Of a stretch of 64,000 bases of DNA, positions 1-64,000 are shown piece after piece. A model generated the notes under the pieces. That model saw nothing but the letters and a program-made list of their open reading frames with translations. It was not told the origin of the DNA and ran no database searches. The position numbers were made by a program, and so were the translations under genes. Source of the stretch: Combretum micranthum (Eukaryota > Streptophyta > Magnoliopsida > Myrtales > Combretaceae); assembly GCA_024138025.1 (NCBI GenBank), contig JAMXBD010000024.1:434001-498000 (forward strand). Reading direction: 5' to 3'. Numbering within the stretch: the stretch's first letter is position 1; every line of letters begins with the position of its first letter.

Positions 1-320
1 AAATCCTTGTCCTACGTCAGCAGCTTTCATGCCGGTGTTGAGAAAAAAAACTAGTGAATGCCAACAGCTTTCCTCTCAGTATTAAGAAAAACGCTACTGT
101 TCCCATCCTACGCCGTCTCTACGCCGGCGGCGTAGATTCCCAGGAGGCGGTGTACAATGTCAAAAATTGCATAAATTACAAAACTTGATCTAATTGATGC
201 CAATCTTGTCCTAACACGAAATTGATCAAACTTAACTTATTTTTAACATCAACATAAAGGCATATTAAAATCTGGTAGCTTGTGAACACTTATCACTTGT
301 AATTATTTTGGTATATTACA
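1..320 (-). mobile_element. Family-B (Ty3 chromovirus) LTR fragment, U3 end
   Basis: This matches the U3 half of the family-B LTR at 58350-58720. Shared stretches include the GC-rich block, the run around 'aaacttaacttatttttaac' and the terminal 'tattaca'. On the minus strand the LTR begins TGTAATA at 320, so 320 is an LTR boundary. There is no polypurine tract to its right, unlike 58721-58733, so 320 is an outer edge of a solo LTR or of a 5' LTR. The rest lies left of the window. A perfect dyad TACGCCG-G-CGGCGTA sits at 120-134. The sequence to the right is family-A LTR A1, so this element inserted into A1. Confidence 0.85.
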
Positions 321-3300
321 ACACAAATACACTTTCTAATAATCTCCAAAACATTAACATATCCTATATAACTCACAAAGATATTTCATGAAAATAAATT
401 CATCCTATGTTTTCGCTCCTTCCACAAGAGTTCAAAGATTGGCCAATGATTTCGATCCTCGAATGTAACCACAACATACTTGTTTCATCAAAACCTATGG
501 GGTTGTAAGCTTACAACGAGCATACTGAGATATTCCTTTTTATTTACACATGATTTCAAACAAGTTTATTAACTTTCATGCATATGATATGCACACTATG
601 CAACAATCACATGATTACACAAATATATATGGTTATCCGAAACCATATATAGAACAAATTTACCCTTCTGTATCAAGGGTAATAGAAAGGTAATTGAAGG
701 TCTTTGTGATCTTCTATTGCTAATCCTCGAGTACTCTACTCATAGCAATCAATCAACTCGACTCATCCTTGGATTGTATCCCTAGTATGCCTTAGTTTCC
801 TAAGAATGAGCATGGCTTTGGACTATCTTGCTTTCGGACCTTATGATTCTTCATGCAAGAGTAGCAACTTTCGACATGTGACTCAACAGATGCAATGCAT
901 GTCCATTTAATTTATATCAAATTTGAGTATGATTAAGGTATACTTAAGGGCGATCAAACAAACATCATACACACATAAGCAATATATTAATGATATACTT
1001 GCACAATCATTTATGGGTTTGATATACTTAGTATTAATTGTCACACATACATAAGAGCATATACATATAAACCCATACCCAATGCATGTTCATTTTTTCT
1101 TGTACCTATAGATCTAGTGCAACTATCTACAAGCATAAGCAAGGTAATGAAATTAAGAGGGAAAACTCACTCGTCCACATCGCAATGTTCTTAGTCGTAG
1201 TAATCCTCAAGAATGGGAGTCTCGTATTTCTTATCATCTAGATAAAAAGAAATACCCGAAATGAGTATTTCATAGATGTTCTACTCAAACTTTCTAATTC
1301 TATTTTGTTATTTTTATCAAAATTCAGATTATGTGAAACTTTAACTTAAAATGGTCATAACTTGCTCACTTTAACTCTGAATTTTGCATATAGGATGTCG
1401 TTTTCTACTAAATTGAAACGATCTATCTAGTTTTAATGTTATTTTGAACATTTAAAGTCATTTAGGTTCGCAAACGGGTCGGTACAATTCTAACACGAAA
1501 ATTCCAGCCTCAAATTGTAATTTTTCTAAATTCTATTTCATCCAAAAATTCCATAACAAATATGTAAATATTTATATAGTTGAAAAATCCTTTTAATATA
1601 TACTTATGTCCATATTATATGCATGATTCCAGTGATGTTATCTCAAAAATAAAAATTTGTAAACAATAGTTATGAAACATAGAGTTTTGGCAAAAGGTTA
1701 TCCTTTGACTTGTGATTACATTGCCGTTTTGTAAATATATGACTCAACAAGTAAGTCATAATGCAATATATATATCTTAAATTTTAAAGGTCTTATAGTT
1801 TTTCAAAATTCTTATTTAATTTTTTATTTTATAAAATATGGTTTTACCTACTTGTGGCATAAAACCCAAGTGTATTTCCCCTTTTTAAAGAATTTCCTAA
1901 CTTTAACATTTTAAACAAAACAATAGTCCTTAGATTTTGTAAATAGGAAACTCGATTTAGAGAAAATCATTGTTTTATATTTATTTTGAGTTAATGAATA
2001 CTTTATTTTCATATCAATCTTCTTTCAACTAATTACTTTCCAAAAAGACGAATCTTTATATGGTTGTGAGGAAAAATCATTCTAAGTTGTATAAGGAAAA
2101 TCTTTTAAGTCATAAGTGAAAAATTAAGTGAATGACTTGTTCTAAACTTTCATACTTTTAATATTTCTTTCTCAATTAGAGATTTTTCAACACATGAGCC
2201 TTTACAGGTTATTGGAAAACTCTTTAGTTTGTTACAAGTGAGTGTCTAATTATTACAACTATTATTTTCATAAAAAGAAAATGAATTTACTTCTTAATGC
2301 TTAGATCATTAAGTTGTATACCAATTTTATTTCTAAGTGGACTTTAACTAGCGAGTTGATATTAGCTTGACTTGAAAAACTTGTCTAGTTCTTAGTTCTT
2401 ATTAAATTATTAGTGATGATCTTATAAGTAAGTTTTTGTGAAAAAATTTGCATAACAAAGGATACCTTAAGGTTTGATAATATGTTTTTAATTTAACGGA
2501 TGAAAAAAGAGAGTGTAATGAACTACTTAGTTGAATCTTGAAGAAGTCTATAATATTAATACCTCAAAAATTCATGATGAACTCATCTAGATTTTTTAAA
2601 ACAATTTTGTTGAAATAAAATTTCTAAGTCTTTAATGGAAAATCTTTTCTAAGTGATAAAACTTATTTTTTATGGTAAGCTTAGTCTTATTTTCTTTATT
2701 AAAGAGAGAACTCATTTTATCAAGACAACAACACTAGGGCCATCTATGAATATGAACTTATAGCTAAGTAATATGAATAAAAAAATAATTCATATTAAGA
2801 TAAAAGACATAGAATTAAAATGAGCACATAATAAAAGTCAAGTATTTGAAAGTCTTAACTTGCATCAAGGCTTTTTAGACTTAGACATGGGCAAGTCCAT
2901 AATGAAAATAAGAAAACAAAAGAAAAATTATTTTGGCTTAATGAGGATAACTCTAAGACTAAAAAGACTAGTCTTAATGAAATTGCATAAAATAAATAAA
3001 TAAATTACAAAGCATGTATAAATAAAAGTTATGTTAGTGAGCTTATATGTTCTAAGAAATATATTTATATTTAATAACATATATGAGTTAGATTATATGC
3101 AAGAATAATATAGTATGACATCATAGTAATACAATAATAAAATTTTGCATGAACAAGAACAAAACATGAACGTACTGTTGCCTTCTTAACTCCCATGGGT
3201 ATAGAAAACATACATTATTGTCAGGTTAAGTTGCATGAACATAAAAAATATCTATAGGGATTTTTACCTAATGTAGAGAAATGGGTGGTAGAAAAAAAGG

Positions 3301-4561
3301 GGGTTGATGTTGTATGGAGATAGCAAGAATATGGAAAGATAAGAGACTTGGAAAGAAATTTTAGAGAGAACATTTAAAGGGTGAATTTGAGAGAGTTTTG
3401 TCTGAGAGAGTTTTGTTATGGTAAAGAAGTATGTAAAAGAAATAGAGGAAGAGGGAGAACTTATAAATAAACATGGGGGGAATTAGATGTAATTAAATAA
3501 ATTGAAAAAGAAAGAAATTAAACAAAGTAAAGAGAAAGGGGTGGATGGCAAGGAGAAAAAAGGAGAGTGAAGATGTGATAAAAATTAATTTTAGTAAAGA
3601 AAAGTAAGTAAAATGTAAGAGAAGTTAAGTAAAAATAAGAAATAGGTATAGAGATTGTAAGAAGTAGGTAGTAAAAAAAAGTAGAGAGAGATGAATAGTA
3701 ATGAATAGTAGAAATAATACAATGAAGGCAAATAAAATACCGACAGTAATAAAAATACGCATAAACGGACTATACCAAATATTTTTAGATTTAAAAAAAT
3801 TCTAAAATTGATATTTTTAGAATCCTCATATTATTAAGAGTCTAACAGTATTATCATAATATTTTTACTATCTTGAGTCCCATGATACGTTTTTCGAGAA
3901 CTGATCTCGTTCGAGTTTGAAATAATCAAATTTTTTACGAAGCTGATATTTTTACGTTTCCTAATATTATTATGGATTACAATCTATGATTATCTCAATT
4001 TTATTACTCTCGGGCTAAGAGTATGGGATTGCCAGATCTAGTCTCACTAAGGCTTATTGTTAGCCTATTTGACTTTTAGGAATCCAATTTTATTCTAGCT
4101 TTAAGATTTATTCACAAGATTATAAAATTTTTAGATTTATGAATATTTTATATTTTTTATTCAAAATTTAAGTTTTTACTTTATTTTTTTATGATTTATT
4201 TAGTTTTTAACAATTCTTAGGATTGTTTAGTGGAGTCTAGGGTTATGGGTTTATTATGTTTGATTTTTGGTGTTAATTGAAAATTTTTATTCTAAAATTC
4301 ATCGAAAGGTTTAAGGTTTTAGTATTTTATCGTTGAGTATTATTTATATATATCGTCTCGATTTACATATTAGGCATCAGATAGTGGAATTATTTCACAT
4401 ACAGATTTTGAATCAAACAGTTATTTGATTTTCCATTTTATTTTTGAAGGTCCTCTCTTTCTCAAGGTTAAGAAATTTTGTATTTGATCTTGTTTAGAAT
4501 TTGGTTTTAACTTTGGTAGGTTTTTAAGGTTTCAATATCGGTATTTAACTCTAAGATTATT
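321..4561 (-). mobile_element. Family-A LTR copy A1, truncated at both ends
   Basis: Read on the minus strand, this follows the order of family-A landmarks: terminal AT-rich block (4561 to about 3780), TATA-like region near 3465, leader, long intron-like stretch, conserved TTAAA..TTTAA box near 1350, mini-exon at 1191-1237, variable module and hairpin region (about 600-900). The 3' end is cut off by the family-B LTR at 1-320. The 5' terminus is lost where A2 begins at 4562. It is closest to A11 (39298-43578). No coding capacity is seen apart from the 14-codon mini-ORF. Confidence 0.8.
1191..1235 (-). other. 14-codon conserved mini-ORF in LTR A1
   Basis: Directly after an acceptor-like CTAG, in the same phase as in all other copies, the minus strand reads DKKYETPILEDYYD then TAA. 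A GTGAGT donor-like site follows near 1171. The ending EDYYD-stop is the family consensus. No start codon is in this exon, so it would be the C-terminal end of a spliced frame, or not translated. Confidence 0.6.
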
Positions 4562-5583
4562 TATCACGCCCCAAAAGGTACCCTAAAAGCGATAGTCCGC
4601 CACACTTGATATTCAAACTCAAGTATGACAACCTTAGTCACCCCAGGAGTTTAGACACCAGGTGTAAGGCTTACTTTCACCATGTAGGGAACCTTACTTT
4701 GAATCGAAATAGGTTAAGAAGACATACATAGCAATAAAAATATAAATCATAACAGTTATATTCAAATTTAGTCTATTACAAAGATCTTAAGGGGGTATAC
4801 CCTCGTCAAAATACTAAGACTTTTTAAATTCCACAAAATGTCTCTTACAACACAAATATAAATAAGAAAATTCAATTAAAAGTCTATGTAAACCCCCAAA
4901 GTTTTATGATCGATTAAACTTAAACCCTAATTAGAAGGTCAATCGAAAATCCTAAAGTTAATAAAACCCTAGTCAGACGTAACTGTTCAAGTCCAGTAAT
5001 CCCGTATTCGTAACCCTAAGTGAGTAAGTGAGAGATTAGTATGTAGAATGATTTGTAATGACATGAGAAAGCTTAAAAATATCATATTAGTTAAACCGCG
5101 ATTCATTTTGAGCCCAATCGGATACAGTTTTCGAAAAGCATAGCCCATGGCTTGGACTAGTAAAAATATTCCGGATATACCGTTAGACTCGTAAAAATAT
5201 AAAGTTTTTAAAACTATCAGTTTTATAATTTTTCGATAACTAAAAATATCAGATATCGTAATTATACGCGTATTTTCTTACTACCGGTACTTTAATTGTC
5301 ATATCTACTTTACATTACACTATTTGTTACTATTCTACACTATTTATCTATCTCTATTTTTTCTTACAACCTACTCTTATAACCATACCTCTATTTTTTT
5401 TACAATTTTCATTTCCAATACCACTTCACATCTCTCATATCTTACTTTTTATTAACAAAAGTACAAAAAAATAAATTTCTCTCTCTCTCTCACTCAAAAA
5501 TGCATCGGCCCCTTTCCCATTTCTCCTCAATATGTTTTGTTTTTCATTTATTTAATTAACACAAATTACCCTCCACTTTTTCC

Positions 5584-5591
5584 TATAAATA
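5584..5591 (+). promoter_or_regulatory. TATA box of LTR A3
   Basis: tataaata, followed by a C/T-rich leader, at the position where every plus-strand family-A copy has tataaatac. It is the expected U3/R promoter of the LTR. Confidence 0.65.
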
Positions 5592-6974
5592 CCACATCTT
5601 CCTTCTATTTCCTTCACACCTTTCATACACTACAATTACTCTCTCAAAATCTCTCCAAAAGCTCTCTCAAAATTTCTCTAGTTTCCACTTCTTCTATAGG
5701 TAATAGTTTAAGCTTTCTATATGTTCATTTACTTAGTATGAGCATACTGTGTGTTTTCTAAACTCATGGAGGTTAAGAAAGCAACAATATGTTCATTTCT
5801 TTTGGGACTAGTCTAATCTTAGTCCAGGGAAACCTTGAAGAAGTTAAGGCTCCCAATACTTATAATTATTATTATGCTTATTTATTTCTTATGTTCTTTA
5901 TTACCTTATCTTATGATATTTTTAGCTTTTATAAACTACATGATCATATTCATGCATGGATAATAAGTTGCTGTCCGAATAAGAAAATGAATCTTTTGAT
6001 GAAAGAATAAAATTTGATCAAAGTTTTCTAAATACTTAGAAAAATATTTTCAAATAAATCTCTTTTGAAAGTTTATGTAAAACTCATCATGAAATTTCAA
6101 ACTATTAATAAATGAAGTTTCTTTAAAGTTTAAAGATATCTCCTTTTCAAATAACAAAAGAAGTCTTGATATATAGATAATAACTTGGTACTATTTTTAT
6201 CAACATTCTAAACCAAAAGCTAAATAAGTTTTCAAGAAAATCAATTTACAAGGAAAATGAATTTTCAAATAATAAACTCATCAAGTACTGTAAACCCCCA
6301 AAGTTTTGTGATCGTTTAGCTTAAACCTTAAATGGAAAGTCAACCAAAAGTCCTAAAGTCAACAAAACCCTAATTAGATGTAATGGTTTAAGTCCGACAA
6401 TCCTATGTTGGAAATACTAAGAAAGTTAGAATGAGATGAGTATGTAGAATAGTTTGTAATTGTATAAGGAAGCTTAAAAAGATCATATTAATAAAATTGC
6501 AAATCGTTTTGAATCAGAACGGATACGGTTCTTGAAAAACGTGTCCTAAGGCTTGGAATAGTAAAAATATTTCGGATATATCATTACACTCGTAAAAATA
6601 TAAGGTTTTTAAAACTATCAGTTTTATAATTTTTCAGTAAGTAAAAATAACAGATATTGCAATTATATGCATGTTTTCTTACTATCGGTACTTTATTAGC
6701 CATATCTACTTTACATTACACTATTCTTTTATCTCTATTTTTTCTAACACCAACTCTTAAAACACCATAACCTAGTATCTTTACTTTTTACCTTTCCCAT
6801 AACTTTATTTCACATCTACCTTACTTATTGCTATACTTAATCAACAAAAAATACAAAATAAAAATTCTCTCTTCCCTCTCTCAAGATGTGGCCGACGCAC
6901 CGTCCTTGTCCCTCTCTCTCATTTTATTTCAATTTTTCTTTATTTAAATCACAAAAAATTCACTCCTCATATCC

Positions 6975-6982
6975 TATAAATA
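6975..6982 (+). promoter_or_regulatory. TATA box of LTR A4
   Basis: tataaata followed by the C/T-rich leader; same relative position as in the other family-A LTRs. Confidence 0.65.
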
Positions 6983-8623
6983 CCCGCCTCCTCTTTCACT
7001 TCTTTCACACAATTACTACCCACAAATTCATTACCAAATCTCTCTCAAATTGTCCTCTCAACACTCTCTCCAAATACTTTGTCAAAATATTCTCCAACCC
7101 CCTTCTACATACACAAAACCCATTCACACATATTATCTCAAAACACCCTTTAGGTAAAAATTTCCTTTACCAAATTCTTCTTCTCATGTCATGTAACTTT
7201 ACATGACCATGGTGTGAGTTTTCAAAAACTAAATGTTATAAAAGCTACACTATGTTCATGTATTGTTCTTGTTCATTAATATCTATTTATTTATTTATGT
7301 TCTTACTTTACTTTGTTCATATTATTATTGTTATTATACCTAACTAAGTATTATTATGTATCTACATATATATATTCTTTAGAGCATATAAGCTCACTTG
7401 CAGTTTATTTATTTTCATGTAAAGTAATTTATTTATTTCTTCCATTGCAATTTATTTATTTCTTGTTGTTTTAAAACTAGTCTCTAGTCTTAGACTTATC
7501 CTTATCAAGTCAAAACAATTTTCTTTCTTTTATTTTCTTTCTTTCTTTTTGGGACTAGTCTACTTTTTAGTCCCAAAAGCCTTAAAGAAGTTAAGACTCC
7601 CAATACTTGACTTTATTTATTATTTATGTTATTTTTGCTTGTTATTATTTCTCATAATCATGCCCATTAAGATTGTTGTCCAAATTTTTAAAGCTCTAAT
7701 TATACTTTGACAAAAATGAGATTTTATCACCTAAGAATGGTTTTATATGAAATATAAATTCTATGGTTTAATAAAAGTAAAGTTATTCTTTTCCAAGTTT
7801 TAAGAAAAACTCACTACAATTTTAAAAATCACTTTTTTTTAAAAGTTTTTTAAATCATTTTTATATTATTTTTTTCTTAAAAGAAGATGACTTTGGTATT
7901 AAAATATTTTTTTTATAAAAACATGATATAAGGAAACCCTTTAAAACGAAAATGAGAGTTCTCAATACCAAGATTTTTCAAATAAATAATCAAAGAAAAC
8001 AAATAGGAAAAGTAGTACTGATGTTGAGAATTTAGAAAAGAAGAAATTTATCTTATCAAAAAGTTATTTAGGAAAATAGTAAGATAAACATAAAGTGATT
8101 CTTGAAACAAAGGAATCAAAATATTCATTTTAAAGGATTTATAAAAAGGATTTCTTGTAAACTATAGTTTTCTACACTCTTAATTAACATTGTTTTACTC
8201 AAGAAATTTGAATGGACAACAAACACTTGAGCATGGATAAAATATGAGCTATATATCTATAAAAAAGGGATTTTTTTTTCAACTATATAGATAACTAAGC
8301 ATTTATCAAAGCAACTTTTGGATAGGTTAATGTTTGAAACAAATTGCTTTTGGGTTGGGAAAATTTGTAGTGAATCTGATCACCACTGTTTTGGAGCCTA
8401 AATGATCTAGTTTGATGAAAATAGTTTTAGAAATGAATAGATTTTTTCGAGTATGTAGAAATCGGTATATTATATGCACGATTCCTAGTTAAAATGACCA
8501 AGTTATGGCCATTTTAAATTGAAATTCTCTCTTATACGAACTTTGATGTTCTTATGTCATAGTTTTGTCAAATTTCAAGAAAGTCATCCAGAAATACTCA
8601 TTTTGGGTATTTTTCTTGATTAG

Positions 8624-8721
8624 GTGATTCTGAGGAAGAATACCCGTACCCCGAAGATTATTTCGACTAAGTAGATTCTTTGAACAACTCATCCGCTTAG
8701 AAGAAGTGTCGACATGGCAAC
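8624..8721 (+). other. Exon-like segment with 14-codon mini-ORF, LTR A4
   Basis: The segment is bounded by acceptor-like TTGATTAG (ending 8623) and donor-like GTGAGT (from 8722). In the phase shared by all copies (two bases, GT, then codons) positions 8626-8670 read DSEEEYPYPEDYFD and TAA. Length, phase and the EDYFD-stop ending match the other copies. No in-frame ATG lies within the segment. Confidence 0.6.
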
Positions 8722-10875
8722 GTGAGTTTATTTCCTTAAAAAAGCTTTACTTGTTTGTGATTGTAATTTAGTCACATTAGAATTAAGGAAAGATAAATTG
8801 ATATGTGTGTGAAAATTGTTGAAAGTACTATAAGAATATCGAGACAAGAATTGATTGTAAGCAATTGTTTGTTTTAGTATAGTATTTGATATGCATGAAA
8901 TTTTATGATCACCTTAAAATTGTTAATAATGATTATATGATAATTTGAATAAATTGATTCATGCATACCACCAAATGAGTCACATTGAATGGGGTTATTA
9001 TCCTTGGGTGAGAAGGATGGCAGCTCGGTCGAAAGCAACACTTGGCGGTTATGATCGAAAGCGGTTGCTTAACAACATGGAATTAAATGCTTAGCGGAAG
9101 TCCGGAAGCACAGCTCAAATCGAGTAGACTTATTATGCTTGGTGGTATTGATCGAAAGCATAATTTATCTAAAACTACTCGTTTTGAGGTTACGTATCAC
9201 CAAACCCCAAATGGAGGGCATAAGTCCATTCAATATATAGTTGCATTTGATTGCTTAAATAACTTGTTTGAATTTCACTACACAATAAGTTTACTTATGG
9301 AAATAATTCTCACTAAGCCTATTAGCTTATACCCGTATATATATCTTTTGTAATTTACCTATTTATGGTTGGGACTACATGGACCCTGCAACTAGGTATT
9401 TCCTTTTTGATTAAGGAATTTGTAGATGAAGTTTAGTGTTGGATAAGATGTAGACTTCATATGAATTTCCTTGTAATAGATTATAGTTAATTGAGCTGAG
9501 GAATGACCCTAAGACCTATAAGACTATTGTTATAACTAAATAAATATTATGAATCCTCTTTTCTTAAGTTGTTATTGTATCTTCTTAAGCTTCATAATTC
9601 CATATATGGTCCTATAAAATTGTGAAAGCACGCCTTACACTTAATATCGAAGCTTCTAGGATTAACTAAGGTTGTCATACTTAAGCTTTAATATTGAGTG
9701 TAGCAGACTGTTACGTTTAGGTTACCCCTTGGGACATGACAAGTACTACTAAGGAAAATTTTTGAAAACTCTATTTTTCAATTCCTAAAAATAAATTTTG
9801 TAGATAACCTCAAAAGACCAAACTTTATTTTGAACTCAATTTTGATAAACTAAAGAATCAAAATATAGTATATTAGATTTTGATCATCCAAAAAAAAAAA
9901 TTATAAGTTACTTCATCCACATAAAGTAAAGTCTAACAAATCCAAATTTCCAAAATACTAGGAAAGGTTGTTTTAAGGAAATAAATTAAATAGACAACAC
10001 CTATAACTTCATGCATAAATAATGAGTCTATTTATATACATAAGGAATTCTTTTAAAAAATATACATATTTGAATTTTATTTAAACAAAGCCATAGTAAA
10101 GGAAGGATTAGAAAATGTTGTTTTTCAATAAAGGAATTTTCATATTAATCTTGTACCCTTCTAATCCGAGACCCAAATGACCCTTTATAGTAAAAGTAAC
10201 CTTAGAAATGAATATATCTTTTCGAGTAGGTAAAAACGACATATAATATGCGAAATTCCAAGTTAAAATGAGCAAGTTATGGTCGTTTTAAGTTGAAACT
10301 CCCTTCAAATCCGATTTTAGCGCAAATTGAAGATAGATTTAGAATCTTCAAAATAGAAATTCTATGAAAGACTCATTTTGGGTGTCACACCCCAACGGGT
10401 ACCCTAAACGTGACAGTCCGCCACACTCAATATTAAAGCTTAAGTATGACAACCTTAGTCATTTCCTAAAGCTTTTATATTAAGTGTAAGGCTTACTTTC
10501 ACAATTTTAGAGGACCATATATGGAATAATGAAGCTTAAGGAGATATAAAAAAATATTAAGAAAAGAGGATTCACAATAACTATTTGTTCATAAAAGCCG
10601 TGCATTCTTAGGAACAATTCCCTAATTTACTAAGCTATAATTTCGTGCTAATACTATGATGTACTTTATACAGAGTTCTAATATTCAAAAGGGATTACCT
10701 GCCCACATGGTCCACGTGGCCTTAGCCATAAGTACGGAAACTGCAAAAGGTAGCTATCGGGGTATAAGCTAATAGGCTTAGTGAGAACTATTTCTATAAA
10801 TAACTTCTTGTAACAAGATTCAAACAAGTTGGTTAAGCACACATATGTAATGCATCAAACACGTGGGCAAACAAT

Positions 10876-10925
10876 CATATAGCTTTCCGGGAACTATATG
10901 TTGAATGGATTTACGCCCTCCATTC
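10876..10925 (-). other. Hairpins 2 and 1 of LTR A5
   Basis: On the plus strand, CATATAG (10876-10882) pairs with CTATATG (10894-10900), and GAATGGA (10903-10909) pairs with TCCATTC (10919-10925). On the sense (minus) strand the hairpin-1 loop is GGGCGTAAA. Both 7-bp stems are perfect. The hairpin-2 sequence differs from A7 at both members of its pairs. Confidence 0.65.
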
Positions 10926-10984
10926 GGGGTTTGGTGATACTCAAAACAAGTAGTTTTAATAATAGAAAATTTAAGCTTGCGAGC

Positions 10985-11150
10985 ACACATCGCCAAGCAT
11001 TCAATAAAAACTTTTATACTTGCGAGCACTCATCGCCAAGTATTCCGAACCTACTTGATTTGACCTTGCTTTCGGATCAACCGCCAAGCATATTCCATTA
11101 AGCCGCCAAGCAATCGCTTTCGGATCTTCCGCCAAGTGTTGCTTTCGACA
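10985..11150 (-). repeat. CGCCAAG short repeats in the variable module of A5
   Basis: CGCCAAG occurs five times on the plus strand, near 10990, 11033, 11080, 11103 and 11130. The copies are irregularly spaced and mixed with 'ctttcgga/ctttcgac' words. Related words (CTTGGCGG, CGAAAGC) occur in the same module of A4 near 9030-9160. Other copies have unrelated content here. Confidence 0.6.
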
Positions 11151-11507
11151 TGAGCCTACTATCCTTCTCACCCAAGGATAATAACCCAACCATGTAATGT
11201 GACTCACTTCGTGGTATGCATGAGTTCATTAATTTATAAAGTCATAACATAATTATTTTCAACTTTATGGTGATCAAGGAATTTCACACAAATCAATATT
11301 ATACTAAAACAATCACTTAGAACAATTCGGGCTTCGATATTCTTAGAATTCTTTCAAGGAATTATTTTACATGCATATCGGTTTATCTTTTCCTAACTCT
11401 AGTGCAACTAATTTACAAGCACAACAAGTGTAGCATTTAATGGAAATAAACTCACGATGCCATTGTCGTCTATTCCTCTAAGCGGATGAGTCGTTCACAC
11501 ACTCCAC

Positions 11508-11550
11508 TTAATCGTATAATTTCTGGGTGAAGAAATCCTTCCTCGGGGTC
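11508..11550 (-). pseudogene. Frameshifted 14-codon mini-ORF, LTR A5
   Basis: The minus strand starts in the usual phase (DPEEGFLHPE) but is 43 nt rather than 45 up to the family stop position. A 2-nt loss therefore breaks the frame before the conserved end. A GTGAGT donor-like site follows. Confidence 0.55.
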
Positions 11551-13331
11551 ACCTAACCAAAGAAAATACCCACAATGAGTTTTTCTTGAAGATTTTCTTG
11601 AATTTTGACAAAACAATGTCAAAGAACGTCAAAGTTCGTATAGAAGAATGTTCCAACTTAAAATGGCCATAACTTGGTCATTTTAACTCGGAATCGCGCA
11701 TATAATATACCGATTTCTATCTACTCGAAAAGATCTACCCATTTCTAAAATTATTTCCCACAAACAAAGCCATATAGGCTCCGAAAAAGTTGACAAAATT
11801 CACCACGGATTTTCAAGTAAAAACAACTTTGGTTCAAGAAATCAAAATTTGTTTGATAAATACTTAGTTATCTATATAGTTGAAAAATTCTCTTTTTATA
11901 ACTATATAACTCATATTTAAGCATGCTCAAGTGTTTGTTGTCCAAATTATTTTTCTTAAGTAAAACAATGTCGGTTGAAGCTTTTCGGAAATTGTTTTTG
12001 TAATTTCTTTGAAATGAATACCTTGTTTTCTTTATTTTCTAAAAACGTTTTATGTTGGTTTTATTTATCTTTTCTAAGTGACTTTTGAAAATAAAATTTC
12101 TACTTTCTAAGTTACACTAATAATATTTTTGAATTTTTCTAGAAAATATCTTTTCTTCATTTTCTTGTGTAAATTCCTTGTTTACTTGTTTTGGCAAAAA
12201 TCTTTACTTGATATTTCTCATTCTTTTTCTCATGTCTCCTATTTCAAAACAATTACCATGCATGAAAATTTGGTTTCCTTATAAAAACAAAGTGGAACAA
12301 TTAAGGACTTTTTGTAGAAAAACTAATTTCTATAATTTATTATTTTCTTGTAACTTGAAAAGAAATAACTTTATTATTTTCAAACCAAATTTTCTTTGCC
12401 TATTTGTTTGCAAAGGTCTTTTTAAAATTTCCTTAGTCATCCATCTTATTTCTTTCTTTATGAAAAGAACCATTTTTGTCAACAAAATATTTTCTTTTGA
12501 AAACAAGGTAGAGAAAAGATTTAATAGTAAGTAAAAATAGTTTCTAAATTCATAGTGAATTCTTTTTGTAACTTGAAAATGAATGAGTTTATTTTTGTTA
12601 TCTTATATTTTTATGTTTCACAATTTATTCTAAGTGACAAAAAGTCTTCTTTTATTTCATTATCTTTAGAAAATAAACTTTTGGACAACAATCTAAATGA
12701 ACATGATTATGAGAATAATAATAAACAAAATAACATAAAGCATAAATAATAAAATCAAGTATTGGAGTCTTAGCTTTTTCAAGGCTCCCGGGACTAAGAA
12801 ATAAACTAGTCCCATAATAAAATAAAATGAAAGAAAAGCTTGTTTTGACTTGATGAGGACAAGTCTAAGACTAGAGACTAGTCTTAAAAACAACTTGAAA
12901 TAAATAAATTGCATTGAAGTAAATAAATTGCATGAAAGGTAAATAAATTGCAAGATTATGAGCTTATATGCTCTAAAGAATATGTATATAGTTATATAGA
13001 TATAGTAGATAGTTATGAACATAAAAGAAACATAAATGAACATAAGAGGAACATAAATAATATAAGGAAACATGAACAAGAGGAATTATGATTATGAACA
13101 AAAACAAAGTATGAACCTATTGTTGCTTTCTTAACCTTCATGGTTTTAGAAAACACACACTAAGCTCATACTAAGTAGATGAACATGGAGACTTCTTGAA
13201 GAACTTTTACCTAAAGAAGATGAGCTTAAAGAGAACTTCTTGAAGAGCTTCTTGGAGAGAAATTCTAGAGAGATTTTGAGAGAGTAATTTTAGTGTAGAA
13301 GTGGTGTGAAAGAAGTGAAAGAGGAGGGGGG

Positions 13332-13339
13332 TATTTATA
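13332..13339 (-). promoter_or_regulatory. TATA box of LTR A5
   Basis: tatttata on the plus strand, i.e. tataaata on the sense strand, upstream of a C/T-rich leader. Confidence 0.65.
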
Positions 13340-14072
13340 GGATTTTAAGGAGTGATTTTTGTGTAATTAAAATAAAAGAAAATTAAAACAAATTGAGGGA
13401 GGAGAGAGAGGGTGTAGCACCGGCCATATGTGTAGAGGGGGAGTGTGATTTATTTTTTTTTGACTTTTTGTTAAATAAAAAATGTAATTTGTAAGGTAGA
13501 TGTGATATAAAGTTATGGGAAAGGTAAAAAGTTAAGATTATAGGTTATGTAGAGTGTAAGAGTAGGTGTAAGAAAAAGTAGAGATAAAAGAATAGTGTAG
13601 AATAGTAATAAATAGTGTAATGTAAAGTAGATATGACAATTAAAGTACCGGTAGTAAGAAAATACGCGTATAATAGCTATATCTGTTATTTTTACTTACC
13701 GAAAAATTATGAAACTGATATTTTTGGAAAACTTATATTTTTACGAGTCTAACGGTATATTCGGAATATTTTTACTATTCCAGGCTTTTGGACACGTTTT
13801 TCGAGAACTGTGTCCGATCGGGTTCGAAGAACACCCAAATTTCGCGAAACTGAAACTTTTATAAAACCTATGGTTATTACGGACTATTCGAGCTAATTAT
13901 CCCGACTTCTTTTTTCCGGGCCAAAGAAAACGGCAATGCCGGATTTAGGTTGATACGGTAAACTAGGGTTTTGTTGACCTTTAGGGTTTCGTTTGACTTC
14001 CGGTTAGGATTTTATGCTAAACCGATTCCAAAATTTTAGGGGTTTACATTGGGTATTTCATCTTGTTTAGGT

Positions 14073-14132
14073 GAAGAAGGAACCGATATCGCCTTCTCGG
14101 AAGATTATTTCAACAAGAAGTTATCATCATGG
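14073..14132 (+). other. Exon-like segment of LTR A3, stop position lost
   Basis: After TTGTTTAG (ending 14070) the shared phase reads EEGTDIAFSEDYFN and continues KKLSSW up to a GTGAGT donor-like site at 14133. The EDYF core is kept but the family stop codon has become a sense codon. Confidence 0.5.
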
Positions 14133-15415
14133 GTGAGTTAATCCCTTACTAATTACATTTTCTTGATTGTGCTTATAAGTAGTAGCACTAGAGAGTAAGG
14201 AAAAGATAAATGGATTCATGATTGAATGATGTGATTGTTGAATAAAAGCTAAGCATATCAAAAGAGAAACCGATGAATAACTTATGTTTTCTTACTATGG
14301 TATGATGAATATTGTTTTGGTCACCTTTAACTTGAACTTGACAATAATTGAATAAACCATTATTAAAAACGATTCATGCATAACATATTGTGAGTCACAT
14401 TTATTTTTTGCTACTATTCTTCGTGTGGGGAAACGAGGAGTCATAGTGGTGGCTAGTAGGAGCCGGAAAGTCTACAAAGCAAGTAGGAGCCAGTAAGTCT
14501 GTAACTATCGATGATCGTATGGGTCGGTAACCACCCAACCCCTGACATGGAGGGCGTAAAATCCCTGCTACACATGGTTTCCGGTTAATCATGTGTAATT
14601 TATTTGCTCATGTGATTGATGCGTTCCCATATGATTGTCTAAAATACTTATATGTTTTATGGGATTGTTTTGAACATGGGAGTTATCTCACTAAGCTAGT
14701 TTTGCTTATACCCCTATAGTGTTTTGTTACAGTTTGATTACTTATGGTTGGCACCAAGGAGCCCTTTTTGTCAGGTATGAGCCAAAGCTACTAGGAGTTT
14801 TTGGAAGAAGTTTATATAATTAGTTTTGGATATAAACTTTTAAGAGAAATCTCTATAGTAGACTTATGTTATATTCATGTATGTTTTGAAGATGGCTTAG
14901 TTTGATGTAAGTCTTTAGAACGAGGGAATGCCCCTAAGAAGGTGTAAGAAACTTTTATCTTAATGATTATTACCAATTTATCTTTATAAGTTCTTGCATG
15001 CTTTTATTATCTGCTTAAACACAATACCCCTTTGAGTCTCCTACTATCTTGGAAGCACGCCTTGCACGTGATATCAAAGCTCTTGTATGACTAAGGTTGT
15101 CATTCATTAGCTCTAATATTATGTGCAGCGGACTGCCATGTTATGGATACCCTCCGGGGCGTTACAGTCTATGCCTAATATCTAGGTCCCGACTTCTCTA
15201 AAAAGCTCATTAGTTTCCAAAAGAAAGCTACATCTGAGAAAAGTGGCCTCTTGGGGATAGCCATAAATGATCATGTTGCAATAAGAAACTATATGGGTAT
15301 AAGCTTACGGGCTTAGTGAGATTCACTTCCAAATTTAAATACTCAATCAAGCAATAAGGCAAGCAAGTTATATTAGACAATCATATGAAATGCACAAGCA
15401 TGTGAGCATACAATA

Positions 15416-15465
15416 CATAAGACTTTTCGGGAGTCCTATGTTAAATGGATTTACGTCCTCCATTT
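15416..15465 (-). other. Hairpins 2 and 1 of LTR A2
   Basis: CATAAGACT (15416-15424) pairs with AGTCCTATG (15432-15440) with one G-U type pair. AAATGGA (15443-15449) pairs perfectly with TCCATTT (15459-15465). Relative to A5, hairpin 1 shows a paired change at the outermost pair (G-C to A-T). Confidence 0.6.
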
Positions 15466-15986
15466 AGGGTTAGGTGTTTTAGGCCATTACGACCATAGAT
15501 TTCAATTTTTCTCTCATTTATTTAGTGGTTTTTTCAAGTGCCGACACACTCATTAATTATGTAGTTGATTCAATAGCCTACTTTACTTCTATTTAAATTT
15601 AGGCGATCCCGCACCGATAACCGAGTTTTCATTCCCATCCGTTGACTAGCTATTATGCCTTTTTCCCACAAAGGTATAACAACGAATGTAATGTGACTCA
15701 ATATATGTTATACATGGATAAGTTAGTTATATGATCATGGCATAATATTTAAGCAAATTATAGGCGATCATGGAGATTTCAGACACTTCAATTCTATACT
15801 AAATCATACAAATATTTATAACAATTCCCATTTTGATATTATTATCATCAATTCAACCAAGTAGAATTCTCATGCACATTCCAATTTTATCTTGTCCTAA
15901 TTCTAATGCCACTATCATTACAAGCAAAGTCATAAGCATGTAATTTAAAGAAAGTGAACTCATTTTGCCATAGCACGAAATTCCTC

Positions 15987-16031
15987 CTAATCGTAATAAT
16001 CCTTGGGAAGGTCTAGTCCGTCTCCCAAGTC
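15987..16031 (-). other. 14-codon conserved mini-ORF, LTR A2
   Basis: After an acceptor-like GCTAG the minus strand reads DLGDGLDLPKDYYD then TAG, in the same phase and of the same length as the other copies. The donor-like site is ATGAGT here rather than GTGAGT. Confidence 0.6.
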
Positions 16032-18371
16032 ATCTAGCAAAGGAAATACCTCTAATGAGTATTTTTATGAAGTTTAAATGAAACTTATTAATTCCATTCT
16101 AACAAGTTCGTCAAAGTTCGCCTAGGAAGAAATTACAACTTAAAATGGCCATAACTTGGTCATTTTAACTCAGAATTTCACATATTATCTACCGATTTCT
16201 ACCTATTCAACGAGAGCTATCCATTTCTAAAGTTATTTTCATCATATAAAGTCATTTGAATCATGAAAAGTAAGGTATAGAATGTTACAGGAAATTCCCG
16301 CCCACAAATTAAGTTTTAAATTCACATCAAACATCATCCAAAAGCTTTGATAGATACTTAGCTATCAATATACCTTGAAAAACCTTTTTATATACATATA
16401 TAACTCAATATCATGCATGATTCATGTGTTGATGATCAATCTATTTCATTATGTATTCAAACAATGTTTTGTGAAGTTTGCAAGACATTAATTTCCCAAG
16501 CTTGGTTTTTGAAAAATTTCCAAGTAAACCATGATTTCTTTAAAAGATTATTACTTATGCTCATTCTATTATTTTACTCTTAGAGTTTATAAAAAAAATT
16601 ATCTTTCATATAATAACTTGTTTTTATTATTAATCTCTTAAATATTCCCTAGATGGCTTCTATATCCATTGTTCTAGCCTTGAAAAAATTCACTTATTTC
16701 TTGAAAGTGTTTTACAAGAGTTCTTAGCCTTAATCTTCTTAAGAAAATTTTGTAGAATCAAGGATCATTATTTTCAAGTCTTGAGAATAAAAATCCTATA
16801 TTTATATCACTAAAGTTTGTGCAAAATTCTTTAGTTCTAACAATATTTATATGGTGTGATTTTTATGTTTGTAAAACTAAGATTTATATTTTTCCTTTGC
16901 AACTTTTAAGATCTCTTTTATTTCATTTGGAAAGACACCTCTTTTATCAAATCATATACCTTGAACTTTGTTTTAAATTTTTCCCTTAAATTTTTAAAAA
17001 TGTCGTGACCTATTTAAAGAAGAAGAAAAAAATTATTTCCTTTTTCAAAACTTGTTTCTTGAGTCATCCTCATCTTGTCTTAAAACTTGTTATTTTAGAA
17101 AAACCATTTGTGACCTTTATAAGATCAAGATCATAATCTCATCTCTAAGTTTTTCAAAAACTTTCTTTGTTAAATTTCTAGATTTAATCATTTTCTTAAG
17201 ATCAAAGTTTTTGGTTAAGAACCTAGTCTCATTTTTGGCATTATAACATTTTGTCTATGAATCATTTATGTTTATGAGCATAAATAGAAAATAAGAAGAG
17301 AGGAGCAAAGTATATGTATAGCATAAAGTAGGTCAAGTATTGGGAGAACTAAGCTCCCGGGATATGGAAAAGTTTCTATCCTAAAAGAAAAAGAAAGAAA
17401 GAAAAAGTGCATAAATGTAGATATTGAAAGCAACAATATAAAAGCAAGTATAATAACAATATGAGCATAAAGAAAAAGCAATATATAGGCAAGTTATAGC
17501 AAGATATAGTTAGCAAGATATGTATATAGCAAGATTATGGCAAGATATATATATGAGTATGATGGTAGTTCCATGAACATGAAAACATGATCATAATGTT
17601 GTTTCTTTAGCTTTTCAACCTAAGAAACAACACGAAAAGCCATGTAAGGCTATTTGACATGGAAGATGTAAGCCCCTAGATTTTTCGATAATATTAGCAA
17701 ACCCTAAGAACCGGAAGTTGAAACGAAACCCTAAGATTAACCTAGTTCTATGTTTAATCTAGCGAATCTAGATCCGGCACTCCCGTATTCTTAAACCCTA
17801 GAAAACGAAATTGAGATAATTGTGGAAAATCGTTCGTAATTATATAGGAAAGCCTAAAAATATCATATTCGAATTTTTCTAGTGTCTTTCGGATCCGATC
17901 GGGATCAGTTTTCGAAAACTGTGCCCTAGAGCACTGGATAGCAAAAATATTCCGACAACACCAATAGACTCGTAAAAATATAAGGTTTTCAAAAATATCA
18001 GTTTTAGAATTTTTCGGTAACTAAAAATATCAGATATAGCTTAATTACGTATTTTCGTTACTACCGGTATTTTAATTATCTAGTCTCCTATTCATAGTAC
18101 TTTTCTACTATTCATTACTATTCACCCATCTCTACTTTTTCTTATACTCTATTCTTACACTCTACCATACCTATATCTTATAATTTACCTTTCCCATACA
18201 ACTTTAATCACATCATACCTTACATATTACTTCTTTTAATACAGAACAAACAAAAATAATTATTTCTCCCCCTCTATACACTCAAAACCGGCGCCCCTTT
18301 TGTCCCTCTTCCATCCATTTTATTTCCAATTTCAATTAAATTTAATCACACAAATTTCCACTCCAAAAATC

Positions 18372-18379
18372 TATAAATA
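18372..18379 (+). promoter_or_regulatory. TATA box of LTR A6
   Basis: tataaata followed by 'ccccc' and a C/T-rich leader that ends TTTAG/GTAAAA near 18557. Confidence 0.65.
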
Positions 18380-19766
18380 CCCCCTTCCTCTTCCATTTCT
18401 TCACACAACAAAAATTCATACTAAAACTCTCTCAAAATCACACCACAAAATTCCTCTCCCAAAACCTCTCTCAAGTCTCTTCTTTTCTTTAGAAAACCAA
18501 GTCCCACATAATACAACAACCCATTCTTTTCTTCTTCAACAAACCCATAAGCTTTAGGTAAAAGTTTCTCATATTCTCTCCTCATGTTCATATAACTCAA
18601 CATGAGTTTAGTGTATGTTTCTTAGACTCAATGAGTTAAAGAAGCAACAATTTATTCATGTTTTGTTTTTGTTCATGTTCTTATTTTCTTTATGTTACTA
18701 TTATGTTATTATTGTTTCTAACCTAACTTATATAGGTATTATGTATATTTTGTATATATATTTATTTAGAGCATATAAGCTCACTTATTATTTATTTATT
18801 TTCAAGACTTGCAATTTATTTATTTACTTGTTTTATGCAAATATTAAGACTAGTCTTTCTAGTCTTAGACTTGTCCATATCAAGTCAAAACAATTTTATT
18901 TCTTTGCTTTTCTTTTCTTTGAGGACTAGTCCATTCTTAGTCCCGGGATACCTTGATGAAGCTAAGGTTCCCAATACTTGAATTTACTTTTATGCTCTTA
19001 CTTCATTTATGTTGTTTTTATATTTCTCATAGTCAAAAACTCTCATTCATACATGAATATGTTGTTATTGTCTCAATCATAATAGAAATGAGTTTTCTTA
19101 AAATAAGAATAAGAACTCTTTTTAAATATAAATTTTGTCACATAAGAAGTTATTGTAAACCCCTAAATTATAGGAATCGGTTTAGCATAAAACCCTAAAC
19201 CGGAAGTCAAACGAAACCCTAAAGGTCAACAAAACCCTAGTTTACCGTATCTAGCTAAATCCGGCATTGCCGTTTTCTTTGGTCCTAAAAAACGAAGTTG
19301 GGATAATTAGCTCGAATAGTTCGTAATAACCATAGGTTTTATAAAAGTTTCAGTTTCGCGGAATTCGGGTGTCCTTCGAACCCGATCGGACACAGTTCTT
19401 GAAAAACGTGTCCGGAAGCTCGGACTATAGCTATTATACGCGTATTTTCTTACTACCGGTACTTTAATTGTCATATCTACTTTACATTACACTATTCATT
19501 ACTATTCTACACTATTCTTTTATCTCTACTTTTTCTTACACCTACTCTTACACTCTACATAACCTATAATCTTAACTTTTTACCTTTCCCATAACTTTAT
19601 ATCACATCTACCTTACAAATTACATCTTTTATTTTCCAAAAAGTCAAAAAATTAAATCACCCTCCCCCTCATCACACCATGGTCGGCGCCCCATCTCTCT
19701 CTTCCCTCTCAAATTGTTTTAATTTTGCATTTATTTTAATCACACAAAAATCACTCCTCAAAATCC

Positions 19767-19774
19767 TATAAATA
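19767..19774 (+). promoter_or_regulatory. TATA box of LTR A7
   Basis: tataaata followed by a C-run and a leader rich in 'ctctctcaaa' words; no ATG occurs between it and the donor-like site at 19959. Confidence 0.65.
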
Positions 19775-21453
19775 CCCCCCTCCTCTTTCACTTCTTTCAC
19801 ACATTCACTACCCACAAATTCTTACCAAAACTCTCTCAAATTTTCCTCTCAAAGCTCTCTCAAATTACTATCTCAAAACTCTCTCAAAATAATTCCACAA
19901 TAACTTCCACCAACAACAAAAACCCATAACCACATAACCATATCAAAGTCTTCTTTAGGTAACCCTTTTATAATTCTTTCTTCTTCTTCATGTCATGTAA
20001 CTTTACATGACCATAGTGTAAGTTTCCAAATACTACAAGTTGTGGAAACTACATTATGTTCATGTATTGTTCTTGTTCATGCCAATCCATTTATGTTTAT
20101 GTTGATTTATTATTGTTTATATATCTATACATATTCTTTAGAGCATATAAGCTCACTTGCAATTTATTTATTTCATGCAAAGCAATTTATTTACTTTTCC
20201 ATTGCAATTTATTTATTTATTCCTTGTTGAAATAAGACCAGTCTCTAGTCTTAGACTTGTCCTCATCAAGTCAAAACAAGCTTTTCTTCTTTCATTTTGT
20301 TTCATTATGGGACTAGTTTATTTCTCAGTCCCGGGAGCCTTGAAAAAGCTAAGACTCCAATACTTGACTTTATTATTTATGCTTTATGTTATTTTGTTTA
20401 TTGTTATTCTCATAATCATGTTCATTTAGATTGTTGTCCAAAAGTTTTATTTTCTAAAGATAATTAAATAAAAGAAGGTTTTTTGTCACTTAGAAATAAG
20501 TTTATGTAAAGTATAAAATCAACACAAAATAAACTCATTTCTTTTCATGTTACCAAAAAGAACTCACTATAATTTTATAAACTACTTTTGCTTTGAAAAG
20601 ATACTAAAATCTTTATTATCCCACCTTGTTTTTCAAAAGGAGATATTTTTGTTAAAATGGTTTTTTTTTCATAAGAAAGAAAATAAGATGGATGACTTAG
20701 GAGATTTTTAAGTAAAGACCTTTGCAAACTAATAAGCAAAGAAAAATTTATAGTTTGAAAATAATAAAGATATTTCTTTTCAAGTTACAAGAAGAAGTTA
20801 ATAAGATTATAGAAATTAGTTTTTCTACAAAAAGTCTTTAATTGTTGTTTTTATGAAGAAAACAAATTTTCATGCATGGATGATTATTTTTAAAAATGAG
20901 AAAAAGAATGAGAAATATCAAGTAAGGAATTTTTGCAAAACAAGTAAACAAAGGAATTTACACAAGAAAAATGAAGAATAGCATATTTTCTAAGAAAACT
21001 TCAAATATAGTATTAATGTAACTTAGAAAGTGGAAAATTTTATTTTCAAAAGTCACTTAGAAAAAGATAAATAAAACCAACATAAAACGTTTTTAGAAAA
21101 TAAAAGAAAACAAGGTATTCATTTCAAGGAAATTTACAAAAACAATTTCCGAAAAGCTTCAACCCAACATTGTTTTACCTAAGAAAAATAATTGGACAAC
21201 AAGACACTTGAGCATGCTTAAATATGAGTTATATAGTTATAAAAAGAGAATTTTTCAACTATATAGATAACTAAGTATTTATCAAACAAATTTTGATTTC
21301 TTGAACCAAAGTTGTTTTTACTTGGAAATCCATGGTGAATTTTGTCGCCACTTTTTCGGAGCCTATATGGCTGTGTTTGTGGGAAATAATTTTAGAAATG
21401 GGTAGATCTTTTCGAGTAGATAGAAATCGGTATATTATATGCGCGATTCCGAG

Positions 21454-21482
21454 TTAAAATGACCAAGTTATGGCCATTTTAA
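21454..21482 (+). other. Conserved inverted-repeat box (hairpin 3) of LTR A7
   Basis: TTAAAATGACC and GGCCATTTTAA form an 11-bp imperfect stem (one mismatch) around AAGTTAT. This is the most conserved stretch of family A and occurs in nearly every copy about 100-200 bp before the mini-exon. Its role is unknown. Confidence 0.55.
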
Positions 21483-21589
21483 GCTGGAACATTCTTCTAT
21501 ACGAACTTTAACGTTCTTTGACATTGTTTTGTCAAAATTCAAGAAAATCTTCAAGAAAAACTCATTGTGGGTATTTTCTTTGGATAGGT

Positions 21590-21633
21590 GACCCGAGGAA
21601 GGATTCCTTTACCCCGAGAACCATTACGATTAA
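21590..21633 (+). pseudogene. Mini-ORF of LTR A7 with one base lost
   Basis: The segment after acceptor-like TAG (ending 21587) is 44 nt rather than 45. Past the missing base the frame reads EEGFLYPENHYD then TAA. The partner copy A5 keeps an extra C at the corresponding early position, which locates the loss. Confidence 0.55.
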
Positions 21634-22023
21634 GTGGAGCGTGTGAACGACTCATCCGCTTAAAGGAATAGACGGTAATGGCATCGTGAGTTAATCCCCG
21701 TTATTTTTCGTACTCTTGATTGTTCTTGTAAAATTAGTTGCACTAGAATTTAAGAAAAATCAAAAGGAAGTGTATGATAATACGTTGAAAGAATACTAAG
21801 TATATCAAAACTCGATTTGTTTGTAATAAAGTTGTATGTGAATTAATATCTTGAAATGTTTGAAATTGATTGATCACTTGAAAGAATTTAAACGTAACTA
21901 CTAGACTTTAATTAAAGAAATTATTCATGCACTTCATATGTTGAGTCACATTGCATTCGCTACTATACAATTGGTGGGACAAGTGTATAATAGTGGTGGT
22001 AGACATAACCGGTATATCATGTC

Positions 22024-22205
22024 AGTGGCGAGTAGGAGCCGGTAAGAACTACTTAAATTGATGGCTAGTAGGAGCCTGTAATAACTACAAGTTTTTGATG
22101 GTTAGTAGGAGCCTGTAATAACTACAAGTTTTTGATGGCTAGTAGGAGCCTGTAATAACTACAAGTTTTTTATGGCGTATAGGAGCCGGTAAGATCTATA
22201 AAAGT
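22024..22205 (+). repeat. 37-bp tandem repeat in the variable module of A7
   Basis: Three nearly identical 37-bp units start at 22060, 22097 and 22134, each containing GGCTAGTAGGAGCCTGTAAT or a one-base variant. They are flanked by more diverged units at 22024 and 22171. Related 'agtaggagcc' words occur in A3 near 14455-14490. Confidence 0.85.
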
Positions 22206-22249
22206 GTTTTTAAAAGTTGTGGCTGTAATTGGCCTGAATACCCAACCCC

Positions 22250-22299
22250 GAATGAAGGGCGTAAATTCATTCAACATATGATTCCCGGAAAGTCATATG
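22250..22299 (+). other. Hairpins 1 and 2 of LTR A7
   Basis: Hairpin 1: GAATGAA (22250-22256) and TTCATTC (22266-22272), loop GGGCGTAAA. Hairpin 2: CATATGA (22275-22281) and TCATATG (22293-22299), loop containing TCCCGGAA. Both stems are perfect. Compared with A5, each stem differs by substitutions on both arms that restore pairing. Confidence 0.7.
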
Positions 22300-23672
22300 T
22301 CTTGTATGCTCACGTGGTTGTTGCATTTCATACGTTTGAATAATGAACTTGATTGATAATCTACTTCGAGTATGAATTTTGGGATTTACTCACTAAGCTC
22401 ATTAGCTTATACCCCGATAGATATCTTTTGCAGTTCTCATACTTATGGTTAAGGCCACGTGGACCGTGCGGGCAGGTAATCCCTTTTGAATATTAGAAAT
22501 CTGGATAAAGTATAGCTTAGTAGTAGCATGTCAATATGTATATAATAAATTAGTAATCTAGGGAGATGTTCCTAAGTATGTAAAATCTTTGCCATTAACA
22601 AATAATTATTGTGAATCCTCTTTTCTTAATGTGTTTTTTTATCTCCTTAAGCTTCATAATTCCATGTATGGTCCTCTAAAGTTGTGAAAGTACACCTTAC
22701 ACTTAATATAAAGGCTTTTGGGAATGGCTAAGGTTGTCATACTTAAGCTTTAATATTGAGTGTGGCGGACTGTCACGTTTAGGGTACCCATTGGGGCGTG
22801 ACAGTTATTTTTCTTAAAGGTTTGAAATTTATATTAAACAAATATCCTTCTAAAGATAGTAACAATATATGGTTTTACCAAGAAATACATAAAGTAAAGT
22901 TAATATAAATTTTCTTTTCAAAATAAGAAAGTTCCTTTAGACTTAAACAAAGGATTTCTTAGAATCAATTGTCAAAGTTTTCCACCAACACTAAAGTCTA
23001 AGATAAGTTTTTCAAAAATAACTTATAAGATGATTTTTTTTAAAAGTGGAACTAACCATAAAGTATTTAGAAAGACTTTGTTTTCCAAAAATGCTAGAAA
23101 TAAATTTATGGAAATCTTGAAAGATTAAAATAACTTTTTGAAGGAATGGAGTTAAAAGGAGGAAATACTCAATTATGATAACTTAGGAAATTTTTCAAAA
23201 ATAAAATTCCTTTCAAGCCTTAAGCTTATCTCACTTTCAAGACATTTGTTTTACAAAACCATTGTTGAGACAACATCAAATTCATGCACATAGTATGAGA
23301 TTATACATATATTCAAGGGATTTTTCAATCATACTATATATCTATATTTTTGTACAAAAGCCCTTGAGTGAAGTAAAGTTTGAAAACTCTAGTTTTGAAG
23401 TTTGGAAAAATTCGTATCAAATCTGTACGCTACTATTCCGAGACCCAAATAACTTCTTTTGATGATAATAACCTTAGAAATAGATAGATCTTTTCGAATA
23501 GGTAGAAATCGGTATATTATATGCGAAGTTCCGAGTTAAAATGAGCAAGTTATGGCCATTTTAAGTTGGGATTTCCATTCCATACGATTTTACGAATTCT
23601 TTAAGATAGAAGTATAGAACTTGAATAGATCTTGGATGAAATACTCATGTTGGGTATTTCTTTTGTTTAGGT

Positions 23673-23720
23673 GTCGAGGATCACGATCTTGTCTTCCCCG
23701 AGGATTACTTCGACTCCTAG
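23673..23720 (+). other. Mini-ORF of LTR A6, one codon longer
   Basis: After TTTGTTTAG (ending 23670) the shared phase reads VEDHDLVFPEDYFDS then TAG. The usual stop position is a serine codon and the next codon is the stop. A GTGAGT donor-like site follows at 23735. Confidence 0.6.
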
Positions 23721-24257
23721 AGCGCTATGGACGAGTGAGTTTCCTTTACGCTTATGTATTCGCGCATGTGCTTGTAGAATAGAGCACTAGATGTTAGGAA
23801 AAGATAAAATTGATATGCATGTGGGATATTATGGGAATTATGTATGTGATTCGTTGTGTGCGATCAATTAAAAATAAGTATATCGGAACCCGATTTGTGA
23901 TTGATATAAATGTTTCCATGTATGTATTATTATGTGTGCAAATATTGTTTGATCGCTTTAAATGATTTAATGTCATATTGAAATCACCATATAATAAATT
24001 GCACATGCATATCACTTAGAATATCATTTCGAAGTTTTGCTACTACTCCTTAGCGTGGGACCGGAAAGGTAAGCTGCCTAGCTACATCTTGAGGTTAGGA
24101 CGTTCGGGGAATACGGCCTCAAGGTGTAGCCGAGCTGGATCGATCGCTTTGGGCATGGAAGGCCCGGGGACTAGTAGTACGGTTCGTTGGAACCCCAAGA
24201 CGCGCGCAAACTTGAGGAGGTTGTTCGAGACCTAGTTCAAAGCATTCCCTAACCACC

Positions 24258-24304
24258 GATGGAGGGGTAAATCCATCAAACATACGAAACCAGATAGTCG
24301 TATG
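24258..24304 (+). other. Hairpins 1 and 2 of LTR A6
   Basis: GATGGA (24258-24263) pairs with TCCATC (24272-24277). CATACGA (24281-24287) pairs with TCGTATG (24298-24304). Both contain pairs changed on both sides relative to A7 and A5. Confidence 0.65.
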
Positions 24305-26658
24305 TAATGTTTGATCATATGATTGTTGCATTCATATGCTTGATTAATAAACTTGTTTGATTGTTGTTATGAGTACTATTGCGTAAGGAATATCTCACTA
24401 AGCTAGTCATGCTTATACTCCTATAGACTTTTGATATTGCAGGATTATCTTTTGCACCCGAGACCACCTTGATTTCCCGGGTAGAATCCTTATTTTTGAG
24501 AAGCTTTTGGAGGCAATCTATTTTGAAGTTATAGAGTATATTTCTCCTAAAATCTTCTAGCTTTAGTTATGTTATATTTAGAACCATGTTATTATGAATT
24601 ATCGGGGGAATGCCCCTTAGAAGCTGTAAGACTTTTATTTCAATGAAATATATTGAGTGTTATTTTGCATGTTCCGCTGCCAATGTCTTAAAATGCATTA
24701 CTCCACCGGTCTCCCTTTGTTGTGAATGTACGCCTTGTACCGATATGGAAGCTTTCGTGTGAGGTAGTCATTCTTGAGTTTTAATATTGCGTACGGTGGG
24801 CTGTCACGTTTAGGGTACCCGCTGGGGCGTGACAGAAGATCTTTAAGAAATAAGCTCATTACCTAGAAGAAGAATGGATGGAAAGAAGATGTGTGTAGGT
24901 ATTTATGTATGAGGAGTGTTTTAGTGGTAGATCTTGTATGGAGATGATTTGTGTTTGTGTAGAGAGGGGTTTGTTCTTGAAAAAAGAGAGAGTTTGTAAG
25001 AAGAAGTTGGAGGGAAAAATTTAGAGAGTGTTTGTGTGTAGAGATTTTGGCATAATAACTTTAGGTAAAGAAAATGGTGTAAAGAGTATAAGGAATGGGA
25101 GGTATTCATAGAAAAATGGGAGTGAATTTTTGAGAGAATTAAATAAAAATAAATGAAATTGATATTATTATTACAAAAGAGGGAGGGGACGCTGGCCATG
25201 AAGGGATTTTCTTTCTAGCGCCGGGGCAGGGGGAGGGTTAGGTGGATTGGGGGTGTGGGGTTGAATGGCTTATTTTATTTATTTTGTGTAATTTAAAGTA
25301 ATAATATGTAAAGTAGATATGAGTAGATGTGTATGAGAAATGAAAAAAGTAAATAGAAGAAAGTATTGTAGCTTGTAAGGATGAATAGTATTAAAGTAGA
25401 GATAGTGAATAGTGTAAGACAATTAATTACCGGTAGTAAGGAAAATACGAGTAAAATTACAATATTAGATATTTTTAGTTACTGAAAAATTATATAACTG
25501 ATATATTTGGAAATCTTATGAAATTACGAGTTTAACGGTACAAATAGTATATTCTTGGTATCCCAAGTTCCAGGATATGCTTTTTAAAGTCTGTATCCGA
25601 TTGGGTTCGAAATAGGTCAAAAATTTACCAATTTGATATTTTTAAGCATCCTAATATTATAACAAACCAATCTACACTCTTCATTCATATTTCGACTTCT
25701 CGGTTTAAGAATACGGGATTGTCGAATCTATACTGCTAGGTTTCTTGAGGATTTATTTACTTAAGGTTCCCGATTGACTTTTCGGTTTAGGGTTTAAGTT
25801 TGAGATCACAATAAGGCAAGCAAGTTATATTAAGCAATCATATGAAATGCACAAGAACGTGAGCATACAATATATAAGACTTTCCGGGTGTCCTATGTTA
25901 AACAGATTTACACCCTCCATTCGAGGTAGGTGTTTTAGGCTCATACGACTATAGATTTCAATTTTTCTCTCATTTATTTAGTGGTTGTTTCAGGTGCCCA
26001 CCCACTCGTTAATTATGTAAGTGATTCAAGTGCCTACTCCACTTCTATTTTAATTCAAGCGACCCAATGCCGATACCCGAGTTTCCAGGCCCACCTATTG
26101 CCTAGCTATTATGCCTTTTTTGTCACGTCCCGAAGGGTATCCTAAACGTGGCAGTCCACCGTACACAATATTAAAGCCTAAGAATGACCACCTCAGTCAC
26201 GCGAAGGCTTCCATACTATGTACAAGGCGTCTAACACATGGAGGAGACACATCGAAGTGATACATTTTATGTTAATACACTCGAGTAACAATGTAAAGGA
26301 AATACAATTCACTATACTTCATATACGAATCACTATACTTCAAAATACAAATCATTAAACTTCAATTACATTCATCCACAGACTTCCCTACATAAACTAT
26401 TACAAGGCAAATCATAAAACCTAGCTAATAATTTCAAACATTCTTATTATTTGCCGACATCCTGAAGTCATGTTCGGCTCCAACCATTTCGGTCCCCACT
26501 TTGCATTCTTGAGATAACCTGTTCATTCAAACATCTATTGAGGTATAAGCTACACTAGCTTAGTGAGTAAGAACTTCCAGGATTGCATTTATAACACATC
26601 GTACAATCAAGTGATTAGTCAGACAAGTGATATGCATCAAACACGTGAATTCAACAAA

Positions 26659-26707
26659 CATATGACCTTCCGAAAATCATATGTGGATGGACTTGCGCCC
26701 TCCATCC
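26659..26707 (-). other. Hairpins 2 and 1 of LTR A9
   Basis: CATATGA (26659-26665) pairs with TCATATG (26677-26683). GGATGGA (26685-26691) pairs with TCCATCC (26701-26707). Both stems are perfect, with a paired change in hairpin 1 relative to A5. Confidence 0.65.
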
Positions 26708-27200
26708 CAGGTTATCAGATTAACGAATCCTGTGGTACGACGCTGTTTAAGCTTACGGTCAACCGAACTAAAAATTCGTTTTATGGATCACGATTAACCA
26801 ACTCATATTCGTTTAAGGACAAAGATAAACCAACTCAATAATTCGTTTAAGGACAACGATAAACCAACAAATGCTAATGCTCCATCCCCATCGTGATATG
26901 AATGGGTTCAATTTCATCTTCACTTCCGAATAATCAATTATACCAATTCTTTTAAGTGATCAATTAATAATCGCAGACAATCAATTCTAATTCATCTATA
27001 CAAGCAATAGTTAATCACTCGGCTTCGATATTCTTACATTCCATTTCACATATCAACAACAAGCATATATAGTCTCCATTCGTCCCCATCATGCATATCC
27101 ATTTTATCTTTACCAAATATCTAGTGCAACTATTATTACAATCACATACAATAAATGAAGTCGGAAGTCATACTCACTCGGCCATTGGATCACCGGTCTC

Positions 27201-27244
27201 TTAGTACAAGTAATCCGTGGTAGGGAATCGTCAATTTCGGGATC
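27201..27244 (-). pseudogene. Mini-ORF of LTR A9 with one base lost
   Basis: The minus strand starts in the usual phase (DPEIDDSLP) but is 44 nt to the family stop position; beyond the missing base it reads TDYLY then TAA. It is bounded by TTTTTAG and GTGAGT. Confidence 0.5.
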
Positions 27245-27814
27245 ACCTAAAAAAGAAGAAATACTCTAATAAGTATTTCAACTCAAACTAATCCAAACGA
27301 TTTTATACGAACTATCAAATTCGTAATTCTCGTCCTAAGTGGGAATTCCAACTTAAAATGGCCATAACTTGGTCATTTTAACTCGGAATCTCACAAATTA
27401 TATATCGATTTCTATCCACTTCGAAATATCTATCTAATTCTAATATTATATTTAAGTTTTGAAAACTTCAAAGGTTCGAAAAAGTCAGATCAGATTGGAA
27501 CAGTAGCAAGTTCTGATTCGAAAAATAGTTTTGTAATTGTTTGTAATGTTTCTACTTGACAAATCAATTATACATGCAATATGAATGATTTCCTATCATG
27601 AATGGCACGTTATGAGCTTGATGTATGCATGTTTTTGACAATATTTACTAAAAGGAATTTTAGAAACTTTTTATTTGTAAAACTCCATGGCTATTTACTT
27701 TCAAGAAAACTGGTTTCCTAACTTTGATGATTTCCATTTGTTTTGGATTTATTTCTTAAGAAAATATAATTATTTTTTTAAAATTGAGTCTTCATTATAT
27801 CTATTACTTATGAC

Positions 27815-29200
27815 CTTCATTTCTACATAAAATTTTCCATTTTACACTTTGTAAACATGTTTTCAAGTAGGGTTGATTCCAAAATCCGAATTTTGTAAAA
27901 ATTAGTTTTTGAGTGATTTCTTTAAGTAAAAATCATTTGATACTTAGAAAATTAGGGCTCAATCGTACATAACCACTAAGGACTTCACTTTTTCATAAAA
28001 ATTTGCATTTTACACTTTGCAAATATGTTTTCAAATAGGATTTACTCAAAAATCTGGATTTTTAGAAATCCACTTTTTGAATGATTCCTATGGGAAAACT
28101 TGTGTAATGCATCCAAATTTAAGGCTTTACTGTATCCACTACCTAAGGACTTCATTTAATACATAAGACTTTTATTTTGAACTTAGATAATTGGTGTTTT
28201 CATGGGCATCATCCAAAGTTACGAATTTTTACAAAATTTTTGAAGAATGAAAACATTGTTTATCCTATTCTTGGAAATCATTTGTTATCCTAGGATTATA
28301 TTTTGATAAACTTCTCTTATCTTGACAAAACTTGGTCTTTATTACATATACTCCCTAGACTTCCATTTTCCTATAAAAATTATCATTTTGACATTTGAAA
28401 ATGAGTGTTTAAATTGTGGCTATTTTCAAATCCGAATTTTGAGAAATTCACTTGAGCTTGTTTTCTTTGTAAAACTCATTTAGTCTTTCAAAAACCATTT
28501 CCTAATCAAACATATACCTTAAGGCTTCCATTTCTTTAATAAAAGTCTTGTTTTGAAGTTGAAAAAATAGGTTTTCAAAATTGGTTTTGGTTGGGATCCG
28601 AATTTACAAAATTTATTTTTGGACATATCTTTTGATAAAATCTATCTAAACTTATGAAAATCCATTCCTTACATATCCTATCTTAAGAGCCTTCCATATC
28701 TTGAATAAAAACTTCATTTTTGTGTTGAAAAACATGTTTTTAAAATATGCCTTGGCCAAAATCCGAAAATGAGATTTTTATTTGAAAATCACCTTTGATT
28801 CTTGCAAAAAGAAGTCTTGATCGTGTACATACATTAAGCCTTTGTTATCTTAAGTAAAAATTTCATTTTGACACTTGGAAAGGGGTTTTTAAATAGGGGT
28901 CTTGCTAAAATACGAATTTCACAATTTTTGTTTAAGTTCAAAACCAAGATCTATACTTAATATGAACATAAATCTAAAAGAAACCCATAGTAATAAACTA
29001 TAAACTCATAGATCTAAACTTTACTCATCAAAATCTTTCATTTATGTTATCTATACCTTAAGCTCTTCATTTTAAATGAAAAATACACATTTCGAAGTTG
29101 AAAAATAACTTTTCTAAATATGGTTCATTTTTCATCCGAATTTTCAAAAATGGTTTTTGTTGAAAATAAAATAGATCTTGAGTTTTCTAAAACTTTCCTA
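27815..29200 (-). repeat. Diverged tandem array, eight units of ~150-215 bp, in A9
   Basis: A recurring unit starts near 27825, 27985, 28147, 28359, 28524, 28688, 28838 and 29052. On the plus strand each has 'cttcat/cttccat', an A/T-rich stretch with 'cattttg', a 'gaaaa(t)aggttttcaaa'-like word and 'atccgaattt'. It ends in 'taccta/tacctta'. Units are strongly diverged in sequence and spacing, so the array is old or evolves fast. Confidence 0.75.
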
Positions 29201-31624
29201 CTATCATCATGCCACTACAAGTTGTTTATGAACATAAAACAAAAGTCTAATGCATTTATGAACCTAAAAAACTAGATCTAGTCTTCTAAACTAGTTATAA
29301 GTGCATGAATACCATGATAGTCATGTGATGTGATATATGTATAAAATCATAAGCAATAACAAAAATAATTGCTCAAATAACAAGATCTATGGCATAAATG
29401 AAAATCAAAGCTATAAAAAAGTTAGATCTATAAAATATAACTACTTTTATCAACAAAATAATAATGATACAAGATAATAATAATGGAGAAGAGGAGTGTT
29501 TCATTTTTTGCATCATCATCCTTAGCTTTTAAGCTTATGGAATGTCATTTGATGCATGAAACTCTCATTATACTTTACCTATATCACCTATGGAAGCTTT
29601 AAGATGAAAGTTTACTTAAAAATCTTCAAGAAATATGGGTGGGAGCTAATAAAAGAATTAGGGGTAGCTTGGTTGTTGTAAGAACAAGAGCAAAAATGAA
29701 GAAGAAAAGAGAGGAAAAAGAGAGAGAAAAAGTTAAGGAATGATAAAGGGAAAAGGAGTAAATGAAAGAGAGAGAGAAAATGAGTGTATTAAATGAATGA
29801 AAGAAGAAAAAAAATAAAACAAGGCAGATTTTGGGGGGAGGGGGTTCACATGAATGGTAGTGAGAGAGGGAGAGAGATTAAATTGTCTTGTAACTTGAAA
29901 TTTGAAAATGTAACTTGCATCATTTAATGTGCTAACTAAAAGAGGCTTTAAATCATTAAATAAATAATTAAAATAAAAGAAAAGAGGCTATTATTAGGGG
30001 TGTGGTCAACTGCCATTGTGGGGAAATGGAGTGTGAAATGAGTAAAAGAAAACTTGATTAATATGTAGAAGTGACAAATGAAGTGTACTTAAAGTATGGG
30101 TTGAAAAAGTACTTTTTATTAGGAAAATATATAAAATAAAATTAAAAAAATATTATTTAAGGAGTAGCAGAATTTTCATAAATAAAATTAAATAATTAAT
30201 TGAATTATTTTAGTATTTTAACAAATATGTTACCGGTATGATCAAAATACGCGATTATGGGCTATAAATGATATTTTTATAACCCGAAAAATTCTAAAAA
30301 ATTATTTTATGAAAATAATAATATTTTTCAATTATTAAATTAATTTATTTTATTTTTTAATATCAGGTCTTAAACAAAAACTGATCCCATAAAAACCCGA
30401 AACGAACTAAATTTTAGAAAGACAAAGTTTTCTATAATTTATAAAATATTTATCTAAAAATATAAGGCTTTATAAGAATAATAAAATTGTGTAATGAAAT
30501 AAAAGTGAATAGTGCAAAAGACTAATTAAATTACTGGTAGTAATGGAAATACGATAAAAAGGTTTATAACTGCAACTTTTATAACCCGAAAAATTATATA
30601 ACTGATATTTTGGAAATCTTATGAAATTAGAGTCTAACGGTACTAATGGTATATTTTTTATCTCGAGTCCCGGGACATGCTTTTCGAAGTCTATATCGAC
30701 GGGTTCGAAATAAGTCAAAAATTTACCAATATGATATTTTAAACAAACTTATATTACTACAAGTTATTCTACATATTTAAACTATACCTCGGCCTCTAGG
30801 GTTAAGGGTGCTAGATTACTGGACTTAAGCTATTGTGTTCTAGTTAGGGTTTCCAGGTGATTTTTTGGTTTAGATCTTTGCCAATTTGGAAACTGATATT
30901 TTATGTTTATACAACATATTTGATTTGAGCAATTTATTTTAAATTTGATTTTTGTAAGTATTTAATATATTTTAACGTTTTCAGAATTCTTGAATTGGGT
31001 TTCATTTCCGAAAGTTAATCGTTAATTACTTTTTAATAATTTGTTTTTTGACTTTATTTTACCCGATTTTATAAGTCAGAGTTACGTATGAAATTTGTTG
31101 TACGTAGTGGTTTTGGAATTGAAGTATGTTAAGTTCTTATTTTGTTTTTAAGGATTCTTATTTTTCTCAAGATTAAGAGATTTCTAGATTCGTTCGTGAT
31201 TTAGGACTAGTCAAAGTTCGGTTTTAATTTGGAGTGATTTTTAGGATTTATTTCTGAAGTTCATCTTGGAATTATTTACTGAAATTTTCCGGGGCTTACA
31301 TTTTCCCACAAAGATATAATAACAAATGTAATGTGACTCAATATATGTTATGCATGGACAATTTAATTATATGGTCATGGCATATTATTTAATTGAATTA
31401 TAGGCGATCATAGAGATTTTAGACACTTCAATCCTATACTAAATCATACAAATATTTATAACAATTCCCATTTCGATATTTTTCTCATCAATTCAACCAA
31501 ATAAAATTCACATGCGCATTCCAATTTTTATCTTGTCCTAATTCTAATGCCACTAACATTACAAGTAAAATCATAAGCATATAATTTAAAGAAAATGAAC
31601 TTACTCGGCCCTTGACACTGGTCT

Positions 31625-31669
31625 CTAATAGTAGTAATCCGGAGACAAGAATTCTTCTGATTCAAGGTC
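31625..31669 (-). other. 14-codon conserved mini-ORF, LTR A8
   Basis: After TCGTTTAG the minus strand reads DLESEEFLSPDYYY then TAG, with standard length and phase. A GTAAGT donor-like site follows. Confidence 0.6.
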
Positions 31670-32189
31670 ACCTAAACGAAAGAAATACCCAGATGAGTAT
31701 TTCAAACCATAACTAATTCTGACCTATTAAACAAAAACTCTTAAGTTCGTAATTTTCATGGTAGATGGAAATCCCAACTTAAAACAATCATATCTTGGTC
31801 ATTTTAACTCGAAATTTTGCAAATAAGCTATCGATTTCTATCTACTTCAAAATATATCTATTTATAATGTTATTCCTAAGTTTTGAAAACTTTTAGGTCT
31901 TGGGAAGCTCGGATCAGATCTGACAAGTAGCTTAAAATTGTACTTCTAAACTTATTTTGTGAAATTTGCATTGTTTCTACCAACTATATTATATGTGCAT
32001 GCAATATCTACAAGTTATTATCATGAATGACATGATATGAGCTATCTATATGTATATCCTTAATGATTTTTGGTTAAAAAGAATTTGTGGAAAACTTTTA
32101 CTTTGCAACAACTTCAAGAACACTTGGTTGAGAAAAACTAGCTTTATCTCTTTAAAAATCATCCATATTTTTACTAAGATAAAGCCTTG

Positions 32190-32900
32190 ATGACCTACAT
32201 GCCTAATACCTTCATTATCTTAATTCTTCATTTAGGGGTTGGAAAATAGATGTTTAAATAAGGGTTTGCCTAGTTATGAATTTTACAAAATTTTAAGGAA
32301 TGAGAATATTGTTTGATCCATGTTTGAATTTTTTTTTTTTTTTTTAGGATTATACTTTGATAAAATCCATTTATTCTTATCAAATTTAAGTCTCTATTAC
32401 ATCTATTCCCTAAGGCTTCTATTTTTCTATTAAAATCCTCATTTTGGCATTTGAAAATAGGTGTTTAAATGGGGGTCATTTCTAGATCCGAATTTTGGAA
32501 CTTGTGTTTGAGATTATTTCTTGTATAAAACTCATTTAATCTTTCTAAAATTAAGTCCTAACCAAACCTACTTCCTAAGGCTTCCATTTCTTTAATAAAA
32601 CTCTTGCTTTAAGGTTGGAAAATAGGTGTTTACTTGGCATTTCACCCTTGTTACGAATTTCAAGATCATTTTGGGGTTGAAACAAGTTATAACTTATCTT
32701 TTATAACCTTTTTCTTGTTTTGAAAATTTCTCTTAACAAAACTAAGCTCAACTCATAAAAATTATTTATTTATGATACCTATCCCCTAAGCCCTTCATTT
32801 TAAATGTAAGATCTTCATTTTGGAGTTGGAAAATAGGTTTTCTAAATAGGTATCTTTTCTCATCCGAATTTTTAAAAATATTTTTTATTGAAACTAAAAT
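32190..32900 (-). repeat. Four-unit version of the ~165-bp array in A8
   Basis: Units start near 32205, 32408, 32577 and 32790 with the same internal words as the A9 array (cttccatttcttt, gaaaataggtgttta, tccgaattttt). Copy number differs from A9 (four against eight), which accounts for much of the length difference. Confidence 0.7.
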
Positions 32901-34189
32901 AGATCTTGAACTTTTTAACATATTCTCATTATTATCAAGCTATTACAAGTTTTTTATGTACATAAGACAAAAATCTATGGTATTTATGTACTCTAAACAA
33001 ATAGATCTACTATATTATTCATGTCATGGATGCAAATGCATCATAAACACTATGTAGATGAGTTTAATGAAAGAGTATATGTACAAAATATCCATAAAAA
33101 CAACATAAAGCAATATTATAGAAAAATAATAGTAGAACAGCTTAAATATAGAGATCCACAACATTGTGATGACAAGAATATCATGTTTAAGTGTTTCCAC
33201 ATCCCTAGTATAAAGCTCATGGGGATTTTAGTGGAACCACACATGTATGATCTTGCCATTACATGTTTTTATTGTGATAGGGTTTAGATCTATTATCTAT
33301 TTAAGGTTTGGAATAAGAAAAACTTGAAGAAAAATTGTGTGTGTGTAAGGGAGGGGAAGAGGCTCATGGTAAGAGAGGGGAGAGAGGGAGAGAAAAAGAC
33401 TTTTCCAAAAGTTTGATTTTGTAACAAAAGTGAGAAAGTGAAAAAATGAAAGGTAAAAGAGAGATTATCTAGGAAAAGAATCAGGGTTTTGTACGATCAA
33501 ATAAGGAAGAAAAATTACACAAATGAGAGAGAAGACAAGGGAGGGGGGAGGGCGCGCTGGTTCTAACTTAGGAAAGAGAGAGAGATGTGAGTTTGTTTTG
33601 TGTAATAAAATTCAAATTTAATAAGAAATTTAAAGTAATAAAAAATATTAGAAAAGTAAATTTATAAGGAAATGATGTAAGGTTGTAATAATAGGTTGTA
33701 AAGATGTAAGAATAGGGTATGAGTGGTTGTACTTGGTGAATAATGTGATAGAAATCAACAAGTAGATTAGACAATTAAGTTACCGGTAGTAATGAAAATA
33801 TAATAAAAGGCTATAACTGTAATTTTTATAACCCTAGAAATTCTTATAATTATATTTTTGAATTCAGTATTAAATTCCGGTTCTAAATAGTCCTATATAA
33901 TATTTTTCTATTTCTGAGTCCCGGGGACCAGTTTTCAAAAACAGATCCTGATCGGGTTCGAAACGAATAAATTCCTCTGAAATCTGATTTTTTCATGTTT
34001 TGATCAATTATTTAGGGCTATATTCTAGAGCTAACTCATTTTTTATTATTCTGGGGTTTCATTCTCGGGATTACCAGACTTAGGGTTCCTAGGTCTAAAC
34101 CAGCCCTAGGGTATCCTTTTTGGGTTTTGATTTTCAATTATGATCTCCGAAACCGAGTTCAGATTACTAAGAAAACTAGGGCTTACAAT

Positions 34190-35480
34190 TAATGTTCTGT
34201 AATCAAAGAGGAACAAGAACCACAAAATAGGTAAGAATTATCCTTTTCTTTTCTTATGACGACTTAAATTTGTAATCTTTTCCTAAGTTTTCTTACTAGA
34301 TTTTGAAAGAGGAATTAGATTCTTAGAGGTTTGGAGGAAACCCTAATTTGTGGAGTTAAGGGATTTTGTGGTCTTACAAATCAAAGGAAAAAAGTGTGTA
34401 TGAATTTAGAGTTTATAGTTCTTTCCAATTTAAGATTTATATGATGATTATGATATTATGATTATTTTTTTTAGTGAAAACATGTATTGAATGAATATTT
34501 GATGATTTAGGTGTTGTTGGTGAAATTAGGATTCATGTTCCTAAAATTATTTCAGGTACGACCTTCCCTTGTTTGCTGCTTGTGATTGTAGATCTAGAAT
34601 CTATAAATGAATCTTATGTTATCTAGTTTTTAAAATTTTGTTTATTGCTTGTCTATGGCTGGATCTAGTAGATAGGGAGGTCCATTACCACTAGGATAGC
34701 ACCCTGATGATTTATGTATGAGGTTGTCTCGAGTGGACTCGTGCATAAAGATGATTTTGATAGTTTAGGAGTAGTGCGAGTAATACTCTTAGTGTGGGAA
34801 AATTCCCAACAACAAGATATATATATATATATATATATATTACTATTATCTATATGGATGTTTTTACGAAGTCATGAGTTACTCTAGGTTTAGGACTAAT
34901 GGCTAATAGTTCTAAACTGTGTTATTTGCCGGCTAATAAAAAATAATAACTTGTTATTTATTGCATACATTACTAAATTGTATGTGAAATCTATATTATA
35001 TTTGCTCATGCGTACATTTTTGTGATATGGCATACTGGGCATTTGTGCTCACTCTTTTATTTTTCAGGAACAAGTGAGGATTAAATAGTATTTGATTTAT
35101 CTAGATATGATGAATATGTGGATTGTGGGAAGGACGATAATGGAGCTAACCTTACTACTGATTATTAGATATATTGGACTATTGATAGACAAGTTGAAGA
35201 TCTTATGAGGATTTATATGTTTTTATGGTTTTGAAAATGTTTTAAGAGACTTTTTCTTATGATGTTTTTAAGATTATATTAAATTGGTTTTGATTTATAC
35301 CAACTAAGTTCTCCAGAAGTTTTAATTATTATGAATTGTTTCTAAACAGGTATTCTTATACGTGAACATTTGAAGTTATATGCTTTATCTTTATGGATTA
35401 GTGAAATAATAATTTTAGTGTATCCTTATCTACTAATGATATATTGTGGGTTGTAATGCCTTCAGATTAAGATGTTGTAA
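34190..35480 (+). mobile_element. Diverged family-B LTR fragment
   Basis: Compared with the reverse complement of 56535-57950 it shares landmarks in order: a GTAAG donor-like site (about 34232), 'gcaccctgatga...gtgaggttgtc.cgagtggactcgtgc' (about 34700-34750), 'tgctcac...tttttcag' (35047-35067), and the end 'gggttgtaatgcctt' (about 35448-35462). The first part of the LTR is missing where A8 ends at 34189. The segment after 35067 keeps 'FDLS' in the frame matching family B but has an in-frame stop. It also holds an (AT)n run at about 34817-34841. Confidence 0.7.
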
Positions 35481-38279
35481 AATCTTTATCATAGAAATCA
35501 CTATTGCTTATTCTGTTTGTTGAGATATAATAATATATAGTTATGCTTCCATCCTTGTTTAAATCCATATGTATATTTTAATAAACTCTAATTAAGGATG
35601 CAATTTCTTTTTCACAAACCTTTAGCTTTATAAAGCATTGTCTTTACGTTTACGGAGAGAAGTTCGGGTTTTTTTTTTTTTTTTTTTCCTTCCGCCATTT
35701 GCGTATAGACGTTCGACAGGCAATTTTTTGTTATCCACTTATATCATTTTTAATGACTTTTCCAATTTTAATTTCTTTTTTTTTTTGGAATTCCTCTCTC
35801 CCCCTATCTCTCTCTATATAAAATCAGTCTGTCTGTTTCTTCCTTCTTTTTTTTTTCTCATTTACATGCAAATATACATGCCGTTTAAGATGTGTTTGAA
35901 TTATTTATTTTTTATATGTATTTTATTTGTATTTAATCAATATCTATATTTGATTTGTATAATCTATTTAAAAATAAAATATTTATTTTTCATCTGCATT
36001 CATCTTTCATAAATAATTTAGCTAAAACAATTGCTAACATTAAACGATGAACTAAACACACATTTAATAAGAATGAAAAAGTCCATGACAAAAAGTAATT
36101 ACGTAAATAGTTTGTTAATAAAGCCCCATTTTCTTTATTTACTTTCCTTCCATCAAAACAATAAAACTTCAATTTCTTTCCTTATATTCCTTTTTCTGAC
36201 TTTCTTTTCCTCTCGATCTTTTATCCTTTACAAACAGTTTTCACGTTTCGTAGTCAATATCGGTTGATTACAAGAATGCTAGACAGCCATATTCGATTCT
36301 ATGATTGCCCGTTATATATTTATTTATTAATTAATTTTCCTGTGAACAGTCACCTCTACTTGAAAGTTATTAGGCCAATAAAACATGTATCCAAAATGTT
36401 TTCCACATATTGGAAAAATTTGGAAAATCTGCTGATGAAAAAGCCTTATTTTACCTCTTTCTCTCTCCATGATCGATCATGTGAAAAAACAAATATATAT
36501 ATATATATTAATAGATGTTTTAAGTTATTTAAAAATATTGAATTAATAAATTTCATATCATTACTTGTTATACAATATTTTCCAAGAAACATATAATAAA
36601 TTTTGAAAGTAGATGTTGTTTGACACGTATAAAAAGTATTTGATAAGATAAAATAATAATCGAAATTGATTTTTTTCTCAACTTTATTAATATATTTTTC
36701 AATATGTTATTATAGATAATCAATGGTTAATATACTTAAAAATATAGTACCATAACAATATAATAAGAGAGTTTAAGAATCTAAATGATTTAAAATTGAA
36801 TGAAAATCAAAACAAAGAAAACAAAAGTGATGGAAATATAGACCAAGCATGCATAAAATCTACCTTTTTTTTTTTTTTTTAAGAAATATAAAATGCACTA
36901 TAAAAGAAACAAAATGGAACATATTCTGTTTTCCTGCTTCGCCGCCAAAGGGCTTTACTTTTTCATATGTAGGCGTGCTTTCTACGCGCTGACCTTACAA
37001 TATAACGTCATAAGTGGTGTGTTGTTGGACTGAACAGGTGCTTGCATGTCACAGCACCATCCAGATCAACAATGCAAGGCAAACCATGCATCATGTCCGA
37101 CAAAAAAAGCAGCTATTATGGGTCCCGGATGTGACCAATCACGTACTTCTGTCATGTCTCTTTTAAGGACCCACACACAGTCATTTATCACGTCAACAAC
37201 AATTCTATAGGCTCTTTTTCTTTTCTTTTTTTTTTTGCCCCTTTGCTGGACTTTTAAAGTGTCTTTTCTTTTGGTTTTTTTAGCTACTTTTCTTCTCCTA
37301 CAACATCACAAGTGTGAACGCTTATTAATTTAACATATCCACAATCTTCACGGATACGTTTAAGGTTAATTCTAATTGAACTATTGGAGAAGACATCATC
37401 ATGAGTTAGATTTCGAATCGAGAATCGATCTAATCCGTCATCGATGATTTTTGAATCAAGAATTAGTTCGAAAATGATGGATCTGAACTGGTAAAGGATC
37501 AATTGATTCTGGTGGATCTTTAAAGTCTCATCCCTAAAACCACATGATCCGTAGTTTTGGTATCGCTGACTCAAAAACCGACAGAACCAACGGTTCTATA
37601 TCATAATAATTATAAAAAAAAAGAAAGAAAAAAATAAAAATTATAAAAATTATAATTATAAAAAAATATTTAAAATTACTTTCACATAAATAATAAAAAA
37701 TTTATTTTCTATTTACAATATTTAATGTGTTATTATTAACAGTACAAGTAATAAATACATTTAAGATCATATATTATTAAATTTATATAGACTTCTAGCC
37801 AAAGTAGACTTTCCTTTTTTAATAATGTGTGATTTTTTTTTGTTAAAAATTATTTGTATCTTGAATATTTTATAATATCATATTGCTAATACAATAATTA
37901 AAACATATAAATAATTATATATGAATAAATACATAATTATCGAACCGTAACATCTATATTGGAGTTTCCAAGCTTAAGGATGACTATTATTTATTGTATG
38001 AAAAATTGATCAATCTGGAGCGAGTAATTCTGTTGATCAATGATATCTTACATGTTTAAGAAAGTGAAAAGATTGCCGGCAAAAAAAGAAAAGGAAAAGA
38101 AAACAAAGAAATCATGTATATTGTAGATATTCATAAAAAAAAAGAAAAAAATTTCATTCGTAATGATTATGGTGACGTTTGCAACTTTAGGAGTTCTTTT
38201 CACTGCACATAAAGGAAAAAAAAAATATTTTATAGTAAAAATGAATTTTTAGTGTATCACAAAAAGATGTTAGTTGAAT
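35481..38279. other. Unassigned A+T-rich stretch
   Basis: No LTR family landmarks are seen here. It holds long poly-T runs (about 35669-35688) and an (AT)n run near 36490. About 36920-37200 is less A+T-rich. A 96-codon minus-strand open frame (37284-37574) lies beside a poly-A-like tract; its product (starting MSQRYQNYGSCGF) matches nothing I recognise and may be chance. This is the best candidate in the window for older non-LTR or host sequence. I see no gene I can defend. Confidence 0.4.
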
Positions 38280-38768
38280 ACGACTTTGGGTAAGGGCTGG
38301 TGGAGATTTAATACAAAATTTATTAATCATTAGACAATTCAAATCCTATAGTAGATCATTTGATCAATAAAATAAATATGGTAAGTGTTATATGTGGAAA
38401 ATCATCAATACAAAATCTAAGGCCTTGAGACCAAAGGACATAGTTAGTGGTAGGCTAGGATATGGTCTAGTACAACTATTTTAATGTTTAAGTCAGTAAT
38501 GAGTTAAGAGAAAGTAAGCATATGCGTAAATCAAGAGTGTGAGTAAAATCACCTACCTTTAGTCTTGTGACTCCGGGTTCTATTTATAGATGATGGACAT
38601 ACTATAAAATAAAGCCCACAAAATATTCTCTATCCACGTGATGTATTTCGGAGGAAAATAAAGAGAGTGGGGACCCCTATTGGTAGCTCTAAACCCAAGG
38701 TAGTGATAGTGTTTATCCAAGGAGACTAACAAGTAAGACGGAGAGGTATCTCTTTGAAGCATCCTTAG
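38280..38768 (-). mobile_element. LTR remnant, probably Ty3/gypsy Tat-like
   Basis: On the minus strand there is TATAAATAGAACCCGGAGTC (about 38574-38593), then 'cactcttgatttac' and 'tactgacttaaacatt'. The order resembles the R-U5 of plant Tat/Athila-type LTRs, where TATAAATAG is followed by 'actgacttgagcgtcggag' (family knowledge recalled, not searched). Both ends are lost; A10 inserted at 38769, preceded by cttag. Confidence 0.45.
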
Positions 38769-40396
38769 TGTAAGCCCTTAGATTTTTTGATACTCTTAGA
38801 TAAGAACCGTAGAGTTAATATCAAAATGGAAATCCTAAAATTGATTCAAGTTAAAACCAAACTTAAGAAACCTAAGGTGGATCAAATAAAGAACCAGTAG
38901 CCTTAAGATATCAGATGAATTAAGCAAAGTCCGGAACCTTAAAGATAAATAATTCCACATATTGTAATATGATCGATTCGATTCAACCCTAAATCCTAGG
39001 AATCCTAAAATTGATTCGAACCAATCGTAAGTCTAGAAGACACTAGACAATGTCACATAAGTTAAGTAATCCTAAATCTTTGATAAGTAAAAACAGAAAA
39101 ATTCTAGATACCAAACCCTAAGAAACTGTGTACCTTCGAAACCAAAATAAAAATATAATAATCGTTGAATTTAGAAACCTTACGCTAAATAATTCATTCA
39201 TCAGATCTCTAGCATGCAAATTAAGATAACACCACTAGAAAACAATTAATGATAAAATTGTAAATCTCTAGATTCTTCGGTAGTTTTTGTCACGCCCGAG
39301 GGGTACCCTAAACGTGGCAGTCTGCCGTACACAATACTAAAGCCTAGGAATGACTACCTTAGTCACGCAAAGGCTTCCATATCATGTACATCACAATCCA
39401 AGGGGACGCATCGGAGTAGCGCAATTTATATTGATAGTAACAAGGCAAAGAGAATACTTATCATAAAACATACATATCGCATTTCAATTCTTAGAGGCAT
39501 ATCCTAATTTAAATAAATATACATCACTTATCATATAGGTCATTTCATATAAAGATCCTTACAACATCACTTCATCTTACGATCCCATTTCCTTCGTAGA
39601 AGCTTAGCCATCCATCCATGACTTCCTTAATGTCATTATCCTCAATTTAAGCTACGGGTATACCTGTTTCAACAAATCTATAGAGGTATAAGCTACAACT
39701 AGCTTAGTGAGATATTCATTTTCATTCGCACCATATTTTCAAACAAGTTTATTTATTTAATCACACATATGCCATGCATACAATACAACAACCACATGAT
39801 TACGTAAATATATATAGTTATCCGGAAACCATATATAGAACGGATTTACCCCTCCGTATCAAAGGTTAGGGAATCGGGGTTGAAGGTCTTCGGCCTTCTA
39901 CTGCTAGTCCCCAGGTCCTCACCCACAGCGTTCGGTTGGCTTGGCTCCGAACCTAGAGTCGCTTTCCCCGAGCGATTTGGATTCTCCAGGAAGGAATATA
40001 GCCCGTGGCACCACTCGATCACAGCCAATCCAACTCTACGCGTAGGAGTAGCAGCCTTCCGAAATAGATGTGACTCGATAGATGCTATGCATGAGCGTTT
40101 TAGTTTTCTTAAACCAAACCTTATTAAGGTTTATTAGGGGTGATCAATCAATTTAGCAACTAATAAACAATCATACAAGTAAGGAAACAAAGTTATTTAA
40201 ACAAGCAGTTCGAAGTTGCGATATTCTTAGTTCTCATTTCACGCATAAACATAGAATCATATATATACACATAATCCCGAAATCCCCAAATATATTCGTT
40301 TTTATCTTTTCTTAGTATACTAATGCTACTACTTTACAAGCACAAGCAAGGTAACGAAATTAGAAGGAATAACTCACTCGCCCATTTGCGATCTTC

Positions 40397-40441
40397 TTAG
40401 TCGTAGTAATCCTCGAGTAGGGTAATCTTGTATCTTTCGTC
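40397..40441 (-). other. 14-codon conserved mini-ORF, LTR A11
   Basis: After TGTCTAG the minus strand reads DERYKITLLEDYYD then TAA, with standard length and phase. A GTGAGT donor-like site follows. The ending is identical to A1 although the first half differs. Confidence 0.6.
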
Positions 40442-41736
40442 ACCTAGACAAAAGAAATACCCGGGATAAGTCCTTCATGAAATTCATTTCTTGGATTTTC
40501 TAAACTTTTCTTAAAATCGCGGTAAAATCGTATAAGAGGAAATTCCAACTTAAAATAGCCATAACTTGCTCATTTTAACTCGGAATTCCGCATATAATAT
40601 ACCGTTTTCTACCTATTCGAAAAGATCTATTCATTTCTAAGGTTATCTTTGTCATATAAGGTCATTTGGGTTCCGAAAAAGTTAGGTACATATTTAAAAC
40701 GAATTATTTCTAAACTTTGGCAAATCCATTTCTAGCTCAACTTTCTTTCTAAGAAAAATCCTTTTGCAACAAGATAGATATATATTTGGTAAACACTTTG
40801 AATATATAGGTAAGCTCACTTTATATGCAAAATTTCTAATGGTAGTGTTTCAACAATTTATTTCATAAAACAATTCTTTTTAAAGTGCTAAAACTTATCT
40901 TGATAAATTCCTTTTCAAGTATTTGGAAGAAACTTTATATTTTTATTATAAATGAGTACATTCTTGTTTTATTTCCTTCATTCTTTTTTCCAAAACAAGT
41001 AAATTTTCCTTTAACCTTAGTTTTTCATAAATTTTCGCTTCTAGTGATAAAAGATCAATTTTTATCAAAAAGTATATTAGGTTGTTGAAAACATTTTTAT
41101 AATTTTGTATTTAGGATGGTTTTTTAGAAAATGAATCTTGTTTTCTTATATTCATTTCTAAAATATAAGCTTTTGCTTTTCAAAACTTGTTCTTTCATTT
41201 CTTTTGAAAAGAATCATCTTTATTGATAAAATCTATTATTGTTAATCTTACTTTATTTATATTCTTTTGAAAATAAGTTCTTTCTTTTAGAAATTTAAAA
41301 ATCATTACTTTTCCTAAGCGGGTTCTTTATGAGTTGATTTTTATATTAACTTTGAAAACTAGTTTGTTTCTTAGTTTAGAAAAGAGTTTAAGTCCTAAAT
41401 TTTTAATATCAACGATTTATTTTTCTTAAAACTTAGATTACCATAAAATACAAAGAAAATATTTATTGCTTATGTTTTCTTGGTAAAACTATCTTTGTTA
41501 TTAAGAAAACTTGAGAAAAATATTACTCTATTCTTAGGTTGTTGATAGTAACTTCATGATTTTGTTGAGAAATCACTTAATCGAAATTCTAGCTTTGAGT
41601 TTATTTAGTAAATTAAAATTCTATTTTTAGATTACTTGAGACATTAACATTATGAAGATACAAATATCATGAGCATATAATATAATAAGAACATAAGAAA
41701 ATAATAGAAACAAATAATAAGCAAGGAAATAAAATA

Positions 41737-41814
41737 TCAAGCATTGGGAACCTTAGCTTCATCAAGGAATCCTGGTCAAGTATTGGAGCCTTAGCTTCAT
41801 CAAGGCATCCCGGG
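41737..41814 (-). repeat. Two-copy 39-bp duplication in A11
   Basis: Two adjacent units on the plus strand contain 'tcaag.attgg...ccttagcttcatcaagg.atcc.gg'. The same segment is repeated three times in A13 (52522-52636), so the expansion occurred independently. Confidence 0.75.
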
Positions 41815-42395
41815 ACTAAGAATGGACTAGTCCCGAAAGATTAAAGAAAATAAATAAATAAAAGATTTTGACTTGATATGGATAAGTCTAAGACTAGAAA
41901 GACTAGTCTTAATAATAACATGAAATTTATAACTTGAAAGTAGATAAATAACAAATGAGCTTATATGCTCTAAATATATATACATAATATACATAATATA
42001 AGTTAGATTAGAAGCAAATAATAACAATAATAATAACAACTTAATAAAATAGAAAGCTTATGTACAAGAACAAAACATGAACATGTTGTTGCTTTTACTA
42101 CTCATGTGAGTTTCAAAACAACACCATAGTCATGCTAAGTTACATGACATGAATAGATAAATGTTTGAAAGAAATTTTTACCTAAGGTATTTGTGTGGTA
42201 TGAAGATGGTAGTGAATGTATGGTTATGTAGTTATGGAGAGATGGTAGTTGTATTGCATAAAGAGAAATTCTTGTGGGTATTTGGTGGAAGAGAGTTTTG
42301 GTAGAGGGAAATGTTGTAGCGAGAGTTTATGTAGTAAATTTGAGAGAGTTTTGATAGTGTAAAGAATTGTGTAAAAGAATGAAAGAGGAATGGGA

Positions 42396-42403
42396 TATTT
42401 ATA
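42396..42403 (-). promoter_or_regulatory. TATA box of LTR A11
   Basis: tatttata on the plus strand, upstream (in sense) of the A11 leader. Confidence 0.6.
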
Positions 42404-44540
42404 GAATTTTTGGAGTGAATTTTGGATGTAATAAAATAATTTGAAAAAGAAAAATAAATTGTTTGTATGAGTGAGAGGAGGTGCCGGCTATGATGCTTTG
42501 GAGAGAGAGTGAGTTGCTTTTTGAGTGAAATTTGTAAGAAAATAATTAATATGTAAGGTATGATTTGATAAAAGGTGTATTGGAAATATAAAAAGTAAGA
42601 AAATAGGTGTAAGAAAAAGTAGAGATAGTGAAATAGTAATGAATAGTAGAAAAGTACTATGAATAGTAGACTAGACAATTAAAGTACTAGTAGTAATAAA
42701 AATACGCGTAATAATACGATATCTATAATTTTTAGTTACCGAAAAATTCTAAAACTGATATTTTTGAAATCCTTGTATTTTTACAAGTCTATTGGTATAA
42801 ACGGAATATTTTTAATATTTCGAGCTCCGAGACACGATTTTCGAGAACCGATCCCGTTTGAGTCCGAAAGACACTCGAAATTCGCGAATCTGATATTTTT
42901 ATGTTACCCTATATTATTACGAACTATTTTAAGCTATTGGCTTAATTTCGTTTTCTAGGGTTTGAAAACGCGGGATTGCCGGATCTTAAACATTAGGGTT
43001 CATTATAGGCTTGTTGACCTTTAGGATTCCGGTTTGACTTCTGGTTTTGTCGAGATATTAGTAAGATCGTATAATTTTTTAGTTTTGATCGTTTTATATT
43101 TTTAGCTCGACCTTTATGTTTTATCTTATTTTTAATTGTGATTATTTAATAGTTTTTAGTTCTCGGATCGTCTAACCGAGTCTAAGGTTATGAGTTGACT
43201 CAATTTGACTTTTGGTGAAAATTGAAATTTCTGATTCTAAAATTTATCGAGGGTTTTACGATTTTGTTGTTGATCGTTACTTGGATATATTGTCTTGATT
43301 TGTGTGTTAGGAAACAGTTAGGTGATTTGATTGATGTACGAATGTTGTTTCAACTGATAGTTGGATTTTTCTATTTTGTTTTTGAGGGTTCCCTATTTCT
43401 CAAATTAAGAAATCTCGTTTTTTATCTTTATTTAGAATTAGGTTTTAACTTGGTTTGCGTTTTAGGGTTTCGTTTCTGGTGTTTGTCTCGATTTAGAATT
43501 TGGTTTTAACTTGAGTCGATTTTTGGGATTTAAATTTTAAACTTTTAGAATTATTATGAAAATTTTTGGGGGTTTACAGTTTTATAAGTAAATCTTAAAG
43601 TTGGAACTAAAGCTGGAACCATAAAGTCAAACCGAGTCAATGTTTGACCTTAGAAGCTCCAAACTCGATTAGACAATCCCGAAAATCGTAAAATATTAAA
43701 TAAATTATGAAAATAGAGTAAATTTAAATTATGAACCAAATATATAGTTAAACACAAACCGCTTGATTTTATTGCATTATTTTTATGAGTTATTTTTAGA
43801 ACCAAAATCCCAACCAGAACCCTAAAAGCCAACCTAGGTCAACAATAAGTTTTAGAGACCCTAGATTCGGTAAGACCACCCTTGAAACCCTAAGAAAATA
43901 AAAATAAGATAATCCTAGATTATAATATAGAAAAATTGTTATATACCCTAAAATGATCAGATTTGACAAAAGCTCATTTGTTTTGAACTTGAACGAGATT
44001 AGTTTTCAAATCAAAATACTGACATGAAAAACGAGGAACAATATCCCGACAAACAATCTAGACCTGTAAGATAATAAGAATTCATAAAAATATATCAGGT
44101 ATAATTTTTATGGCTCGTAAAAAAGACAGTTATGGCTTATATACGCGTATTTTTGTCTCTATCAATAATTTATTTGTCTTATTTTCTATATATTATTATT
44201 TACTACTATTCACCTTTCTTTACTTTTTCTTGCAATATCTCTTACATAACTTACAATTATTTTTTCTATAAAATTTACTACACTTTTACTTAACTTCTAT
44301 TATACTTCATTACACTTTTTCTATTGAAATTAATTTTTATTCCCTCTCTCCTCTCTTTATGGCAATTGCTGCCGCACCCCCACCCACCCCCCCTCCCCCT
44401 CCTTCTCTTCCCTCCATTTTCTTTTCTTTTTTATTTATTTGTACATCTTTTATTCCCTCCAATTTTCTCATCTAAATACCCTTCCCTTCTTCACTTCTTA
44501 CACACTTTTCATTATCCATAAAAAAATGATCCGGTAAAAA

Positions 44541-45736
44541 TGTTTAGATAGAAATGAGTGCGAATTCACCAGCAAGTGCACTGGATTGAATCAAGTAATG
44601 TAGTGATGAGATGAGTATTGTTCCCATAAGGAATAATTAATTACTAAACAGGTATTAGTTCCCACTAATATTTAGAAAATCGATTTTCAAGAGAATTATC
44701 TAAGTAACACTAAAATATCTAAATTCTATTTGATCTAAACCACAATAGATTGCTTTTAAAGAAATGTATAATGATTGAAATGGGAACACAAATTTAAACC
44801 TAATATTGCTAATCGAGACGCAATCATGTTAATTCAACCATTAGATTCGAGGACATTCATATGAAACTATCAAAGATTTAAAACCATTTTCAAGTTTTAT
44901 AATTTTCAACCATAAAATAATCACTTAGATTCCACTAATCAAATTATCCTTGGAATCAAAAGTACAATTATGAATCTTCCAATTTTATAAATGCCTAATG
45001 CCCTAAATCAATTTCTCCAAATCCCTTAGTGAGAAATTAATTTAAAAACATTGCATTAATCATTATGATAGTTTCTAAATCATATCAAATCACTCAGCTT
45101 CTGCCTTTGTTCATTATTCTTGATTAATGAAATCCTATGTATCTCGACTTCTCTTTCGAGTTATCAACATACTTACCAACCTAAATCCTTCTAGATATTT
45201 GATTTATAATTGGACTTCAACATGAATTTTCCATGGTTCTAAAAGTAAACTAACACCATTACAACTATCCTATTAGCAATCTTAGAGTTTCATCGAATTC
45301 CCACCAAGACAACTGAGCGCATCATGGATATAAATGCACAAAACAAATCAATTATTGCAAATGACATCATCATAAACAACACATTAGATAATTGAATTGC
45401 ATAAAACAAAAGTAAGGAACAAATATCACCAATTCAATTGCATAGACCGTCAATTGCAAAATCAATCCATACAAAGTGTGTACAAGGCATCTCAATCACT
45501 ACACAATGAATCCTGATCAAATCTCCTAGCAACATGATATAAGATATATGAGCTGCTATGAAAATTCTCTAACTTTCTCTTCTTTTTTTTTTTTTTTTCT
45601 GTACTACCCATGTTCTTCCTCCTTTTTCCTCTCTTTTTTTTTTCCTTAAACAAAACCTTTACATACAAAGAAAACACATAGAAAATTCCAACTGCTGCAC
45701 ATACGCCAGCAGTTAACTCATGTACGTTGGCGGTGT
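44541..45736 (+). mobile_element. Third LTR-like sequence (family C), interrupted
   Basis: It begins near TGTTTAGATAG, after a possible duplication aaaaa, and contains 'gaattcaccagcaagtgcac' and 'gtattgttcccataagg'. I recall such words from LTR regions of plant gypsy elements, but this is not searched. It continues after A12 at 49314-49357 (agacaacgacgtagg...ggtggcatt), where A13 interrupts it. The end carries GC-rich words (tacgccagcag, acgttggcggtg) like those of family B. A poly-T run lies at about 45586-45599. No coding sequence is seen. Confidence 0.45.
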
Positions 45737-47339
45737 TGTAAACTTCGAAAATTTTCCACATTAGTATACGACCTTACAATAGACCATATGAACTAAATAA
45801 TAGATTTAGATTCTAATCAAAGTCTAAGAATAGATCAATATTTAGAATTTGGTTAGATAAAGGATTTAGAATTCTAATAAAGGAATTCTTTAACCCTAGT
45901 TAACACCAAAAACGAGATTTCGTATCTTGAATGAATAATTTAAGATAAGATTAAAAGAAAATCTAAAATCTGAACCCGAAACTTGATATACAAATAGATT
46001 TAAATAAGAAAATATAAATATAGAAATTAAACGATTGCTTTTGAACTTATTAATGATTCGAGATTAGAACGATGAGTAGTAATGATCTTAAACTTGAACT
46101 TAAACCCTAAATTCAAGATTCCTAGATAAAATTAAACGCTACTAATAAGATTTCATGTTAGGTATCAAAACTAAAGATATATATATATATATATAGTTTA
46201 GTTTCCGTATTAAGTACAATACTAAGTAAACGACTATCTACGCTTATAGACAGAAAACGATGACCTAAAGATAAACCATTAGGATTATAAATACACAACG
46301 AAAACATAAACTATTGAATAACTCAAGATCTGAACTTCAAATAAATAATCAGATCACGCTATTGTTCTAATTCAAATTTTTTTAAGCTATTGAAGCCTAA
46401 AATAAAAATTGACCTAATGAACTTAAGAAATCTTAATCACGGGAGATAAAATTATACAATTAGTTAACCACGCATATATAAAACCTAAAACTGTATTATT
46501 TGATAATCTAAGAGTTTTGTATACTCCTATAAACATATTTTTGTACGAGAACTCCCAAATATTAGCTAATTGGTACCCGTATAACTCGTTAAATCATTTT
46601 AAAACTCAATTAAATAATTAACTAGTATATATATATATGAATTCGGTGCATTCGGCTGGGAAAGATACGAGAAGGAGAGAGAGCCGAAATCCAATAATAA
46701 TTCACCAAATTTTTCAACAAAAGCAACCCAAGGACCAATGGAACAATTCCAACTCAACCTAACATTAATTGCAATGAAAATAACAGATGAAATGCATCCA
46801 AAATCGGAAGGAAATGCAGCCGCAACTTATCTTCTTTCTTCTTCTATATATATATGTTCAAAGCTCATAATGGAGAACAAACAATCCTCATTAATTCTCA
46901 AACCTTCCAGAACGAATCCACTCCTCCATAGCCACTAAAACGAACTAGAAACAGAAACCGAACCAAGCAAAATGCTCGAGTTCGAATCAAAAGAAAAATA
47001 ATACCGAAAACCTTTGGATGCGAGTTCAAAGGTAAGTTGATGAAGTTCAAATGATTTTATTTCAAATCTAAGCATTATAACTGACTTCTAGTAGTCTTAG
47101 GAACGTAATAAACACAACTACAAGCTTCGAATTTCATTGGACGAGGTCAAACGAGGTAAAACTCCGAAACCTTAGTTTTACGTTCATAAGATTGAGATCT
47201 AAGTATATATGTTTGTAGAAGTATTAAGATTTGTTGTTTCACTATGTATAAGATATATAAACACTTACAAACGGTTTAGTAATGTTTTTAACTTGGAAAA
47301 TTTAAAAAACACGAATCGGATTAGTGAGGAAGATGATGA

Positions 47340-47630
47340 ACAGTACCAACACTGTCTCAAAGCCGGCAGTGTAATCGCTCAACACCGGCGGCTTACAAGG
47401 ATAGGTTGGCGGTGTAGAGACGGCCTACACAAATCAAACGCTACGTAAAATAATTTTCATGTAAAAATTGAATGAAAGCCGACTACCTGGAGATATACGC
47501 CGACGGCGTAGGGCCGGCGTACGTTGAAAGTCCACAGCTTTCAAAGCCGGTGCAACCGATATGAAATAATATACAAACCAAGTCTACACTGGCACCTGGG
47601 TTACAAAGCCGACGGCTTTGAGCCAGTATA
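47340..47630 (+). repeat. GC-rich dyad block in A12
   Basis: It holds perfect odd palindromes: TACGCCG-A-CGGCGTA (47496-47510) and CAAAGCCG-A-CGGCTTTG (47604-47620). Looser words (caccggcggctt, ggcggtgtag, gccggcgtacg, cagctttcaaagccggtg) surround them. The composition differs sharply from the A+T-rich surroundings. Confidence 0.8.
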
Positions 47631-48155
47631 TACCCAAATTCCTTCAGCGAAAGCTAGTTTTAAACAAACATATATATATATATATATATGTACAATATAC
47701 CTACAGATTAGATACTATATATATATGATAATATGAGAATTTATTAGATAGTTAAGTAAATACAAGTATTCAAGCATATTTAGATTAATATCTAATAACT
47801 CTTAAAACCCTAGAATTAAGGAAAAATATTTAGTGTTAATAAAAGTTAGTAAATAGTCAAATATTTGTTTTAAATAAATAAAATAGGTAAGAATGGAAAT
47901 TGAAATAAGCTAAATTTTCGAGTAATATGACTTCTAAAAATAACAAAATAATTATATGAGATAAATTAGGAAAAACATGACGACACTAAGAAGTAATAAA
48001 TAGAGATAAATATCTATTGAGATCAGTATAGAATAACATAAAATGAGTAATAGTCACTACCAAAACTTGATAAATGTCGAGTATAGGACACTAGTCACGG
48101 ATAGGAATTTAATTATATAATATATTGATGAATACTTTATTCATCTTAAATAGGT

Positions 48156-48200
48156 GATTTTGATATACTAGAGGATCTACCAGCAGACTATTATGACTGA
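48156..48200 (+). other. 14-codon conserved mini-ORF, LTR A12
   Basis: After TAAATAG (ending 48153) the shared phase reads DFDILEDLPADYYD then TGA; a GTAG/GTGAGT donor follows at 48215. This copy is the most diverged at DNA level and uses the third stop codon, yet keeps length, phase and the DYYD-stop ending. Confidence 0.65.
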
Positions 48201-48808
48201 GTCAGTATCAGTAGGTGAGTAATTCAGTCATATTATACTGTTTGTGCTTTTAAGTAGTTAAATATGTAATGCAAAGATAATTAAACGATTGTATTGTTGA
48301 AAGTATGATATGATCTGATTTGATTGTATGATTGTTAAGATATCCTTAGAAAAGTGATAATGCAATGATTTGATGTTGTGAAGTAGTATAATGATGATTG
48401 TGTGTAATGTATAATCACCGTGAAATTGATTAAGAATTATTGACCTAACAAAATAATCTGATCATGCATTGCACGAATTGCATTATTGCATATATAATGG
48501 GGTGACAGCCTACTACGTATTAATATTTCGATTCTCTATTTATGTTTGGTTGTTGTAATGTGTTAGTTCTTCCAAGGTATTCTTTGTTCCGTCAGTTCTA
48601 CGGGAACTAAGTGGCATCGAAGAACGCCGCCCGTAGTATCGCTTTGAAATGATTAATACTTAGGGAGTTTCTAAGGGGATTACAGGAGATAGTCAATTTA
48701 ATCGATTATATTCAAAGTGATAACCCTAAAACGAGAAATCGTTGATTCTCCTGTGTACTTAGTCTCTCCTAGGCAGGTGGGTCATGGAGTAATGGTTCTT
48801 CAACCCTT

Positions 48809-48856
48809 AAAAGGAGGGCGTAAATCTTTTTCCTGTTTGGATTCTAGATCATCCAA
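48809..48856 (+). other. Hairpins 1 and 2 of LTR A12
   Basis: AAAAGGA (48809-48815) pairs with TCTTTTT (48825-48831) around the unchanged loop GGGCGTAAA. TTGGAT (48837-48842) pairs with ATCCAA (48851-48856). Most stem bases differ from other copies, but pairing and loop 1 are kept. Confidence 0.65.
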
Positions 48857-50286
48857 GCTTGTATCTGTGCATATGGTTGAGTGCTTGCATTGCATATGAT
48901 TTGGTAATAACTTGTGTGATGTATGGTATGTCTGGTTATTCACTGAGCTGTGGTTCGCTCATACTCCAACAGTCTTTTTAGGTTTACTTTACGACCCTGG
49001 TTAGTCACTTCCAGAAGTATGGCTCTGGTAAGAGCTTAGGAGCTGGAAGTCTACGGTTATATTTTGGTTTAATGATTATGTACTATTAGAATAGATTATC
49101 TAGTTGTGTACTACAGTAAGACTATTTGGTTTGTAATAGTTCTGTAATGTTTATTCACTAAGTTATTTCTTTCATGTATTTGTTATTTCTTATCAAGCAA
49201 CTAAAAGATCCTGTTGTTTTAAAAACCTGTCATTCTCTGAAAGTAATTTAGTGATAGTATTCAAGTATGACTTATTTACTACTACTAGGGTACCCTCGGG
49301 GCGTGACAGGTGTAGACAACGACGTAGGACCTTTTCCCTATGTACACTGGTGGCATTTGTAAACCCTTAGATTTTACGATGATTTATGAGTACAAACCCT
49401 AGAACCGAAATTCAATCGAAAAACCCTAGCCAATAAAAACCTATGCCAAAACTCTAGAGTTTAGATCCGATAATCTCACGCTCTCAAACCCTAGACAACG
49501 AAATTAAGTTAATGGCTTATAATAGTTCATAATAATATAAGGAAGTATAAAAATATCAGATTCGTCAATTTCTAGTGTCTTTCGAATCCGAATGGGATCG
49601 CTTTTCGAAAATTATGCTCGGAACACCAGACGATAAAAATATTCCATTTATACAATTAGACTCGTAATAATATAAGAAATCCAAAAATATTAGTTTCGTA
49701 ATTTTTCGATAACTAAAAATTACAAATAAAGCATTTATACGCGTATTTTTTTACAACCGGTAACTTATTAGTCTTGTTTACTATTCATTGTAATTCTCTA
49801 CTATTCATTACTATTCTCCTATCTCTACTTTTTCTTACTATCTATATACCTACTTTCTTACTTTTTACCTTTCTAATACATCTTATATCAAATCATATCT
49901 TACATATTAATTATTTTATTACAAAATACAAACAAAATTAACTCATTCTCTCTCTCTTTTCCTCCTAGAACCGGCGTGAACTTCCCTCCCTCTCTTTCAA
50001 TTATTTTTCTTTTTTAATTTATTTTATTACATCTAAATTTCACTCAAAAAATTTTATATATACCCCCTTTCCTTCCTCTTCTTTCACACATGCATTACAC
50101 AAAACAAAACTCTCCCAAATTCACTTCAAAAATACTCTCTACAAAAAGTTCTCTCTACCAAAACTCTCTTTCACTAAACACTCACAAAAATCTTTTTTCT
50201 ACACACAAACTATCTACTATTTTCTACTACCCACACAATACCCCATTCATCTATCATCTGTATACCACATAAACACTTTAGGTAAA

Positions 50287-52154
50287 TGTAAGCCATCATT
50301 TTCTTAGCAACCTGAACTCGGTTTCGAAGATCGGAACCGGAAACCGAAACCCAAAAAAAAAAACCCTAGGACTGGTTTGTATCTAGGAACCCTAAGTTCG
50401 ACAATCCCGAGAAGGAAACCCCAAAACAATAAAAAATGAGTTAGCCCTAGAATATAGCCTTAAATAATTAATCAAAACATAAAAAAAAAAAAGATTTCAG
50501 AAGAATTCATTTGTTTCGAACCCGATCGGGATTTATTCTCGAAAACCGGTTCCCGAGACTCGAAAATAGAAAAATATTATAAAGGACTCTTTATAACCGG
50601 AATTTACTAAGGAATTCAAAAATATAATTATAAAAGCTTTTCATGTTATAAAAATTACAATTATAGCCTTTTTATCGTATTTTCATTACTACCGGTAATT
50701 TAATTGTCTAATCTACTTTTTGATTTCTATCACACTATTCACTAAGTACAACCACTCATACCCTATTCTTACATCCTTATAACCTATTCTTACAACCTTA
50801 CATCATTTTCTTACAATCTTACTTTTCCAATTCTTTTTATTACTTGAAATTTCTTGTTAAATTTGAATCTTATTACACAAAACAAACTCACATCTCTCTC
50901 TCTCTTCCTAAGCTAGAACCGTGAACCCCTCCCCCCCTCTCACGTCCTCTCTCTCATTTTGTGTAATTTTTCTTCCTTATTTAATCATACAAAACCTTAA
51001 TTCTTTTTCTATATTATCTCTCTTTTACATTTCACTTTCTCACTTTTCTCACAAAATCAAACTTTTGAAAAAGTCTTTCTTCTTTAAATTACATGCTTAT
51101 GATTTTGTTTGTAATGTTAGTGACATTAGAATTAGGACAAGATAAAAATTGAAATGCGCATGTGAATTTTATTTGGTCGAATTGATAATAAGAATATCGA
51201 AATGGGAATTTTTATAAATATTTGTATGATTTAGTATAGGATTGAAGTGTTTGAAATCTCTATGATCGTCTATAATTCAATTAAATAATATGCCATGACC
51301 ATATAACTAAATTGTCCATGCATAATATATATTGAGTCACATTACATTTGTTATTATACCTTTGTGAGAAAAAGGCATAATAGCTAGGCAACTGATGGGC
51401 CTGAAAACTCGAATATCGTGCAGGGTCACCTAAATTAAAATAGAAGTGGAGCAGGCACTTGAATCAACTGCATAATTAACAAGTGGGTGGGCACCTGAAA
51501 TAACCACTAAATAAATGAGAGAAAAATTGAAATCTGTGGTCGTATGGACCTGAAACACCTAACCCCGAATAAAGGGCGTAAATCTATTCAACATAGGACT
51601 CTTGGATAGTCCTATGTATTATATGCTCATATGCTTGTGCATTTCATATGATTGTTCAATATAACTTGCTTGCCTCATTGTTGAATTGAGTATTTAATTT
51701 TGGAAGTGAAGCTTACTAAGTTAGCATAGCTTATACCCCCTTAGCTTCTTTTTAATGCAGTTCTTGTACCTATGGTTGCATCCTCAGACTTGGCTAAATC
51801 AGGTAATGCGAAGTTAGGAGTTTCCCTAAGAAGTTTATGATTAGCTTTGTATAGAATTTTATAGGGAACCTTAAACACTCGGGTTGTTATTAAAAACTAA
51901 TATATGGACTGATTATTTTTATGGGAGAGTGCTCCTTAGTATTTTGTAAATGATCTTGAGATATCTGTGGTTTATATTTTCATACTTATTCTATTAAGTT
52001 AAACTATCTATCTCCAACTACATATGTTATCTATTGTCGTAAGGGAACGCTTTGCATCCAATACAAGATTTTTGAATGACTGAGGCGGTGATTCTTAAGT
52101 CTCATTTAGCATGCGGTGGACTGTTACGTTTATGGTACCCTTTGGGGAGTGACA
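50287..52154 (+). mobile_element. Internally deleted solo LTR, family-A copy A14 (1868 bp)
   Basis: It starts TGTAAGCC and ends GGGGAGTGACA. Flanks are gtaaa (50282-50286) and ttaaa (52155-52159), four of five matching. About half of the usual LTR is missing: near 51090 the sequence jumps from the leader to the stretch downstream of the mini-exon. Both hairpins remain. It inserted into A13 exactly at A13's first donor-like site. Confidence 0.85.
51567..51616 (+). other. Hairpins 1 and 2 of LTR A14
   Basis: GAATA (51567-51571) pairs with TATTC (51585-51589). CATAGGACT (51592-51600) pairs perfectly with AGTCCTATG (51608-51616). Relative to A5, hairpin 1 has a paired G-C to A-T change. Loop 1 again contains GGGCGTAAA. 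Confidence 0.65.
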
Positions 52155-52521
52155 TTAAACTTCTTCTAACCATCTAGCTTACCTATGTTACGTAACTTAG
52201 CAAGACCATGGTGTTGTTTTGAAACTCATATGAGTAGTAAAAGCAACAACATGTTCATGTTTTGTTCTTGCACATAAAGTTCCTATATTATTATCTTGTT
52301 ATTATGCTTTTATATATGTTGTTATTAATATTATTATTGTTATTACCTTGTTGTTATTATGCTTCCAACATAACTATATATATATATATCTTATTATTTA
52401 TCTATATATATATACATTTCTTAGAGCCTAAAGGCTCGCTAACTTTTACTAACTTGCTTTTATTACTGTTATTCCTCCTATTATTGCTTTTTCTTTTTCT
52501 TTTTGAGACTTAGTCCTGGGA

Positions 52522-52636
52522 TGCCTTGATGAAGCTAAGGCTCCCAATACTTGATCGGGTTGCCTTGATGAAGCTAAGGCTCCCAATGCTTGACCGAGAT
52601 ACCTTGATGAAGCTAAGGTTCCCAATACTTATATTA
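52522..52636 (+). repeat. 39-bp tandem repeat, three units, in A13
   Basis: Units start at 52522, 52561 and 52600, each with CCTTGATGAAGCTAAGG and 'tcccaat.ctt'. They directly follow the 'gagacttagtcctggg' word. The same unit is duplicated in A11. Confidence 0.9.
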
Positions 52637-53992
52637 CTATCTTTCTTATTATTATCTTGCTTATTATTAATTTGCTTCTTATATATTTTCATCATTTTTT
52701 TCATATTACATGCTCATGTACATGCATCATCATAATGATCTTGTCTCAACAAAAATTTAAAGTAGACTTTTCTTTAATAAAGGAAAATAAAATAAACTCT
52801 TTTAAAATATAATTTCATGTCTAAATCAAGATTTTGTTAAGCAAACCCATAGGAAATTATTTCACAACTTCTTTTCAAACATACCAAGACTTTTCTTAAA
52901 TAACAATAAAGATAATTTTCTCAAAGAAGTTAACCAACCAAATAAACATTTTTCTCTCATTATGATAAGTCACATAAAGTTTATTGAAACTTAGTGATAA
53001 TAATTCTTGGATAAGTAAAACTTTCTCAAAAAGCTTACTCATAAAATTTTTACCAACTCTCTAGTAAAAATCTTAAGAATAGAATCTTTTCAACTTCATA
53101 ATAAAAACTAAGAAGTAAACTAGTTTTCAATGTTAAGATAAAATCAACTCATTAATTTATAAGCCCACTTAGAAAAAATAAACAATGATTTTCAAATTCT
53201 AAAGGAGAAGCGTATTTTCAAAGAAATAAAGAGAGTATAAATGTGTTAAGTTCAAAAAACAATGTATTTTATCAAACATCTTAAAAGTTGTTTTTTTTTT
53301 CAAATAAAATCGGTAAAGGAAATTAAAAGACCAAGTTTTAAAAATAGAAGTTATTCTTAAACGAAGTTAAGAAATAATAATAGACTTATTTATTAAAACC
53401 CTTTTTAAGAAAACATATAACTCAAAAAATAACTATAGGATATCAATAACTTAATAAAAACTTTGGAAACTTAGTTTTTTATCACAAAAAGAAAAAAGAC
53501 CAAAGTCAAGGGAAAAATTTAATTATTTTAGAAAAGAAATTAGAAAACAAAGTAAGAATATACCTTTTTACAATAACTTAAGAAATTATAAAGTTTCTCC
53601 AAAATACATAGAAAAGGATTTGCTAAATTTGAGTTTCAACACCTTTTTGATTAATTGTTTTACGAAAAATAATTGTTGAGACAATACCATTAGAATCTTG
53701 CATATAATATGAGTCAATATAAATACTCAAAGGATTTTTCAACTATATACATATCTATATTTTTTCCAAAAGGATTTTTGAATAAACATGAGTTTGAAAA
53801 ATTGTTTTTCAAATGATGGGATTTTCGTTTTGGTATTGTACCGTAAATTTTGGGAAAAAATGACTTTGTATGTAGAAAATAATCTTAGAAATAGATAGAT
53901 CTTTTTAAGTGAGTAGAAATCGGTATATTATATGTGAAATTCCGAGTTAAAACGAGTAAGTTATGACCATTTGGTATTTCTCTTGTTTACGT

Positions 53993-54037
53993 GACGTGGA
54001 GACCAAGTTCCTATGTCTCGAGGATTTCCTTGACTAG
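53993..54037 (+). other. 14-codon conserved mini-ORF, LTR A13
   Basis: The shared phase reads DVETKFLCLEDFLD then TAG, with standard length. The acceptor-like site is TTGTTTAC, so AG is lost in this copy. A GTGAGT donor-like site follows at 54060. Confidence 0.55.
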
Positions 54038-55219
54038 AAGTATCCGCACAAATGGCCGAGTGAGTTTATTTTTTACATATTTGCACTTATGATTTTGCTT
54101 CTAAAATAGTGGCACTAGAATTAAGGAAAAGATAAAATGGAAGATTCATGTGCTTTACATACTTGGTTGAAATTACGATTAGTATATCGAGGCCGGAATT
54201 GTTTATAAAGAATGTTTGATTTAGTATATAAATGATTGTCTGCAAATTCTATTATCACTCGAAGAATATTTAATTATGTCATGAGTATTTAATTAAATTG
54301 ATTCATGCATATCATTAGGTGAGTTCATTACATTTATTACTATAACTTTGGTGGAACAAAGGATTCGTAAGGAGATTCATAGAGTCCGTAATTTCTATAA
54401 AGCGACGAGGCATCGTTCGAATCAATTAGCGATGAGAAAACATCTGAATAAAACATACCTATCAGCTATGTAGTGGCTCGGAAATAAACTACAAATAAGT
54501 TGGATTATATTACATTTCTTTTAGCAAAGGAAATTGTTAAAAACAAGAACTATCATGGAATTATGTTGTATGATATCAGCCCACACGGTCTGAAATACCT
54601 AACCCCGAATGGAGGGGTAAATCCATTTAACATATGATTCCCGGAAAATCATATATGTTATTTTCCCACGTACTTGTGTATCTCATATGGTTGCTTAAAT
54701 AAACTTGTTTTGATTATTGGATGTCGAGTATTTATTTGTGGAAATAAATCTCACTAAGCATGTAACTTATACCCTCTTAGATATCTTTTGCAGCTTTCGT
54801 ACCTTTGGTTGGAACCAAGAGGTTATTTTGCCCTGGTAATGCCTTAAGCCGAGATATTATGGATAGGAGTGCAAGATAGAAGTAGATATCGATTCTAAGA
54901 GGAGTTTCAAAAATGTAAATCATTTTATGTTAGACTCTTTATTAGATTTAGTTATCTTTAATAGGAGAATGCCCTTTAATGTTGTAAGGATTTCTTAATA
55001 GTTTTATGAACCTTGATTATATTGTTATGATTTATTTTCTTAATTGCTATTGTGTATAACTGCTTAAACAGCATGATCCGAGGTTTGGTCCGCTACGATT
55101 GCGAAGGTCCGCCTTACACTTGGTATCGAGACTTTCAGGATGACTAAGGTTGTCATACTTAAGCCACAATATTGAGTGTAGTGGACTGTCATGTTTAGAA
55201 TACCCTTTGGGACGTGACA

Positions 55220-55247
55220 GTCTAAGTTGGTATTAAAGCAAGGTTAA
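55220..55247 (+). other. Primer-binding-site-like sequence of the family-A element
   Basis: Directly after the LTR end comes 'gtctaagttggtattaaagc'. It resembles the plant retrotransposon primer site TGGTATCAGAGC, complementary to initiator-Met tRNA, with two mismatches over the core. It fixes the orientation of family A (TGTAAACC is the 5' end) and shows that the LTR belongs to a retrotransposon. Confidence 0.6.
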
Positions 55248-55369
55248 GAAATTATGATCATAACAATATGAATAGACTTAAGAAGTAATAAGTAGAACCA
55301 AATTAGAAAGGATAGTGTAGGTAGAATAAGTTTGCTAATTTTCTCTTCCTTTCCTTTTTGCTTAAATAG

Positions 55370-56050
55370 ATTATCCTAGGAGAACCGCTTTTGGTAGCTC
55401 AGCAATTCCATAAGAGACCCGATGAGACCTTTACCAACTATCGATTAAGATTAAGAGTGCTATGTGAGGAGTTTGCCTTGGTGGGAAAACCCAAGTCGAT
55501 TAAAGAGATGTTCAACCTATGGAAAAGGGGACTACTGAACACATAGTGGAAAGAATTGTTCAGATAATAAGGTATTGTCCCATAGAAGGAAAAGATGGTC
55601 TGAGTTAGAAGTTATATATGCCATCGAAAGAATCGCGACACACGCATATGGACACACCATGTTACGAGAGGCTACATTCGTGTTGAGAAGGGAAGGAAAG
55701 CCGACCTTTCTAGATTTTCGGACATGGAATCCAATTGGACCCCTATATGTATATGCTCATGATGAGCTAATAGATCATAATGATCGGAATAGAGCCGATT
55801 CTGAGGATGTCTTCTACTGGCAAGGAGTGTGCCAAAACATCATCGAAAGTCCAACGAATATGTCGACTCAATCATCACCCAAAATCGGGATCCAACGTGT
55901 CGACGACGCCATGGGTGAGGCTAAAACCAAGGAACCCAAGGAGAAGGAGGAAATTGAAGAAGAAGAAGAGAATCCTGAAGAAGAACTAGCACAAGAGCCA
56001 ATGGGGGAGAATCCTAACATAACATGGGCAGAAGAGGAACCCGAGTAAGA
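55370..56050 (+). pseudogene. Decayed gag-like region of the family-A element
   Basis: From about 55395 a frame reads AQQFHKRPDETFTNYRLRLR and on to KSIKEMFNLWKRGLLNT before a stop (TAG near 55543). The 'P-E-TF--Y--R-R' pattern recalls the capsid region of plant Ty3/gypsy Gag (by memory of the family). A second open frame (55575-56048, 157 codons) contains FLDFRTWNPIGPLYVY and an acidic Glu/Lys-rich tail (about residues 115-157); I do not recognise it. No zinc knuckle is seen. This is probably a broken or non-autonomous gag. Confidence 0.45.
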
Positions 56051-56155
56051 GCAGAATAAAGAAAATTTCGATATGACCCGAGGACCAGCAATATGGCTGA
56101 AGGAGAAAGAATCTACCTAGGAAACAGTGAAGAAAGGTGAGCTTGGATAACCGTT

Positions 56156-56530
56156 ATGATTCAAGAAGCCACATCTTCAAGGAATAAGGATGTGACAAAT
56201 CCTCCTGTGATGAGAAATACCAAGTCAGACCTCGAAGCTTTGGACTCCCAAGTATGGAAAAGATATATAAATATATATATGGATAATGAACATCCGATTG
56301 GCAGGAGAAGCGCATCACGAGAATCCACCCCTCATCAAGCCATTAGAGTAGGGACCCAGCAAGACCATGTGATGACCCTAGAAAGTGACGACAGTGATGA
56401 AATGTCGGAACAAGCAAGGGAGCTCTCAAGAGAAAGGAGAAGGAACATAACAAGATATTTGGGGCCATTCATGGGTAGATGGCATAGAGGATCATCAAGT
56501 TGTACTTCGAGTGATACACTATCCCCATAG
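56156..56530 (+). CDS. Unknown 124-codon open frame, family-A internal region
   Basis: The product is hydrophilic with clustered Asp/Glu, Arg and Ser, for example ESDDSDEMSEQARELSRERR. No domain is recognised. It ends 4 bp before the family-B LTR at 56535. It could be part of a rapidly changing Gag-like polyprotein or chance within decayed sequence. The family-B insertion separates it from anything downstream. Confidence 0.3.
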   Translation: MIQEATSSRNKDVTNPPVMRNTKSDLEALDSQVWKRYINIYMDNEHPIGRRSASRESTPHQAIRVGTQQDHVMTLESDDSDEMSEQARELSRERRRNITRYLGPFMGRWHRGSSSCTSSDTLSP

Positions 56531-56878
56531 ACCATGTAACGCCTTAAACTAAGGCATTACAACCCTCCACGTGTTCTCTCTTAATAGAACACGCTAAGGC
56601 TATAATTTCCATAAACAACATGAATATCACCTGTATAACTCACAAGGTATATATAAAAATGTAGTCCTCATTAAAATAAATCATATGATAAGAATATAAT
56701 CCCCATAATCAACAAACTAGACATTATTGACATAACTGCAGGTCAACAAGTCAAACCATGCCCTAAAACTGTCACCACATGAAAAACTCCAAGTACAACT
56801 TAAAATTTCAATGAACAGAATATAAATCAGACATAAAAGTCTTCTCTGATTCATCCCATATCATCTATGATTATCCAA

Positions 56879-56977
56879 CTAGTCATCAGCAGGGTAGTCA
56901 GGACCGCTAACGCCATCCCCATCCTCATAGATGATATCACAACCCGAAAGATCATAAATCACATTATCATCACCTGC
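56879..56977 (-). other. Acidic 32-codon open segment in the family-B LTR
   Basis: After acceptor-like TTTCAG, in the same phase as the family-A mini-ORF (two bases, GT, then codons), the minus strand begins AGDDNVIYDLSG, continues very acidic, and ends GPDYPADD then TAG. The diverged copy at 35068 keeps FDLS in this frame but has an in-frame stop. There is no ATG near the start. Confidence 0.4.
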
Positions 56978-58192
56978 ACCTGAAATATAACAGAATGAGC
57001 GGTGAAGCCCAGCAAGATAATATCCAATCCAGTTCAAGCAAGGTTATGCACAAACAACATGTATAAATAAATGCAACTAAACTAAATGCATACAACAGTT
57101 TATTATCTATTTTAGTCCAGCAAAACAACACAGTTCAGAATCTAGTATACATAAAATCCGAACTCAGAGTAACTCAGACTCTACTTTAAAAACAACCAAC
57201 TGATTTTGAAAATAAGTGATCATATACATATATGGATGAGTGGGTACTCCTCAAACATCTCAATTCTTGAACGCCTAAATTCTACCGGAATCATTTCTTA
57301 GCACGAGTCCACTCGGGACAACCTCACACTAAGATCATCAGGGTGCCTCACCAGTATCACTGTCTGCCAAGTCTCTACTGGTCAAAGCCAACCACAACCA
57401 GACAGATAATTATTAAGCCGAATATTTATTGAGTTCATTATGCAATTCTGTTCCTACATCCATTCACAAAAGTTCTAATCTACAAGCATATACATCAAAC
57501 AATGGATTGGTCGTACCTTTCTAAATCTTGGGAATATAAATCAAATCCTCTAAATTTGATACCAACCATAAAGTCAACCCAATCTCCACAAACCCTATAT
57601 TCACATCGATAACAGTTCCACAAATTTCAAATGTCCTGTTACAATATATATATATATATTATATCAACAGACATGATCGCAATATCTTAACATAAAACAA
57701 CCTATCCAAACTAACCTGATATAGAACTCCTCAAACTCGACCTATACTGATCAATAACCCTAAGCACCTCCAATAATATCAAAGAACGGATATTTCAAAT
57801 CCTTAAATCAGAATCTTCACCAAAACCCTATAAAACATATCATATGATCAATATCGTAATATCAAGGCTATCCAATTTCGTATAAAAAGGATTCAAAACT
57901 TATACTTACTGATATGGAATGTATAATACTCGTTTCTTCTCTTCCTATATTGATCAAATCACAAGCTAGAGTTTTTCTTCAAAATCCTTCATGAAATATT
58001 CAACCAAACCCTAAGAAACTTATACAAATTTGTATATAATCCAAATGAGATGGTGAAGATCACTTACTTTTAATTAATAATCCCCTCCGCATGATTCTCT
58101 AGACCTAAATCTCCAAAAATGCTTCAAAACTCTCTTATACGAAGGAGAAATGACATAAAGAAAAATCTGTCGAAAATGATTTTCGTGTCTTG

Positions 58193-58200
58193 TATTTATA
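58193..58200 (-). promoter_or_regulatory. TATA box of the family-B LTR
   Basis: tatttata on the plus strand (tataaata in sense), just downstream in sense of the GC-rich dyad TACGCCG-G-CGGCGTA (58213-58227). Confidence 0.65.
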
Positions 58201-58204
58201 GAAA

Positions 58205-58570
58205 TTTGGTCATACGCCGGCGGCGTACCTGCAGATTTTGCCGGCTTACACCATACGCTGGCCAGATCTACACGAACGCCGACAGCGTTCGTCGAGGCTT
58301 TGATTCCCAGAATTCAAATCGTCCCTTCATATGCCGGCAAATCTTGGACATACGCCAGCGGCTTTCATGCCGGTGTTGGGAAGAAACCCTATGAACGCCG
58401 ATAGCTTTCCTTCCAGCGTTATGAAAAACGCTACTGTTCCCATCCTACGTCGTCTGTACACCGGCGGTGTAGATTCTCCAGGAGACAGCGTTCAATCTAT
58501 TACAGAGTAAGCTGGCAAATTTAAGTCCTAGGCCGGTGGCGTTCTTCACCAGAGATGCCGGCCTTTATTA
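58205..58570 (-). repeat. GC-rich dyad block in the family-B U3
   Basis: Perfect dyads: TACGCCG-G-CGGCGTA (58213-58227) and TACACCG-G-CGGTGTA (58457-58471). GAACGC-CGACA-GCGTTC lies near 58274. Looser words include tacgccagcggctttc and aacgccgatagctttcc. The whole block lies in U3 directly upstream of the TATA box, so it may be a promoter element array. Confidence 0.75.
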
Positions 58571-58720
58571 TAGAAATTAAGAAAATTGATCCAATTGATG
58601 CAAATCTTGTTCTAACATGAAATTGATCAAACTTAACCTATTTTTAACATCAACATAAAGGCATATTAGAATCTAGTAGCTTGTGAACACTTACCACTTA
58701 AAATTATTTTGTGTATTACA

Positions 58721-58733
58721 TTTATCTCCCCCT
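58721..58733 (-). other. Polypurine tract of the chromovirus
   Basis: On the minus strand AGGGGGAGATAAA abuts the TGTAATAC start of the 3' LTR, the normal plus-strand primer position. Confidence 0.85.
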
Positions 58734-58795
58734 AAAAGAATTTTCGTCCTCGAAAATTTACCTGAATTATTGAAATATCTCGGGATATCTGGATC

Positions 58796-60147
58796 TCATG
58801 TCCTCCCCAGTTCCCAAGTAGCTTCACGTTCTGTTTGATTCATCCACTGTACCCGAACATATCTGATAACCTTGTTCCTCAAAATTTTCTCCTTAAAATC
58901 AACAACTTTTATTGGCTTTTCCACTGTAGTAAGATTTGGTTGAACATCTAATGGTTCAAGAGCAATGACTTCATTCGGATCTCGGACACACTTTCTAAGC
59001 ATCGACACATGGAACATATTGTGTACCCCTTCTAGGTCAGGCGGTAAGGCCAATCTGTAAGCCATGTCGCCTATCCTTTCTAATATTTCATACGGTCCCA
59101 CGTATCGAGGGTTTAACTTTCCTCGTAGTCCAAATATGACAACCCCCTTTGTTGGTGATATCTTGAGCAATACATGTTCGCCCACTTCAAATTCCAAGGG
59201 TCTTCTTCTTTTGTCCACATAACTCTTTTGTCGACTCTGAGCAGTTTGTAACCTTTGTCTGATCAAACTGATTTTATCGATTGCATCTTGAACCAACTCG
59301 GGTCCCAACATTTGTCTTTCACCTACTTCATCCCAGTGAATAGGTGATCTGCACTTCCTATCATACAACGCTTCAAATGGAGGCATACCTATCAAAGCTT
59401 GATAACTATTATTATAAGAAAACTCTACTAAAGGCAAATACTCATTCCAAGCTCCTTTAAAGTCCAACACGCACGCCCTCAACATGTCCTCTAAGGTCTG
59501 AATAGTCCTTTCTGATTGACCATCTGTTTGTGGGTGATAAGTCGTACTAAATACCACTTTCGTTCCCAATGCCTGATGTAGACTCTTCCAAAACCTTCCC
59601 ACAAACCTCGTGTCTCGATTTGATATAATGGATACCGGCACTCCATGCAATCTCACAATTTCATTGATGTACAACTGAGCTAACCGTTCCAACTTATACC
59701 CGATCTTGATAGGTATAAAATGAGCCGCTTTCGTGAGACGATCTATAATAACCCAAATCGAATCAAACTTCTCTTTCGTCTTGGGTAAAGTGGAAATGAA
59801 ATCCATCGTGATGTGTTCCCACTTCCATTGTGGTATTGGTAACGGTTTCAACTCTCCGGCCGGTCTCGATGTTGTATATTTATCATCTGACACGTGTGGC
59901 ACTTCGAGATGTATTCTGCAATTTCCTTTTTCATGTTATTCCACCAATACAACTTTTTCAAGTCCTGGTACATCTTGTTCCCTCCCGGATGTATGGAATA
60001 ACTAGAATAGTGTGCTTCCTTTAGCAGTTCTTTCTTTAATTCTCCTTGGATTGGCACACATAACCTTCCTTTGTACCGCAAAATACCTTCATTGTCAACA
60101 TAAAATTCTGGTGCTCGTCCCATTTCCACTCTTCTTTTGATCTCCAA
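58796..60147 (-). pseudogene. Integrase with C-terminal chromodomain-like tail (decayed)
   Basis: Two frames, 60147-59848 and 59902-58796. The first has the HHCC zinc region (AHYSSYSIHPGG ... CHTCQ). The second has the DDE core: MDFISTLP (first Asp), SNRDTRFVG (second Asp), HPQTDGQSERTIQTLEDMLR (Glu). A GPY-type region follows (YVGPYEIL), then HVSMLRKCV and KEKILRNKVIRYVRVQW...EATWEL. This tail resembles the Tekay/Del chromovirus end. A frameshift lies near 59850-59910 and another near 58805 just before the natural end. Not functional as it stands. Confidence 0.9.
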
Positions 60148-60153
60148 TATACT

Positions 60154-60985
60154 CTAATCATCTGACTGACCCGTTTTAATTCTGTCCACAAGAGTAGGTT
60201 GTATTCTCATGTTAGCCAAAAGTTCACCTACTTGTCTTGTGACTATCTCTAATCCAAATTTCCTCATATCATCAATCAAATGCCGTTCTGTAGTAACCAT
60301 AGCTGCCAAATTCTCTATCCGCTTCCTGCTTAACGCATCTGCCACGACATTTGCTTTCCCTAGGTGGTACTGTATGTCGATGTTGTAGTCTTTAATCAAT
60401 TCCAGCCACCTACGCTGTCTCATATTCAATTCCCTCTATGTGAATATATATTTAAGACTCTTGTGATCTGTGTACACTTTACATCTCTCGCCATATAGAT
60501 AATGTCTCCAAAGTTTCAAAGCGTGTACAACTGCCGCTAGTTCTAAATCATGGGTAGGATAATTCTTCTCGTACGGTTTCAATTGTCTCGAGGCATATGC
60601 AATAACCCTGCTCCCTTGCGTCAAAACACATCCTAGACCCTGAATTGAGGCATCACTATAGATTGCATATTCCTCACCACTTACTGGTAATGCTAACACT
60701 GGTGCTTTCACTAATCTGTCTTTCAACAACTGGAAGCTGTTTTCACACTTCTCACACCATTCGTACTTAATTCCTTTCTGTGTCAACCTCGTCAAAGGAC
60801 TGGCAATCTTGGAAAAATCATCCACAAATCGCCGATAATAACCTGCCATTCCTAGAAAACTTCTGATTTCTCACACAGTTTTAGGTCTTGACCATTCAAC
60901 CACTGCTTTTATTTTCTCAGGGTCTACCGATAATCCACTTCCATTTACTATGTGCCCCAAGAATGATACCTGCTCCAACCAAAAC
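60154..60985 (-). pseudogene. RNase H domain and connection of the chromovirus pol
   Basis: In one frame with the RT part but cut by stop codons at 60871-60873 (TGA), 60436-60438 (TAG) and 60154-60156 (TAG), plus the TAG at 60985-60987. Signatures: [19 protein letters not shown] (end of RT), [10 protein letters not shown] (first catalytic Asp), [20 protein letters not shown] (catalytic Glu) and YTDHKSL (catalytic Asp). [14 protein letters not shown] follows. Length and order are normal for Ty3/gypsy. Confidence 0.9.
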
Positions 60986-61640
60986 TAACATTTTGAGAGC
61001 TTTGCATATAACCGCTCCTCTTTCAACATATTCAAAACCAATCTTAAATGTTCCTCATGTTCTTCCCTATTCCTCGAATATACCAAAACATCATCTATGA
61101 ATACTACCACGAACATATCAAGGTATTCTCTGAAAACTCGATTCATTAGATCCATGAACACTGCTGGAGCATTCATTAATCCAAAAGGCATGACTACGAA
61201 TTCGTAATGTCCATATCTAGTCCTGAAAGCAGTTTTCTGAATATCCTCTGCCTTTATTCTCGGTTGATGATATCCAGCTCTCAGATCAATCTTAGAGAAA
61301 ACTGAAGTTCCTGCTAACTGATCAAACAGGTCGTCAATCCTTGGTAACAGGTACTTATTCTTTATTGTTACCTGATTTAACTCCCTGTAGTCTATACATA
61401 ACCGCATACTTCCATCTTTCTTCTTAACGAATAGTACTGGAGCTCCCCACGGTGATACACTTGGTCATATAAACTTTTTCTTTAGCAGATCATCCAACCG
61501 TGCCTTAAGTTCTGCCAACTCGGTAGGAGCCATCCTATAAGGTGCTTTTGATATCAGTGTAGTTCCTGGCACCAAATCTATTCCAAACTCTACTTCCCTT
61601 ATAGGTGGTAATCCAGGTAAATCATCTAGAAAAACTTCTG
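60985..61640 (-). pseudogene. Reverse transcriptase of the chromovirus (decayed)
   Basis: The frame continues from the protease ORF (APYRMAPTELAELKARLDDL). It is broken by TGA at 61465-61467 and resumes in frame with [48 protein letters not shown] and the catalytic box [11 protein letters not shown] (residues about 101-111 of the 61407-60985 frame). It ends at TAG 60985-60987. The FIDD form is one of the usual active-site variants in this group. Confidence 0.92.
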
Positions 61641-62115
61641 GGTACTCGCTCACAACCGGTATATCTGTTACTTCCACTATCTGTTTATCTTCCTTTATCA
61701 TCGATGCCAAAACTGATTTACCCCACAACTCATAAGTTGGTAGTACTGGGGGTCTTTGTACCACTAACTTATACTTAAACCGATATTCATCAGGTAAATC
61801 AAACTTTATCACTAGATGATGGCAATCTATAGCATGATATTTTGCTAACCAGTCTACTCCCAGAATAATATCAAAATCCACCATATCAATCACAATCAAA
61901 TCAGTAGGTAGATGTCTATATTCTATTACAATATCTACAAATCTACAAACTCTATCCAAAACAAATCCAGAACCCAAAGGAATACTAACAGATACCACAT
62001 CAGACATGATCTCCACACATAAACCACATGTACTCACAAAAGATTCAGATATGCATGAGAAGCTAGCGCCAGTATCAAATAAAATATAGACACTATGCTG
62101 TAGTATAGATAACAT
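61640..62115 (-). pseudogene. Aspartic protease of the chromovirus
   Basis: The catalytic motif is LFDTGASFSCIS (near residue 12 of the 62115-61465 frame). The later IILGVDWLAKYHAIDCH is the family's second conserved block. It runs without a stop into the RT start (YPEVFLDDLPGLPP). Relative to gag the frame shifts near 62130-62160. Confidence 0.9.
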
Positions 62116-62129
62116 ACCCGCAACAGTGT

Positions 62130-63304
62130 CTATAGAAGTTGCCTCGCTCCTTGAAGAGCATAAATCTTAGCTGGTGCTCGTTGACTCTGTCCATGGGAAA
62201 CTCTACCCAACTGTCTATCTTTGCAGTCCACCGCTCTGTGTCCTCCCTGACTACATTTAAAACAGAAAACCTGTGGAACTGTCTTTTCTATGCAAACATT
62301 GCTTTTATGTCCCAACTTTCCACATGAAAAACATGTGTTCTCTGTCCACTTGCAGTCCCTCAAGTCATGTGGCCCAAGGCATCTAGGGCATCTCTTATCA
62401 GAACTCTGCCCTACATATCTGTACTGCTGCACAAATGGTCTCTTTTCTTTATACTGAGTAACAACACTGACAGCTGGTCTCTTCTCTAAAAATACTTGAT
62501 TCCTCGGTGGTTCCCGGCTCCTGATTCTGCTCAAGCCCTGCTCAATCATCTTGGCTTTGTTCACAACCGCCGCATAATTGGTCAGATCCATTAAATTCAC
62601 CTGGTATTGTATTTCCGGTTCCAATCCAGTGATGAATTGGCTAACTTTTGCTTCCTACTTTCTTTCAGTGCATCAAGTAAAAACCTCATCAATCTATGTA
62701 GCTCGGCCTCATACTCTTCAACCGAAAGCTTTCCCTGCTGCAGCGTGTAATAGTCTTGCAACATCTTTTGCTTAATGCTGTCGGGGAAGTATTCTCTAAA
62801 GAAAGCCTGGTGAAGCATCTGCCATGTGATCATCCCTGGCATGTGCCTCTTAGTGCTTGCCCACTAGTTATTTGCCCTACCAGACAGCAAATACGATGCA
62901 TACTCCAAATTTTTGTTCTCAGGAATGTCCAATGCTGCAAATGTTTTCTCCACTTCCTCTATCCACACCTGAGCTTCCAATGGTTTTCCCGGCACTGGCT
63001 CAAACTTGTGCACTAAATCCACAAACTTGTTAAGGCTCAGCACATCTGGATGTCGAGCTCCACCCCCATGTCCATGCAGCCTTTGTGTCTCTTGCCTCCA
63101 AGCATCAGCATTCTCTTGGACTATCTGCATGTCCCTCCTCATATCCTGCTGCTGCTGACCTACCACTCCTATCAGGGCATTCACAGCCTGCATAAGCTGT
63201 GCTACATCCATTGGTGCTTGTCCTGCCGGTGGAGGCGGTAAATTCTCATTACAAGCCTGATGTTCCTCTTCATTTTCCTCAGTATTTCTTCTCCTGGGTG
63301 GCAT
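62130..63304 (-). pseudogene. Gag of the chromovirus (capsid and zinc knuckles, decayed)
   Basis: It starts MPPRRRNTEENEEEHQ at 63304, the first ATG after the primer site. Capsid-type words are WIEEVEKTFAALDIPEN, FREYFPDSIKQKMLQDYYTL and SVEEYEAELHRLMRF. CCHC-type knuckles are CFSCGKLGHKSNVC and CFKCSQGGHRAVDC, with an irregular third (CPRCLGPHDLRDC). An in-frame TAG lies at 62864-62866 and a frameshift near 62600-62660. Order and length fit a plant chromovirus Gag. Confidence 0.9.
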
Positions 63305-63477
63305 TTTAAAACAAACAAAACCTCATAGATTAGAACAAGGGTATCCAACTTGATTTAACAACTTAAATCTAAACATCAATAGTTTAACTAGACAACAACC
63401 CAATTTATCTACCCCTCTCATCTGGTCTCACCGTCCTAAGGAGTCAAAACTTAGGTCTACCAGATTTAAAACCTATT

Positions 63478-63489
63478 GCTCTGATACCA
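63478..63489 (-). other. Primer-binding site (initiator-Met tRNA type)
   Basis: TGGTATCAGAGC on the minus strand, seven bases inside the 5' LTR boundary at 63497; a perfect match to the common plant primer site. Confidence 0.92.
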
Positions 63490-63496
63490 AATAAGT

Positions 63497-64000
63497 TGTA
63501 ACGTCCTAAACCAAGGCATTACAACCTGCCACGTGTTCTCTCTTAATAGAACACGCTAAGGCTATAATTTCCATAAACAACATGAATATCACCTGTATAA
63601 CTCACAAGGTATATATAAAAATGTAGTCCTCAATAAAATAAATCATATGATAAGAATATAATCCCCATAATCAACAAACTAGACATTATTGACATAACTG
63701 CAGGTCAACAAGTCAAACCATGCCCTAAAACTGTCACCACATGAAAAACTCCAAGTACAACTTAAAATTTCAATGAACAGAATATAAATCAGACATAAAA
63801 GTCTTCTCTGATTCATCCTATATCATCTATGATTATCCAACTAGTCATCAGCAGGGTAGTCAGGACCGCTAACGCCATCCCCATCCTCATAGATGATATC
63901 ACAACCCGAAAGATCATAAATCACATTATCATCACCTGCACCTAAAATATAACAGAATGAGCGGCGAAGCCCAGTACAATAATATCCAATCCAGTTCAAG
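63497..64000 (-). mobile_element. 5' LTR of the chromovirus, first 504 bp in window
   Basis: It starts TGTAACGTCC on the plus strand and matches 56535-57040 closely. Differences cluster in the first 35 bp and near 63975. It continues past the window edge. The acceptor-like site is TTTTAG here, so AG is kept. Confidence 0.92.

Follow-up and report, generated by a model that had tools for sequence, protein, structure and literature searches.

A repeated exon-like segment in a plant LTR that may supply both the first and the last codons of a spliced element protein

Can an LTR carry coding exons and, if so, which end of a protein would they encode? The question is raised by positions 8624 to 8721 of a 64,000-nucleotide stretch of Combretum micranthum DNA (here the window, to which all coordinates refer). 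A preliminary description had noted there a 14-codon reading frame with a conserved acidic end, recurring behind an acceptor-like site in the copies of one repeat, family A, and had read it as the C-terminal exon of a spliced protein.

We began with the nature of the repeat itself. The DNA of the window is of plant type, rich in A+T and full of nested LTRs, and searches with the segment as query recovered 12 copies of the exon-like unit in it. The copy that holds the segment, A4, is a solo LTR on the plus strand (6289..9741, 3453 nt) that runs from TG to CA and is flanked on both sides by the 5-bp target duplication AGTAC; A5 is likewise a complete solo LTR (19154..22803, plus strand, 3650 nt, duplication GTTAT). 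Perfect 5-bp duplications are found at six copies in all, the others being A3 (CCCAA), A6 (GAAGA), A10 (GTCTA) and A11 (AAAAC, in an LTR whose first bases are other than TG), and none was established for A1, A2, A7, A8, A12 or A14. Several copies also sit inside others, A4 and A3 in A10 and A5 in A6. Because of these perfect duplications and this nesting, family A is an LTR of about 3.45–3.8 kb (roughly 3.65 kb) with the 8624–8721 segment inside it, and the same two features argue against a host gene family in its place. In the nest at ~4560–25830, A2 (minus strand), whose own LTR ends are not settled, is apparently split by A6 (holding A5) and A10 (holding A4 and A3).

Most family-A copies look like decayed solo LTRs, all of them from this one window, and internal sequence is kept by A13 only, where it is broken; no family-A pol was seen in the window. 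The LTRs begin with TGTAAACCCC or similar and end in sequences such as GGGGCGTGACA; set beside the TGTCAC...GTGACA of the Tekay clade, it is 3' ends of this kind that agree. Rfam and tRNA scans gave no match, two sequence patterns of the family found no relatives in viral contigs, and a single match of one pattern in a bacterial MAG was taken as chance.

The segment itself, exon 2 in what follows, has the borders of an exon. In A4 its first base, 8624, directly follows TTGATTAG (acceptor-like ttgattag) and its last, 8721, directly precedes GTGAGTTT (donor gtgagttt) on the plus strand, so that the coordinates first proposed match splice-like borders to the base. Across the family, an acceptor AG precedes exon 2 in 11 of 12 copies (AC in A13) and a donor GT(G/A)AGT follows it in 11 of 12 (AT in place of GT in A2). 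The frame runs exactly 14 codons to a stop in seven of the 12: A4 (DSEEEYPYPEDYFD, then TAA; frame at 8626..8670, plus strand), A1 (DKKYETPILEDYYD; exon 2 at 1171..1237, minus), A2 (DLGDGLDLPKDYYD; 15964..16033, minus), A8 (DLESEEFLSPDYYY; 31605..31671, minus), A11 (DERYKITLLEDYYD; 40378..40443, minus), A12 (DFDILEDLPADYYD; 48154..48214, plus) and A13 (DVETKFLCLEDFLD; 53991..54059, plus). A6 (VEDHDLVFPEDYFDS; 23671..23734, plus, frame from 23673) is one codon longer, at 15 codons, and A10 (EEGTDIAFSEDYFNKK; 14071..14132, plus, frame from 14073) has lost the stop and reads ...DYFNKK. Small losses break the frame in the remaining three, by 2 nt in A3 (11456..11552, minus) and by 1 nt each in A5 (21588..21685, plus) and A7 (27178..27246, minus). 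TAA, TAG and TGA are all used, at one shared position. This tally agrees with the one in the preliminary description, whose copy names differ from ours for some broken copies only. Frames of the A4 type end EDYYD-stop. In each of the 12 copies exon 2 is richer in G+C than the sequence on either side (means 0.45 versus 0.31 before and 0.31 after, the upstream flank of A10 being another LTR); a G+C step between exons and introns is usual in plants.

The pattern of change among the copies points to translation of this frame. In the nine frame-intact copies (A3, A5 and A7 were dropped from the alignment), pooled dN/dS over exon 2 was 0.48 as compared to a shuffle median of 0.81, and 2 of 5000 column shuffles gave a value as low, which bears out the coding signature that had been claimed for one phase. 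When each copy was left out in turn, 0–7 of 1000 shuffles were as low, and addition of A7 with its damaged codon masked gave 0.50. The other two frames gave 0.92 and 1.04; in a BLOSUM-based shuffle test, p was 0.0004 for the exon 2 frame and 0.19 and 0.83 for the others. Because the first eight codons alone are weak (dN/dS 0.72, p 0.063), the signal lies mostly in the last six (dN/dS 0.22, p 0.001). At the DNA level exon 2 is less conserved than the sequence around it (0.54 as compared to a mean of 0.61 in eight aligned copies), in line with the preliminary description. These data indicate that the 14-codon frame evolved under constraint at the protein level.

Could the signature be a small-sample artefact of chance and shared ancestry, with no protein made? 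The sample is twelve decayed copies of 42 nt only, three of them with frame-breaking losses. Moreover, when sliding windows were scored automatically with a BLOSUM-based measure and the broken copies left in, exon 2 came top among the 415 windows of its own block (z 2.50) but fourth overall, out of 1376, behind one intron-2 window (3.61) and two LTR-tail windows, at 22299 (2.59) and 22585 (2.51). By contrast, p < 0.01 was reached by none of the 147 windows taken as controls outside exon 2 (93 in other alignments and 54 in the most conserved LTR block), whereas in the exon 2 alignment 5 of 24 windows had p ≤ 0.005, all in the exon 2 frame. Exons 2 and 3 (the latter described below, and left out of the control-window scan by gaps in its alignment) both pass the shuffle test and have splice-like borders at their ends. 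We consider chance a very unlikely explanation.

Two non-coding features deserve mention beside these scans. The high-scoring intron-2 window (21935) was set aside as a coding candidate, its alignment looking like a short conserved non-coding motif. Conservation along the aligned stretch peaks, with hardly any indels, in predicted intron 1, 100–220 nt 5' of exon 2 (8405..8520 in A4, plus strand); this block is matched in 10 other copies and contains a possible hairpin, TTAAAATGACC...GGCCATTTTAA. Conservation of an RNA hairpin in this intron (GTTAAAATGACC...GGCCATTTTAA) was rejected, compensatory changes being found in 0 of 13 pairs.

The 3' end of exon 2 holds a second feature. An ATG lies 8 nt 5' of the donor in eight of 12 copies (A2, A3, A4, A5, A6, A7, A11 and A13), and the next base is always G; in A4 this predicted start codon is at 8714..8716 (plus strand) and in A13 the ATG is at 54052. 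The exceptions are A10, with the ATG at −4 after a deletion, A1, with it at −10, and A8 and A12, which have no ATG there. About 700 nt 3' of exon 2, after a conserved stretch CTCACTAAGC...GCTTATACC...ATAG, a further exon-like segment begins, exon 3. It is 55 nt long in A5 (YLLQFSYLWLRPRGPCGQ; 22421..22475, plus, acceptor cccgatag, donor gtaatccc), A3 (YLLQFPYLWLRPRGPCGQ; 10699..10753, minus), A2 (FLLQHDHLWLSPRGHFSQ; 15234..15288, minus, donor mutated), A10 (VLLQFDYLWLAPRSPFCQ; 14720..14774, plus), A13 (YLLQLSYLWLEPRGYFAL; 54781..54835, plus), the A12 counterpart (LFRFTLRPWLVTSRSMAL; 48973..49027, plus) and the decayed A4 counterpart (9341..9395, plus, acceptor AG lost, in-frame stop), and 58 nt long in A14 (FFLMQFLYLWLHPQTWLNQ; 51745..51802, plus). 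That of A6 is 54 nt with an in-frame stop, and no exon 3 could be recognised in A1, A7, A8 and A11.

Exon 3 behaves as exon 2 does. Its translation is YLLQxxYLWLxPRGxxxQ in most copies, less clearly in A12; dN/dS is 0.53 in seven copies including the divergent A12 (1 of 2000 shuffles as low) and 0.36 in six with A12 left out (0 of 2000), and the other frames give 0.87–1.59. Its G+C content is 0.43 versus 0.33 and 0.31 in the flanks (eight copies), and a donor GTA follows it in seven of the eight copies of 55–58 nt. Exon 3 is recognisable in six of the eight copies with the exon 2 ATG at −8, and in six of six a splice from exon 2 would carry that ATG into the conserved exon 3 frame, cleanly in A2, A3, A5 and A13 and with a stop in A4 and A6; the joined reading is MASYLLQFSYLWLRPRGPCGQ in A5 and MAEYLLQLSYLWLEPRGYFAL in A13. 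Another exon 3 acceptor, TTTTGCAG, was discarded, since the exon 2 ATG then misses the conserved frame, which ATAG, 13 nt upstream, reaches. The earlier view of exon 2 as a C-terminal exon without its own ATG therefore stands as a rule for the 14 codons but is incomplete as an account of the exon, in that an ATG also lies near the donor in eight of 12 copies and, in the six of these with a recognisable exon 3, leads into its frame.

These exons might nevertheless be no more than a spliced 5' leader, the acidic frame being a purine-rich splicing enhancer and the ATG with exon 3 a short uORF that regulates gag translation. The GAGGAT/GAAGAT tail of exon 2 does resemble such an enhancer, and the unspliced exon 3 frame stops a few codons past the donor in eight copies. 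An enhancer, however, needs none of the concentration of changes at third codon positions of one frame that is seen in exon 2, and exon 3 is followed by a conserved donor GTA in seven of eight copies while the downstream stop drifts in position. We regard a purely leader role as unlikely; that both LTR exons are protein-coding in source elements seems to us probable, clearly more so than the double use of exon 2 proposed below.

If the 14 codons end a protein, where would that protein start? We looked 5' of exon 2, where a TATA box and a G-poor leader (2–7% G) lie ~1.5 kb away in A4 and A5. In A4 the TATA-box-like CTATAAATA (6974..6982, plus strand) is followed by leader exon 1 (7007..7153, plus, 2% G), which has no ATG, has an estimated 5' end, placed 32 nt after the TATA start, and ends CTTTAG/GTAAAA (slash, exon border). 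The leader donor TAG/GTAA is present in eight of eight copies with a leader found; a further row, from the other side of the split in A13, was dropped from the set. Together the eight leaders (1193 nt) contain three ATGs, as compared to 10–14 per 400 nt just past the donor in seven of eight copies; 1.9 are expected from dinucleotides, and this AUG poverty comes from the low G content.

Right-frame starts are correspondingly rare. Five leaders have no ATG, and in these the exon 2 ATG near the donor is also the first ATG in exon 2; in A11 and A13 the leader ATG is in another frame and meets a stop. Only the A1 leader (3268..3433, minus strand, 5' end estimated) has an ATG in the right frame (MFSLKFLSKSL...), from which 35 codons, in phase with the 14, run to the donor without a stop. 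At least one stop stands in the right frame in five of eight leaders (A5, A11, A6, A3 and A1, in A1 before its ATG). In unspliced sequence, the frame upstream of the 14 codons closes within 2–26 codons in every one of the 12 copies, and A13 alone has an ATG in it. The upstream search for an ATG exon that the preliminary description had proposed thus gave a right-frame ATG in one leader of eight. Just 3' of the leader donor lies a partly palindromic block, CATGTCATGTAACTTTACATGACC (19990–20020 and 7186–7215), exact in three of nine aligned rows and similar in others; an ATGTCAT/GTAACT start exon (MSCD...DYYD) was considered and rejected, as it falls in this block beyond TAG/GTAA and is exact in three of nine rows.

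These counts bear on the possibility that the LTR by itself encodes a small protein with the 14 codons as its end, whose start would be an ATG or near-ATG in the leader, or an ATG exon of intron 1 that escaped us. The A1 leader fits such a protein better and keeps it alive, the phase-1 frames of the A4, A10 and A13 leaders are also without stop, and in the LTR of a Tekay-type element in the window a leader ATG would join in phase an acidic exon ending DYPADD-stop. Set against this are the seven of eight family-A leaders without a right-frame ATG, the right-frame stops in five, and the early closure of the unspliced frame in every copy. On balance we think a protein of the LTR alone rather unlikely. 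Because seven of eight leaders lack a right-frame ATG, we infer that an upstream ATG exon lies in the internal region and is used from the 3' LTR; and since leader and unspliced sequence mostly give no start, the 14 codons would as a rule be leader only in the 5' LTR. A coding exon of the internal region, spliced into the 3' LTR, would be the remaining natural source of the start. The distance from stop to donor is 14–51 nt in the eight copies with the stop at codon 15 or 16, and a downstream junction triggers mRNA decay from roughly 50–55 nt beyond a stop, so that the mRNA should escape decay even if the 3' LTR were spliced once more.

We next turned to A13, the one copy with internal sequence. 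It alone has a primer-binding-site-like sequence after its 5' LTR, TTGGTATTAAAGC (55227..55239, plus strand), 7 nt past the LTR end at 55219 and close to TTGGTATCAGAGC of the Tekay-type element. After CTTAAATAG comes a predicted next coding exon (55370..55543, plus) with 58 open codons in a phase that matches exon 3, giving the joined reading M-A-E-Y-L-L-Q...A-L/I-I-L-G-E-P-L-L.... The copy is broken past the 58 codons, and the Tekay-type element is inserted at 56535. No internal coding exon that would feed the 14 codons was seen among the window copies, because only A13 has internal sequence and that is itself broken. The internal ORF had no Pfam match, and one piece of it and a read-through found no protein relatives in a database that gave 7993 relatives of a pol piece. 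The region 55370–56527 holds acidic, partly broken ORFs, perhaps an ORF0-like extra gene.

Taken together, the sequence features lead us to propose, at close to even confidence, that exon 2 may serve twice in a spliced element protein, as last coding exon from the 3' LTR and as first coding exon from the 5' LTR. Somewhat more tentatively, we suggest that this could amount to a wrap-around gene, in which one LTR exon is both the first coding exon, with the ATG at its 3' end (5' LTR), and the last, with EDYYD-stop at its 5' end (3' LTR), so that the two protein ends would be copied as a single unit.

On this reading, the transcription, splicing and translation of a putative element protein, with a predicted internal exon feeding the 14 codons, might run as follows. 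Transcription would start past the TATA box of the 5' LTR and yield the AUG-poor, G-poor leader (exon 1), which would be spliced at TAG/GTAA to the exon 2 acceptor; with this splice the 14 codons would usually be untranslated, and the first or nearly first AUG would be that at −8 from the exon 2 donor. It would be spliced in frame to exon 3 (MAEYLLQxxYLWLxPRG...), and exon 3 in turn, past the end of the LTR and the primer-binding site, to the internal region, whose last coding exon would be spliced into exon 2 of the 3' LTR, which would give ...EDYYD-stop. The splice from exon 3 to the internal region would take out the LTR end together with the primer-binding site. RNA spliced in this way would be unable to prime reverse transcription and would serve as the mRNA; the role of template would fall to unspliced RNA, in which the site is still present. 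Counter to the double use of exon 2, the exon 2 acceptor of A13 itself is mutated and exon 3 carries stops in A4 and A6. The absence of the donor ATG from A8 and A12, its shifted position in A1 and A10, and the failure to recognise exon 3 in A1, A7, A8 and A11 count against it as well.

A single element of the window has gag and pol frames (58799–63322, minus strand). For its integrase piece 120 of 7993 relatives were listed, and the organism-named ones among the matches listed are plants except for one Corynebacterium entry. The LTR of the Tekay-type element (minus strand) has a leader ATG exon at 58092–58068 (ATGCGGAGGGGATTATTAATTAAAA/GTAAGT), with a short separate ORF before it, and a TTTCAG/GT acceptor that opens an acidic exon at 56979–56879 ending GPDYPADD-stop; joined, the two exons could encode a 41-residue peptide inside the LTR. 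This acidic exon, from a single family, suggests that LTR exons are not confined to family A.

Because LTRs are annotated as non-coding, start and end exons in long plant LTRs would be missed in annotations. If true, the double use of exon 2 would account for the length of some LTRs of > 3 kb, which would hold a promoter, a leader, two introns and coding exons. Distinct RNA pools are described for BARE in the accessible text (PMC3735527); if our model is true, splicing, by removing the primer-binding site, would set the RNA for translation apart from that for reverse transcription in an element with a single promoter. A further prediction of the model is that host genes can acquire coding exons ready-made from solo LTRs.

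How do these exons compare with known systems? To our knowledge, the precedents for LTR coding so far are contiguous or single ORFs. The retroviral proteins MMTV Sag and HIV-1 Nef are spliced and read from the 3' LTR, both as single ORFs with their own ATG, and we know of neither exon being shared with the start codon of another protein part. Family A would resemble them in having a spliced 3'-LTR protein but differs in that its exon lacks an ATG of its own as a rule; the analogy with Sag drawn in the preliminary description is good only if the A1 arrangement is original, an in-frame ATG being present in one of 12 unspliced copies (A13) and one of eight leader-spliced ones (A1). The yeast element Ty1 has its gag start codon inside the 5' LTR, where a start codon is predicted here too, but is unspliced and lacks a C-terminal exon in that part of the LTR.

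No description of a spliced LTR exon that has a start as well as a stop was found in a word-matched search of the literature, which left subscription papers outside and is no proof of absence, nor does the accessible text of PMC7730604, PMC3485330, PMC7264820, PMC6317226, PMC3059260 or PMC3605345 describe one. Splicing is described for Ogre, a plant Ty3/gypsy element in which, according to the accessible text, an intron is removed from part of the transcripts and the whole polyprotein is then translated (PMC6317226); that intron is internal, between two ORFs.

Similar in build are Retrosat2, RIRE3 and RIRE8, Tekay-clade elements of grasses whose LTRs are described as > 3 kb with the ends TGTCACACCC-GGGCGTGACA, and which carry upstream of gag-pol an extra ORF, ORF0, of unknown function that the authors found in grasses only (PMC3485330). 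Family A is like the Retrosat2 type, as far as the accessible text goes, in its LTR length of > 3 kb, its similar 3' end GGGGCGTGACA and perhaps its extra ORF ahead of gag-pol. It differs in that its internal ORF is without any match in searches, and in its LTR exons, which the main text on the Retrosat2 type does not describe ('intron' and 'exon' occur 0 times; PMC3485330).

Similar in the use of the 3' LTR are the CRM and some Reina chromoviruses, in which, as the accessible text has it, the C-terminus and the stop codon are encoded in the 3' LTR (PMC3059260, PMC3605345), just as is predicted for family A. In those elements gag-pol runs into the LTR as one frame; the family-A frame, by contrast, is closed within 2–26 codons upstream in all 12 copies and starts afresh at an acceptor-like site.
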